Positions 1 to 64,000 of a stretch of DNA of 64,000 nucleotides are shown here, piece by piece (position 1 is the first letter of the stretch; each line of letters begins with the position of its first letter). A program made the translations under genes and the position numbers. Under the pieces are notes generated by a model. It was not told the origin of the DNA. It saw nothing but the letters and a program-made list of their open reading frames with translations, and searched no databases. The DNA comes from Chaetoderma sp. LZ-2023a (Eukaryota > Mollusca > Caudofoveata > Chaetodermatida > Chaetodermatidae): positions 10,618,145 through 10,682,144 of the forward strand of contig CM067365.1 in NCBI GenBank assembly GCA_034401795.1. The letters are read 5' to 3'.

Positions 1-235
1 TATATTCAGCAGACGGTTAAATCATTAAATAGTAGTCATACAATTCGTACACATGATGGACGATTCAATGTTCATGATGGAGGTAGATATGCCATTCATT
101 ACGCATTTTGATTGTGACTTCAGACTACATTTGACGTAATTGATTAAGACGTAATATTCTTGCATAAAAGATCGGATCTATCCATTAAGCGGCACATAAG
201 TTCGGTAAAAGTTTGGACTTAAGGCACACACTAGC
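1..235 (+). repeat. 3' portion of palindrome-core composite MITE
   Basis: The start resembles the sequence that follows the hairpin core in other copies (ttcaacagaatgtttattaa.., then catacaattcgtac and a 'gatggact' stretch), and 'ggatctatccattaagc' near 180 resembles a terminal region. The hairpin itself is off the left edge. The assignment is by resemblance to copies at 26697 and 30165. Confidence 0.5.
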
Positions 236-949
236 TAGATCAAGGCTTAAATTTGCGGCTAGCCTTGTAGGCAGCGTAGTGGCCTGCTACTGCATGGGTG
301 GCTGGTGGGAGGTGGTGGCTTGCTGGATGTGAAGTCATTGGTTGTTAGATGAATGGCCATTAAGCGGTGGTGGGCTGCTGAAAAAAGATTGTTTGGATGT
401 GAGGGCTTATTGGACGAATGTTTGTTGGGATGTGGTGATTGCCCAATTCTGGAAAGCTGTAGGGACTAATATCAACTGCTATGTTTGCGCCAATATGGAC
501 AGCATAATTTCCAATGATGCACTATACAAGATGTGTAATACATCACCACTGTAAAAGTCGGCCAGCAAAGATGCTCCATGCTTACCCATGTGCTAAGGAT
601 GCCAGAAGACACAACCAGCACAAAGAGCCTTGGAATTATCCCTACTGGGAGCCAACAAAGACAGGAGATGACGTCATTGCGTAAAACCGCTAAGCAGTCT
701 ACGAGGTGACCTCAAGAAAGCAGTACTCGGTACTATGGCAGAGTGAACATCTCTCCGGTTCCATGCTATAAAGATGTTGTTTAAAGCTGTTGTGTTATTA
801 TTCAGCACCAGCAGATAACCCCTCCTGTCAATGTAAACAGAAAATGATACATAACCAGAACTGGTTATCCGGTAGTAAATGTAGCTACCTCTGCCACACT
901 GTGTAGTTTCCAGCCAGGACTGAAAGGACCAGTTAACGCACAAGCCTTT
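236..949. other. Non-coding stretch, weak ORF only
   Basis: I see no recognisable gene. A minus-strand open frame at 674-943 (89 codons) is preceded by an acceptor-like 'ggtcctttcag' and has a plausible residue mix, but no family was recognised and no donor is evident. A short plus-strand frame at 342-554 shows nothing supportive. Confidence 0.4.
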
Positions 950-1067
950 AACCCTTGAATTTGTTTTTAAAATTTAAATTTTTTTTCATAGAAAAGGTCC
1001 ATTTGCAGACCAAGAGATGACTATTTTTGAAAATTTACCACTGGAATGACTGGCTCGTTTACCGTTA
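950..1067 (+). repeat. Half copy of 'tgactggctcg' hairpin MITE
   Basis: Reads from 'tttaacccttgaatttg' through 'ggtccatttgcagaccaagag' to 'accactggaatgactggctcg', then stops at the hairpin centre. It matches the left arm of the ~215-bp palindromic element found whole at 63740-63957. Confidence 0.75.
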
Positions 1068-1089
1068 TTATATGTACTTGCATTTCGTG

Positions 1090-2140
1090 TATTTAGCTGT
1101 TACTAGCATGTCAAGCTGAGTGTACATGTCTGACAGCTGTACCCAGCATGTCAAGCCGAGTGTACATGTCTGACAGCTGTTACCAGCATGTCAACCTGAG
1201 TGTACATGTCTGACAGCTGTTACCAGCATGTCAAGCTGAGTGTACATGTCTGACAGCTGTACCCAGCATGTCAAGCCGAGTGTACATGTCTGACAGCTGT
1301 TACCAGCATGTCAACCTGAGTGTACATGTCTGACAGCTGTTACCAGCATGTCAAGCTGAGTGTACATGTCTGACAGCTGTACCCAGCATGTCAAGCCGAG
1401 TGTACATGTCTGACAGCTGTTACCAGCATGTCAACCTGAGTGTACATGTCTGACAGCTGTTACCAGCATGTCAAGCTGAGTGTACATGTCTGACAGCTGT
1501 ACCCAGCATGTCAAGCCGAGTGTACATGTCTGACAGCTGTTACTAGCATGTCAAGCCGAGTGTACATGTCTGACAGCTGTTACCAGCATGTCAAGCTGGG
1601 TGTACATGTCTGACAGCTGTTACCAGCATGTCAAGCCGAGTGTACATGTCTGACAGCTGTTACCAGCATGTTAATCTGAGTGTACATGTCTGACAGCTGT
1701 TACCAGCATGTCAAGCTGAGTGTACATGTCTGACAGCTGTTATCAGCATGTCAGGCTGAGTGTGCATGCCTGACAGCTGTTATCAACATGTTAAGCTGAG
1801 TGTACATGTCTGACAGCTGTTACCAGCATGTCAAGCTGAGTGTGCATGTCTGACAGCTGTTATCAGCATGTCAAGCTGAGTGTGCATGTCTGACAGCTGT
1901 TATCAGCATGTCAAGCTGAGTGTATATGTCTGACAGCTGTTATCAGCATGTCAAGCTGAGTGTATATGTCTGACAGCTGTTATCAGCATGTCAAGCTGAG
2001 TGTACATGTCTGACAGCTGTTATCTGCATGTCAAGCTGAGTGTACATGTCTGACAGCTGTTACCAGCATGTCAAGCTGAGTGTACATGTCTGACAGCTGT
2101 TACCAGCATGTCAAGCTGAGTGTATATGTCTGACATCTTG
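1090..2140. repeat. 40-bp minisatellite, ~26 copies, partly 120-bp higher order
   Basis: Unit 'tgtacatgtctgacagctgt' followed by 'taccagcatgtcaagctgag'. From about 1140 to 1540 three unit variants (acccagc..ccgag, taccagc..cctgag, taccagc..gctgag) repeat in the same order, giving a 120-bp higher-order period. Later copies vary singly. Confidence 0.95.
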
Positions 2141-3010
2141 TTTGGCTAAATGAACTAATTACGTCACATCTGTCAATAATTGAGATGCTGCTAACAAATT
2201 TTGTCAAATGTTTAGTTACTGTCATGCCAACTTGCTTCTATAAAACATGAATTGTTTGTTGTAGAAGACAGTTAGCCGGTGGCAGTACATAGGCAATACT
2301 AGACCGGGCCAGTGGTAGTTCAGAAATCGGCTACAGAGAGATTTATAAAAGATTGCCGAATATGTATATCGCTTTGAAACCATATCTAATTTGTAAGTTT
2401 CAAAATTTTAACTGCTGATCATGATAGAGTTATGAAAGTAAAAGCTTGAATAATTTATCAAGATATCTTCAATAGTCAGTTATTGATTAATGCTGTAATG
2501 AGGGTATAGATAAGCCACTACCAAGAGTTATCTGCCCATAAGTATACATCTGCCTGTCCAGCAATCAGTCTATTCAGTCCAGTCATCAGATTGCATGTCC
2601 ATCAGTCTGTCTATTGCCATGGACCGATCAGTCGCTCAGACCGTCGAATCAGACTCTAATTTCCCATAGTACACTCAAACCAAGAATGGGCCTGAGGAAG
2701 CTAAGGATTTCGGCTGAGGACAAGACACAGTGGGCAAAAGCGAAGGACTGATTGCAGATGTAGGATGTTTCTACTACTACAGCTGCAGAATATAGTAATC
2801 ATACATACATACAGGACAGTATGGAATACGACATTTCTAATTGCCTGACTTTACAGAGCCTTACTAATGATAAAATGAATAGGTGTAAAATCAAGTCTTA
2901 TAAAATGTGATATCGGCGTCATAGTTTGTGAGACTATCAAAGAGAAGTGAAATGGAGGGAAGGCATCGATGGATTCGAACAAAACACGCTAATTCATACA
3001 ATTTACTTCA
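2141..3010. other. Non-coding stretch
   Basis: AT-rich sequence with no open frame of note, no recognisable exon and no strong repeat. A 'cctgaggaagctaaggatt' phrase near 2690 looks like a dispersed-repeat fragment but could not be assigned. Confidence 0.4.
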
Positions 3011-3012
3011 TT

Positions 3013-3200
3013 AACTACACAATAGAAGAATCCAGCTATGCCCCGCCCATTTCAGGCTAAGCTCCACCCACGCTTTGTGTGTATTTTAGGATGGTTTTAT
3101 ATTTTTGAACCATGAATTCACAGAATCCCATTTACACGGTAATTAGGCCTATACAGGTAAGCTGTTGATTATTTGAAAACTAATTTGACAGGCTGCTGAG
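3013..3200 (+). repeat. Decayed copy of palindrome-core composite MITE
   Basis: Contains 'ccagctatgccccgcccat', 'aagctccacccacgc', then 'tatacaggtaagctgttgat' and 'aactaatttgacaggctgct', the same order as in the fuller copy at 26697-27090. The second hairpin arm is missing. Confidence 0.75.
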
Positions 3201-3379
3201 ATCGGATCTCTCCACTTTTCAGAACACTGAAATCCACCCGCACAATAGCACACAGATAACCAATATAATAGTTTAGACTCTTGTAATTAATAACGCCACA
3301 TAACACAGATAATATCAAACAGGATCTGAATCCGAGTAAACATCTTTTGGCCTAGTAGCAGCGAACCAGACGTTTAACT

Positions 3380-4190
3380 TGATATTGTTTTATTTAATCT
3401 CACAAATGTCACAATCTCCGAAACAGCTTCGGGATCGATTCAAAACTCATGAAACATCATCGGTACAACTGAATCAAATGTGTTCAAGGGAACCTGGCTG
3501 GCCTAATGCTTTGGCGCCCCTCTTGGATGACGTAGTTTTCACGAAAATGACTTCTTATCCAGAACCGCTGAATGGATCGGGTCAACATTGGGAGATATGA
3601 TTAGTCCTTGTTCAAGGGAGGTTGATTCGTCAAAAGCATACCCGTCATTGGCCAATCAAAATGTAGTGTGGATGGCCGCCATATTGGATTTTTGGTATTT
3701 GATGAATTTAAAAGCCAAAATTGTTTTTATGTATGTTTGTGGGTACTGATATGCTTATTTCAAAATTGCCAGTTTCGAAAGTGTTAGATAAACCCATTCC
3801 CAGTTCTTCACTCCAAAAATTTTAAATGTGTTCTCGAAACATTTCATGGACTGATTTTAACCAAATTTTGTATGATGCATCCTTGTTCTTGTTATTCTGA
3901 GGGTTCTACGCGATGCCCGTTCTAGCTGCAATATGCCTATGTTGTAGGCCCCTTGGACCTTTTTGTTTTGAAAATCTAACAATGGCCATAACTGGTATTC
4001 ATAGGTCAGATAAATATTGCCTAAAGACTAACGACTGCCAAATCTGGTTTTAATCCATCAACTATTGATGAAACATGCGACAGACACATTTTCCCCATCG
4101 ACTTCAATAATTTGAAAATTTAAACAAGGGCTATACGTCTGTTTTTTTAAGGCTGAGCCTCTTCAACTTCATATCCCCAGTAGATATTGG
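3380..4190 (+). repeat. 'aagatggcc' dispersed repeat, fragment
   Basis: Segments such as 'gattcaaaactcatgaaac', 'ttggatgacgtagttttc' and 'ccagaaccgctgaatggatc' match, in opposite orientation, the arrays at 5147-7530 and 36936-38700. The part after about 3870 belongs to another unassigned repeat. The short open frame at its start is not a gene. Confidence 0.75.
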
Positions 4191-4212
4191 CTTAAAAGGT
4201 TAATCCATCAAC

Positions 4213-4553
4213 AAATGACTAAACACACACACACATGCAAATGTGTACACACGCACACAATGTTGACAGACAGACAGACAGACAGGCACACAGACAGACA
4301 CGCACACAATGTTGACATACAGACAGGCACACAGACAGACAGACATACATACAGACACGCACACAATGTTGACATACAGACAGACAGGCACACAGACAGA
4401 CAGGCACACAGACAGACAGACACACAGACAATGTTGACAGACAGACAGACAGGCACACACACACACAGACAGACACACAGACAGGCACACACACAATGTT
4501 GACAGACAGACACGCACACAATGTTGACAGACAGACACACAGGCAGACAGATG
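4213..4553. repeat. CACA/GACA microsatellite with 'cacaatgttgacagacag' units
   Basis: Simple repeat of (CA)n and (CAGA)n interrupted by recurring 'acacaatgttgacagacag'. Open frames on both strands are low-complexity artefacts. Confidence 0.95.
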
Positions 4554-4705
4554 GCTGGATGTGTGATGAAGTCATTGCTATAGATTAAACAAGAAACTAC
4601 AGCCTGGACAAGAATATTCATGATGTTCAATGAACCAGGAAATGTAGGTCAGGCTGACCTGTTTTTGATATATAGTACACTCATTTAGGCTATGATGAAT
4701 TAATC

Positions 4706-4918
4706 CTTTTAACACTCGAATTTGTTCAAGAAAATTTAAATTTTCTCTTAGAAAATGTCCATTTGCAAACTATTTTTGAAAATTTACCATTGGCTCGGTT
4801 ATTGAGCCAGTCATTCCAGTGTTAAATTTTCAAAAATATTCTCTTGGTCTGCAAATAGATATTTCTCAAGACGACTGAAGAAAACGTTTTTTGGCAGATA
4901 TGAGTGCTAAAGGGGGTA
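4706..4918. mobile_element. Hairpin MITE ('tgactggctcg' family), near-complete
   Basis: A ~210-bp palindrome: left arm from 'taacactcgaatttg' via 'atgtccatttgc' to 'tttaccattggctcgg', right arm back through 'gagccagtcattccagtg', 'tctcttggtctgcaaat' and 'gatatgagtgctaaaggg'. The same termini are seen at 55345 and 63740. It has no coding capacity; the mobilising enzyme is unknown. Confidence 0.8.
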
Positions 4919-5146
4919 ATACACCAGGTTTGGTGAGTATCTATGAAAGGATGCTCAAGCTATGGTCCAGAGACCAATATTCTATAATTCTCAGTGCACC
5001 GTGAGCATTGTCACGCTGACAATGTTTGGTATACGGCACCATTAGTCTACAATGTAGCTCTACACAAAATTTGGTTATTGTATACAAAATATTTTTTGAA
5101 ACTACAGCCGACTTAAAAATTTTCTATGATGTACAGTGAAACATAA

Positions 5147-7530
5147 CAAGAGGCGCAAGGAGCCTGCATCGCTAACCTGCAATTATTGGCCACTGGCACA
5201 ACAGAACAAAACGAGATGACCACTGTAAAAATTGACCAATCAAATTCTGTGAAGAAGGTTTAGCCAAGTTTGACTAAAATTGGCCCAATTAGTTGTTTTT
5301 TATGATTTTCTCAGAAATTTGCTGAATATACCAGATGTCCAACAAAAAAGCAAAATTTTGATTGATTCATGGCGGCCATGTTGTTTTGACATATCTCCAG
5401 GGAACAAACTCTAATGGGCCTAATCATATCTCCCAAATTTTGTCCAGACCCATCCAGGAGTTCTGGAGAAGACGTTTTCACGAAAACTAGGTCATCCAAG
5501 ATGGCCGCTGAACCATTTGGCCAATTAAGTTTCTTTGAACAAGCTTGGTTCAGCTCTTACACGAACAGATATTTCATGTGTTTGAAATGAATCCCCCCCC
5601 CACCCCCAAACGGTTTTGGAGATATTTTGGCTCATCAGCTTTGTTTGAACAAACATGGATCTATGCCGTAAGAATGCTTCCTGCCAAATATACTTGAAAT
5701 CGGTTCAGAGGTTCTCAAGAAGACATTTTAAATTTCCCATAGCTTTAGTATGTGAGGTTTTGACGGGAAAACGATCCAGGATCGCCGACAAACCATTTAT
5801 CTGACAGTTTGGAAAGTGGTAAATTTGAAATCAGCATACTCAAAAACCTATATAAAACCAATTTCAGCTTGAAAATCCATTGAATAAAAAAATCCAAAAT
5901 GGCAGCCAAAGGCTCTACATTTTGATTGGTCCAGGGCGGCCATGTTTTTACCCATCCACTTCCCTTGAACAAACTTTAATGGTCCTTAGAAACCTAATGA
6001 TATCTCCCAAATTTGGGGCCCAATTAATTCAGCTGTTCTGGGGAAAAAGTCCCTTTCGCGAAAACTAAGTCATCGAAGATGGCCGCTAAACGATTTGGCT
6101 AATCAAGTTCCCTTGAACAAACTTGATTCTGCTCTTGCGCGAGATCATATTTCATGAATTTTGAATCGATGCTCCAAGCGGTTTTGTAGAAGATTTTTAA
6201 AGATATTTAAAAAATCGACCAAAACCCAAGATGCATGGCCGCCGGCCAAACTGGCTGATCGGGTTCGTTTGAACAAACTTGAATCTCTATGTCCTAAGGA
6301 TTGTTCCTACCAAATATAATTGAAATCAAACCAGTGGTTATCGAGAAGACATTTTAAATTTCCCATGGCTTTAGTATGGGAACTTTTGGCAGGAAAATGA
6401 TCCAAGATGGCCACCAAACCGTTTAAGCGACAGTTTCGAAAATGGTAAATTTGAAATCAGAATACCGAAAAACACATAAAACCAATTTTGGCCTCAAAAT
6501 CCATCAAATAAAAAAATCCAATATGGACACCAAATTTTGGGCCGATCCCTTCAGCGGTTCTGGAGGTAATTTTTGCTACAACTAAGTCAACCAAGATGGC
6601 CGCAGGACCATTTGACCAATCAAGTTTCCTTGAACAAACTTGGTTCAGCACTTGCCCTAAGTTATATTTCATGAAGTTTGCATCAAACCCCCAAGCGGTT
6701 TCGGAGATTTTTCAAGACGTTTCCAAAAATTAGCCAAAATCCAAGATGGCCACCGGCCCAATTGGACGATTGGCTTCGTTTGAACAAACTTAAATCCCTA
6801 TGCCGTAAGGATGCTTCCTGCCAAATATAATTGAAATTGGCTCAGTAGTTCTTGAGAAAACATTTTAAATTTCCCATTGCTTTAGTATGGGAGCTTTTGG
6901 CGGGAAAATGATCCAAGATGGCCACCAAACCGTTTATCCGACAGTTTCGTAAATAGCAAATTTGTGATCAGAATAGCACAGAACAGATACAAAACCAATT
7001 TAGGCCTCTAAATTCACCAAATAAAAAAATCCCATATGGCCGCCAAACACAATATTTTGATTGGCCACGGCGGCCATGCTTTTTAATGGATCAACTTCTC
7101 CTGAACAAACTTTAATGGCCCTTATCTGCCAAATTTCGGCCCAATCCCTTCAGCAGTTCTGGAGAAGTCATTTTCGCTAAAACTAGATGGCCGAACCATT
7201 TGACCAATTAAGTTCCCTTGAACAAACTTGGTTCAGCTCTTGCACTAAATCATATTTCATGAGATTTGCATCAATCCCCTAAGCGGTTTTGGAGATTTTT
7301 AAAGACGTTTCCTAAAATCGGCCTAACTCCAAGATGGCTGCCGGCTAAATCGGCCAATCGGGTTCATTTGAACAAACTTGGATTCCTATGCCCTAACCCT
7401 GCTTCCTGCCACATATAAATTAAATCGACCCAGTGGTTCTTGAGAAGAAGTCGTTTAAAGGAAAAGTTGATGGACGACGGATGGTCGCCACGGCATAAGC
7501 TCACTTGGTCTTTCAGGCCAGGTGAGCTAA
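5147..7530 (-). mobile_element. Non-autonomous element with internal ~520-590 bp tandem core
   Basis: Left end 'acaagaggcgcaaggagcct' followed by 'gcatcgctaacctg'; right end 'catggcataagctcac'-like followed by 'ttggtctttcaggccaggtgagctaa'. The ends are imperfect inverses around 'ctcacctgg/ccaggtgag'. Inside, blocks with 'gtcatccaagatggccgc' recur at about 5492, 6073, 6592 and 7183. The same ends occur at 36936-38700 and 42688-43665. No coding capacity. Confidence 0.75.
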
Positions 7531-7531
7531 T

Positions 7532-8936
7532 AATGGACCTTTCTAGTTTTAGCTACACACCCACACCTCGCTCGTGTTGGGATCAATAGATCTCTGAACT
7601 CACACCTCGCTCGTGTTGGGATCAATAGATCTCTGAACTCACACCTCGCTCGTGTTGGGATCAATAGATCTCTGAACTCACACCTCGCTCGTGTTGGGAT
7701 CAATAGATCTCTGAACTCACACCTCGCTCGTGTTGGGATCAATAGATCTCTGAACTCACACCTCGCTCGTGTTGGGATCAATAGATCTCTGAACTCACAC
7801 CTCGCTCGTGTTGGGATCAATAGATCTCTGAACTCACACCTCGCTCGTGTTGGGATCAATAGATCTCTGAACTCACACCTCGCTCGTGTTGGGATCAATA
7901 GATCTCTGAACTCACACCTCGCTCGTGTTGGGATCAATAGATCTCTGAACTCACACCTCGCTCGTGTTGGGATCAATAGATCTCTGAACTCACACCTCGC
8001 TCGTGTTGGGATCAATAGATCTCTGAACTCACACCTCGCTCGTGTTGGGATCAATAGATCTCTGAACTCACACCTCGCTCGTGTTGGGATCAATAGATCT
8101 CTGAACTCACACCTCGCTCGTGTTGGGATCAATAGATCTCTGAACTCACACCTCGCTCGTGTTGGGATCAATAGATCTCTGAACTCACACCTCGCTCGTG
8201 TTGGGATCAATAGATCTCTGAACTCACACCTCGCTCGTGTTGGGATCAATAGATCTCTGAACTCACACCTCGCTCGTGTTGGGATCAATAGATCTCTGAA
8301 CTCACACCTCGCTCGTGTTGGGATCAATAGATCTCTGAACTCACACCTCGCTCGTGTTGGGATCAATAGATCTCTGAACTCACACCTCGCTCGTGTTGGG
8401 ATCAATAGATCTCTGAACTCACACCTCGCTCGTGTTGGGATCAATAGATCTCTGAACTCACACCTCGCTCGTGTTGGGATCAATAGATCTCTGAACTCAC
8501 ACCTCGCTCGTGTTGGGATCAATAGATCTCTGAACTCACACCTCGCTCGTGTTGGGATCGATAGATCTCTGAACTCACACCTCGCTCGTGTTGGGATCAA
8601 TAGATCTCTGAACTCACACCTCGCTCGTGTTGGGATCGATAGATCTCTGAACTCCCTGACTATCAATTTCCACTATACTGGTAAGCTGTTGAATATTTCA
8701 AAACTAATTTGACTGGGTGCTGTTGGAAACAACAGCGCCGAGTCAAATTAATTTCAAAATATTCAACAGAATGTTTATTAAATAATAAATGCATACAATG
8801 TGTCAGATTATTAAGCGTTTAAGACGGACTAAATCGATTCATACATGCTTTAAGTGATTATGACGTCATCTTACGTGCCACGTAGTTGATTATGACATCA
8901 TATGATGGATGGATAAACTGGAAAGGTCCATTTATT
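7532..8936 (+). mobile_element. Palindrome-core MITE enlarged by an internal minisatellite
   Basis: It begins 'aatggacctttctagtttta' and ends 'gataaactggaaaggtccatt', a terminal inverted pair. The order is: left terminal region, 39-bp array, 'actggtaagctgttgaatat', a hairpin (8678-8772), 'catacaatgtgtcag', 'atgacatcatatgatgg', right end. The copy at 26697-27090 has the same layout at about 390 bp with a single 39-bp unit, so the extra kilobase is internal expansion. Confidence 0.85.
7566..8655 (-). repeat. 39-bp minisatellite, 28 copies, open in one frame
   Basis: Unit 'acacctcgctcgtgttggga' plus 'tcaatagatctctgaactc', almost identical in all copies; a few carry 'tcgatag'. Because 39 is divisible by three, a minus-strand frame of 379 codons (7527-8666) stays open and would read EFRDLLIPTRARC over and over. 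No expression signal is seen, and I treat the frame as a by-product. Confidence 0.95.
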
Positions 8937-10308
8937 ATTGATTTCAATGGAAACACTTACATGGGTCCAGATAAACAAGATTTTTGCTTAGTTTGCAGGT
9001 CAATGGATATTTTTGAAAACTTACCACTATAATGGCTGGCTTGATTATCAAACTAGACTTTCTAAACGTTAAGATAAATTGGTAAATTTCCCCCAAATAT
9101 CTTCTCTTGGCCCGCAAACTGACATTTCTAAAGACGAAGTGTCATATATAAAACTTTTTGAAACTGAAGTTGCTGAAAACTGTTCCTGTCATAGATAACA
9201 CCAACATTACTTCCAAAATGAACACGTATCATATGGAATCCAGAATCTAACTCTTCCAGAAATTATTTTTGATGTAAGGAGTAGTTTGTGGAATATTTTG
9301 AAACTAATTTGACTAGGAGCTCTTGGTGCCTATGACAAAAACAGGTTCCAGTCAAATTGGTTTTAAAATATTCAACAGCTTTGCTGTGTAATTGGGGTTC
9401 TGGCTTTCAACGGCTAAGCGGTAGTCAGTCACCCTTTAATGGTCAAACCGGCTAAAACCGCCTTGCATTCAAAAGGGAAAATGTTTCAAAACATTTTGCT
9501 AAATCTGCAAACTTGACAATCTGCACTTTTCGGATTAATTACATACTAACCGAAAAAAACCCATTTTGCATGTGGAGATCGCTCTGGAACATTTTCACTT
9601 TTGCAGTGGTCCTGAGAAATGTACATTTGCAAGCTAAGAGAGAGTTTTTACTCTAAACACTCTAATGTCAATTTTATATCCTTTACTGCGTCAATAGCAA
9701 AGAAACGGGTATACATTTTTCAACATTTTTGCTGGATGATGTTGCTGTCTACGACAGCACCATCTTCCAACAAATTTGTTGAAAAATGAACACCAATTCA
9801 TCAATCTAATTTAATTTGAAAATTTAAAATTTCGACATCAGAAGTGTTAATGGTTAATTTTACCACTGTAACGACTGTTTCCATAAGCGAGCCAGTCATT
9901 TCACTCGTCAATCTTCAAGGATTGTCTCTTGGTGAAATTTAAGTTTCTTAACAAATCTTGATGGGCATGTGGAATATGTGAGGCACAAGTTGAAATGAGC
10001 AAATATTTGAGGGATCAAGAGAAGAGATTTTATGAGCCAGTAGGTCTCCAAAGTCATGCTTTCTCGAATATTCTCTTCACAGAAAAATGACATTTCTCAA
10101 GGTAAGCATAGAAACAGGTTTTATGCCGATTTGTGCTAACAAAAGAGGAAAATAACCAACAAAAAGAATAATCTATATATAAAATCTTTATTTTACTTGA
10201 ATATAAATAATTACTTTTGCATCAGTTTAACAGATCTATGTAAAATATATAAATAAAAAATTAAAATATATCTAATCATAAATACTTATGTAAATAAGTT
10301 TAACCCTT
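8937..10308. repeat. Decayed hairpin MITE pieces before the Polinton
   Basis: Contains a degraded 'tgactggctcg'-type palindrome (8960-9130), a 'ttgaatattttgaaactaat' hairpin (9295-9383), a separate hairpin (about 9715-9785, 'tttttcaacatttttgctgg' against 'ccaacaaatttgttgaaaaa'), and half-arms near 9600 and 9840-10120. The last ~170 bases are very AT-rich. No gene seen. Confidence 0.7.
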
Positions 10309-10422
10309 AGTAGTAGAGTCGGAATTAAAATAATACCACCGACCTCAACTGGCAGCCGTTTGGCGATCCGTGGCCCCCACCGCCCTCTCAATCCCTGGAG
10401 CATAGGTATTTGAGACATGTGA
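10309..10422 (+). repeat. Polinton left terminal inverted repeat
   Basis: Starts AGTAGTAGAGTCGGAATTAA and continues through 'ctcaactggcagccg' and 'ggcgatccgtggcccccacc' to 'gagacatgt'. It pairs with the reverse complement of 24629-24742. Confidence 0.93.
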
Positions 10423-10459
10423 TGTTCGTGGTCGAGATGGGAGCTGCTGACATGGAAGG

Positions 10460-10977
10460 CTGTGGCGAAAATAAAACTCCCGTGCGGACCCCACTGTCCG
10501 GGAGAACCTGCTCAGGATACCGGCCAGTGGCCAGCCTCTATTCTGTGTAGGCTCAGACAAACACGTAGTCTCTGCCAGAGTCGCATCGGCATGATGGGAC
10601 CACCCATAGTGTCTTCCATCTACCTTGACAACGCTCACCAGGTAGGAGGCTAAAGTGCTTAGCATTTGCACCACGGCAGACTCTGGCATGTTCACATGTT
10701 ACGCAGAGAATCTGGTGCTGAGCAGGTGTCTCCAGCAGACAACTATGTCCTACCCTCTCCACACCATAGAAGTGGCAGAGACTCGATCTCGTCACGTGGG
10801 TGAAAGCAGTCATAAATGTTTCTCCGCAAGGGGTCGACCCAAGGATTGTACTGGGGGGGGGGGGGGGGGGGGGGGGGCATACCAGAAGTGGGCCCACTTG
10901 GCATCTAATATCATGGCAGTCTCAGCGCCCTGTGCCACTGCTGTAGACGCCAGCACGAGCAGTATGATGAGAATCAT
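10460..10977 (-). pseudogene. Polinton remnant with signal-peptide-like start
   Basis: On the minus strand an ATG at 10977 opens MILIILLVLASTAVAQGAET, a good signal-peptide shape, followed by a Pro-coding G/C homopolymer. The region beyond is cysteine-rich but not read as one gene. It may be a small secreted or membrane protein of the element. No family recognised; fossil. Confidence 0.35.
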
Positions 10978-10979
10978 GG

Positions 10980-11960
10980 CTATACATGTAGAGTTAAACT
11001 GAACAGAGTGAACCCCTCGAGAAATATCTGTGCCAGATCGAGCCCTGCTCCATCCGGTTCGATAGTGATCTTCATCCCCTCAGGGACAGGGGCTAGCTGC
11101 TTCACTTTGCCGCAGGCTAAGAAACGTAGCTCTAGGACTATATGAGTCGTTTGCAGGCTAGTGAGTCCGACTCGCTGAAGCAGTTTAAAAGCACCCTTGG
11201 CTTTGGTGACATGTGACACACCATCTACCCGTAGGATGCCCTCCTGGAGGTTAACAGCTTCGTCTGGTCCATCGAATGGACGACGCAACAGGAGCTTTCC
11301 ACCTATAACCCCGATCCAGTGACCCACCCTCGTCAGGGAGACATCTTCACCTATGTAGGTGAGGAAGGATGATCCCCGATTGTAGAGCTTTCGAACTGTC
11401 TCACCCCTTTTCACAACAGTGGAGAGGGGAGCAACCTCTATGTCAATGACTGCGGGAGGTCTATATAGTGGCAACCATGTTTGCCAGTTACCACGAGGTT
11501 CAGCGTGGTACCACACTTCATTCTTCTCAAACATGAACTGCAGGTTTGCCAGGGTCAATAGCAAACCCTCATGGGGCATCGGCGGGGCACTGCTCGAATA
11601 TGGTTTGACCAGATGAAAGCTGAGGTCGTCATTTAGGGTGTTGATGTCTGCCACCTCTGTATCCGAGACCTCAATCAACGGCTCGAGGATGTACTACCTC
11701 TTCGGGAAATCGTACCGAAACACGATCTTGTTGCCATCTATGTTGCGACCCAGGCGCTCCTTCGACACATCCTTGAGGTCTGTGAGCAGCTCCACCCCAT
11801 CACCACCAATGGGGGTGGAGGGAGAATGCCTTTGAGTTTGCTTCATACTGTAGGGTGAATGACTTGCCATCGCTCTCTTCTACCTTGGCAGCATCAACTG
11901 CATACACATCTGCCAGATCAGCAAGACCGGTCGAGTGAGCAAATATGGGTTCCATAGCAT
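10980..11960 (-). pseudogene. Polinton virion-type gene, unassigned, broken
   Basis: Minus-strand coding remains, the longest uninterrupted piece being 232 codons (10980-11678). It is rich in beta-strand-like alternating residues, which would suit a capsid or capsid-associated protein, but I cannot match it to major or minor capsid protein with confidence. A few breaks. Confidence 0.45.
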
Positions 11961-11993
11961 GCTATATAGAAGGGGTTTAAACAGGATATAACC

Positions 11994-12375
11994 ATGCCGA
12001 TTGTCCGACTGCTGCTCTCCGCTGGTGAGAACGTAATCTCACCCTCTAGAGGGGAGACGGGTGGTACAGTACCATGTAGAATGGGTCCTCTTCGAGGTGC
12101 CCCAGCGGGGCACAACATACATACACGCCGATGTGCTATATCAACCTCCGGGCAGTGCACACAGCAGCTCACTGGTAGAAGTCGGCCGGGACATGATAGA
12201 GTATCTCCCAGGTGCCAACAGCAACCTATGGAAAGCTATCAGTCCTAGCCTGTTCACACCCGTAAATCACCTGTTTGACAGCTCCTCCATTAACATATAT
12301 GCCAGCACGGATGGGATATCGGATGCACATTTAGAGTTTACACTCTTATTACTCATTGACCTGACGACAACATGA
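11994..12375 (+). pseudogene. Polinton small gene of unknown role, broken
   Basis: Plus-strand coding remains opening a rightward gene cluster. The reading frame is interrupted. No family recognised. It abuts the next gene at 12372. Confidence 0.4.
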
Positions 12376-12941
12376 TATCATACCAGGAATATCTGACCTG
12401 GGCCGAGATGCTGAAGAAAGCGGTTCGCCCCTTCATGACCCCTGCACAGATAAAGGCCTTAAACGCATTGCAACAAGAAGGAGAGCGACTACAGCGGGAG
12501 AACTGGTATCAACAGAACATGAGCCTTGCAAGGAGGCGAAGGAACAGTGAAAATTTCCGATACTGGCAGGCCCTCCTGGAGGAGAGTAAGCGGGACACAG
12601 GAGTCTTGACAGACGACGATGAGCCAGATGTCTTCACAGACGACGATGAGCCTGGTGTCTTCTCAGACGAGGATGAGCCAGAGGTCATACAGTGGGAAGA
12701 GGAGATGGTGCAGAAGTGTAAGACCAAGAAAGCCATCCAGCGGCGGACCTACTATCTTGGTGATAAGGTGAAGTTCCAGATGTCAAGTCTCAGAAAGCTA
12801 CTGGCACCAGACATAGTGCTGGATGACCACTGTCTAAGGGACGTCTGTCTCAACACCCGCAAGCTGGTACGGTTCGCCGGGCTCTCCAAAACGAACCCTT
12901 CTATGACTCATGAGCAGATTCTGCAGGTGATGCAGGTTTAA
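12372..12941 (+). CDS. Polinton-encoded acidic protein, 189 residues, looks whole
   Basis: An uninterrupted plus-strand frame with a basic, Arg-rich first third, then three tandem acidic repeats (TDDDEP, TDDDEP, SDEDEP), then a mixed C-terminal domain. No family recognised. Its position beside virion-type genes suggests a structural or assembly role, which is inference only. It is one of few element genes that look whole. Confidence 0.6.
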   Translation: MISYQEYLTWAEMLKKAVRPFMTPAQIKALNALQQEGERLQRENWYQQNMSLARRRRNSENFRYWQALLEESKRDTGVLTDDDEPDVFTDDDEPGVFSDEDEPEVIQWEEEMVQKCKTKKAIQRRTYYLGDKVKFQMSSLRKLLAPDIVLDDHCLRDVCLNTRKLVRFAGLSKTNPSMTHEQILQVMQV

Positions 12942-12956
12942 GCCTCCAGATATACT

Positions 12957-13582
12957 ATGGCAAAATCAGAGTGGCGGAAGCAACCAGAATTATACCCCTC
13001 CCTGACTGCTGACGAGGGCAGTACCACTCATGGCTGGCGACTCCAGCAGATAGATACCATCAAGAAGAATCTCGTCCATGAGACAGAAAAGTACAGCAGA
13101 ACGCGCAGGCGATATAAGACAGTATACAACGTCCTCGCGCGTACAACCACTGCTGTGGGTGTGATTGGAGCCAGTGCTGGGGTGGCAGCTGTGGCCACTA
13201 AGCTACAGGGGTGGGTGCCCTCGTCGCCATCCCGCTGGGCGGCGTGACACTAGCCGCCACTGTCTTGGCCACAGGCTTGGGGGTGGGGCAGCGGCAGATC
13301 ACAAGGAGGCTGGAGAAGCATGCTAAGTACGTGACACTGGCACAGAGTATGCTACGGACTATCGACGAGTCTGTCAGCAAAGCTCTCGAGGATGGCCAGG
13401 TCACCGATGAAGAGTACCACCATATATTGAAGGTCCAAGCCCTGTACCGCACGGAGAAACCTAAAGTGCAACAGCATTACCTCAAAGGCTCCAGCGGGCG
13501 GGTTGATACGGAGGAGCTGAAAAACCAGATGTTACGGCGTGATCACCTCGCCGGTCTCTGGAGTCGAGACGACTACAAATAG
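12957..13582 (+). pseudogene. Polinton membrane-type protein, broken
   Basis: Coding remains with a hydrophobic Gly/Ala-rich segment in the middle and a charged C-terminal half (KHAKYVTLAQSMLRTID, then KALEDGQVTDEEYHHIL). Proteins of this shape are common in aquatic-invertebrate Polintons. I infer a virion membrane or membrane-disrupting component. About one break. Confidence 0.5.
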
Positions 13583-13619
13583 TGTGCTGCCTGTACGGTA
13601 GCTTTAAGAACACCAGTAT

Positions 13620-14817
13620 AGATGGCCTTCCCACTGAACCTCACGAGTCATCCGGAGCCAACCGCCCCTCCTGGGTACACCCTTGACTGGCCTGAGAGGT
13701 CTACTGGATGATATACCAAAGCTAACACCGTTCTCCACCGCTGACCAACTGCCCCATCACCATCAAGGATGCGAAGCAAGCTCATACTTGGATGGCTGCT
13801 CCAAGCCTCTCATACTGGAATCAGCAGCTGAACTTTGCTGCATGGTGTGCCACAGCAGGATGTGGAGTAAGTTCCACCCTGCTTCACTCCTATTCTGGTA
13901 CTCTGAAGCTGTGCTCATCGCCAGCTTTCTCAGATTCCACGTGTACTTCACGGTGCGACAAATCCTCCAATAGCTGGGTGCAAGCCTCCCTGATACAAAC
14001 GACTTCGACCCACAGTTCAACAGTCATAGTGTCTCCGTGGCCAGCAGACTACAGAGAGTTCCGCGCTCACCCAGATTATCGGTGGCATGGTGGTGACAAC
14101 AGTGGCCTAGGGGTTATGTACGGCGACCCGAGACGTGACTACTCAGGATTCCCCTATCGAACACCCCGAGGAGTAGGCTGTCGGAAGACAGCGACATTCT
14201 CGTTCGATCCAGACTCCGACCCTGGAGCGCTGGTGCAAAATATGCACATCACTGGCTTGCGGCAGGACTATCCAGATGTGTGGATGTACTTTGTCCCGCA
14301 CACCACCTCAGGCCTCACACCAGCAGGGATCGCTCGCATCAACCAGTCCCTGGAAGCACTGTGCTACTGCCTCCTTACAGCACAGACCAAGCTGCGTCAT
14401 TCCATAGATGGTGTCAGCGGAGCAGAGGTCCAGGCCATGTTCATCAGTCTCGTTGAAGATATGATCATCGTGGCAGATACCAGCAGTCTTATTGCTAAGT
14501 TCCAGCAGGGGTTGCAGAAGGCCCGTCGCAAACTTGACGTTACTATTTCACCACACCTACGGTTGATTCCGAGCAACATGATCGTGAACATCGAGGACCT
14601 CCAAGTCAGGGGCTATAACAACATGATAGTCGAGGGGAGTTCCCCCGGTGTCCACTTCGGCTTCAACACTGATATCAATGCACCTACGCGTAGTACGGGC
14701 CATACAGTCGCTCCGACCCTGACACAGCAGGCAGTCGACACGACGCTTCCCATGGCAGCTCCGACGCCGACACTGCAGCCAGTCGACATGACACCATTTC
14801 CCGTGGTAGCTCTATGA
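13620..14817 (+). pseudogene. Polinton virion-type protein, largest of the cluster, broken
   Basis: Coding remains of about 400 codons; the long piece from 13792 contains SYWNQQLNFAAWCATAGCG and NQSLEALCYCLLTAQTK. I remember similar proteins from cnidarian and other Polintons without an assigned name; a capsid-associated role is likely. The C-terminal end has repeats of 'APTLTQQAVDTT'-like sequence. A small number of breaks. Confidence 0.5.
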
Positions 14818-14887
14818 GTGGTGTCAGGCCTAGCTATCATGGCGCTCGGGATCAGCCTACTCCGCCGCTAGCAAATCAGCTATAAGA

Positions 14888-15350
14888 CTATCCTGACTCT
14901 CTACAGTAGCAGTGGGGACCACGGTGAGACACTGAACTGGCCTGCCCTACAGCCCCTATATACGCTGCCAACATGCACATCCAAGGGCTGGATGGTTCCA
15001 CAGTGCATCCTTTTCCCAGCTTGTAGTATCGCAGAGCCTTGTTCAGCTCTGAGTCAGGTGAGGCCATGGAGGTCTGCAACTGCTGGAACACATCTGACAG
15101 ATACTCCCGATCCTTGTAGAAACCTTTAGCTTGCAGGAGCTGTTCAACGATACACCCGCCCATGATAAGGTATTCGAGGAAACAGATCTGCCCCCTTACC
15201 AAATCCTAGATAGAGCCTCACAGCTGTCAGCTCCTCTGTCAGCTCAGCACCGGAGAGCTGAGCGAGCTCATCTGGTGTCTTCTTCTTGTAGTCCTTCAAC
15301 TCCCTCCGGAAGACCTCATAGGGCTTCTCGCATAGCGTGAGCCCGGACAT
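14888..15350 (-). pseudogene. Polinton minus-strand small gene, broken
   Basis: Minus-strand coding remains with helical, charged composition (ELKDYKKKTPDELAQLSGAE). No family recognised. It lies between two rightward gene groups. Confidence 0.4.
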
Positions 15351-15373
15351 GTTTAAGATGTCTCAATAGAGAG

Positions 15374-15601
15374 ATGAATATTCCTGAGTACCAACACGGA
15401 CACCTGGCAGATGTAGACTGGGAAGATCTTATTAGCTCACTCGACAGGGAACTCAGGCGTTTAACTGCGTTGTATACTCAGTGCTTAAACAATGATGTCA
15501 ACGTTACAGATCGTGAAGAAACTGCCCGAGAGCCAGGCGAGTCTTCAGAAGATGGAGAACCTGCTGCGAACCAAGACCCAGAAGCCATTGATACAGGCTA
15601 A
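15374..15601 (+). CDS. Polinton small acidic protein, 75 residues
   Basis: A short uninterrupted frame, acidic in its second half (DREETAREPGESSEDGEPA). It overlaps the next frame from 15492. Function unknown; it could be chance coding potential, though composition and position fit an element gene. Confidence 0.35.
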   Translation: MNIPEYQHGHLADVDWEDLISSLDRELRRLTALYTQCLNNDVNVTDREETAREPGESSEDGEPAANQDPEAIDTG

Positions 15602-15893
15602 GCCCCTGGCAGGCCATATCGCCAGTAACGTGGCGGCCAATGTGGCCGTGGTGAAGATGACAGGTGGAAATGAGGTTCTTCCTGCCGCCACTGCGTCTGT
15701 CCTCGCTACAGTGGTAAGTGGGGTGGCCGAGCACTGTCTCGGAATAACTCAGCCCATCCCAAAGATCGCCATCAGTGGTGCCTCCTACACTGCCGCCGGC
15801 AAGATCATGGGTGAACGTGTTACACTAATGGAGGCCGCGGTTCTAGGGCTAGCAACGAGTGCAATGGCTGAGATCATCGTCGCCTACGTTTAA
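15492..15893 (+). CDS. Polinton hydrophobic protein, 133 residues, looks whole
   Basis: An uninterrupted frame with a short polar N-terminus, then long Ala/Val/Gly-rich hydrophobic stretches (HIASNVAANVAVVKM, AATASVLATVVSGVAE, AAVLGLATSAMAEIIVAYV). Probably a membrane protein of the element; no named family. Confidence 0.5.
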   Translation: MMSTLQIVKKLPESQASLQKMENLLRTKTQKPLIQAKPLAGHIASNVAANVAVVKMTGGNEVLPAATASVLATVVSGVAEHCLGITQPIPKIAISGASYTAAGKIMGERVTLMEAAVLGLATSAMAEIIVAYV

Positions 15894-15912
15894 CCACTCT
15901 GAATAGTGAGAA

Positions 15913-16137
15913 ATGGATCACGAGACCCCTGCAGCATATGAGGCATGGCATGCTGGAGGGTGGTGTGTAGCCCATAGCCGAGCACACGGACTGAGGATTG
16001 CCAATGCCCGGGAATGGTGGACCGCCCACAAGGCATGCCACTGCAGAGAGGGCCAGTACCCTGAGCACTGCTACCTATTCCCTTTGCCGACTGCGTGGTC
16101 CTCCTATGCCCAACTATTTCACTGGGGGTATGACTAA
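15913..16137 (+). CDS. Polinton small Trp/His/Cys-rich protein
   Basis: A 74-codon uninterrupted frame with many Trp, His and Cys residues (EAWHAGGWCVAHSRAHG, CHCREGQYPEHC). It could bind metal. No family recognised. Confidence 0.4.
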   Translation: MDHETPAAYEAWHAGGWCVAHSRAHGLRIANAREWWTAHKACHCREGQYPEHCYLFPLPTAWSSYAQLFHWGYD

Positions 16138-16149
16138 TAGGTTTAAGCC

Positions 16150-17020
16150 GTGTATATAGCACTATGACTCTGTCACTCACAGACCTAGAAAGCAGAGCTA
16201 GGCGATCTTGCTCACTTGGGCGAGGCACGCCTCGGTTCAGAGGACACTGTTGCCCCTATCTCCTTCCTAGACCGATGAGAAGGGAGACCCGCGGTACCAT
16301 CCTAGGCCGAGATCTCATCGGGAACACTGATACGGTAGGACAATCGGCCATTAACAAGGCCAAACTGTATACAAGGGGATGGGGATCAAGGACAGAGCGA
16401 CGATGCAAGGTATGCTCAGAGTCGATGAGGCTGGAGCCATCAAGGTTATGGCTGAGTCCTATGCACAAGACCTGGTTACGGATCTCCTGCAACCACGGAG
16501 CTCATTCCAACAGGATGGAGAGAATCTCAAGGTAGGCACCATCAGAATGAGCAAGATCACTGTTGATGGCGCAGAGGGTGCTACCGCCAGCCTCCAGCTA
16601 CCAGCGGTGAAGAAGTCAGGGTTCTTTGGTTTGCCATTGAAGACCTAGGCACCATCAGGCTGAGCAAGATCACTGTTGATGGCGCAGAGGGTGCTACTGC
16701 CAGCCTCCAGCTACCATAGGTGAAGAAGTCAGGTTCTTTGGTTTGCCGTTTAAGACCACAGGATAGGCATGGCTTCCCGTGCATGTATCATACAGATACT
16801 GGATATACTAGACACTGTGGGTGCTGACACAGGCCCTCTATGCTATCTTGACGCCTCCATCGCATGCTTCGTAGCCGCTGGAGGTGCAGGATTCCCCACT
16901 CTGCAGGCGAAAGAGCTGGCGCAGGAAGTACTGCTGTTTAGTCTCCCAGATATAGACGAGGCTACCACCGACCAAGTGCTAACCATCCTCCGCACACATG
17001 TCTGTACCATTCGACAGTAG
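16150..17020 (+). pseudogene. Polinton small-gene block upstream of the ATPase
   Basis: Several short plus-strand frames with coding-like composition, including 16769-17020, which looks whole (83 codons) and overlaps the start of the ATPase region. None matched a family. The section around 16533-16760 contains a direct repeat of about 113 bp. Confidence 0.4.
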
Positions 17021-17630
17021 GCCGGCTGATGCTGGCCAGGTGGTGCTGATCATTGCCCCATCAGGACACAGGAAAACCATCTTGCTGCAGGCTCTACTGG
17101 CCAAACATCAACACTCTCAATACATCCTTCTGGTGTCTGACTCCGCCGCTGAGGCGGCTGACAGTAATGATCAATGGTACAATGGCCCAATCACCAAGAC
17201 AGAACCTGCGAGCACTGATGGAGAAGCTGCTGTCAGCCCGACTGACAGAACCACTTGTTCCAGTTATCTATGACCCTGCAATGGACCAGAAGACAGTCAC
17301 CTACCTCAGCAACATCACCAGGCGCATCTGGCACACTTCATCCTCTTTCAGAAGTACACCCACGAGATCTCCCCGGTCATCCGCTACAATGCCCGGTTGC
17401 TATACTTCAGCTCCAAGTGTGGACGTGCCCTGCTCGAGACCATATACGACAGCCTAACCCTCAAGGAGATCAAAGGGGACTTTATCACAGGTGTACAGAG
17501 GGCAGCTGATCTGTACCGCTTCATCTTCAGCAACAAGGAGACAGGTGAGCTCTCTCTGGAAAAGGTGCAGACCTTCACCTACAAGCTGAATCCAGCCAGG
17601 AAACTAGCCTGCTCTACGCATCATCGCTGA
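16998..17630 (+). pseudogene. Polinton packaging-type ATPase, broken
   Basis: The start contains a P-loop-like APSGHRKTILL stretch, as in the FtsK/HerA-type genome-packaging ATPases of Polintons. The end (ARLLYFSSKCGRALLE type, then KEIKGDFITG) is the sort of C-terminal half seen with it. In the living element it would pump DNA into a capsid. A few breaks. Confidence 0.65.
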
Positions 17631-17653
17631 CAGACTGTCGACCACAACTTTTT

Positions 17654-17990
17654 TCATTCATCGGGAGGCTGAGGAACTTCGTCCGTTGCCGCTACTTCGT
17701 CAGATGCTTGAGGACCTTCATCAGAAGCTGGAGGAACTTCGTCAGAAGCTTGAGGAACTTCGTCAGTTTCGTCAGAAGCCTGTCGCTGAAACTCTATCCA
17801 CTGAGGGTCAGATGGTAGGACTCTCTTCTTCTGCAACTTCTCACGGAAGATCCACTTTGTCCATGTGCGACGAGCATCTGACTTGCGAGCGGATTTGATG
17901 AGGTAGTCCAGGTAGTTATCTGGGAATTTCAGAAATGCTGGCAGATTACTGGCCAATCTCATGCACCCTCTTTCGTTGAAGATGTGCTCA
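17654..17990 (-). pseudogene. Polinton minus-strand protein with acidic repeat tail
   Basis: Coding remains with a helical, basic N-terminal half (NYLDYLIKSARKSDARRTW) and a tail of 'QASDEVP'-like repeats. It is convergent with the ATPase region. No family recognised. Confidence 0.45.
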
Positions 17991-18049
17991 ACAGCCTCCT
18001 CTGGCAGCAGTTGGGGATCTGATCGCTCTGTTCACAACGAAGGCTGGCG

Positions 18050-18507
18050 AGATGGTCCGCAAGATCGCCAACAATGCTCTCCATGGTGTGGAGAAGATTT
18101 CTGAAGCCATACCAGCCATCGCCTCAGGAGTAGGTACGTTCTTTGGCGTCGCAGGCCCTTGGCTACCGTACGTTGCCATAGCACTCGCGGCGGGACGCCG
18201 AACATTTAAGCCATGCTGTATAAGGATGGCATCTCTGTACGACCTGGTCAAGATACTTAACTTCCGAGGGTTAATCGATAAACTACCGTTCAGTGAGGAT
18301 CCAGCGGAGACTAGACGCCGGTGTACGGAGGTGGTTGAGGAGGTCTTCAGTGATAGTCGAATGAATGCCGGCCGTCTATTCGTCTGTTTAGAGTTCGCCC
18401 AGGCCGTGGGTGACAGGACGGGAGTGGACGTCAGTGATAAAATCACCCAGGCCGTGTGTGACAGGACGGGAGTGGACGTCAGTGATGAAATCAACCGTCT
18501 TTCTTGA
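18050..18507 (+). pseudogene. Polinton leader region before the integrase
   Basis: An uninterrupted frame with a hydrophobic segment (PAIASGVGTFFGVAGPWLPY) and then a helical domain starting LYDLVKILNFRGLIDK. A 45-bp direct repeat encodes 'QAVGDRTGVDVSD' twice near its end. It overlaps the integrase region and may include that gene's N-terminal part. Confidence 0.45.
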
Positions 18508-19485
18508 GGAACTCTACTATCAGCCTGGTGGATATTACTGTGAACCCCGTCAACTACTCGAGGATGCACGTCGCAAGGGCCACAACTTCACATTGGAGAC
18601 AGTTAAACAGTGGCTCAGCTGCCAGGCGATGTGGCAGATATACAGACCGTGTCCACGGCACATTAGGCATGCCCATTTCGATGAAACTGTCCCGAACAGA
18701 GTTCACCAGGCAGATGTTCTATTCCTTCCACATGACTCTGTTGGTCGTAAGACCTACAAGTATGCCCTCACCATCGTCGATGTCGCCAGCAGGTACAAGG
18801 CTGCAGCACCGCTCACAGACAAGTCAAATGACCAGGTGGTCCAGGCATTCCAGGGTGTCTATGAGGCTTCGGAAAATCCCATCCAGTGGCCGGAATTGTT
18901 GCAGGTGGATGAGGGTAAGGAGTTCAGAGGTGAGACTGCAGCCCTCATGCGGAAACACAGTGTGGCAGTTAGGTGAGGCGAGGTAGGGCATCACCGTGCC
19001 CAGGCTATCATTGAGCGGTGGAATCAGACACTGGCAGATAGACTGTTTCCACACCAATACGCCCAGGAAATGGCCGCGCCGAGTGAATGTTCTAGAGTAT
19101 GGGTGAGAGGGCTGCCTGCTGTGGTGGAGAGATCCAATGCCGAGATTACTAGGCTAATCGGGAAGAAGCTGGTAGAGGCTATCAGACACTCTGCTGGTCA
19201 CAGCTCTAAAGGAGCGAACAAGGGAGAGAGTGCCTACCACCTGATGCTCTGGTTCGGTACCTGTATGAGCCTGGTGAGCTGGAAGGTGGTTGATGGCATG
19301 CAACAGATCCTAACTGGTCGATAGATGTTCACAGGCTTGACAGGTATGTGGAGGCAGAGGGGCAGGCTACACTATACTACCTGGCATGCCAGCACGGAGT
19401 GCCTAGGCAACCATTTGTCATAGAAGAGCTTCAGCTGGTCCCTGCAGACACACAGCTACCACCCCCTAGGGTGCTAACATGATAC
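18410..19485 (+). pseudogene. Polinton retroviral-type integrase, broken
   Basis: DDE-integrase core features are visible: HQADVLFLPHD followed by YALTIVDVASRYKAA holds the first catalytic Asp region, LLQVDEGKEFRG the second, and IIERWNQTLADR the Glu region. In Polintons this enzyme joins the element's ends to host DNA. Breaks are present. Confidence 0.85.
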
Positions 19486-19559
19486 CTGATGGGCTCGGTA
19501 TGGACACCATCTGGCAGCACATGGCGCTTATCATAGTAAGTGAAGAGTCCGAGTTTTTC

Positions 19560-22500
19560 CTGCTCATACGTCACCATACCCTGGTTGCGCATGCGTAGGC
19601 CTCGGTTTTTAGCTCTGTCCACCCCGCCATGTAGGGCGCTGTAGAACCCCTGCCAAGAGACCTCATTCTGCCGCTTTGACATTCCCTTAGCCGAGCACTT
19701 ACTTGCAGCTCCACGTAGTAGCATTTGGAGCAGAGTGCGATACCAACAGAGCTTTCGAACTCCAGCTTGAACAGTCCCGGAGTCCATCCAGACCATTTGT
19801 CCCAAGCTAGCCAGTCCCTCTTATGAGCCTGGTATCCTGCTCGCATCTCAGGGCGAATGAGATCGTCGAGGTTGGAGCCTGCTATAGCAATATACGCAGA
19901 GTCAGTGTCCATCTGCAGGTACTCAAAGCTGTCATGAGCTACGTAGCGATCGAGGAAGTCGTAGTAGAACTCCACCATTCGCAGCTTCGCGAGCTCATAA
20001 ATGGCTATCCCCACCTGGAAGGGCCTTCGAATAGTGATTCTCGGCTTGCGACTCTGGAGCTCGTATGACTCACCGATCTCCTTGAGATCTTCGAACCATG
20101 CACTACGCAGGGCCATGTCTACAACGCGTTCATCCTTCGTGAAGCTGGTGCTGCTATGGCGTTCTACGGCCTCGATGAGCTTCCCGTAGACACTGTTGAC
20201 GAGGAGTTTGAAGAGCTCTGCCAAGAGCTCTTTGCTCTTATCTACATCTCCCGAGCGGCGGGCCTCCGTAACATTCTCCACGAACCACTCGAATGGGCGC
20301 TTGGTTTCATAGTCTATGGTGCGGTATACAGCAGTGATCTCCAGGCCATAGGTTATATACCACTTGAGTGTCGGTGCGTACAGCAGCCACTTCTTGCCAG
20401 AGAGGGCGCTGACCAGCTTCTGGGTGGTGGGTCGCTTCCGCCCTCTATGCTCTAGATATGCCTGCATCTCAGAAGAGATGGCCTCTACCAGGATCTCACG
20501 GTTATAGAAGAGCGGGGGCATTTCCTCGAACTTTGCCCACAGAGCCTTAGGGATCTCTATATCCACCTCTGCAAATCCAAACCAGCGGTCTGCTAGGAGC
20601 TCCTCCTTAAAGCTGGCTACACCACTGGCACCGGACCAACGGCGCACTGTCTCCTTACCACAGGGCATCTCTTTGGCCATCGTTGACAGGTATAGAGCAT
20701 TTACATCATAGCCGAGTAGACGTTGGCAGACTATGGCGAATGCGTGTCACACCTGCCTCATGGTATCTGGTGAACACGATGCTGGGCCCTCCAACAACCT
20801 CGTCCTTCAGCATCTCATAGGCCTCCTTGCCCGGAGAGTATAGGCTAACATCCGGCATGTGCTGAGCGGTTCCACGTAGGAGGTACTGCAGTGAACCACC
20901 TGGGAGAGACAGCGTCTTTGAGGATGTCTAATTCTCGTTCTGTGTAGAACTCCCGCACCCACTATAGGGCTTCGATGAATGGACTGACGTCCAGGTTGTT
21001 GTAGTATCACAGCCAGTCGGCGAATGTCCACATTCCGTGCTCGCTGAATGTCTGGTTACATTGTTCCCACTCTGATCGCGTCAAGCGGTAGCCACCCTTG
21101 AGCTTAGATGTCCATGCTAAGTAGTCAGGAAGCCCTGGATAGTTGAGCTTCTCGTGTGTGTCAAACCATTCATACGGGAATCAGCTCTTCTGCCATGTAC
21201 ACCCTTAAGCTTTGACCCATACCCCGTATGAGACTCCTGGGCCGAGGTAGTTCAGCACATCGGGAAACCGTAGCTCAGGTGTTATGAGGAACATGGTCTG
21301 ATTAGCCTTCTTGGCGACTTTCACTGTACCTATACTGTCAGTCAGCTCATCGACAAAGTACTTCTTGATGAGGTTCAGGTCATACCATCCAGAGTTGAAC
21401 CCCAATATAGGCACTTTGTCATACCACTCGTTGATCAGTCGCTGCTGTCGCTTTGGGAGCTTGTCCAGGTCTGTCGATATGTACTGTGCCCTAACCCTTG
21501 TCCGGATTAGATATGCTCGCCGTTGGATTTCCAGCATGAATTCTCTGACCAGTTCTTTGGGGTCAGGCTTGCAGAGGTGAGTGGGCTCACTCGTGGCGCC
21601 CTCTAAGGAGCAGCCAACTGACACAGAGATAGGTATGTGAGTACTCTCGATCGTGAGTCTCCGTAGGATGAGTCTTGATACCATCTAGGAGTGCTTCGAA
21701 GTTGTAAACTATGAAGTGTGGGTATGGGACAGTCCGAACTCGTTTAGGGACGCTTGGACAGCGTTTTATACAGCACTCCCACTGTACCACAAGCGTGCAT
21801 CCAGACGCTCTCAGCTTCTCTCTCTGGACTGTCTTGCGGTATCTATGTTCAGCATCCTCACCTCGCTGGTGTTGTGGACACCCATGCCAGACACAGTCAT
21901 GGAACTGGTAAACGGTGTTGGTGGTCAGATCATAACCATTTATGGGAGCACCCTCGATCCAACGCTCGCCACCGTGCCCACACTCTACATGGTGTATGTG
22001 TATGCCTCTGTTTCTCGACTCATACTCGATCCAACGAGTAGCCGCTGAACTGGAGGGTTGGGGCGGATAGAAGGCTTTCTCATACGCAGACTGTGGCGCC
22101 TCAACCTTCTCGCCAGGACACACGATTGTTGTTTTGCCGCCTGTACAGTGATCAGCATGGCGTTGAAGATTGCATGCCTGTGTAAACCTCTGCTAGTGAC
22201 CGCAGACTAGTGTATGTGCCAGCTTGGAGATGTTCTTGATGTAGAAGGCATGGTGGTCCCACACTCTGATGGTTATGGTGTCACGGTAGTGAGCCGCTTG
22301 CCTGATCAAGTGCCAGGTACCCTCTTCGGTTGGTTCATACACGCGAATCCCAATCTTGGCAAAGAACTCTACCTTGTCCAGCTGATCCAGTGAGGTCTTG
22401 CGGACATCAGGTCTTGCCGTAGAACTGTGTGGCAAGCTCTCGTGCAGGAGCTATACCTCTATCAGCTCTCGCTCCTCGGTGGACTGCTAGACATCTCCAG

Positions 22501-23335
22501 AGACACATGTTGTCCCTGTAGGTGTCGAGGGCAGTCATACTCTTCTTCTGTCATAGCCAGTCTGGGAGGGGGCCTGTCCCAAGCAGAGGTTGGCGGTCGA
22601 TGACAGCCCTGACCTCAACGTTGATTGATCGAACGAAAGGCAACTTGCTGTTGGGTCGATCGATATTGTCTGTGTCGAGGCGGGCTTGCTCTCTTGCTGC
22701 CACCCAGTTCTGAGCTGCTCCTATCGTGTTCAGCCACGGGCTCCCTGGAGCATTCTTGTGGAAGAGCATCACCCTACCATCTTCGATATGACGGATGCGA
22801 TAGGTATGGGTCTAGCGGAGGTAGAAGGCATTCTGGACTGTCTGCTGGATCTTTTGCAGGTCTCCTAGACGTCTGAAGAATGTCCAGCGTACTGACCGGC
22901 GTCCTCTATCCTCTGTCTCCCTTTCGCCGAGACAGTGGTCGAGAATGTGTTCGGCTTCTCGCCTCATGCTCCGGGATAAGGGTTCAGACCTCGGTCTCCT
23001 CATCATTCGCTTAGCGATCCTGCGTAGGGGAGGTAAGCGCTCCAGTGGATGGTCTGCCATCCGCCTCGCTACAGTCTTGGCTCGCAAGCTAGCAGTCACC
23101 TCCTTGTCCACCTGACGAAGCTCACGGAGCCGCTGCGCTTTCTTGTGGGGATTCAAAGGATCATCTTTGTTAAGTGCTGGAAACCTTCCCTTCTTCATTG
23201 CTCGGGAGAGCGGCTTCTGTGACTCCTCAGCACGGGCCTGTCCGATCATCTGGAGCAGGCGGCTTTCTTGGCCTTAGAGGCTACACTAAGGCCGAATTGC
23301 TTTGCAACCTTGCGAAGCTGTGCAACAGTAATCAT
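19560..23335 (-). pseudogene. Polinton protein-primed family B DNA polymerase, broken
   Basis: Convergent with the integrase. The polymerase motifs KLLVNSVYGKLIE (motif B) and QMDTDSAYIAI (motif C) are clear, and the 3'-5' exonuclease region is seen in ILGFNSGWYDLNLIKKYF. The N-terminal portion starts near 23335 and is basic and helical, where the terminal-protein-like part of such polymerases sits. In a living element it copies the whole genome from a protein primer. It has many breaks, on the order of six to ten. Confidence 0.9.
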
Positions 23336-23339
23336 GGTG

Positions 23340-24384
23340 TATATCACTGTGGATTCCTGTCTCTAAATGGGTGTTCAGACCCTATTATGTGTGGTTGATC
23401 ATAAAAGCGATGTCGGTGGTCCGTCTATGTGATAGTGGATGCTTGTCTCTAAATGGGCATCAGATGTGTGACGGGTATCGGCCGTCCCAGCTAGGCCGGG
23501 TATGGGATGACCGTGCGTTCCAAGCATGCCCCCTGGATAGGATACTATGCGTGTATAAAGCCCTATGAGAGGTATGGCTAAGCCGTAAGATCACGCATGC
23601 GCACGCATCCCTGGAAACATGTGTCAGTATTGTGAGAGTATATGCTTGTATTGTACCGAGTTGGTACTGGGGATTAAATCACTTCATTCTCGTGGTACCG
23701 ATCAGGGCCCGAATGAAGCGAGAATTTCAAAACTGTTTACCATTTTAACCAGAAATGGCCGAGTTATCCACAAATTCTAATAGTGAGATTTGAACCTGTG
23801 ATTTTAAGTTTGCTAATAGCACAAAAGAAGGATTTGAACCGACGAATTAACTACCTCGACCATGTATGCATTAGTAAATATAGCTGATAAGTTATGTGTT
23901 CTCATTGCTGCGCTTATCAGTCCCAGATCTTTGCTATTATTGCGCAACAGTTGTATAATACGCATTAACTGTCTCGGCCATGTATGCACCGCATTAACTA
24001 TGTATGCATTATTATAGCTGATAAGTTATGGGTTCACACATTGCTGTGTTGGTGCGTAACAGCGATTGCACAACTCACGCTCAGAGATAAGATTACTAAG
24101 AGGCGAGATTTTAGTGGTGTTGCGGGGGGTTGATCGATAAGGTTGTGGGATTGCATAGCATTCCCAGGCTGCAGACTGGGTTCAAATCTCATTCAAAAGA
24201 CCTCGCTAGAAATTACTAGGGCCGGGGTAATATGACCAGATTAGATAAAGACCCACTGCGACACTCCCCAGTGCGGGGTTAAAGCACCACAGTCACACAC
24301 ACACACCAGCCGGCTGGAATATCAACAGGGTGGGGTAGAAGATAGGTGGGGTAGAAGGTAGGTAGGATAGGTAAAAAAATGTCC
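23340..24384. other. Polinton right-end non-coding region with repeats
   Basis: No gene seen. A 'gattaaatcacttcattctc' plus 'gtggtaccgatcagg' motif occurs at 23671-23709 and again at 24571-24610. Two similar ~135-bp copies of a 'catgtatgcatta..gctgataagttatg' sequence lie at about 23855-24060. A tRNA-B-box-like 'gggttcaaatctc' at 24179 hints at a SINE but is weak. Confidence 0.5.
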
Positions 24385-24568
24385 CACAGATAGAAAAACC
24401 TCCTCAGGATACCGGTCAGAATAGAGGCCGGCATCCTGAGGAGGTTCTCCCGGACATATGGGAGTTTTATACACATGTCTCAAATTCCTATGCCCCAGGG
24501 ATTGAGAGGGTGGGCAACGGATCGCCGAATGGCTGCCAGTTGATGTCGGTGGTATCATTTTAATTCCG
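24385..24568 (-). repeat. Second, inner copy of the Polinton terminal repeat
   Basis: The minus strand reads from 'cggaattaaaatgatacc' through 'ctcaatccctggggcatag' to 'ctcccatatgtccgggagaa'. It matches the left end farther inward than the outer right copy does, including the 'gggagaacctgctcaggat' region near 10500. The right end therefore has two tandem terminal-repeat copies. Confidence 0.85.
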
Positions 24569-24628
24569 ACCGGGATTAAATTACTTCATTCTCGTGGTAC
24601 CGATCAGGAACGGAATGAAAGGCCAACC

Positions 24629-24742
24629 ACATGTCTCAACAACCGTAAGTCCCCAGGGATTAAGAGGGCGGTGGGGGCCACGGATCGCCAATCGGCTGCC
24701 AGTTGAGGGAGGTGGTATCATTTTAATTCCGACTCTACTACT
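24629..24742 (-). repeat. Polinton right terminal inverted repeat, outer copy
   Basis: Reverse complement of the left terminal repeat, ending ..CCGACTCTACTACT. The target-site-like CCCTT follows directly, then a hairpin MITE arm. Confidence 0.92.
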
Positions 24743-24955
24743 CCCTTTAATGACTAGATTTGCTCAAAAAAATTAAAATATTTACTTATTGAACGTCCAT
24801 TTGCAGGCCAAGAGAAGACTATTTTTTTTAGAATTTACCACTGGAATGACTTGCTCGGTTATCGAGCCAGTCATCCCAGTTGTAAATTTTCAAAAATAGT
24901 CTTCTCTTGACCTGCAAAAGGACATTTCTCAAGACCACTACAGAGGCCGGTTTAA
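24743..24955. mobile_element. Hairpin MITE interrupted by the Polinton
   Basis: The 'tgactggctcg'-family palindrome starts directly at the Polinton's right flank (ccctttaatgactagatttg). The outermost bases of the same MITE (gtttaaccctt) lie on the Polinton's left flank at 10298-10308. The MITE was there first. Confidence 0.8.
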
Positions 24956-25429
24956 CCTGTAAAATAATAATTATTGAATCTCAGTTTCAAGACAAGTTTA
25001 TTGTAAAAGTTTAAATAATTTTAAATTAATTTGTGTGGGACAGGAAATAGAGATCCTGTCCTCACTCCTCCCCTTTACTATAACACATTCACAGTTGTTG
25101 CATCAAGGTATAAAATAATCTCAGTATTGATAACAATATAAAACAAGAATTCTGCAGAATTAAATCTGTCGCCTCTGTCCTCTTCATTGTCGATAAATGT
25201 CAGAGTTACGATCTAATGTATTTGGTAGAACAAAGAAAAAAATTGAATACGATGTCCGCTGTTAGAACTTACCAACCAAATTTCTGCTTAGGAGACGATG
25301 TTGGTGCTTACAGGGAAATTTATTTAAAATCTGACATGTTGTTAATGACAAGATAACCAATCCTGAAATATAAGCTGAGAAACGCAAAACCTTAAAGTTT
25401 AAATAACAGAGTTTTGTATCAAGTTCACA
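24956..25429. other. AT-rich non-coding stretch
   Basis: No open frame or exon was recognised. It leads into the next tandem repeat. Confidence 0.4.
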
Positions 25430-26345
25430 GTGCCCTTGACCTTTGACCTTGTGACAACAACATCATCATGTCGCTTCCTATCATTATAGGTAACCATGTA
25501 TCCAAGTTTAGTTGCAATAGGCTTAACTAATCCTGAAATATAAGCTGAAAAGTTTTGCTAAACGCAAAAACATAATGTTGAAATAACAGTTCTGGATCAA
25601 GGTCAGAGTGACCTTTGACCTTGTGACCCCAACATCATCATGCTGCTTTCTATCATTATAGGTAACCATGTATCCAAGTTTGGTTCCTATTGGATCAGGA
25701 ATTGCTGAGATATAAGGCAATAACTTTTGTTTAATGCAAAAACTTAAAACTGTAAAATATTAACAAAGATTATACTGTGACCTTGGACCCCATAACCTTG
25801 ATGTCATGACCGCTTTATCAGTGGGATGCTTCCATTCAATGTATATCACCATGTACCCAAGTTTGATTCCAATTGGATCAGGCATTTCTGAGATATAAGG
25901 CAATAGCTTTTGTTTAATGCAAAAACTTAACGTTAAATATTAACAAAGATTATACCATGACCTTTGACCTCCATAACCTTGACCGCATGATGTCTGCATC
26001 AGTATGCTGCTTCTTTTTTATGTATATCACCATGTACCCATGTTTGGTTCCAATTGGATCAGGTATTGCTGAGATATAAGGCAATAACCTTTGTTTAACG
26101 TAAAAACAACGTAAAATATTAACAAAGATTATACTGTAACCTTTGACCCCTGTAACCTTGAGCTCATGGCCTTTTTATCGGCGGGCTGCTTCCTTCTGAT
26201 GTATATTACCATGCACCCAAGTTTGGTTCCAATTGGATCAGGCATTGCTGAGATATAAACTTAACCTAAAAGTTTACGCCGCCGCCGTCACCGGAAAAGT
26301 GATAACTATGTCTCGATCCTGCTTTGCAGGCGAGACAAAAATTAA
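25430..26345 (+). repeat. Tandem ~175-bp 'gacctttgacc' repeat with structured end
   Basis: About five copies of a unit with 'gtgacctttgaccttgtgac', 'accatgtatccaagtttggt' and 'tccaattggatcaggcattg'. It ends in 'acgccgccgccgtcaccgg' and 'tgctttgcaggcgagacaaa', the terminal region of a dispersed element type. No coding capacity. Confidence 0.8.
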
Positions 26346-26419
26346 ATAATCAAATAATTGTGAATATTTTCTATTGCATAAAATATTTCAAAACCTAACT
26401 TTGAATTACTTTTTAATGC

Positions 26420-26545
26420 GATCGTTCATGAAAAATGACATTTTGCTTAGTGAATGTATCGAGCCAGGCATTCCAGTGATACAGTAAAAAAAATAGTCTT
26501 CGCGTGCCCTGCAAATGGACTTTTCTAAACACCATTGCAATTTTC
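26420..26545 (-). repeat. Half copy of 'tgactggctcg' hairpin MITE
   Basis: 'tatcgagccaggcattccag' followed by 'tagtcttcgcgtgccctgca' matches one arm of the hairpin family. Confidence 0.65.
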
Positions 26546-26696
26546 GTCATTGATATTCTTTTGTTGATATGTCTTGGTAATTTGTATCCAAGCTGATTAA
26601 TCAAGTAATCACGATTGTTTTTTAATAATCGATCGCGATCACAACCCAATAATCACACAAGCCTAGACACTCACATACTGCAGCAATTGACCTTTC

Positions 26697-27090
26697 CAAT
26701 GAACCTTTCCAGTTTTAGCTATGCCCCGCCCATCTCTAGCCAAGCTCCACCCACACCTCGCTCATGTTGGGATTGATCGATCTCTGAACTCCCTGATTAT
26801 CCATTTCCAGAAAACTATACAGGTAAGCTATTGAATATTTTGGAACTAATTTGACTGCCTATGTTCAGCAACAGCATCCAGTTAAATTAGTTTTAAAATA
26901 TTCAACAGCATGTTTATTAAATAGTAGCGCCATACAATTCGTACAATGTTTTGGAGTATTAAGAGTTAAATACTGTCCGCATAGAATCATTTATGACATA
27001 ATGATTATCACGTCAGCATACACATCACTTGGCTGGTTATGACATCATATGACATCATACGATCGATGGATAAACTTGGAAAGGTCCATT
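26697..27090 (+). mobile_element. Palindrome-core composite MITE, near-complete
   Basis: Left end 'aatgaacctttccagtttta', right end 'ataaacttggaaaggtccatt': terminal inverted repeats of about 20 bases. The interior holds 'tagctatgccccgcccatc', one 39-bp unit (acacctcgctcatgttggga..), 'atacaggtaagctattgaat', a hairpin (26828-26912), and 'ttatgacatcatatgacatc'. This is the best reference copy in the window. Confidence 0.85.
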
Positions 27091-27239
27091 GAATATCTAC
27101 AGCTTTCCAAAAAACGTATAATATTACATGAGTATAAGAAACTACAAAGTATCAATCATACTAAAATAAACACCAAAAACCCCAAAACAAGATAATACAA
27201 ATTACAGCATAAGGAAATCCAGTTCTAACACTGGTGCTG

Positions 27240-27865
27240 ACTACTGAAGTAGAATCTATGAAACACTGTATACATGATAACATCCTAAAGGTACAGCTTC
27301 ATGAGATGTGCACAGAAATCTGCCTAGTGCGACCACAACGTCGGCACATTGCCTGCCTTCGCGCTGTTTGCTCGTTTAATGCAGCTATGCGCAGTCACTG
27401 TGGTAGCACCAGGCACGGATTCCCTACTCGGCCACAGTAGACATGCATTTGAATAGAGTTCGTCCATTGCTATGTGAGTGTTAATACAAGTGTCCATCAT
27501 ACAATGTTTGATACAAAGGTGATCTGCTGATATGGTCTGATTGCATAACAAACACAGGTTTCTTATGAGTTGTATTGCCTGTAAGTGACATACAACCGCC
27601 AACCAAAAGCATCGACGCCATTTGGAACTTGCATAATAACATCCTAAATGTACAGTTCCATGAGACATGCACAGAAACCTGCCTAGTGCGAGCACAACCA
27701 CTGCACATGCTTACCTTTCACGCTGTTTACTTGCTTAATCCAGCCATGAGCAGTCGTTGTGGTAGCACTAGGCACGGATTCCTTACTCGGCCATGGTAGA
27801 CATGTATACAAATAGAGAATTCCTATCCACTGCTATGGGAGTATTAATACAAGTGTTCATCCAAA
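27240..27865. repeat. Direct duplication, two ~260-bp copies
   Basis: 27240-27500 and 27605-27865 share 'ataacatcctaaaggtacag', 'tgcacagaaatctgcctagt' and 'aggcacggattccctactcg', at roughly 80 percent identity by eye. Open frames across them differ between copies. Origin unknown. Confidence 0.8.
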
Positions 27866-29898
27866 GGAGTTCGCTAGAAGGTGGTCTTCATTATGGGCTA
27901 GGATTTTGCCTCCGGCATTGCTTCTAGATCCTCTCGCTTCTCTGCCAGCGACGCGCACACCTCGGTGTGTGGGCTGTCTGGCGGGCTCCAATGGGCTGCG
28001 CTGGTGCTTGGCCCCTGACCTGACAATCACCTCTGGCCTGCTGTGGGTGGCAAGCAGCGGGTGCGCTGCGCGAACGCACTCCCTGCGGAGCACCTCAAAC
28101 TTGTTGTTGACCAGAGTCACCATCTCGGAGGTATCGGCATCCCTCACCTCCGAGGAGACCAGAACCTTAAATAGGCATCCGGAGAGCCCTATTGTACTGG
28201 TCCTGGGACGGGCACAAGATGTCAAGGGCAAAAGTGTCCTGTGACCGGAAACTCCGGGTAACTGACTGCATCATGCAGTCCAAAGCCAGGAATAATGTCA
28301 TCCTGGATGGCTCTTTGGACTGTGACGGGTGATTGTATGCATGATGTGGATGCGGCTACTAACCCCTGTAGCAGTTGAGAAACATGCGAGAGGGTTGAAA
28401 TGGCCACTCTCGTCCTATCCTCTATATCACGCAACACAGAATTTGCACTGCGCAATGCGCTAGTGTACAATGGCCATGTGTCAGAATGGGATCCGGGCCA
28501 TGTGTCTTCTCCCAAAGCCGAGCGGTCAACGCCAAACTTCTGATACTGGTCAGAAACTATCCGGCAATGCCATGCCACCTCGCTTAAAGGAAGGGTAAAG
28601 GGAAATAACAAATGTTTATTGGTAATTTCATACAATATTAAATAAACTACCACCGGTAAAAATAGAAATGAATGCGGATTATTTGAGAAAAAGCATTTAC
28701 TAAATCAAGGAGCGCTTAACTTGGAACCAATTAGTGATGTAGCTGGCGCTTCGCACTCCACCGTGTGTCAATTGTGTGTGCAGATATACCGCGTACTTGA
28801 ATATAAGAAAAGCAAACCGGAATATAGTTTCATAGAAAGATTAACACGCTACTGTTAGTTCACTATTGATCCTTTTGAAAACATCATATTTGGGTCACTG
28901 TTTCTGGTGGAAGCAACAAGTTTTGGTCAAAATGATTTAAAATTACACGGCTGGTTTCCAAGGTCGCAACATCATGCCTACTGAATATTTTGAAATTTGT
29001 GTAACTGACTCTAGATCCTGTCTCTGGAAACAATGGCTTTCATTCAAATTGTTTTAAGATTAGACAGTATTTTACCTGAAGGAAGTAGTGGCTAATCAGT
29101 TTAGTGTGAATATAACTGAGATTATATGATCCACTGTAGCGGGTATTATTTATTCTTTCGGCATACACCAGAGCGCACAGCATCTCCTGCGTCACTAATT
29201 GGTTCCAGCCAGAGTGACATAAATGCTATTTATTTGCAGTTTTCAAATTATTCCGATTTATTTCTGCTTTTTACTGATGGCTAGAGGTTGATTATTATCT
29301 AAATCCACCATTCAAGAGCATTTGTCAGTTCCCTGGTCCTTTCCTTTAATGGCCATTAAAGATATGTTCTGCGGAGGAAAGAGATGGCATGGTGTTCATC
29401 GTCGGCTTACTCAATAACCACGGGCGCTGGGTAGCCGATGGCTCTACCTGGAATTCTGGTTTGACGCCTACCAGGCATTGGCAGGCGTCAAGCCAGTCTT
29501 CCTCGGTGGCCACCTGGGAATGCTCGATGAGCCAAGGGTCTTTGTCGTCCTCTATGGTGTTCCCAGATCGAGTGGTGGCTGATGCGACTGATACTCTTGG
29601 ATATCCAGGGAAGCCATACGGACAGGCAAGGGCCGGCATGGCTTGCAACCTGGCTATCCCAGTAGCCACACCCGTGGTGCCATGTGGTGTCCGGGCCTTC
29701 CATAGCCAAGGGATACGGTACGGCCGGTCATCAGCACCAACTTGGGCGATCCGCTGAGCCATGAAACTTACTCCTGAGGGAGTAATCCCATGGCAATAGT
29801 CACCTGTCTGCCCCGCGGGGGCATACAAGTGTCCATCTCCACTGCCATCGGCTTATCGGATGACCCAGCCAATAGAATGTCCTCTACTTCCTGCCCAA
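27857..29898 (-). mobile_element. DIRS-like gag fragment, old copy
   Basis: Minus-strand coding remains (YQKFGVDRSALGEDTWPGS; ALRSANSVLRDIEDRTRVAI; HSQVATEEDWLDACQ) resemble the gag-like region of the DIRS element at 55577-62512 (ALGEDTRPGS; HSQVATEEDWSDACQ). Only this region of the element is present. It is diverged, broken in several places, and split by the insertion at 28588-29345. Its outer edge at ~29898 abuts a hairpin MITE arm. Confidence 0.8.
28588..29345. mobile_element. TTAA-flanked non-autonomous insertion, ~758 bp
   Basis: TTAA at 28584-28587 and 29346-29349. Ends are inverted (aggaagggtaaagggaa against aggaaaggaccagggaa), and deeper inverted matches include 'ggaaccaattagtga' near 28724 and its complement near 29197. 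It sits inside the DIRS gag fragment. TTAA flanks point to piggyBac-type mobilisation. No coding capacity; a decayed hairpin lies inside at 28978-29075. Confidence 0.75.
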
Positions 29899-30164
29899 AA
29901 TGTACATTTCTCAAAAGCATTGCAGAAGCCGTTTTTGGCCAGGCAGATAGATGGTTGCCATTCTATAAGCTCATTTGGACAATTGGACCAGTGGTGGTAA
30001 CAAATAATTTAGCATGTAAATATCTATATGTAAATAATCATAGAAATTTTGACATATCCCCAAAATGCATTTAACCAGATTAGAAACTCTTCCACAAAAT
30101 AAGACACTAAAGATCTTTAAGATACTGATGAAGAATGAAAACAGTTATATTATCTGACGATTAG
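29898..30164. other. MITE arm then non-coding stretch
   Basis: 'acatttctcaaaagcattgc' plus 'agaagccgtttttggccagg' is one arm-end of the 'tgactggctcg' hairpin family. The rest shows nothing recognisable. Confidence 0.5.
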
Positions 30165-30540
30165 AGGGATTCATTTCTAGCTATGACCCGCCGATTTCTA
30201 GCTAAGCTCCGCCCACATTTTGCATGTGTTGGCGTCGATTTAAATACTATGAACCCTAATTCTCAAAATCTTAGACTCGATCAAAACTAAGAGCAGCGTC
30301 AGGTGTTAATCAGCCAATGAATTCTACCAGAAAAGTGACGATATTTATAACTATACAGTCAGGTACGCTGTTGAATATTTTGAAACTAATTTGACTGGGT
30401 GTTGTTGCTGCTGCCACACAGTGCCCTAGGAAGCAACAGGGCCCAGTCAAATTAGTTTCAAAATATTCAACAGAATGTTTATTTAATAGTAAATACATCA
30501 AAGACATACAATTTGTACCCTTGATGGACTATTCCCGCTT
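30165..30540 (+). mobile_element. Palindrome-core composite MITE copy
   Basis: 'agctatgacccgccgatttc' and 'aagctccgcccacattttgc' give the left part, 'atacagtcaggtacgctgtt' the centre, and a strong hairpin fills 30368-30474 (ttgaatattttgaaactaat.. against ..attagtttcaaaatattcaa). The right end merges with the next copy. Confidence 0.75.
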
Positions 30541-30790
30541 CATGATGAATCTAGATCATTGTATGAACTGTATGTCTTCACCATTTAATAAACACTCTGT
30601 TGATATTTTGAAACTAATTTGTCTGACAGCCCCCAATCAAATTAGTCTCAAAATACTTAACAGTTAATGTGTAGTTTTCTGGAAATTAATAGTCAGGGTG
30701 TTCAGGGATCGATCAATCTCAATACGATTGAGGTGTGGGTGGAGTTTAGCGAGAAATGGGTGGGGTATAGTTAAACTGGAAAGGTCCCAT
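30541..30790 (-). mobile_element. Palindrome-core composite MITE copy, reverse
   Basis: Read on the minus strand it begins 'gggacctttccagtttaact' then 'ataccccacccatttctcgc', with a hairpin at 30597-30664. It lies tail to tail with the previous copy. Confidence 0.75.
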
Positions 30791-31021
30791 ACCTTATGAT
30801 ATCATACAATGAGTGACAGATTGTATCAATCCATTATAGCCACACCCTTATCATACATGTTTAGAGCATAAGACTGTATCCTCAATCAGACCAGTTTAGA
30901 TTACCTTCAGAGCAGCACATTTGGAATCCATGGTCAGTGATGTCATATTTTTGGCCTTTCATAACATTAACTAGAATAAGTTGTATTTCTGAAAGTGTTG
31001 GTCCCGATCCCAGGATGATTC

Positions 31022-31162
31022 ATAATAAAGAAATATTAGTTAGCTCTCTGGGATGTACAAATTGTTTGAGTGTAGCTTTCGTGACCATCTCAAGATGGTT
31101 TCGAAAGCTACACTCAAACAATTTCTACATCTTGGAGAGCTAACTAATATTTCTTTATTATA
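31022..31162. repeat. Long near-perfect palindrome, ~137 bp
   Basis: The left arm (aaagaaatattagttagctc .. ttgtttgagtgtagctttcg) and right arm are reverse complements with only a few mismatches and almost no loop (centre accatctcaagatggt, about 31091). It does not belong to the other hairpin families in the window. Confidence 0.9.
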
Positions 31163-31710
31163 TAATAAGTTGGCTGCCCTATGATTCTAAATAATAGGAT
31201 TGCACAGAGTAGGATATTCAGGATGGTCTATTACTAAACCAGGTTGTTATCTAAGGTTATGGGGCATGTTTTCGTAATTGACTCGGTTCCTGCGTTTTGG
31301 CGTTCCAGAAGTGAATGATTTACTGATAATGTTCATTGAACCACGAACTGAGTTTTGATCTCACTTCTTGGTTACCAATGGTTACTGATTTGTAAATTTC
31401 AGGATGGCAGCCCCCACCTAAAGATCACAACTTATTTGAATTACGAAATCTGGTCAATATTTTAATGGATGCGGTCCTTAGGCTGAACTTAAAATATAAA
31501 CCGAAATATAAGAAAATTAATTGCAACGGTTAGCGTGATTTAGAATGCCTGTGGGTTCAGAGCATTGCCACGAAATTACTATCTCATAACACATAGCCAA
31601 TTCACATAAATCCCATTTTGCCGTTTCTGGTTCATACCAAGTCCGTCGTACTAACCAAGTCATTAAATTCCCTGATGAAGTCAGTCGCGAAAACAGGACT
31701 CTAGCTACGT
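31163..31710 (-). other. Likely 3' UTR or downstream flank of the acid phosphatase gene
   Basis: Follows the TAA stop on the minus strand. No open frame, repeat or certain poly(A) signal was identified. Confidence 0.45.
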
Positions 31711-31847
31711 TTATCTGCTGATAATTGGCAGGTATTCATCATCGGCTTGTTGGCGTTTTCTCAAGAGCTTTCCTAACCATATGACAGTCAAGATGGCCAG
31801 GATGCCAGTGATTATTCCACTTATCACGCTCATAGCAACCACAACCG
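31711..31847 (-). CDS. ACP2-like: Acid phosphatase terminal exon: membrane anchor and tail
   Basis: This 137-base terminal exon has a pyrimidine-rich acceptor (..ttctctgtatttcag) and ends with a TAA stop. It encodes about 23 hydrophobic residues starting VVVAMSVISGII, a basic stop-transfer (GKLLRKRQQ), and a tail ending ADDEYLPIISR. YLPI fits the YxxPhi sorting signal, which parallels the tyrosine-based signal in the tail of vertebrate lysosomal acid phosphatase. I infer a type I membrane protein sent to lysosomes. No polyadenylation site could be fixed; 31163-31710 is the likely 3' UTR or downstream flank. Confidence 0.88.
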
Positions 31848-32924
31848 CTGAAATACAGAGAACCAAGAAATATCAGAGATTACAGAAGCTTGTATATCCA
31901 CTTCTTATCACTATTAACTGTTTGACTGCTGCAAGGCACCATATAATAATCTCAATGAGCAAAACTCTAGATTTGCTGAATATTTTGAAAATAATTTGAC
32001 TGAAAGTTGTTGGTGGCTTAACCACCAACAACTTTCAGTCAAATTATTTTCAAAATATTTAGCAGGTCCAGAGATATAACCCCTGGAATATGTCATCTGC
32101 AGAAACTCGGCAGTCAAACGCTTAACTATTTAGATTGGATTTGGCAACTTCTTTATGATGTATGACTAATTTTCAGCTAATTTACTTTTAAATTATTCAA
32201 CAGCTTTACATTTATAAGTGTCTTTCAATAGACCTTTACCACATTAGCGTATTTTGGGAAAATACCTTCCTGGAATGCATCGCGCACACCACTTCCGGCT
32301 GGTAACCACGACAGCCAACGCGCAAACAGCATTACTTTACTATGGGAATCAGATACAGTGCACTTTAGGCAGTGCATATGAAAAACTATGTTCATAATAT
32401 TTTTGAAGTCATACATCATTGGAAAGCTAGGCCAATTTTCTACATATTTCTGTATTAGTTTTTAGTTTTATAAAATTTAATACAGTTGATTGTAATTTTA
32501 AAATATCCCCTATTGTCCACTTCATTTAATGAATCGAAGTCGAATGGTGTATTTTATATAGGCAAAAAATATATAAAATAATGCATTAATGTTTCGGGAA
32601 TTGAATGCGCTTTCCAATGATGTATGATTTAAATAATATAATGATTTTAGTTTATCATAGGAACGGCTTATATTGTGGTGTATTTTAGTGGAAGAGTAAC
32701 TCAATGCGGGCCAGCTGCTTGTTGGCAGTGGTATCAGCCAGCAGTTTTGCCCTGAGCATTGATTTATGAGAATCCCGATGCAATGATGTCAATGTGGGAA
32801 AGGTGTATTGAGACACTGGAATTGTCAGTGCTAAATGACCAGATTCAGGCATATTGAAGCACTTGCAATTTATATTATATGGAAGTGTCAAAGGATACAT
32901 ACTTACCATGTCACGACCAGTTGC

Positions 32925-32956
<32 letters not shown>

Positions 32957-34556
32957 GGGGGCCAAGCCAGCCATGGCTGGGCACCTATTTTTTTTGCTGT
33001 TTTTTATTTATTTTATTTGTATTATTCCGCCTTTTTTTGCGAATAGCGTGAAGACAAAAATGCCGGTGAAATTCAGGCTTGGCATGGCAAGAGGGCCTTA
33101 TTAGGGCAAACCTTTTACGTGTAAATGGATATGATTTTCTTGATAGGTTGGTGGCCATCTTGGATTTCTGGAAAATTTGTCCGCGTTTTAAAAAAATCTC
33201 CAGAACCACTGAACAGAATGAGCTGAAATTTGGTCAGAAGCAGCGGAGATTGAGTCCCTATAAAGTTGGTCAAGAGAAGTTAATAGCTCGAAAAACATGG
33301 ATTTCCATATGGACCAATCAGCATCAAGCTTTCTGGTGGCCATGTTGAATTTTTTATTTAATGGATTTTGATGCCCATATTGGGCCTATCTTTTTGGGGT
33401 GGAGAAATCCAACTCTGGCATTTTCGAATTTGTTCGATCGACGGTTTGGCTGCCATCTTCGATTCGTTTTCTGCCAAGTTCCCCCATAGTAAAGCAACTG
33501 GAAATTAAAAATTCCTTCTCCTTGGAAACCACTGGGTGGATTTCAATTATATTTTGCAGGAAGCATCGTTAGGTAATAGAGATCCGATTTTGTTTAGGCC
33601 GGCGGCCATTTTGGATTTTGTAGTATTTCGGGAAACGTTTTTAAAAATCTCCGAAACCACTTGGCGGATTGACTCAAAACTCATGAAATATCATTTAGGG
33701 CATCCGCTGAACCAAGTTTGTTCAAGGGTATTTGATTGGCCAAAAACTTGGGTGACCATCTTGAATGACCTAGTTTTCGTGAAAATGACTTCTCCAGAAC
33801 CGCTGAACGGATCGGGCCGAAATTTGGCTGATATGATTAGGGACTGAGAGGCATTACAGTTTGCTCAAGAGAAATTGATACGTTAAAAAACATGGCCACC
33901 ATCGACCAATCAAAATTCAGCATGATTGACGGCCATTTTGAATTTTTTTTATTTGTTGAAATTTGAAGCCGAAATTGGTTTTACATAGGCTTTTGGGTCT
34001 ACTGATTTCAAATTTGCCATTTTCAATACTGTCGGACGAATGGTTTGGCAGCCATCTTGGATCATTTTCCCGCCAAAATTGCTAATACTAAAGCAATTGG
34101 AGAAATGAATTGTTTTCTTCTCAAGAACAACCGGGCCGATTTCATTTATATTTGGCAGGATGCATCCCTATGGCATCGGGATTCAAATTTCTACAAATGA
34201 AGCCGATCGGCCAATTAGGCCAGCAGCCATCTTGGATTTCAACCGAATTCGCGAAACGTCTTTAAAAATCTTCTTTTCGGAAGCTGCTTTGCGAATTGAT
34301 TCAAAACTCATGAAATGTCATCTAGGGCATGTGCTAGACCAAGTTTTTCCAAGAGAATTTGATTGGTAAAGAACTTTGGTGGTCATCTTGGATGACGTAA
34401 TTTTCATGCTAGCCGCTTGCCCCCCCACCCCCTGATGCATCACTGCTTGCGGCTATATTTATTATTATTATTAGAGGGTGGGTTGATATAATTCTAAATG
34501 TAGACCATAAAATAACTGAGGACTGACCCACCAACCCACCCACGCCCACCAACACA

Positions 34557-34601
<45 letters not shown>

Positions 34602-37600
34602 CACACAAACACACACACACACACACACACACAGCTCTTGATATTCAAATGTATTTAGCTTCTTCTTCTTCTTTTCGTTCGCTGATCATACCGCCAGTCC
34701 TGTAAGTGACTATCGACATGATCATAAGGGTGAGGTAACCCTGACAGAAACCTTGAGTGCTGAAGACGGAGGTTCCAGGCCGCATGGCGCACTCTAATAA
34801 ACCATGGATCCACGCACTTAACGCTTATGATCATGTATTTAGCTGACATTCAGCTTTCGAGACACAGGCACCCACTCACGCATGCGTGCACCCATTCTTA
34901 CCTATAGGAAGACTACTGGTAAACATGCTGTGTGTGTCAGTGAGCTGACATTCAGTTTCCCAATCAACAGGAATCATATCTTTTGATAAAGATAGAAATC
35001 GATTAAATGGGCACTTAGCGTCACAACCTGAAACCAGATCACGATTACAGTTAGAATAACAACCTGAACCCAGATCACGATTAGGATTACAGCCTCAAAC
35101 CAGATCAAGATTAGAATCACAACCTGAAACCAGATCATGATTACAGTTAGAATAACAACCTGAAACCAGATCAAGATTCGAACAAGCATTCTGTAAGTAT
35201 TGCTTTGCAATACATGTCCCCCACCTGGTGATATAAATCTTTAGAGATTGACAGTCAAAAACTCCATTAAAAATTGACAGAAGCAGCTGAAACTCAAACT
35301 TGATCTGTAACTTCTCATAACAAAGCAATATACCAAGTTTCAGTTATATATGGTGAAGGAGAACGAAAGCCTTGAAAGATGATATGTTTGTATTGCATAA
35401 GTCGAAAGGGGACATAAGTCCATCAAAAATTGACGGAAATGCCTGAAACTCAAACTTGATCTGTAATTTCTCATAACAAAGTAATGTACCAATTCTCAGT
35501 GTGCGCGCGCGCGAGCATGCGGTTGATGACACGTTTTCGCAAATCCCCACATTCACCGCTTTAAACTTTTGACTCACAACCCACCACAGGGGTGGAGCCA
35601 AATGTAAACGACCTTTTGCACTCGGCAATCATATGGGTAACTTACATACCAAACTTGGTTGAATTTTGTGCAATTGTGTCAGACGAGTTACATTACAATA
35701 AATTTTGCGACCTTTTGACGCCATCCCCCACCCCTGGGGGTGGGCCAAATGTAAATGGGCTCATTCACTCCACATTGATATGGGTAACTCACATATAAAT
35801 TTGGTTGAATTTCGTAAAATGGTTTCGGAGGAGATGCCTTAAATCAATTTACGCTATGTTAAAATTTGACCCTTTGACCCATCTCCCATCCCCCTAGGGG
35901 GGGGGGGGGCAGGGGAGCAGGAATCTAAAAGTTCTCGTGCGCTCCACAATTGGTAACTCAGATATAAAATTTGGTTTCCGTCTAACGATTTCAGAGGAGT
36001 TGCATTACAATCAATTTCAAGACCTTCTGACCTGATCCCTCATCCCCCCTGGGGGCGGGGCCAAATGTAAATATGCTCATCCACTCCACATTGATATGGG
36101 TAACTGGCATACTAAATTTGGTTGAATTCCATCCAACAGTGTCAGAGTAGTTGCATTATAATCAATGGCAACCTGAAACCAGATCAAGATTAGTTACAAT
36201 CACAACCTGAAACCAGATCAAGATTACAGCTAGAATGGCAACCTGAAACCCGATCAAGATTAGTTAGAATCACAACCTGAAACCCGATCAAGATTAGCAT
36301 CACAACATGAAACCAGATCAAGATTAGTATCACAACCTCACACCAGATCAAGATTAGAATCACAAACTCACACCAGATCAAGATTAGAATCACAACCTCA
36401 CATCAGATCAAGATTAGAATCACAACCTCACACCAGATCAAGATTAGAATCACAACCTGAAACCAGATCAAGATTAGAATCACAACCTCACACCAGATTA
36501 AGATTAGAATCACAGCCTGAAACCAGATCAAGATTAGAATGACAACCTGAAATCAGATTACGATTAGAATGACAACCTGAAATCAGATCAAGATTAGAAT
36601 CACAACCTGAAGCCAGATCAAGATTAGAATCACAACCTGAAGCCAGATCAAGATTAGAATGACAGCCTCAAACCAGATCAAGATTAGAACCACCAGATCA
36701 AGATTAGAATGACAACATGAAATCAGATCAAGATTAGAATCACAACCTGAAATCAGAACAAGATTAGAATCACAACCTGAAATCAGACCAAATTTAGAAT
36801 CACAACCTGAAATCAGATCAAGATTAGAGTGACAGCCTCAAACCAGATCAAGATTAGAATCACAACCTGAAACCAGATCAAGATTAGAATCACAACCTGA
36901 AACCAGATCAAGATTAGAATCTCCACACCCTCAAACAAGAGGCCCAACAGCCTGTATCGCTCACCTGGACCATAGGCATTTCAACTAGAATGTTCATCAA
37001 CAATAAGTAGAACTCTAATGAGTTGAGCAGACTTGTAACAAGAAAACAGAGGCTATGTTTCTTTAAGAATCAACTTTTCTTGGCCCATAGTCATCAATAT
37101 CATCTCCCAAATTTCGGCCCGATCACCAGCAGATCTGGAGTTGTTTTCTCGAAAACTAGGTCAACCTAGATGGCCGCCGAATGAGTCGGCCAATAAAGTT
37201 CACAAGTTAACAAATTTGGTTCAGCGCTTGGCCTAGATGATATTTCATGAGTTTTGAATCAATCCCTCAAATGGTTTCGGAGATTAAAAAACTAAAGAAA
37301 TTTCAAAAAATCGGCCAAAATCCAAGATGGCCACCGGCCCAATTTGCCGATCGGCTTCGTTTGAACAAACTTGAATCTCTATGCCCTAAGGATGCATCCT
37401 GCCAAATATAATTGAAATTGTCCCAGTAGTTATCGAGAAGACATTTTAAATTTCCCATTGCTTTAGTATGGGACCTTTTGCCAGGAAAATGATCCAAGAT
37501 GGCCGCCAAACTGTTTATCCGACCGTTTCGAAAATTGCAATTTATTTGAGATCAGAATACTCAAAAACACATATTAAACCAATTTTGGCCTCAAAATCCA

Positions 37601-40600
37601 TTAAAAAAAATCCAATATGGCTGCAAAATATGCTATATTTTGATTGGCCCAGGCGGCCATGTTTTTTTGGTGGTTAAATTTCCCTTGAACAAACTTCAAT
37701 GGCCCCTAGTCCCTAATCATATCTGGCAAATTTCGACCCGATCCCTTCAGCGGTTCTGGAGGTCGTTTTCCCCAAAACTAGGTCAACCAAGATGGCCGCC
37801 GAACCATTTGACCAATCAAGTTCCCATGAACAAACTTGGTTCAGCTCTTGCCCTAGATCATATTTCATGAGGTTTGCATCAATCCCCCAAGCGGTTTCGG
37901 AGAAGATTTTTAAAGACGTTTCCTAAAATCGGTCGAAATCCAAGATGGCCGTCGGCTAAATAGGCTGATTGGGTTCATTTGAACAAACCTGAATCTCTAT
38001 GCCCCAAGGATGCTTCCTGCCACATATAATTGAAATTGTCCTAGAAGTTCTCGAGAAGACATTTTAAGTTTAGCATTGCTTTTGATCCAAGATGGCCACC
38101 AAACCATTCATCCAACCCTTTTTGAAAATTACAAATTTGAGATCAGAATACCAAAAAAACCATAAAACCAATTTCGGCCTCAAAATCCATCAAATAAAAA
38201 AATCTAATAGGGCCACCAAATACACTATATTTTGATTGGCCCACGGCAGCCATGTTTTTTTACGGTTCAACTTCCCCTGAACAAACTTTAATGGCACTTA
38301 GTCCCTAACCATATCTGCTAAACTTTGACGTGATTCCTTCAAACCAAGATGGCCGCCGAACCAATTGACCAATCAAGTTCCCTTGAACAAACTTGGTTCA
38401 GCTCTTGACCTAGATCATATTTTATGAGGTTTGCATCAATCCCCCAAGCGGTTTCGGAGGAGATTTTTAAAGACGTTTCTTAAAATCGGCCGAAATCCAA
38501 GATGATCGTCGGCTAAATACGCCGATCGGCTATGTTTGAATAAACTTGGATCTCTATGGCCTAAGGATGCTTCCTGTCAAATATAATTGAAATCGGACCA
38601 GTGATTCTTGTGAAGTCGTTTAAAGGGAAAGTTGACGGATGGACGACGGACGGTCAGCATGGCATAAGCTCACTTGGCCTTTCAGGCCAGGTGAGCTAAC
38701 AATGTACAGGTGGACCACATACTGAGGTCATCTTTATGCAGAGGTTTTGATCATGTGGTCTTTATGCATAGCTGCTCCACATACTGATGTGTACATCATA
38801 CCGAGGTAGTCTACATGCAGAGGGGTGGGGGTGGGGGGTACATATACAAATGTTGTTAACATACATATGAGGTTTACATTCTGAGGTGGTCCTCATATTG
38901 GTGGTTTCACACACAGGTTTTACTCACCAGGAATAGTAAGTAAGTAAGGTTCTGTTGTTGTATCATTTCTATATTTGATCTGTACATAAAAAGCCTCATT
39001 TTCGCCAGTCGTCATCGTCGTTGTTGCGTGTAGCTCCACGATGACTGTGGCAGTGAATCCTGGCACAACACCATTCCACATAGATAATGAATCGAGGAAT
39101 GATATCAGCGTCGTATCATGCTAAAAGACATGAAGAAACAACAATCATTCCTTAACCATCTGACTGCTAAGTTTTTGCAGACGACATATTCCCGGGGCTA
39201 TATCTCAGCTGTTAAATATTTTGAAAACAATTTGACTGAAAGTTGTTGGTGGCTAGGCCATCAACAACTTTCAGTCCAATTATTTTCAAAATATTCAGCA
39301 TGTCGAGAATGGTTGCTCATTCCTTCAGTTATACCTCGGGATCTGCTTAATATTTTGAAAACAATTTGACTGAAAGGTCTTGGTTGTCCATGGGCTTTAA
39401 TTCTGGATATGCTGAATATTTTGAAAATAATTTGACTGACAGTTTTTGGTGGCTAAATCACTAACAACTTTCAATCAAATTGTTTTCAAAATATTCAGCA
39501 GGTTCAGAGTTATTGCCCGTTTAAAATTATTATCCGATGGCTTGCAGCAGTCGCATAGTTAAGGAAGCCGTCTAATTGTGTGTCAGCTCTGCTCTTGGAT
39601 TGGGTGTCCAGGTTTTCGATGCCTTGCATTTCCTTTTTAGAAAGGTATCAAAACTGTTAATGAAATGATTGAAATCTGATGTGTGAATGAGGCGTGAGAC
39701 GGTCATGCAAGATGTAAAAAAGAATGGTAAGCGATCCCGCATAAGTGAGGCCATATCTGGTCCTTCAAACATGAAGCGAGATCGCAAATCTTTTTCAAGC
39801 ATCTTGTTTGTCGTTACACCCAGAGGAGCAAAATTAGATTGCTAAGTTTCAGTGAGATTTAATGGGTCTTTACAATGGAGGAATCCAGTTTTAGCAATGC
39901 CCCTCCCATCTCTAGCTAATCTCCACCCACGCTTTGCCTGTGTTGGGATCAATCGATCCCCACACTCTCTGAATCTGAATTTGCAGCAAGCTATACAGGT
40001 AAGCGGTTGAATATTTTGAAACTAATTTGACTGGATGTTGTTGCTGCCTATGACAGCAATCGCGTCCAATCAGATTACATGTAGTTTCGAAATATTCAAC
40101 AGAATGTTTATTAACCGTTTAATGGTCAAGCCGTCCCAAACCTCCCTCTGCAATGGTCTTGAGGAATATCCATTTGCAGACCAAGAAGAGAATTTCTAAC
40201 AAGAGGTCCGCAAACGGCGCATAATACCCCGCCATGATGACAAACTAATAAATGACAGCTATCAGAAAATAGTTATTTCTTCCGCAGACCAGTAATCCTT
40301 ATTAAGTGTCAAAGCGATCCGCTAAACGGTCAAGGAGGTATCGTCCGGAAAACAATTTTCAAGATGGCTGCCATATTAGATTTCGGATTATCGTAAATTT
40401 CGATAGGTTTCTCACCAGACATATTCCAACGACCCTAGGAAGTGATCCGATAAATGGTAATGGAAATATCATTCAGAAACCAAATATCAAGATGGCAGCC
40501 CGTGGCAGGCGGCCATCTTGGATTTTGGATCAGTGTCTATTTTGATAAGTTTATTCCTCAGACCTAGTCCAACAACTCTATGAAGTTTCAAAGCGATCCA

Positions 40601-43600
40601 ATATACGGTAACAGAGTTATCATCCGGAAACCAATTTTCAAGATGACCACCAGTGGCTGGCAGCCATCTTGGATTTCGGATCATTCTCCATCTAGATAGG
40701 TTTCTTCACCAGAGGTAGTCGAACCACCCGATGAAGTTTCAAAGCGATGCGACAAACGGTAACGGAGTTATCATTCGGAAACCAATTTTCAAAATGGCCG
40801 CCATCTTGGATTTCGGATCATCGTCGATTTCGGTAGGTTTCTTCCCAAGACCTAGTCCAACCACCCTATGAAGTTTCAATGCGATCCGCCAAACGGTAAC
40901 AGAATTATCATCCGGAAACCAATTTTCAAGATGGCCGCCGGTGGCTGGTGGCCATCTTGGATTTCGGATCATCGTCGATTTTGATAGGTTTCTTACCAAG
41001 ACCAAGTCCAACCACCCTATGAACTTTCAAAGCGATCCGATAAACGATAACAGAGTTATCATCTGGAAACCAATTTTCAAGATGGCCACCAGTGGCTGGC
41101 GGCCATCTTGGATTTTGGATCATTGTCGATTTCGATAGGCTTCTTCCGCAGACCTAGTCCAACCACCCTATGAAGTTTCAATGCGATCCGCCAAACGGTA
41201 ACAGAGTTATCATCCGGAAACCAATTTTCAAGATGGCCACCTGTGGCTGGTGGCCATCTTGGATTTCGGATCATCGTCGATTTTGATAGGTTTCTTACCA
41301 AGACCAAGTCCAACCACCCTATGAACTTTCAAAGCGATCCGATAAACGATAACAGAGTTATCATCTGGAAACCAATTTTCAAGATGGCCACCAGTGGCTG
41401 GCGGCCATCTTGGATTTTGGATCATTGTCGATTTCGATAGGCTTCTTCCGCAGACCTAGTCCAACCACCCTATGAAGTTTCAATGCGATCCGCCAAACGG
41501 TAACAGAGTTATCATCCGGAAACCAATTTTCAAGATGGCCACCTGTGGCTGGTGGCCATCTTGGATTTCGGATCATCGTCGATTTTGATAGGTTTCTTAC
41601 CAAGACCAAGTCCAACCACCCTATGAACTTTCAAAGCGATCCGATAAACGATAACAGAGTTATCATCTGGAAACCAATTTTCAAGATGGCCACCAGTGGC
41701 TGGCGGCCATCTTGGATTTTGGATCATTGTCGATTTCGATAGGCTTCTTCCGCAGACCTAGTCCAACCACCCTATGAAGTTTCAATGCGATCCGCCAAAC
41801 GGTAACAGAGTTATCATCCGGAAACCAATTTTCAAGATGGCCACCGGTGGCTGGTGGCCATCTTGGATTTCGGATCATCGCCGATTTCGATAGGTTTCTT
41901 ACCAAGACCAAGTCCAACCACCCTATGAAGTTTCATTGCGATCTGCCAAACGGTAACAGAGTTATCATCCGGAAACCAATTTTCAAGATGGCCACCAGTG
42001 GCTGGTGGCCATCTTGAAATTCGGATCATCGCCAATTTCGATACGTTTCTTACCAAGACCAAGTCCAACCACCCTATGAAGTTTCAATGCGATCCGACAA
42101 ACGGTAATGGAGTTATCATCCGGAAACCACTCTGCCACCCGCACGCCCGACGGCCTGCCTGCGAAACATTTTGGCGGGGTATAAAAATTTACCACTGGAA
42201 TGACTGGCTCGATAACTGAGCCAGTCATTCAAGTGATAAATTTCCAAAAAGTGTCTTCTCTTTGTCAGTGCATGGACATTCAATAAACAAATATTTTGAT
42301 TTTTTTGACCAAATTTGACCATGAAAGGATTAACAAGTAAAGACCTACAATTCGTTCAGCTGCATGAAGACGGACAGCGGATTATTAAAACAATGGGAAA
42401 AGCATGCACACGCATGCATATACTGATGACTGCAAGATTGTAAAACAGATGGGTTGGAACCTATTATACATGACATGAGGCATTACAGATACACCTAAGA
42501 ATACCCATTATGGCGCTTAATAAATTTTAAAGTATTGAGAACTATGAAATTTCCAGTGTGTTGAAGCAGCAAGTAGTAAGAAGAAATGTGGTTGCAATGC
42601 ATGCATGAAGCTCAACTTTACAATAAGCTATGAAGCTTGACTTTAAACATAAAATAAATATAGAAGGCGTATCAATACCCTTATCAACAAGAAGCCCAAG
42701 GGCCTGTGACACTCACCTGGACCATTAGCATTTGAATCATTTGTATTTAAACGGACATGATGGACAATTCTGGAAAATCCAAGATGACTTACAAAGAAAT
42801 TGACCAAACGAAATTCTCATTTGATTTCCTAAAGTTTAGTTGAAATCTAGTCTTTGATTAAGTAGTAGTAGTGATTTAAACTCTGCTGGGAAATGTTTAT
42901 GTAAAATCCCTACCGAATGGCAAATTGACCAATCAAAATTCTCATTAGAACTCTTGAATTTGATCATGATAGGAACGTTCCAACCAAGTGCCATTGAAAT
43001 CTAGCCATTGATTAAGGAAGAGTAGCATTTTACAGGATTTCTGGAAAATCCAGGATAGCCACCCAAAAAATTGACCAATCAAGATTCTGTAAACATGTTC
43101 TGAAGTCTAGTCCCATAGGATCCTTCCAGTCCAATCAAGCTGAAATCTGCCAAGCCTTTAATGAGAAGTAGCGTTTTGACAATTTCCGGCAAATTTGTCA
43201 TCAAATCTAAGCTTTTCACGAATAAAATTGACACATTAAATTTCTGTATAAACGTTCTAAAGCCTACCCACATAGGGTCCTTACAGGCAAATTAAGATGA
43301 AATCCATCCAGCAGTTTAACGGTTATGGAGTCGCGTTTTGACCATTTCTGGTCAATGTTACATAAAATTCTGAAGTCTACCATGATAGGGTACCTATTGG
43401 CAAATTTGGTTGAATTATGTCAAGAAAATAAAGAGGAGCAGCATTTTGACCATTTCTGGTAAATCTTTCATAAATCTAAGATTTTCTCGCAAATAATGGC
43501 TAATCAAAATTCTGAATACCTATTCTGGAGGGTACCAGCATAGAATTCTTCCCGCCAAACTTGGGTGAAATCGGATAAAGCATTAAGGAGAAGCAATTCG

Positions 43601-46600
43601 ATGAACAGACGATGGACAGAGAGCCACCATGGCATAAGCTCACTTGAGCCTTCAGGGTGGGTCATTATAAGGAAGCATATGTCTAATTTTGGGTCCAGTA
43701 TGATTAACCAAAGATTTTATATAAAGTTAAGTTGAGCTAAACTCTTAATGTTGAAAAAAAAAATTTTTTTACCAACGACCTTGACCTTTTGACCCACAAA
43801 AATCATTGTGAGATGCTGTGCCATTATAAGGAAGCATGTGCCCAAGTTTGGGTCCAGTATGATTAACCAAACCTGAGATATAAACAGAAAAGTTGAGCTA
43901 AACGCAAATTGGATGACGACGCCACCGCCACCACCACCGGACGACGTGCAGGGCATCGCTTTATTTTGCAGTCGAGCTAAAATGCTTTCAGAATTACTTT
44001 GGAAAAAATACGCTGACACGCTGTCAACATTTAACACTAATTGTGAGTATATAAAGAATAATTCAATATTTTGCTGTCAATGATGTTACAAGATTTTAAT
44101 CTTCCTAGCATTTCATTAATAGATAGGTTCATGCCTCACAAAGTAGTAAAATAGTAAAATCCCATCACCTCAATTTTACACAAATGTTGAATATGTTGAA
44201 AGGGACTTGACTGAAGAATAGTACAAAAGCCAGGACAACACACATATGGATAAGCTTACCCCTGAATACACAAAGATAGTCAACAAGCCTGGACAACAAA
44301 CATATGGATAAGCTTACCCCTAAATACACAAAGATAGTCAACAAGCCAGGACAACAAACATATGGATAGGCTTACCCCTAAATACACAAAGATAGTCAAC
44401 AAGCCAGGACAACAAACATATGGATAGGCTTACCCCTAAATACACAAAGATAGTCAACAAGCCAGGACAACAAACATATGGATAAGCTTACCCCTGAATA
44501 CACAAAGATAGTCAACAAGCCAGGACAACAAACATATGGATAGGCTTACCCCTAAATACACAAAGATAGTCAACAAGCCATGACAACAAACATATGGATA
44601 AGCTTACCCCTGAATACACAAATATCGTCAACAAGCCAGGACAACAAACATATGGATAGGCTTACCCCTGAATACACAAAGATAGTCAACACGCCAGGAC
44701 AACAAACGTATGGACATGCTTACCCCTGAATACACAAAGATAGTCAACAAGCCAGGATAACAAACATATGGATATGCTTACCCCTGAATACACAAAGATA
44801 GTCAACAAGCCAGGACAACAAACATATGGATAGGCTTACCCCTGAATCCACAAAGATAGTCAACAAGCCAAGACAACAAACATATGGATAGGCTTACCCC
44901 TGAATACACAAAGATAGTCAACAAGCCAAGACAACAAACATATGGATAGGCTTACCCCTGCATACACAAAGATAGTCAACAAGCCAGGACAACAAACATA
45001 TGGATCTGCTTACCCCTGAATACACAAAGATAGTCAACAAGCCAGGACAACAAACATATAGATATGCTTACCCCTGAATACACAAAGATAGTCAACAAGC
45101 CAGGACAACAAACATATGGATAGGCTTACCCCTGAATACACAAAGATAGTCAACAAGCTAGGACAACAAACATACGGATATGCTTACCCCTGAATACACA
45201 AAGATAGTCAACAAGCCAGGACAACAAACATATGGATCTGCTTACCCCTGAATACACAAAGATAGTCAACAAGCCAGGACAACAAACATATGGATAGGCT
45301 TACCCCTGAATACACAAAGATAGTCAACAAGCCAGGATAACAAACATATGGATAGGCTTACCCCTGAATACACAAAGATAGTCAACAAGCTAGGACAACA
45401 AACATACGGATATGCTTACCCCTGAATACACAAAGATAGTCAACAAGCCAGGACAACAAACATATGGATATGCTTACCCTGAATACACAAAGATAGTCAA
45501 CAAGCCAGGACAACAAACATATGGATATGCTTACCCCTGAATACACAAAGATAGTCAACAAGCCAGGACAACAAACATATGGATATGCTTATCCCTAAAT
45601 ACACAAAGATAGTCAACAAGCCAGGACAACAAACATATAGATATGCTTACCCCTGAATACACAAAGATAGTCAACACGCCAGGACAACAAATATATGGAT
45701 ATGCTTACCCTTGAATACACAAAGATAGTCAACAAGCCAGGACAACAAACATATGGATAGGCTTACCCCTGAATCCACAAAGATAGTCAACAAGCCAGGA
45801 CAACAAACATATGGATATGCTTACCCCTGAACACACAAAGATAGTCAACAAGCCAGGACAACAAACATATGGATAGGCTTACCCCTGAATCCACAAAGAT
45901 AGTCAACACGCCAGGACAACAAACATATGGATATGCTTACCCCTGAATACACAAAGATAGTCAACAAGCCAGGACAACAAACATATGGATAGGCTTACCC
46001 CTGAATACACAAAGATAGTCAACAAGCCAGGACAACAAACATATGGATAGGCTTACCCCTGAATCCACAAAGATAGTCAACACGCCAGGACAACAAACAT
46101 ATGGATAGGCTTATCACTGAATACACAAAGATAGTCAACAAGCCAGGACAACAAACATATGGATATGCTTACCCATGAATACACAAAGATAGTCAACAAG
46201 CCAGGACAACAAACATATGGATAGGCTTATCACTGAATACACAAAGATAGTCAACAAGCCAGGACAACAAACATATGGATATGCTTACCCATGAATACAC
46301 AAAGATAGTCAACAAGCCAGGACAACAAACATATAGATATGCTTACCCCTGAATAGACAAAGATAGTCAACAAGCCAGGACAACAATCATATGGATAAGC
46401 TTACCCCTGAATACACAACGATAGTCAACAAGCCAGGACAACAAACATATGGATAGGCTTACCCCTGAATACACAAAGATAGTCAACAAGCCAGGATAAC
46501 AAACATATGGATATGCTTACCCCTGAATACGCAAAGATAGTCAACAAGCCAGGACAACAAACATATGGATCTGCTTACCCCTGAATACACAAAGATAGTC

Positions 46601-49600
46601 AACAAGCCAGGACAACAAACATATGGATATGCTTACCCCTGAATACACAAAGATAGTCAACAAGCCAGGATAACAAACATATGGATATGCTTACCCCTGA
46701 ATACACAAAGATAGTCAACAAGCCAGGACAACAAACATATGGATATGCTTACCCCTGAATACACAAAGATAGTCAACAAGCCAGGACAACAAACATATGG
46801 ATATGCTTACCCCTGAATACACAAAGATAGTCAACAAGCCAGGACAACAAACATATGGATATGCTTACCCCTGAATACACAAAGATAGTCAACAAGCCAG
46901 GACAACAAACATATGGATATGCTTACCCCTGAATACACAAAGATAGTCAACAAGCCAGGATAACAAACATATGGATATGCTTACCCCTGAATACACAAAG
47001 ATAGTCAACAAGCCAGGACAACAAACATATGGATATGCTTACCCCTGAATACACAAAGATAGTCAACAAGCCAGGACAACAAACATATGGATAGGCTTAT
47101 CACTGAATACACAAAGATAGTCAACAAGCCAGGACAACAAACATATGGATAGGCTTAACCCTGAATACACAAAGATAGTCAACAAGCCAGGACAACAAAC
47201 ATATGGATAGGCTTACCCCTGAATACGCAAAGATAGTCAACAAGCCAGGACAACAATCATATGGATATGCTTACCCCTGAATACACAAAGATAGTCAACA
47301 AGCCAGGACAACAAACATATAGATATGCTTACCCCTGAATACACAAAGATAGTCAACAAGCCAGGACAACAAACATATGGATAGGCTTACCCCTGAATAC
47401 ACAAAGATAGTCAACAAGCCAGGATAACAAACATATGGATATGCTTACCCCTGAATACACAAAGATAGTCAACAAGCCAGGACAACAAACATATGGATAG
47501 GCTTACCCCTGAATACGCAAAGATAGTCAACAAGCCAGGACAACAATCATATGGATATGCTTACCCCTGAATACACAAAGATAGTCAACAAGCCAGGACA
47601 ACAAACATATAGATATGCTTACCCCTGAATACACAAAGATAGTCAACAAGCCAGGACAACAAACATATGGATAGGCTTACCCCTGAATACACAAAGATAG
47701 TCAACAAGCCAGGACAACAAACATATGGATAGGCTTACCCCTGAATACGCAAAGATCGTCAACAAGCCAGGACAACAATCATATGGATATGCTTACCCCT
47801 GAATACACAAAGATAGTCAACAAGCCAGGACAACAAACATATAGATATGCTTACCCCTGAATACACAAAGATAGTCAACAAGCCAGGACAACAAACATAT
47901 GGATAGGCTTACCCCTGAATACACAAAGATAGTCAACAAGCCAGGATAACAAACATATGGATATGCTTACCCCTGAATACACAAAGATAGTCAACAAGCC
48001 AGGACAACAAACATATGGATAGGCTTAACCCTGAATACACAAAGATAGTCAACAAGCCAGGACAACAAACATATGGATAGGCTTACACCTGAATACACAA
48101 AGATCGTCAACAAGCCAGGACAACAAACATATGGATATGCTTACCCCTGAATACACAAAGATAGTCAACAAGCCAGGACAACAAACATATGGATAGGCTT
48201 ACCCCTGAATACGCAAAGATAGTCAACAAGCCAGGACAACAATCATATGGATATGCTTACCCCTGAATACACAAAGATAGTCAACAAGCCAGGACAACAA
48301 ACATATAGATATGCTTACCCCTGAATACACAAAGATAGTCAACAAGCCAGGACAACAAACATATGGATAGGCTTACCCCTGAATACGCAAAGATAGTCAA
48401 CAAGCCAGGACAACAATCATATGGATATGCTTACCCCTGAATACACAAAGATAGTCAACAAGCCAGGACAACAAACATAGATATGCTTACCCCTGAATAC
48501 ACAAAGATAGTCAACAAGCCAGGACAACAAACATATGGACATGCTTACCCCTGAATACACAAAGATAGTCAACAAGCCAGGACAACAAACATATAGATAT
48601 GCTTACCCCTGAATAGACAAAGATAGTCAACAAGCCAGGACAACAATCATATGGATAAGCTTACCCCTGAATACACAACGATAGTCAACAAGCCAGGACA
48701 ACAAACATAGATATGCTTACCCCTGAATACACAAAGATAGTCAACAAGCCAGGACAACAAACATATGGATAGGCTTACCCCTGAATACACAAAGATAGTC
48801 AACAAGCCAGGACAACAAACATATGGATATGCTTACCCCTGAATACACAAAGATAGTCAACAAGCCAGGACAACAAACATATGGATATGCTTACCCCTGA
48901 ATACACAAAGAGCTTCATTCGTGAATCTAGTGACCCATTCACTTTTGCTTTCATCTGTTCTGTGATTTCTTCAAGTAGTGGACCTGCAATGGCATAAACT
49001 ACCGTCACCTTACTGTTACTGGTCAGTAGTCATTTCAATGTTACTGGTCACTTCAATGTTACTGGTCAGTGGTCATCTCAATGTTAATGGTTAGTGATTA
49101 TCTCAATGTTAATGGTTAGTGGTCATCTCAATGTTACTGGTCAGTGGTCATCTCAATGCTACTGGTCAGTGGTCACCTCAATGTTACTGGTCAGTGGTCA
49201 TCTCAATGGCACTGGTCACCTCAATGTTACTGGTCAGTGGTCATCTCAATGTTAGTGGTCACCTCAATGTTACTGGTCAGTGGTCATCTTAATGTTACTG
49301 GTCATCTCAGTGCTACTGGTGTGGTCACCTCAATGTTATTGGTCAGTGGTCATCTCAATGGCACTGGTCACCTCAATGTTACTGGTCAGTGGTCATCTCA
49401 ATGTTAGTGGTCACCTCAATGTTACTGGTCAGTGGTCATCTCAATGTTACCGGTCAATGGTCATATCAATGTTACTGGTCAGTGGTCATCTCAATGTTAC
49501 TGGTCAGTGGTCATCTCAATGTTACTGGTCAGTGATCACCTCAATGTTACTGGTCAGTGGTCATCTCAATGTTAATCATCACCTCAATATTACTGGTCAA

Positions 49601-52600
49601 TGGTCATCTCAATGTCACTGGTCAGTGGTCACCTCAATGTTACTGGTCAGTGGTCAACACACTTTTATTGCTCACCTCAATCGTACTGGTCAGTGGTCAT
49701 CTCAATAGGACTGGTCACCTCAATGTTACTGGTCAGCGGTCATCCCAATGTTAGTGGTCACCTCAATGTTACTGGTCAGTGGTCATCTTAATGTTACTGG
49801 TCATCTCAGTGCTACTGGTCAGTGGTCACCTCAATGTTACTGGTCAGTGGTCATCTCAATGGTACTGGTCACCTCAATGTTACTGGTCAGTGGTCATTTC
49901 AATGTTACTGGTTCAGTGTTCATCTCAATGTTACTGGTCAGTGGTCATCTTAATGTTACTGATCAGTGGTCATCTCAATGTTACTGGTCAGTTGTCACCT
50001 CAATGTTACTGGTCAGTGGCCACCTCAATGTTACTGGTCAGTGGTCATCTCAATGTTAATCATCACCTCAATGTTACTGGTAAATGGTCATCTCAATATC
50101 ACTGGTCACCTCAATGTTACTGGACAGTGGTCATCTCAATGTTAATCATCACCTCAATGTTACGAGTCAGTGGTCATATCAATGTTACTGGTCACCCCGA
50201 TGTTACTGCTCAGTGGTCATCCCAATTTTACTGGACACCTCAATGTTACTGGTCAGTGGTCAACACAATGTTACTGGTCACCTCAATCATACTGGTCAGT
50301 GGACATCTCAATGTTACTGGCCCCTCAATGCTACTGGTCAGTGGTCATCTCAATGTGACTGGTCACCTCAATGTTACTGGTCAGTGGTCATCTCAATGTT
50401 ACTGGTCAGTGGTCACCTCAATGTTACTGGTCATCTAAATGTTACTGGTCATCTCAATGTTACTGGTCAGTGATCATCTCAATGCTACTGGTCACCTCAA
50501 TATTACTGGTCAGTGGTCGTCTCAATGTTACTGGTCACCTCAATGTTACTGGTCAGTGGTCATCTCAATGTTACTGGTCAGTGGTCACCTCAATGTTACT
50601 GGTCATCTAAATGTTACTGGTCATCTCAATGTTACTGGTCAGTGATCATCTCAATGTTACTGGTCAGTGATCATCTCAATGTTACTGGTCACCTCAATAT
50701 TACTGGTCAGTAGTCGTCTCAATGTTACTGGTCACATCAATGTTACTGGTCAGTGGTCATCTCAATGTTACTGGTCAGTGGTCATCTTAATGTTACTGGT
50801 CATCTCAGTGCTACTGGTCAGTGGTCACCTCAATGTTACTGGTCAGTGGTCATCTCAATGGTACTGGTCACCTCAATGTTACTGGTCAGTGGTCATCTCA
50901 ATGTTAGTGGTCACCTCAATGTTACTGGTCAGTGGTCATTTCAATGTTACTGGTTCAGTGTTCATCTCAATGTTACTGGTCAGTGGTCATCTTAATGTTA
51001 CTGATCAGTGGTCATCTCAATGTTACTGGTCAGTTGTCACCTCAATGTTACTGGTCAGTGGCCACCTCAATGTTACTGGTCAGTGGTCATCTCAATGTTA
51101 ATCATCACCTCAATGTTACTGGTCAATGGTCATCTCAATATCACTGGTCAGTGGTCACCTCAATGTTACTGGACAGTGGTCATCTCAATGTTAATCATCA
51201 CCTCAATGTTACGAGTCAGTGGTCATCTCAATGTTACTGGTCACCCCGATGTTACTGCTCAGTGGTCATCCCAATTTTACTGGTCACCTCAATGTTACCG
51301 GTCAGTACAATGTTACTGGTCACCTCAATCATACTGGTCAGTGGACATCTCAATGTTACTGGTCCCTCAATGCTACTGGTCAGTGGTCATCTCAATGTGA
51401 CTGTCACCTCAATGTTACTGGTCAGTGGTCATCTCAATGTTACTGGTCAGTGGTCACCTCAATGTTACTGGTCATCTCAATGTTACTGGTCAGTGATCAT
51501 CTCAATGCTACTTGTCACCTCAATATTACTGGTCAGTGGTCGTCTCAATGTTACTGGTCACCTCAATGTTACTGGTCAGTGGTCATCTCAATGTTACTGG
51601 TCAGTGGTCACCTCAATGTTACTGGTCATCTAAATGTTACTGGTCATCTCAATGTTACTGGTCAGTGATCATCTCAATGTTACTGGTCAGTGATCATCTC
51701 AATGTTACTGGTCACCTCAATATTACTGGTCAGTGGTCGTCTCAATGTTACTGGTCACCTCAATGTTACTGGTCAGTGGTCATCTCAATGTTACTGGTCA
51801 GTGATCATCTCAATGTTACTGATCTCCTCAATGTTACTGGTCAGTGGTCATCTCATGTTACTGGTCCCTCAATGTTATTGGTCAGTGGTCATCTCAAGGT
51901 TACTGGTCAGTGATCACCACAACTTTTCAAAATTGTACGAACACTTAGTAGTATCATTGTTTTAGGAAACGTTTTTAAAATTCTTCTCCAAAACCGCTTG
52001 GGGAATCGATTCAAAACTCATGAAACCTCATCTAGGGAAAGACGTAGGCCAAGTTTGTTTAAGAAGACTTTATTGACCGACTGGTTCGGCGGAAATCTTT
52101 CCTGAAAACAACCTCTTCTCCAGAACCGATGAAGGGATTAGGCCGAAATTTGGGAGATATGATTAGGGACTAAGGGCCATTAAAGTTTATGTCAAACTAC
52201 GCCAAGTCATCAAAGTCTGTCAGAGTCGCTGACTAAAGTTAATTATAATCTGCTATTTGCCACTGGAGTGTGCTATTTCCAAGCATGTCAAGCTGCATTG
52301 TTCAGATATCAATGTGCTTTGAGTATTTTGATGAAACTGCATGGGAAGGCTCATTAATTAATGATATTGATATCATACAATGCCCCGTCATTTGCAGTTT
52401 GAGATGGTCTACCTAGATTGTGTCTATTTTGGGGTCAGTCTATCCCTCTACATCTTCATCTGTCTTGCCACCCACCACAATGATTGCCTGTGCGGGTGAG
52501 TCATGGGATTTTGTCCACATTTTAATGTAATCTGTCGACTTCTTGTATTGCACTCTCTGATGGGATGCTAAATGAGTATTCTAACAAGTGTGAATGTGCA

Positions 52601-55600
52601 ATAGTTGCAACTTAAGTGGCTTTCTCAGAAATGTCAAAAATTTGACAGACATACAGGCCTGCAGGCAGACATGTAGACATGCCTGCAGGCAGATGCACTT
52701 ATACTTAATGCTAGTTGCAACTAAGTTATTCACATGTCCCATAAAGGTAAGTGTCCCTTTACCCACCCCAGCCCACCACCTCTGCCACAGTCTACAGCCC
52801 TAGTATTGGCAAATAAAAATAAACCCTTATTCCTGCAGTTTTTATTTATTACCACCTACCGCTTAGTTTACGTTATTGTCATTTTAAGATGTCTCCGCCA
52901 TTTTCCTGTTTATCTTTAAATATTGGGGGTACTAACAACATACTGACGGTGAGGCCTGTGGAAGATGCCCAAGGGTATGCTTATGGCTATGCATAGATGT
53001 GCGTGCATCCTTATGCCCATGCATAGGTGGACACTGTTTCAGAGCCTGTTTTGGTTTAGACCAGTCCTATGGGAAGAGGTTGCCTGTGTTACTGGCATGA
53101 CTGGTTCGTCAGTGCGGCGCCATTTAGTGGCCCGCTCTCCTCTCTGCCGTGTAGGATGCATTGCTGATGAACTGGTAGTGTTATGAACATGTGCTTGGTC
53201 ACCCTCTTCTTGGGTGACCTTGGTGGTGCTAGTGTCCATGTTGGATGGTGTAAGGAGTAGCTCTGTGCCTACAGAGTCCAGGGTTAGCGCTGGTAAGATG
53301 GTGGCACTACTACCTCTTTTTCTGGGCCTGGCATCTTTGTGCTCATAGAACTCATTGGTGATTAATAGGGTACTAACAACGTATTGGATTGACTTCTCTA
53401 GTAACCTGACACATGTTCTCTCTGTGAGACCAAAAAGTCTGAATGATCTGAGCTCTGCAAGTCGGCTCCTTTCATACTCTTCATTCGGCGGACCGGAAGT
53501 AGGGTCGGATATGCCCATATATGGACATATTTGTACCATTTTGGGGTGGGGGGGGGGGTGTCACCAGTTTTTGCCGGTGCTAGGACAGGCCCTTTTGGCA
53601 ATGCAAATCTTTGGCGGTGCACCATGTTTTGGCGATGCAGAAATGTTTTGGGTGGTGAAATGTTTTGGTGGTGCAGAGAAAATTTCTGCCGATGCACTTT
53701 TTTGGTGGTGCAAAACATTTTTTGGGGCAGTGCAACTTTCTTTTCATAAAGAAGCCGCCTGCCAAGTTTCATTAAATTATCTGTATAACATGGTGTTTAC
53801 GAGGAAATTGACAAAAATCATGATTTTTGCATTAAAAAGCCAATTTTCACCCAAAATATTGGACTTATAAACGTGAATTTTCCAAAGGCACATCTGCGTA
53901 TCGTAACTGAGGTATACACCAAGTTTCATTAAAATATCTGAAGCGGTTACGTATGATATGCTGTTGAGATATTGTGGATGGACAGATGGACGGATAGATG
54001 GATGGATGGACAGACAGACAAAAAGACACAGACACAGTAATTACTATAGGGCTTCTGCACCAGGGCCCTAATTACTCGACTTACCCTGTATTCCTCCTAT
54101 TAGAGGCATGTGCCTTACTAGAGGCCTACCACCAAACTCAGCAATGTCAGTCCCTCGATTTTCTAAGCACTTTGAAAACTGGAAAACTCTCTAATACAAG
54201 CCTACACCCAAACTCAGCATGTTGGTCTGATAAACTTTTTTTCAAATATTGACATCAATAAATAATCCATCGTTTATTACATCAAAATTTGTCATAAAAC
54301 TTGAAACCCAGTCTTGAAAACGATTGAAAAAACGAACTTGAAGAGCACGAAAATAGAAAACATTTCCCGGTACTGAATATTTCCATCAGACAACTACGCT
54401 TTATGTATACTATGCCCATCACCGCGGGAGTGAAATTATTATATAGGACCACATAAAAAGTGAATTCGCTGTAATAACCATTGTTTATTACATCAAATTT
54501 CATCAAATATAACAAAATGTTGTGGTGCAAAAATGCAAACCATGTGATATCAGGAAGCTGCGCACAGATTCAATATTTAGAGCGAGTACTCGGCAGATCC
54601 ATGGACCTGTGACTTTGGAATCGGAAATCGGTGATGGCAACCCAGAACTGTACGTTAAATGAGATCCACATAACGGGTACCCGTTTGATAACTGCACGTT
54701 GATATGAACCCTGTCATACATGGAAGGGTTTTTTTACAGCGTTTTGCATTCGTGTCTCACGAGATTCCCTTCAAAACGAAATCGAGAATGCACAAAGCCA
54801 GACCTCTATTTTTAGTCTTGTGCATTTTAAATTGAGAATAGTCAACGGAATATGATTGAATTACAATGGCTAATCAAACAATATATCTCAGAATTCTTTT
54901 CTACATAGATGATCATGTGATGAACTCGTGACTTGCTATCTATAATTAGTCTCCTACACGCATGTGCTGGTTTTCTGATGTAATTTCATGGAATCCCGGA
55001 AATACATGTAGACGTTTAACATGAGCTTATTAGAAGCCGGTTTGGGGGGTTGACTAAACATTTTTTAGGGAAACTCCCTAATAGAAGCTTTAGAACTCAG
55101 GTATTCTGCTGGTGAAATTTCTTCATCACTCGCCTAATAGAAGCCTAAGCTTCTAATAGGAGGAATATGGTAAGAAGTTTTGTGAAATCGGTCCCAGATA
55201 TGTCATTATGAGAACATTATTTTGTTTGAATAGAATGCAGTTAGTGTATTCTGTTGTTATTCTACTGTGTTTGCTTGCCCACATAATGCTTGGACTAACC
55301 AGAGCAAATACTACAAGCGGGAATAAACAGTATATTACATCTTAACCGTTTAAAACTAATATCAGCAAAAAATGGCTTCTGCAGTGGTCTTGAGAAATGT
55401 CTCTTTGCAAGCCAAGAGAAGACTATTTTTGAAGATTTACCACTGAAATGACTGGCTCGATAACTGAGCCAGTCATTGCAGTGATAAATTTTCAAAATCA
55501 TCTTCTCTTGACATGCAAATGGACATTTTCTAAGAGAAAATTAAAGTTCTCTTGACCAAATTCAAGGGGTAATAAACGAAATCACGTATTTCTTTTTTCA

Positions 55601-58600
55601 CGAGAGAGTTGATACTAACCTCCCTAATACTCTTTGAATATTGCCAAATATCGACTTACACTCAATAAACACTCGGATTAAAAGAGTAAGGTGCCCCTAC
55701 TGGGCAGGTAGTCAGATGTCAGTCTGGCGGATGCCAGCCCCAACCTCACTCATGCACAGACTAGTACTTCCTCTGACCAAATTTATTGGCTGACACTATG
55801 CAACTTTAAGAAAGCCTGAAAACCGAGCCTCTGTGGGGCGGAGAGGCCGGGTCCGTATTAGGAAGGTAAGTATCAACTCTCTCACGAAAAAAGAAATCTG
55901 TGATTTCGTTTATTTCACTTCAAGAGTATACTTACCTCCCTAATACTCTTTGATATTGATAGAATTCGTCAGAGAATTCGGTGGGAGGGAGGCGAGGTCA
56001 AAAGACCAGCTCTTCCCTATGCGCTTTTCTGCGCATAAGGCACTTAAACTTCTGAAATTGTGTGAAAACACAACCATGGATAGATTTGACCATCGGCTAA
56101 CACAACCGATGGCTGAGAGATGACCATATGTCTTCTTGGGAGGAATACTGAATGACCTCAATGTCCCATATGCTCTCTACATACAAGTGCCATGTACTAT
56201 AGGACATTAAACGAAAAGGCTTCATTTTCGTATACTCTCAATAATGAACCACATAAAACATGTACCATCACCATATTAATAACGAAGGGTCACGTGACAA
56301 TACAATTAACAATGAACAACACATAAACAAAACTGACCTTGTGGCGGTTGGCTGCTGTCATCATCTCCCCATAGGTGAAGACTGATGCAGTCCAAATAAG
56401 TGGTTGTTTCCATTGATTAATTGTGAAAATATATAAAAATGAGGATATCTCATCAAAATATGTACACCTAGATTAGCTTTTCAAAATCGATAAGGCGAGA
56501 GGATTCGAGGTGTCACGGAGATAATGGTCGGTAAAATTTGACTCACTGAGCTACTGACATAATGTCATCCACAGGGACCCCATTAAACAGGGCAGTGGAA
56601 GCCACTACGCCGCGAAAACTGTGAGCCTTAGCTAAGTCAACTTGTTTACCTGTGGCGGATTTATGACAAAACTGAATACATTCTACAATCCACCTGGAAA
56701 TGGTGTCCTTAGACGCCCTGCCGTGGGGTTCAATATACGACAACCTTAAGCTGTTGGGTCCATCCGCCATTCCTGAGTATGTTGTTTGTACCGGTTTAAT
56801 GCTCGGACTGGACACCATGCTTTTGAATTAGGATCATATCTAGTCAAAGCTGGGAAAAATATGGGTTGACCTGGATATTTCAGACTGATTTTTAGCCATG
56901 CAATTTATCCTAGGTAGAAGCTTAAGGCTTTCCCGGGTAACCACAAAACGGTCTGCCTCAGCTGATAAGGCATGAATTTCGCTTCTACGCCTAGCCGCAG
57001 CAATTAAAAATAGTTTTAAGTGTCAACATTTTCATAGAAATGGAACTAAGTGGTTCAAAAGGCTTATCACCTAGTACCTGAAGCACTAGAGATAAACTCC
57101 AAGACGGAATCACTGGGGGATTCCTTGGTCTTAGATTGCACATGCCTTTAATTAAATTAAATTATTAAGTATTTAATGTACTTACTTCATCACTTCCCCT
57201 ATTAGCCAAACAAGGGATAACTGTCATTAAAGCCGACTTATAGCCAGCAATAGAGTTAGGCTTGAGGCTATAGGCATCATACAGGTGACAGAGGAAATCA
57301 GCTACTACCTGAATAGATGAATCCATTGGATTAATACATCTTTTTGAACACCATTCTGCAAATCTGTTGATTTTATAATTATATGCTCTGGAGGTTGACC
57401 CCCTTCTGGCTTTTGCCATGAACATGGCTGCTTGCTCAGAAAAGCCCTCCTTAATTCTAGATTCCTTGACAACATCCACGCAGTCAATCTGAACATTGGC
57501 GGATTGTTGTGAAGGGTCTTGCCCTGGAAGATAATATTGTCCATCAGAGGCAGAGGAACCGGATTGGAGCCCAGAAGGTCCAGTAGATCCGTATACCATG
57601 ATCGGCGTGGCCAATTTGGGGGCGATCAGAAGCACTTGGCACTCCTCCTGTCTGATTTTCTGAAGAATTTTTGGAATCAGGATTGCTGGAGGGAATGCGT
57701 ATGCATACATTCCCACCCAGCTGATAGCTAACGCATCTGTTGCGATAGCGCTCGGATCTGGAATCGGAGAGACGTACGTCGTCATCTTCGCATTCTTCTT
57801 CGTTGCGAATAAATCTATGTTGGGTTTCCCCCAGTGGTTGAACAGACGATCCTCCACACATTGATTTAGTTACCATGCCGTAGGTAAAACACTCATCCTT
57901 CGGCTCAATGAATCTGCTAGCAGATTTAACCATCCCGGAATATGAACTGCTTTCAAGGTAATCCTGTGATTCAGGCACCAGCAAAGCAGTTTCCATGTCA
58001 TCATACAGAGACTGGGCGCCTTCGTTCCACCATGGCGGTTTATGCAAGTCACTACTGTTGAGTTGTCTGATCGAACTAGAACACTCTTGCCATGAACTCT
58101 CTCTAAGAAGTACCCAGGACTACTGCTTGTAATTCCAGTAGATTTATATGTTCTTGTGACTGATCCAGATTCCAAAGCCCTGATATTGTGGATTCTTCCA
58201 GCCGAACTCCCCACCCCTCCATCGATGCATCTGTATACATCGTTAACTGAGGGTGAGGAGGGGTTAGCATCAGCCCCGCCAGGAGATTCTGTCTTCAACC
58301 ACCATTGCAGGTGGTGAATTAGAGGCTCCATCACTGACACATTTGAGTCCAGTGAACCTGTACTTTGGGTCCATTGAGTCATGAGAAATAACTGGATCGG
58401 CTGCCAGCATAAGGCTGCCTGAGGAATGACTGGTTTCAGAGAAACCATCAATCCAAGCATTCTCAGGTAAATCCATGTCAGGACATGACGAATGTTGCAC
58501 ACTGACTGTATTAATGAGATGAGTACATGTACCCTCTCCTGAGTACGATAAACATCGAAGAACATTCCCAGGTAAACAAACTTCTGGGATCGAGTCAGCT

Positions 58601-61600
58601 CTGATTTTCGAAAGTTGGTTATCCAGCCCAAGTCTGTGAGAGTTTTCAAAACTATCTCCAGATTTGCTGATAAACTTTTCTGATTGTGTGCTTTTAACAG
58701 CCAGTCGTCTATGTATGTCTATGTACGTGTGGATTGCTTTGCTTCTCCTGCGGAGGTATGCTGTTATCACAAGAACCACTCTGGTGAAGACTTGAGGAGC
58801 CTTAGAAATTCCGATGGCTAAAACCTTGAATTCCCACTGTCTGCCCTGGAATGCGAACCTCAGAATCCGACGAAAACTCCTCGCTATTGGAATGTGGAAA
58901 TAAGCATCCTTCAAATCTATTGAAGCCGTCCACATTCACTTCTCCAACCCTGCCAACACCGATTTCACTGTCTCCATTTTGAAACTGGGTGTGTCTATGA
59001 ACTTGTTCAATGACTTGAGGTTGAGAATTGGTCTCCACCCTCCAGTGCTCTTTGTTACTAGGAACATGGTTGGATAGAAGCCTGGGCACTTTTGTGCCGG
59101 TTGAATTGCTCCTTTTAGCACGAGAGAATTTTTTTCCTCCTCTATACACAACCGTTGATCTGGATCCCTTGGAATTTGAGTCCAGACTGGCACCAGAGAC
59201 AGTCGCGATGGTGGGCCTGATATCCAGTCGGTATGATATCCGACTGAAAGTCATCGAAAGACTAAACGGTCCTGAGTCAAGCGTCCCCACTCTTGCATGT
59301 GGTTGGCCCATCGGCCTTCTACTGGTCCACCTAGGGAGAGGTGGACATAAGGAGCGCAAGAGTGGCACTGTCTCTTGGTGCAGATACACTGGAGTGGCTC
59401 TTATTGTGGTAACCGACCCTTCAAATACGATTACCACGACCAGATCCTCGCGCGCCATGGCCCGCACCACGCGCACCTCGGTTGCGCACCGAGGTGCGCA
59501 ACCGGCTGCCTAGCTGCGCCGGAGGAGCCTGCGCCCTCCCCTCGCTGGTGGCCGAATTGCTCGTGGCCGAGGCCGGCGCTGCGCTGGTGGCTGGCCTCTG
59601 ACCTGGCCACAGCCACCTCGAGCCTGCAGGGGATGACACGCAGGGGGAGCTGCGCGAACGCGCTCTCTGCAGAGCACTTCAAATTGCTCGTGCAACGCCC
59701 TCTGGTTATTGACCAGGGTAACCATCTCTTGAAGATGCTTACATCCCTCACCTCCAAAGACACCAGGACCTGTCATAGGCGTACGCAGCAGCCTATTATA
59801 CAGGTCCTGGGACGGGCACAAGTTGTCAAGAGCAAACGTGCGCCTCGCCCGGAAACTCCTGGTCACCGACCGGGTTAAACAGTCCAAAGACAAGTTAATT
59901 CCATCTTGGATGGCTCTCTGGACAGTCACCGGACTAGGCTGGTGCGATGCGGATGCTGTTACTACCCCCTGTAACATCTGGGAGACGTGTGAGAGTGCTG
60001 AGATAGACGCCCTTGAACTCTCCTCCGCATCGCGCACCGCGATGTTTGCCGAACGCAAAGCGTTCGAGCACAGCGCTCCCATGTCAAACCGGGAGCCTGG
60101 CCGCGTATCCTCGCCTAGTGCAGCGCGATCATTCGCGCTTGGCTTAGGCACCACACCATACATCTGATATTGATCAGGTACGATGCGGCATCGCTCTGCC
60201 ACCTCGCGAGGTATCAACAATATGTTCAGCCAGCGGCACAGATGGCATAGTGGTAACAGTCGGCTTACCTGCCAACCACGGGCACTAGTCCCGCTGGCTG
60301 GCCGACTGAATCACAGCAAGACCTGGCCTGACGTTGATTAGCCACTGACAAGCGTCAGACCAGTCTTCCTCTGTGGCCACCTGCGAATGCGCTACAAGAC
60401 GAGGGCCTTCGTCATCCTCCTGAGCAATCGCAGGCGTGTGTGGCTGGAGGAACTGATACTCCTGGCAAGCCAGAGAAAGCATGCGGGCCTAAAAGAACAG
60501 GCATGCTAAACTGACTGGCTTGACCAGGAGCAGGTGCCGTGGTACTGCGTGGGGAAAGTTTCGCCACACCACGGCCCTGGCCAGCACCAGCTACACCATC
60601 AGCAAGTCGAGGTATGCGGTAATACTGGCCATCAGATCCAGCCCGGGTTACCTTCTGCGCCGTGAACGCTACTCCTGCGTGAGTAGTTCCATGGACAATG
60701 TCGCCCGTATTCCCCGTGAGGGGTGCACGAACGTCAATGTCCATGGCCACAGCGCCAGAAGGAGAACCCATCAGATAATCCTCTTCTTCCTGGCCAGAAA
60801 GATTAGACTCCAGGTCAGCGAAGAATGCTAACCCGGACTGGCCAGGAAAGGTACCGTAGGAGGAAGTGGTACCTATAGGGTGCGGATATTCCTGGCCTGA
60901 TAAGCAGGCACCAGGCTCCAGCGACACATGTACACGAACAAGCCTGCTGCCAGTGTCCTCATAGTGGACTTCACCCTCTAGTAGGGCCACCTCTGAATCA
61001 CGGATGAAAACTGGTAGGTCCCTATGTGGCACCGATTCAGAGGCGGGGATTATCTGCTCCGAAGCAGACGAAGAGGACAACAAAGGATTTGAACCAGGAA
61101 GCATGCCATGAAGCAACTCTGGAACCAAATCCTTAATTGTCCTCTTCATCTCTCCCATCATCTCAATACGGAAGGCCTCCATATCCATAGTGGATGAGGC
61201 CTTCCTCTTACCCTTCTTACCAGAACGCGCCTTCTTCAACTTCCTCTCCTCCTCTAGAGCCTTCTCTTTGGTCTGTAAAGATAGAAACTCAGACATTAGC
61301 TTTCCCCCCACCACTTTTTACAGATCTCACAATTAAGCAATGGCCCACATGGGCTGCACTGGAAACATTAGTGGGGGGGGGGGGGGGGGGCCGAATCTAT
61401 CCTTCAAAAACCTTCCACATGAAGGACAACCAGGTTTCTGAAACAAGCCAGAAGATGAAGACAATGAGTATTTTAGTCAATTGAATTAGTAACTCAAAAC
61501 CAAAATAAAAAGGAGGGGGGGGGGGGGGGCCCCATAAAGACCCAAGCTAATAATCAACCAGCATTGGACAAAACTTTATAAATGTTAGTAAGGTGCAAGA

Positions 61601-63590
61601 CTGATTATGACATCATAACTTCAAAAATAAGAAGTTAAATCGATCCGAAACAAACATCCAGGTGTAAGGACGAATTGTATTCATATCCAGAACATCCTAA
61701 CTGGAGAGGATAGTATATACAGACTATACAAACATCAGATAAACAATGATAAATTGGCCGAAGATTTCATAAATATTTTCAAATATAATTGAAGTGCCTC
61801 ATATCATAACTAGAACACCTGAGTCTTTAGCACAGCCAAACCATCCAATCTGATGCACTGGAAGCTCCACCAACACTATGACCTCTTAACTCTCTCCACC
61901 ACTAAGGGGAAGGAAGTGGACCAAGAGGGCAAAGTGAGAAGACCTAACAATGTTAGTAGGAAATGGAACCTTGGTGGAGAGAAAAACAAACCCTCTGACG
62001 ATGTGCTGTCCTGTTCAATCATAGATAGATACCTGTGGACATAAACACAAAGAGAGACTAGTATTTCATAGCGCCAATTTGAAATAAACCAGTTTTCTAG
62101 GCACTTATCACGTCTAATCGCGAGTCCCGGAAACACATTACATCGGAACTAAAACGCTAAATTAGACAAACATTTAATAGAAATCACCTGATAACTTGAT
62201 TCTGGTCCTTCCTCAGAAGCTTTGGGACGATCAGACATGATTTCTTGATGGATTATGTATGAAAATGAGCGATGAGAAATTTTCTTTGCAGAAAAAAGCT
62301 TAAAGCATATGTCTCTTTGAGCCAATAAATTGGTAAAGAGGAAATACTAGTCTGCGCATGCGCGAGGTTGGGGCTGGCATCCGCCGGACTGACATCTGAC
62401 TACCTGCCCAGTAGGGGCACCTTGCTTTTTTAATCTGAGTGTTTATTGAGTGTGTCGATATTTGGCAATATTCAAAGAGTATTAGGGAGGTAAGGTATAC
62501 CCTTGAAGTGAAAAGGGTTAATTATCCCACTGTAGAAGGACTTTAGATGCTGTAAATACATTACTATGATCATTGTATATTTTTCAGATCATGTTCAAGG
62601 TTGTTCATTCCCCATGTATCGTCTCATACTTTCTTTTGTTAAAGAGAATTACCTACAAGCTCAAATAATATTTGGGAAATTTTTAATATTTTTATTGCAA
62701 TATAAAGAGCTTAATATACTATTAAATGCATACTAATTTTTATACACAAATTCTGACTGTCGCCCATATTTCTTATGTTATTCTTGTTCTGTATTAATAG
62801 AGATGCACACAAAAGTTGTTTACAGATCACTCAGATTCGAGGGAAATCAGAAAATCTTAAATATGTCTAGACAGTCACTGATAATAGTGGTGCCAGTGTG
62901 CCTCAAAGATCAAAGCCTACCAGCGCCGAGGGTCGAACAACAATAATTTACAGAGCCATTATCATACAAATTAATCAGTTGCCGACATTGCAGCTATGAT
63001 TATGGACCGCAAACGCGCCAGGTCCTATTAAATACTCTGGAGTTCTCTTGAAATTAGTTAGTTCTCTTTAGGTTTGCAATTTTAATATTTGTGAAATTCA
63101 TAATTTCATCTTTTTACTATTGAGTGATCGCATTTATAAGAAACGCTGTTCAAGTGCGAGTATTGCCGCACTAGAACCATTTTATGCACATACTTCTGTA
63201 TATTATGCTTTGAAATTTACCTGGGTACTGGGTCTTTAAAATTAACTGAAATCCGATCCGATCCGATCATGTAGTTTCCAAGAGATAGTCAGAATTTGGT
63301 CTGATCAAGTTTAGTTTCTATCCGGATCATGGCCAAAATCTGCAAATTCGCTTTCACTGTAAGACGATCCATAAAATTTCAATGTCATGATGGGATTTGA
63401 ATAAAATCATCTTCTTTTGGCATGTAGATGGAATCTATTCAGGAAACAAACTTCAATCGTCTATACCTGCTTTTAAACGCTTCATCTCTGCAAGCTTATA
63501 CTTCAACACAAAGCTCCATGCATTTAGTTCATCCAGCCGCTTAATGACACTCTCTGTTGCCCAAGAAGGAGCCGTGATATTGTGCCGCCT
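31711..63590 (-). CDS. ACP2-like: Histidine acid phosphatase, ACP2-like, 3' part (5 exons)
   Basis: This host gene would hydrolyse phosphomonoesters in the lysosome or at the cell surface. The five exons are 63467-63590, 48895-48983, 38928-39120, 34902-35027 and 31711-31847. They sum to 669 bases, with matching intron phases (1, 0, 1, 1) and GT/AG borders. The encoded 222 residues follow vertebrate prostatic and lysosomal acid phosphatases in order: an HNIT..PSWAT segment, a GPLL..I segment, the catalytic YSGHDTT motif, a YRNDT..EPY..PG segment, a CxxxC plus VDWETEC segment, a transmembrane helix, and a basic stop-transfer followed by a YLPI tail. The N-terminal half, with the RHG motif, is outside the window to the right. 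The transmembrane anchor and tyrosine tail favour the ACP2 type over secreted ACP3. Introns are 14.5, 9.8, 3.9 and 3.1 kb and full of repeats. Exon identity rests on remembered family motifs and on phase; no transcript was seen. Confidence 0.9.
31972..32065. repeat. Hairpin of the 'ttgaatattttgaaa' family
   Basis: 'ttgctgaatattttgaaaat' plus 'aatttgactgaaagttgttggtgg' is mirrored by 'ccaccaacaactttcagtca' plus 'aattattttcaaaatattta'. Intronic. Confidence 0.85.
32225..32680. repeat. Degenerate inverted-repeat stretch
   Basis: 'gtcatacatcattggaaagc' (32409) is inverted at 32610 (gctttccaatgatgtatgat). The outer part contains a dispersed 'cttccggctggtaaccacga' sequence. Probably an old MITE in the last acid phosphatase intron; no exon seen. 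Confidence 0.5.
32697..32925 (-). other. Unidentified minus-strand frame in the last intron
   Basis: About 68 codons ending in a stop at 32687 (..LLADTTANKQLARIELLFH) with coding-like composition. It is preceded by a (TAA/ATT)n microsatellite (32927-32955). It does not fit the acid phosphatase; it may be a fragment of an unrecognised dispersed element. Confidence 0.3.
33060..34420 (+). repeat. 'aagatggcc'-type element, plus orientation
   Basis: Repeated blocks with 'ttggtggccatcttggattt', 'ccgaaaccacttggcggatt' and 'gaaccaagtttgttcaaggg' mirror those of 5147-7530. The diagnostic 'aacaagaggcc' end is not seen, so it is a partial copy in an intron. Confidence 0.75.
34450..34640. repeat. (ATT)n and (CA)n microsatellites
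   Basis: A short ATT run near 34458 and an almost pure (CA)n run from about 34551 to 34633. Confidence 0.9.
34902..35027 (-). CDS. ACP2-like: Acid phosphatase exon with C-terminal cysteine segment
   Basis: This 126-base exon, phase 1 to phase 1, lies between 'ctggtttcag' and 'gtaaga'. It encodes CDAKCPFNRF and IPVDWETEC, matching the CxxxCPLxxF...PxDWxxEC segment after the catalytic core in ACP2 and ACP3, then a Thr/Ser-rich linker. The Gly that opens it is completed by the last base of the upstream exon. Its acceptor sits at the very edge of a 30-bp tandem array whose units repeat the acceptor and the first seven exon bases. Confidence 0.9.
35021..36930 (-). repeat. 30-bp minisatellite carrying a 3' splice site (two blocks)
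   Basis: Blocks at 35021-35190 (about 6 divergent copies) and 36165-36930 (about 25 copies) share a 30-bp unit. On the minus strand the unit contains CTAATC, a branch-site-like sequence, then GGTTTCAGGTTGTGA, which is the acceptor and first seven bases of exon 34902-35027. The block nearer the exon is more diverged. The two blocks are separated by about 970 bp of other repeats, as if an insertion or an unrelated array had grown inside. Confidence 0.92.
35190..36160. repeat. Repeat block between the two splice-acceptor arrays
   Basis: Contains a duplicated 'gaaactcaaacttgatctgt' plus 'aacttctcataacaaag' segment (35290 and 35450) and about four ~150-bp copies with 'gggggtgggccaaatgtaaa' and 'gatatgggtaactcacatat' (from about 35585). 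No coding evidence. Confidence 0.75.
36936..38700 (-). mobile_element. Non-autonomous element with 'aagatggcc' tandem core
   Basis: Left end 'aacaagaggcccaacagcct' plus 'gtatcgctcacctgg'; right end 'catggcataagctcacttgg' plus 'cctttcaggccaggtgagct'. Core blocks recur at about 37157, 37788 and 38341. Closely related to 5147-7530. It lies in the acid phosphatase intron beside the 30-bp array. Confidence 0.8.
38928..39120 (-). CDS. ACP2-like: Acid phosphatase exon with catalytic HD motif
   Basis: This 193-base exon runs from a 'tgtcttttag' acceptor to a strong 'gtgagt' donor, phase 0 to phase 1. Only one frame is open. It starts HDTTLISFLDSL, the second catalytic motif of the histidine acid phosphatases; the Asp is the proton donor in the family. 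It ends YRNDTTTEPYLLTIPG, matching the family YRN-T..PYPL.LPG segment with its N-glycosylation sequon. A TTMTTGE loop in the middle is longer and more Thr-rich than in the vertebrate proteins I remember. Confidence 0.92.
39206..39503. repeat. Cluster of 'ttgaatattttgaaa' hairpins
   Basis: A full hairpin at 39206-39303, a left arm alone at 39350-39385, and a second full hairpin at 39408-39503, all in the acid phosphatase intron near exon 38928-39120. Confidence 0.85.
39893..40110 (+). repeat. Palindrome-core composite MITE, 3' truncated
   Basis: 'aatccagttttagcaatgcc', 'tttgcctgtgttgggatcaa', 'ctatacaggtaagcggttga' and a hairpin (40003-40104) appear in the family order. The right terminal region is absent. 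Confidence 0.8.
40300..42130. repeat. 151-bp tandem array with 302-bp dimer structure
   Basis: About twelve copies of a ~151-bp unit built around 'aagatggcc' and 'ggccatcttggatttcgg' inverted motifs. Between about 40930 and 41890 the copies alternate as two types, so identity is highest at 302 bp. The repeated short open frames in it are phase-locked shadows. The array lies in the acid phosphatase intron between exons 48895-48983 and 38928-39120. Confidence 0.92.
42185..42285. repeat. Hairpin MITE core ('tgactggctcg' family)
   Basis: 'accactggaatgactggctc' with 'gagccagtcattcaagtgat' and the right-hand 'gtgtcttctctttgtcag'. The left outer arm is missing where the 151-bp array ends. Confidence 0.75.
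42688..43665 (-). mobile_element. Short element sharing ends with 36936-38700
   Basis: Left end 'acaagaagcccaagggcctg' plus 'tgacactcacctgg'; right end 'accatggcataagctcactt' plus 'gagccttcagggtggg'. The core differs from the other two elements: ~200-bp blocks with 'tttctggaaaatccaggata' and 'accaatcaagattctgtaaa'. Intronic. Confidence 0.7.
43666..43985. repeat. 'gaccttgacctttt' dispersed repeat
   Basis: Two copies of 'ttgggtccagtatgattaac' and a 'gacgacgccaccgccaccac' tail, related in style to 25430-26345. No coding capacity. Confidence 0.65.
44228..48894 (-). repeat. 58-bp minisatellite, ~80 copies, carrying a 5' splice site
   Basis: A tandem array of a 58-bp unit lies in the acid phosphatase intron directly downstream of exon 48895-48983. 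On the minus strand each unit contains CTTTGTGTATTCAGGGGTAAGC-type sequence, identical around TTCAGGGGTAAGC to the real exon end and donor. Variants (atatgga/atataga, gaatacac/gaatacgc, acaaac/acaatc) recur in fixed order, for example from 47210, 47510, 47745, 48195 and 48375, so blocks of several units were copied together. Copies at both ends are as similar as those in the middle, suggesting recent turnover. Confidence 0.95.
48895..48983 (-). CDS. ACP2-like: Acid phosphatase exon ending just before the catalytic His-Asp
   Basis: This 89-base exon starts in phase 1 after 'gccattgcag' and ends in phase 0 before 'gtaagc'. It encodes PLLEEITEQMKAK, an NGS glycosylation sequon, and finally LFVYSG, the strand leading into the catalytic HD motif carried by the next exon. 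It is squeezed between two tandem arrays: the 58-bp array begins at its 3' edge, and a second array ends about 25 bases upstream of its acceptor. The last ~15 coding bases recur in every unit of the 58-bp array. Confidence 0.88.
49010..51925. repeat. Compound minisatellite of 25-bp and 18-bp units
   Basis: The array mixes 'cagtggtcatctcaatgtta' plus ctggt (25 bp) and 'cacctcaatgttactggt' (18 bp) units. A longer block of about 1.04 kb is duplicated: the rare variant 'gttcagtgttcatc' occurs near 49912 and 50953, and 'tacgagtcagtgg' near 50161 and 51211. Several frames stay open by chance across it; these are not genes. It lies in the acid phosphatase intron just upstream of exon 48895-48983. 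Confidence 0.93.
51960..52190 (+). repeat. 'aagatggcc'-family fragment
   Basis: 'gattcaaaactcatgaaacc', 'ccaagtttgtttaagaagac' and 'ccagaaccgatgaagggatt' match the family, plus orientation. Confidence 0.7.
52200..53038. other. Intronic stretch without recognised features
   Basis: Contains an imperfect palindrome around 'cctgcaggcagacatgtaga' (52630-52730) and a donor-like 'aaaggtaagt' at 52744 on the plus strand, but no exon could be supported. Confidence 0.4.
53039..53539 (-). other. Unidentified 166-codon frame in intron
   Basis: A minus-strand open frame with plausible composition (RLAELRSFRLFGLTERTC; EFYEHKDARPRKRGSSATI), a Ser/Thr-rich middle and a basic end. No family recognised. It could be an exon, a small intronic gene or a transposon fragment. 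Flanking repeats argue for the last. Confidence 0.3.
53560..53745. repeat. Degenerate 'tttggcggtgca' minisatellite
   Basis: Irregular ~24-28-bp units (tttggcggtgcaccatg, tttggcgatgcagaaatg, tttggtggtgcagagaaa). Open frames over it are artefacts. Confidence 0.8.
53746..54090 (+). repeat. Dispersed repeat with 'gccaagtttcattaaat' blocks
   Basis: Two related blocks with 'ccaagtttcattaaaatatc' lead to a 'ggatggacagatggacggat' simple-repeat end and 'cagggccctaa'. It looks like a short non-autonomous element; no coding capacity. Confidence 0.65.
54091..55340. other. Intronic stretch without recognised features
   Basis: AT-rich, no supported exon. 'ctaatagaagcc'-like phrases recur between 54110 and 55150, suggesting a decayed repeat. 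Confidence 0.4.
55345..55575. mobile_element. Hairpin MITE ('tgactggctcg' family), near-complete
   Basis: Left end 'taaccgtttaaaactaatat', right end 'gaccaaattcaaggggtaat', central palindrome 'tgactggctcgataactgag' plus 'ccagtca'. It abuts the DIRS element. Confidence 0.8.
55615..55805 (+). repeat. DIRS terminal inverted repeat, left (3')
   Basis: Runs from 'tgatactaacctccctaata' through 'gtgcccctactgggcaggta' to 'accaaatttattggctgaca'. The reverse complement of 62320-62510 matches it nearly throughout. Confidence 0.92.
55858..55960. repeat. DIRS internal complementary region
   Basis: The first half (ggtaagtatcaactctctca..gatttcgttt) is the complement of the left outer end. The second half (tttcacttcaagagtatact plus tacctccctaatactct) is the complement of the right outer end. 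In DIRS elements this bridge is thought to template joining of the ends into a circle. Confidence 0.9.
56543..57480 (-). pseudogene. DIRS tyrosine recombinase region, broken
   Basis: The core-binding part is seen in AMFMAKARRGSTSRAYNYKI and QVVADFLCHLYDAYSLKPNS, and the catalytic end in AHSFRGVVASTALFNGVPVD, the HxxR-type region of the recombinase. The living enzyme inserts the element as a circle without target duplication. Broken. Confidence 0.85.
57480..59250 (-). pseudogene. DIRS reverse transcriptase and RNase H region, broken
   Basis: RT signatures include TKSTGGWRPILNLKSLNKFI, SIDLKDAYFHIPIA and LAIGISKAPQVFTRVV. RNase H shows VLVRSDNSTVVTCINRHGG and VHIPGWLNLLADSLSRR. The domain end HWGKPNIDLFATKKNAKMTT is typical of DIRS and related pol genes. 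Several breaks. Confidence 0.9.
59420..61272 (-). pseudogene. DIRS gag-like region, main exon, broken
   Basis: Basic, helical start (TKEKALEEERKLKKARSGKK), then a long low-homology region, HSQVATEEDWSDACQW, and PVTVQRAIQDGINLS toward the end. The copy at 27857-29898 is a diverged relative. A few breaks. Confidence 0.75.
61273..62238 (-). other. DIRS first coding exon and probable spliceosomal intron
   Basis: An ATG at 62238 opens MSDRPKASEEGPESSYQ (17 codons, ending 62188), followed directly by the donor CAG|GTGATT. An acceptor TTTCTATCTTTACAG ends at 61273. The implied 915-base intron is phase 0 and leads into the gag-like frame. Spliceosomal introns are known in some DIRS1-like elements. 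The intron contains two G-homopolymer runs (about 61373-61390, 61515-61530). Confidence 0.65.
62320..62512 (-). repeat. DIRS terminal inverted repeat, right (5')
   Basis: On the minus strand it reads 'cacttcaagggtatacctta' then 'cctccctaatactctttgaa', and continues as the left copy does. The promoter would be expected here. Confidence 0.92.
62513..63466. other. Intronic stretch without recognised features
   Basis: AT-rich sequence between the DIRS element and acid phosphatase exon 63467-63590. No exon, open frame or repeat supported. Confidence 0.5.
63467..63590 (-). CDS. ACP2-like: Acid phosphatase exon (first in window)
   Basis: This 124-base exon begins after a 'tatctacag' acceptor and ends before a 'gtatag' donor. 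It starts in phase 0 and ends in phase 1. It reads RRHNITAPSWATES at its start, matching the conserved HNxTxPSWAT segment of prostatic and lysosomal acid phosphatases, where the Asn is a known N-glycosylation site. It ends in ..KRLKAG, with the Gly codon split across the intron. The upstream exon that should carry the preceding residues was not found before position 64000. Confidence 0.88.
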
Positions 63591-63739
63591 CTGTAGATAC
63601 ATAATCAATTATATTCACAAATTAATCACATGTCATTTGCATATATTAAAAAGAAATTTAATCTCACTTTTTACTAGCTATTCAGGCGATAGAATATACT
63701 TGAGAATAGATCTGAGGAATTCTGGGTAACTTAGTACTT

Positions 63740-63957
63740 TAACCCTTTATCACTCATATCAGCCAAAAATGGCTTCTGCAGTAGTCTTGAGAAAGATCCA
63801 TTTGTAGACCAAGAGAAGACGATTTTTTTTAAATTTACCATTGGGATGACTGGCTCGGTCATTCCAATGGTAAATTTTCAAAAAATAGTCTTCTCTTGGT
63901 CTGCAAATGGACCTTTTCTATGAGAAAATTGAAATTTTCTTGACTATTAGAAGAGTT
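63740..63957. mobile_element. Hairpin MITE ('tgactggctcg' family), complete
   Basis: Left end 'ttaaccctttatcactcata' and right end 'ttcttgactattagaagagt' plus ta. The arms pair over most of ~215 bp with a short centre 'tgactggctcggtcattcca'. It lies in the acid phosphatase intron at the window edge and is a useful reference copy. Confidence 0.85.
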
Positions 63958-64000
63958 AGACATTTGGAATTCCATGTGTCTATGATCATTTGATCACAAA

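Follow-up and report, generated by a model that had tools for sequence, protein, structure and literature searches.

The window (the whole stretch of DNA that was analysed, 64 kb) carries a gene resembling the animal histidine acid phosphatases, and all features of this gene are located on the minus strand (Table 1). Exons A, B and C join in frame, and the predicted exon D, which was chosen out of five candidate acceptors, continues this frame. When the peptide encoded by exons A to C (136 amino acids) was compared with solved structures, five distinct sequences were matched, among them the prostatic acid phosphatase 1nd5 (E-value of 2.8e-22). HDTT and PGC..CP are common to this peptide and to the C-terminal part of the prostatic acid phosphatases. 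PGC..CP spans the joint between exons B and C and was matched in 1nd5 and 1rpa, which we take to be the human and the rat prostatic acid phosphatases. The first codons of exon C encode the Cys-Asp of PGCDAKCP, and Pro-Gly-Cys as well as the later Cys-Pro are present in both structures. This match bears out exon C and its acceptor, which had been proposed in a sequence-only reading of this DNA. Exon C begins with GTTGTGACGC, is preceded by ...GATCTGGTTTCAG and has CTATAG/gtaagaatgg at its 3' end. The transmembrane stretch, the short tail and the stop of exon D resemble the end of lysosomal acid phosphatase. On the other hand, a Pfam search with a 181-amino acid piece yielded no family at an E-value of 0.001, and this counts against the acid phosphatase identity. 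Searches against proteins with the joined exons (136 and 181 amino acids) were without a match, probably since proteins of about equal length alone were compared. The N-terminal RHGxRxP is the active-site motif of histidine acid phosphatases. A regular-expression search for RHGxR in all six frames of the window gave no match, and exons upstream of exon A were looked for in the window and not found; they may fall outside it.

Several other elements are present in the window, and the repeats together with the gene structure suggest an animal as host. The region 10000-23000 holds an element that was judged by its open reading frames and that we presumptively call Polinton-like; its DNA polymerase B domain (PF03175) is encoded at 19574-20746. 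A search with this polymerase open reading frame gave 632 matches; one among those listed came from a coral, Oculina patagonica, and this leaves the host unplaced. Retroelement open reading frames of the reverse transcriptase type were found at 57168-59250, where an RVT_1 match (57873-58718) stayed below the curated cut-off. A 39-bp array of 28 near-identical units (7562-8654) has at least one open frame on each strand, and no link to a gene was seen. The intron that separates exons A and B holds a 151-bp tandem array (40370-42129), which is not close to any junction.

Table 1. Positions of exons and tandem arrays of the acid phosphatase-like gene in the 64-kb window
Feature	Position	Strand	Remarks
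Third array, 18/25-bp units	49014..51916	minus	ends about 30 nt before the acceptor of exon A
Exon A	48895..48983	minus	GPLLEEI...KLFVYSG; donor GGG/GTAAGC
Donor array	44218..48911	minus	58-bp unit that copies the donor of exon A and the 17 exon bases before it
Exon B	38928..39120	minus	HDTTLIS...TIP + G; donor CTG/GTGAGT
Acceptor array, distal block (24 copies)	36169..36921	minus	copies at 36896-36172, mostly 30-bp spacing
Splitting DNA, about 1 kb	35183..36168	minus	not related to the array, internally repeated
Acceptor array, proximal block (4 copies)	35028..35182	minus	runs into the true acceptor; copies at 35159-35063, spacings 36, 30, 30, 36
Exon C	34902..35027	minus	126 nt, CDAKCPFNRF...SSLPI; acceptor TTTCAG/GTTGTGACGC, donor TAG/GTAAGA
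Exon D, predicted last coding exon	31711..31847	minus	transmembrane stretch, short tail, stop

In the intron preceding exon C, we found 28 extra copies of the intron-exon junction, of which 24 form a distal and four a proximal block, with about 1 kb between them. A 30-bp array repeating the 3' splice site of this exon about 30 times had been claimed before, and the count bears this out. Two stretches were left out of the 28, a degenerate match at 36929 (five mismatches) and a partial unit without an acceptor within the 50-bp spacing above 36666. The 30-bp consensus unit (CTAATCTTGATCTGGTTTCAG/GTTGTGATT) crosses the junction and comprises about 21 nt of the intron end, including the branch-like CTAATC and TTTCAG, followed by 7 nt or more of the exon start. 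The earlier figure of seven exon bases thus stands as a minimum, but the copied exon part may be longer. CTAA at exon positions +10 to +13 matches in 26-27 of the 28 copies, a weak signal (p 0.06-0.08), and a longer exon-derived founder (13-16 nt) was not accepted at these p-values. The tandem array adjoins exon C and its units repeat the splice site of this exon, which places it among the splice-site minisatellites. The repeated site is an acceptor, and in this the array differs from the two human cases considered below, where a donor is repeated. At its distal edge the array borders on a dispersed repeat (36930-36981) with the terminal motif CCAGGTGAGCGATACAGGC...CTTGTT; three copies of this motif were found in the window, and the two others (about 42719 and 5179) are less exact.

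The dinucleotide AG is kept in 26 of the 28 copies and lost in two, CAG is present in 18 and TTTCAGG in 15. CTAATC before the acceptor, as described in the sequence-only reading, was found at -21 to -16 in 24 copies, but the true acceptor has GTAATC in its place, and the best candidate for its branch site is CTAAC at -27 to -23. The 15-mer GGTTTCAGGTTGTGA occurs exactly in six of the 28 copies. When up to two mismatches were allowed, it gave 23 matches on the minus strand, all within the array region, and none on the plus strand. CTAA[CT] was found 12-32 nt upstream of 24 of the 27 array AGs (true site included), but upstream of none of the 147 other AGs between 38880 and 34951, a comparison in which the array units are not independent. 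None of these 24 sites has an extra AG between CTAA[CT] and the acceptor.

The claim that the units nearest to the exon are the most diverged was recovered as a trend only: deviations from the consensus averaged 3.0 in the five proximal rows (true site included) vs. 2.04 in the 24 distal rows (one-sided p = 0.069). Similarly, the distal block begins 1,145 nt away from the exon, as had been stated for the cleanest block, but the units with zero deviations are located 1.4-1.9 kb away. Variants common to the two blocks (35093 with 36666; 35123 with 36206) suggest that proximal and distal units were likely one array before the split of about 1 kb.

It had also been suggested that a donor array at another exon of this gene mirrors the acceptor array. 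Our data agree with this, since the 58-bp unit copies the donor of exon A; counting the true donor there are 80 units, and 74 of them contain GTAAG. We compared six stretches of some 50 nt taken at junctions with three arrays and then seven such stretches with six arrays, and strong matches were obtained only for the exon A donor with its own array (score 84) and for the exon C acceptor with its own array (score 61). The maxima of 300 random 50-mers were 27 for the donor array and 37 for the acceptor array, and 200 shuffles reached at most 34 against the exon A donor score and 30 against the exon C acceptor score. Next in rank was the exon D acceptor with a score of 33 for the acceptor array, which is above the 99th percentile (31) but below the maximum (37), and we took this as chance. 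The third array contains 171 TGAC motifs in 2,917 nt and ends near the likely branch region of exon A. It was not counted as a copy of the exon A acceptor (p 0.10 for the 50-mer, p 0.013 for a post hoc narrow 24-mer), and its relation to this acceptor is only suggestive. For at least two of the four arrays in the gene span to have a founder on one of six junctions, a post hoc calculation with random placement gave P 0.003. Since two junction-spanning arrays are improbable at random, splice junctions may be special sites for array founding, a point that counts against the explanation favoured below.

As to the consequences for splicing, reading from an array acceptor into exon C would run into a stop 3-84 codons past exon B for 24 of the 26 copies that carry AG, and the acceptors at +36 and +66 alone stay open through this exon. 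When the AGs between 38900 and 34951 were scored with a consensus matrix, the true acceptor came 20th of 178; 13 array copies outscored it and two tied, so that unaided competition would not favour the true acceptor. The AG and branch columns of the acceptor array carry 7 deviations vs. 15 expected (p 0.10), and GTAAG in the donor array carries 6 vs. 14 expected (p 0.17), the latter with a few 56-bp units out of register that add deviations; neither result is significant. These conservation tests lean to constraint, short of significance, and this counts against a neutral reading of the arrays. One of the columns that vary most is position -3, which deviates in 8 of the 29 rows (true site counted). 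In splice-column conservation, position -3 and stops, we observed no significant sign of selection for the use of array acceptors.

RNA structure was rejected as discriminator, since the AG of the true acceptor is no more open than those of the copies (rank 21 of 29 by local folding). The upstream CTAAC of the true site has an unpaired probability of 0.30, which is higher than that of the -21 to -17 stretch in 25 of the 28 copies, although these stretches are not equivalent and no weight was given to the difference. Shuffled sequences fold only a little less well than the 311-nt proximal region (z -1.68). The lack of significant selection and of a difference in accessibility suggests that the choice of the true acceptor, if made, most likely rests on its proximity to the exon and its donor. 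Exon definition, in which the exon C acceptor is paired with the donor 126 nt away, would favour the last acceptor, and only the four proximal copies would be near enough to compete with it. Among these, the use of +36 or +66 would keep the frame and add 12 or 22 residues, and the use of the remaining copies would lead to stop codons and probably to mRNA decay. Taken together, we predict that the array acceptors are mostly ignored by splicing.

How the array came about can be judged from the protein. The copied exon bases encode the conserved Pro-Gly-Cys of the family, and it is therefore likely that the repeat was copied from the exon; most likely, the exon C sequence came first. A duplication across the intron-exon junction would give the founder unit, slippage or unequal exchange could then expand the unit number, and the partial self-complementarity of the consensus unit (p 0.022 vs. 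1000 shuffles) may have aided this expansion. The opposite course, in which the array arrived ready-made, as a satellite or within a mobile element, and the exon took its border from it, is in our view most unlikely. It would account for the dispersed-repeat similarity that stops at the distal array edge (CTTGTT, about 36930), but the exon-side bases encode the PGC..CP stretch and the donor array represents the same self-copying at another exon. Occurrence of the array away from exon C had been named as the observation that would speak for such an arrival, and the 30-bp unit (up to eight mismatches) had no match elsewhere in the 64-kb window. A local birth of the array is likely, as judged from this window and from the protein argument.

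More weight has to be given to the possibility that the array acts as a length-dependent damper of splicing, in which decoys bind the splicing machinery and divert transcripts to stop-bearing products or exon skipping, so that the output would fall with the unit number. We consider this scenario possible but rather doubtful. The signals of the decoys are retained to a large part (CAG in 18 and CTAATC in 24 of the 28 copies), the 24 AG sites with CTAA[CT] are free of an interposed AG, and a stop would follow in all but two of the 26 copies with AG. The donor VNTR of human ABCA7, for which lower expression is described at greater length, is a loose parallel, but its authors state that the stop-bearing splice forms do not account for the lower expression (PMC5954066). 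Moreover, CAG is lost in 10 of the 28 copies and the signal columns are not significantly conserved. It appears very unlikely to us that the nearest copies work as genuine alternative acceptors and yield in-frame isoforms in which 12 or 22 residues are added ahead of the conserved Cys. From +36 and +66 the frame stays open across exon C and the four nearest spacings (36, 30, 30, 36) are divisible by three, but +66 is a GAG site, +36 scores below the true site on the consensus matrix, and the insertion would fall at the conserved PGC..CP stretch.

We therefore favour, with some confidence, tandem duplication of the intron-exon junction as origin of the 28 copies, which likely persist as a mostly neutral passenger with the exon-touching copy probably being the working one. 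When an acceptor is duplicated, the copy that adjoins the exon would remain intact, so that gain and loss of units would be tolerated; the array is likely neutral because the exon-flanking site survives. A more far-reaching version of this duplication scenario is speculative and in our opinion rather unlikely to hold as a whole. It states that splice junctions of this gene seed minisatellites, that the working acceptor, including its branch site, is itself the array-born last unit handed on from copy to copy, and that exon definition alone selects among the 19 CAG acceptors upstream of one exon and the 74 donors downstream of another.

Minisatellites carrying splice sites have precedents. The minisatellite of human IFI6 (6-16; Turri et al. 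1995) reportedly provides multiple donor sites to a transcript. Like the exon C array it supplies many splice sites of one kind, but these are donor sites, whereas the exon C array consists of putative acceptors. In intron 18 of human ABCA7 there is a 25-bp VNTR of about 12 to 427 units, the first two bases of which are the canonical donor of exon 18; retention of one unit was observed, skipping of exon 19 tracks the length of the VNTR, and expression drops with length (PMC5954066). This VNTR shares with the exon C array that a tandem repeat adjoins an exon and that its units bear the splice site of this exon. However, it copies a donor (PMC5954066), as does the sister array at exon A, and the exon C array copies an acceptor. 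Among the papers listed in the literature search, judged mostly on titles and the openings of abstracts, there was no acceptor-site minisatellite. The exon C array extends the donor-site minisatellites (IFI6, ABCA7) to acceptors. A prawn lectin paper was considered as a parallel and set aside, since it concerns coding repeats (PMC7536079).

Tandem duplication is also involved in one form of intron gain, in which a stretch holding AGGT is duplicated and an exon comes to be interrupted by a new intron. The exon C array resembles this process in the kind of duplication, but here 28 copies lie inside an intron. Intron gain by tandem genomic duplication is the subject of an earlier paper (PMC4974935).

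In the gene described here, a natural one, 26 acceptor copies with AG precede one exon, and another exon is followed by 74 GTAAG donors (true donor included). Experiments on splice-site choice commonly use plasmids with one or two duplicated sites. Knowing which of the copies take part in splicing would put proximity, scanning and exon definition to a direct test, and the two arrays raise the question of whether minisatellites arise preferentially at splice junctions.
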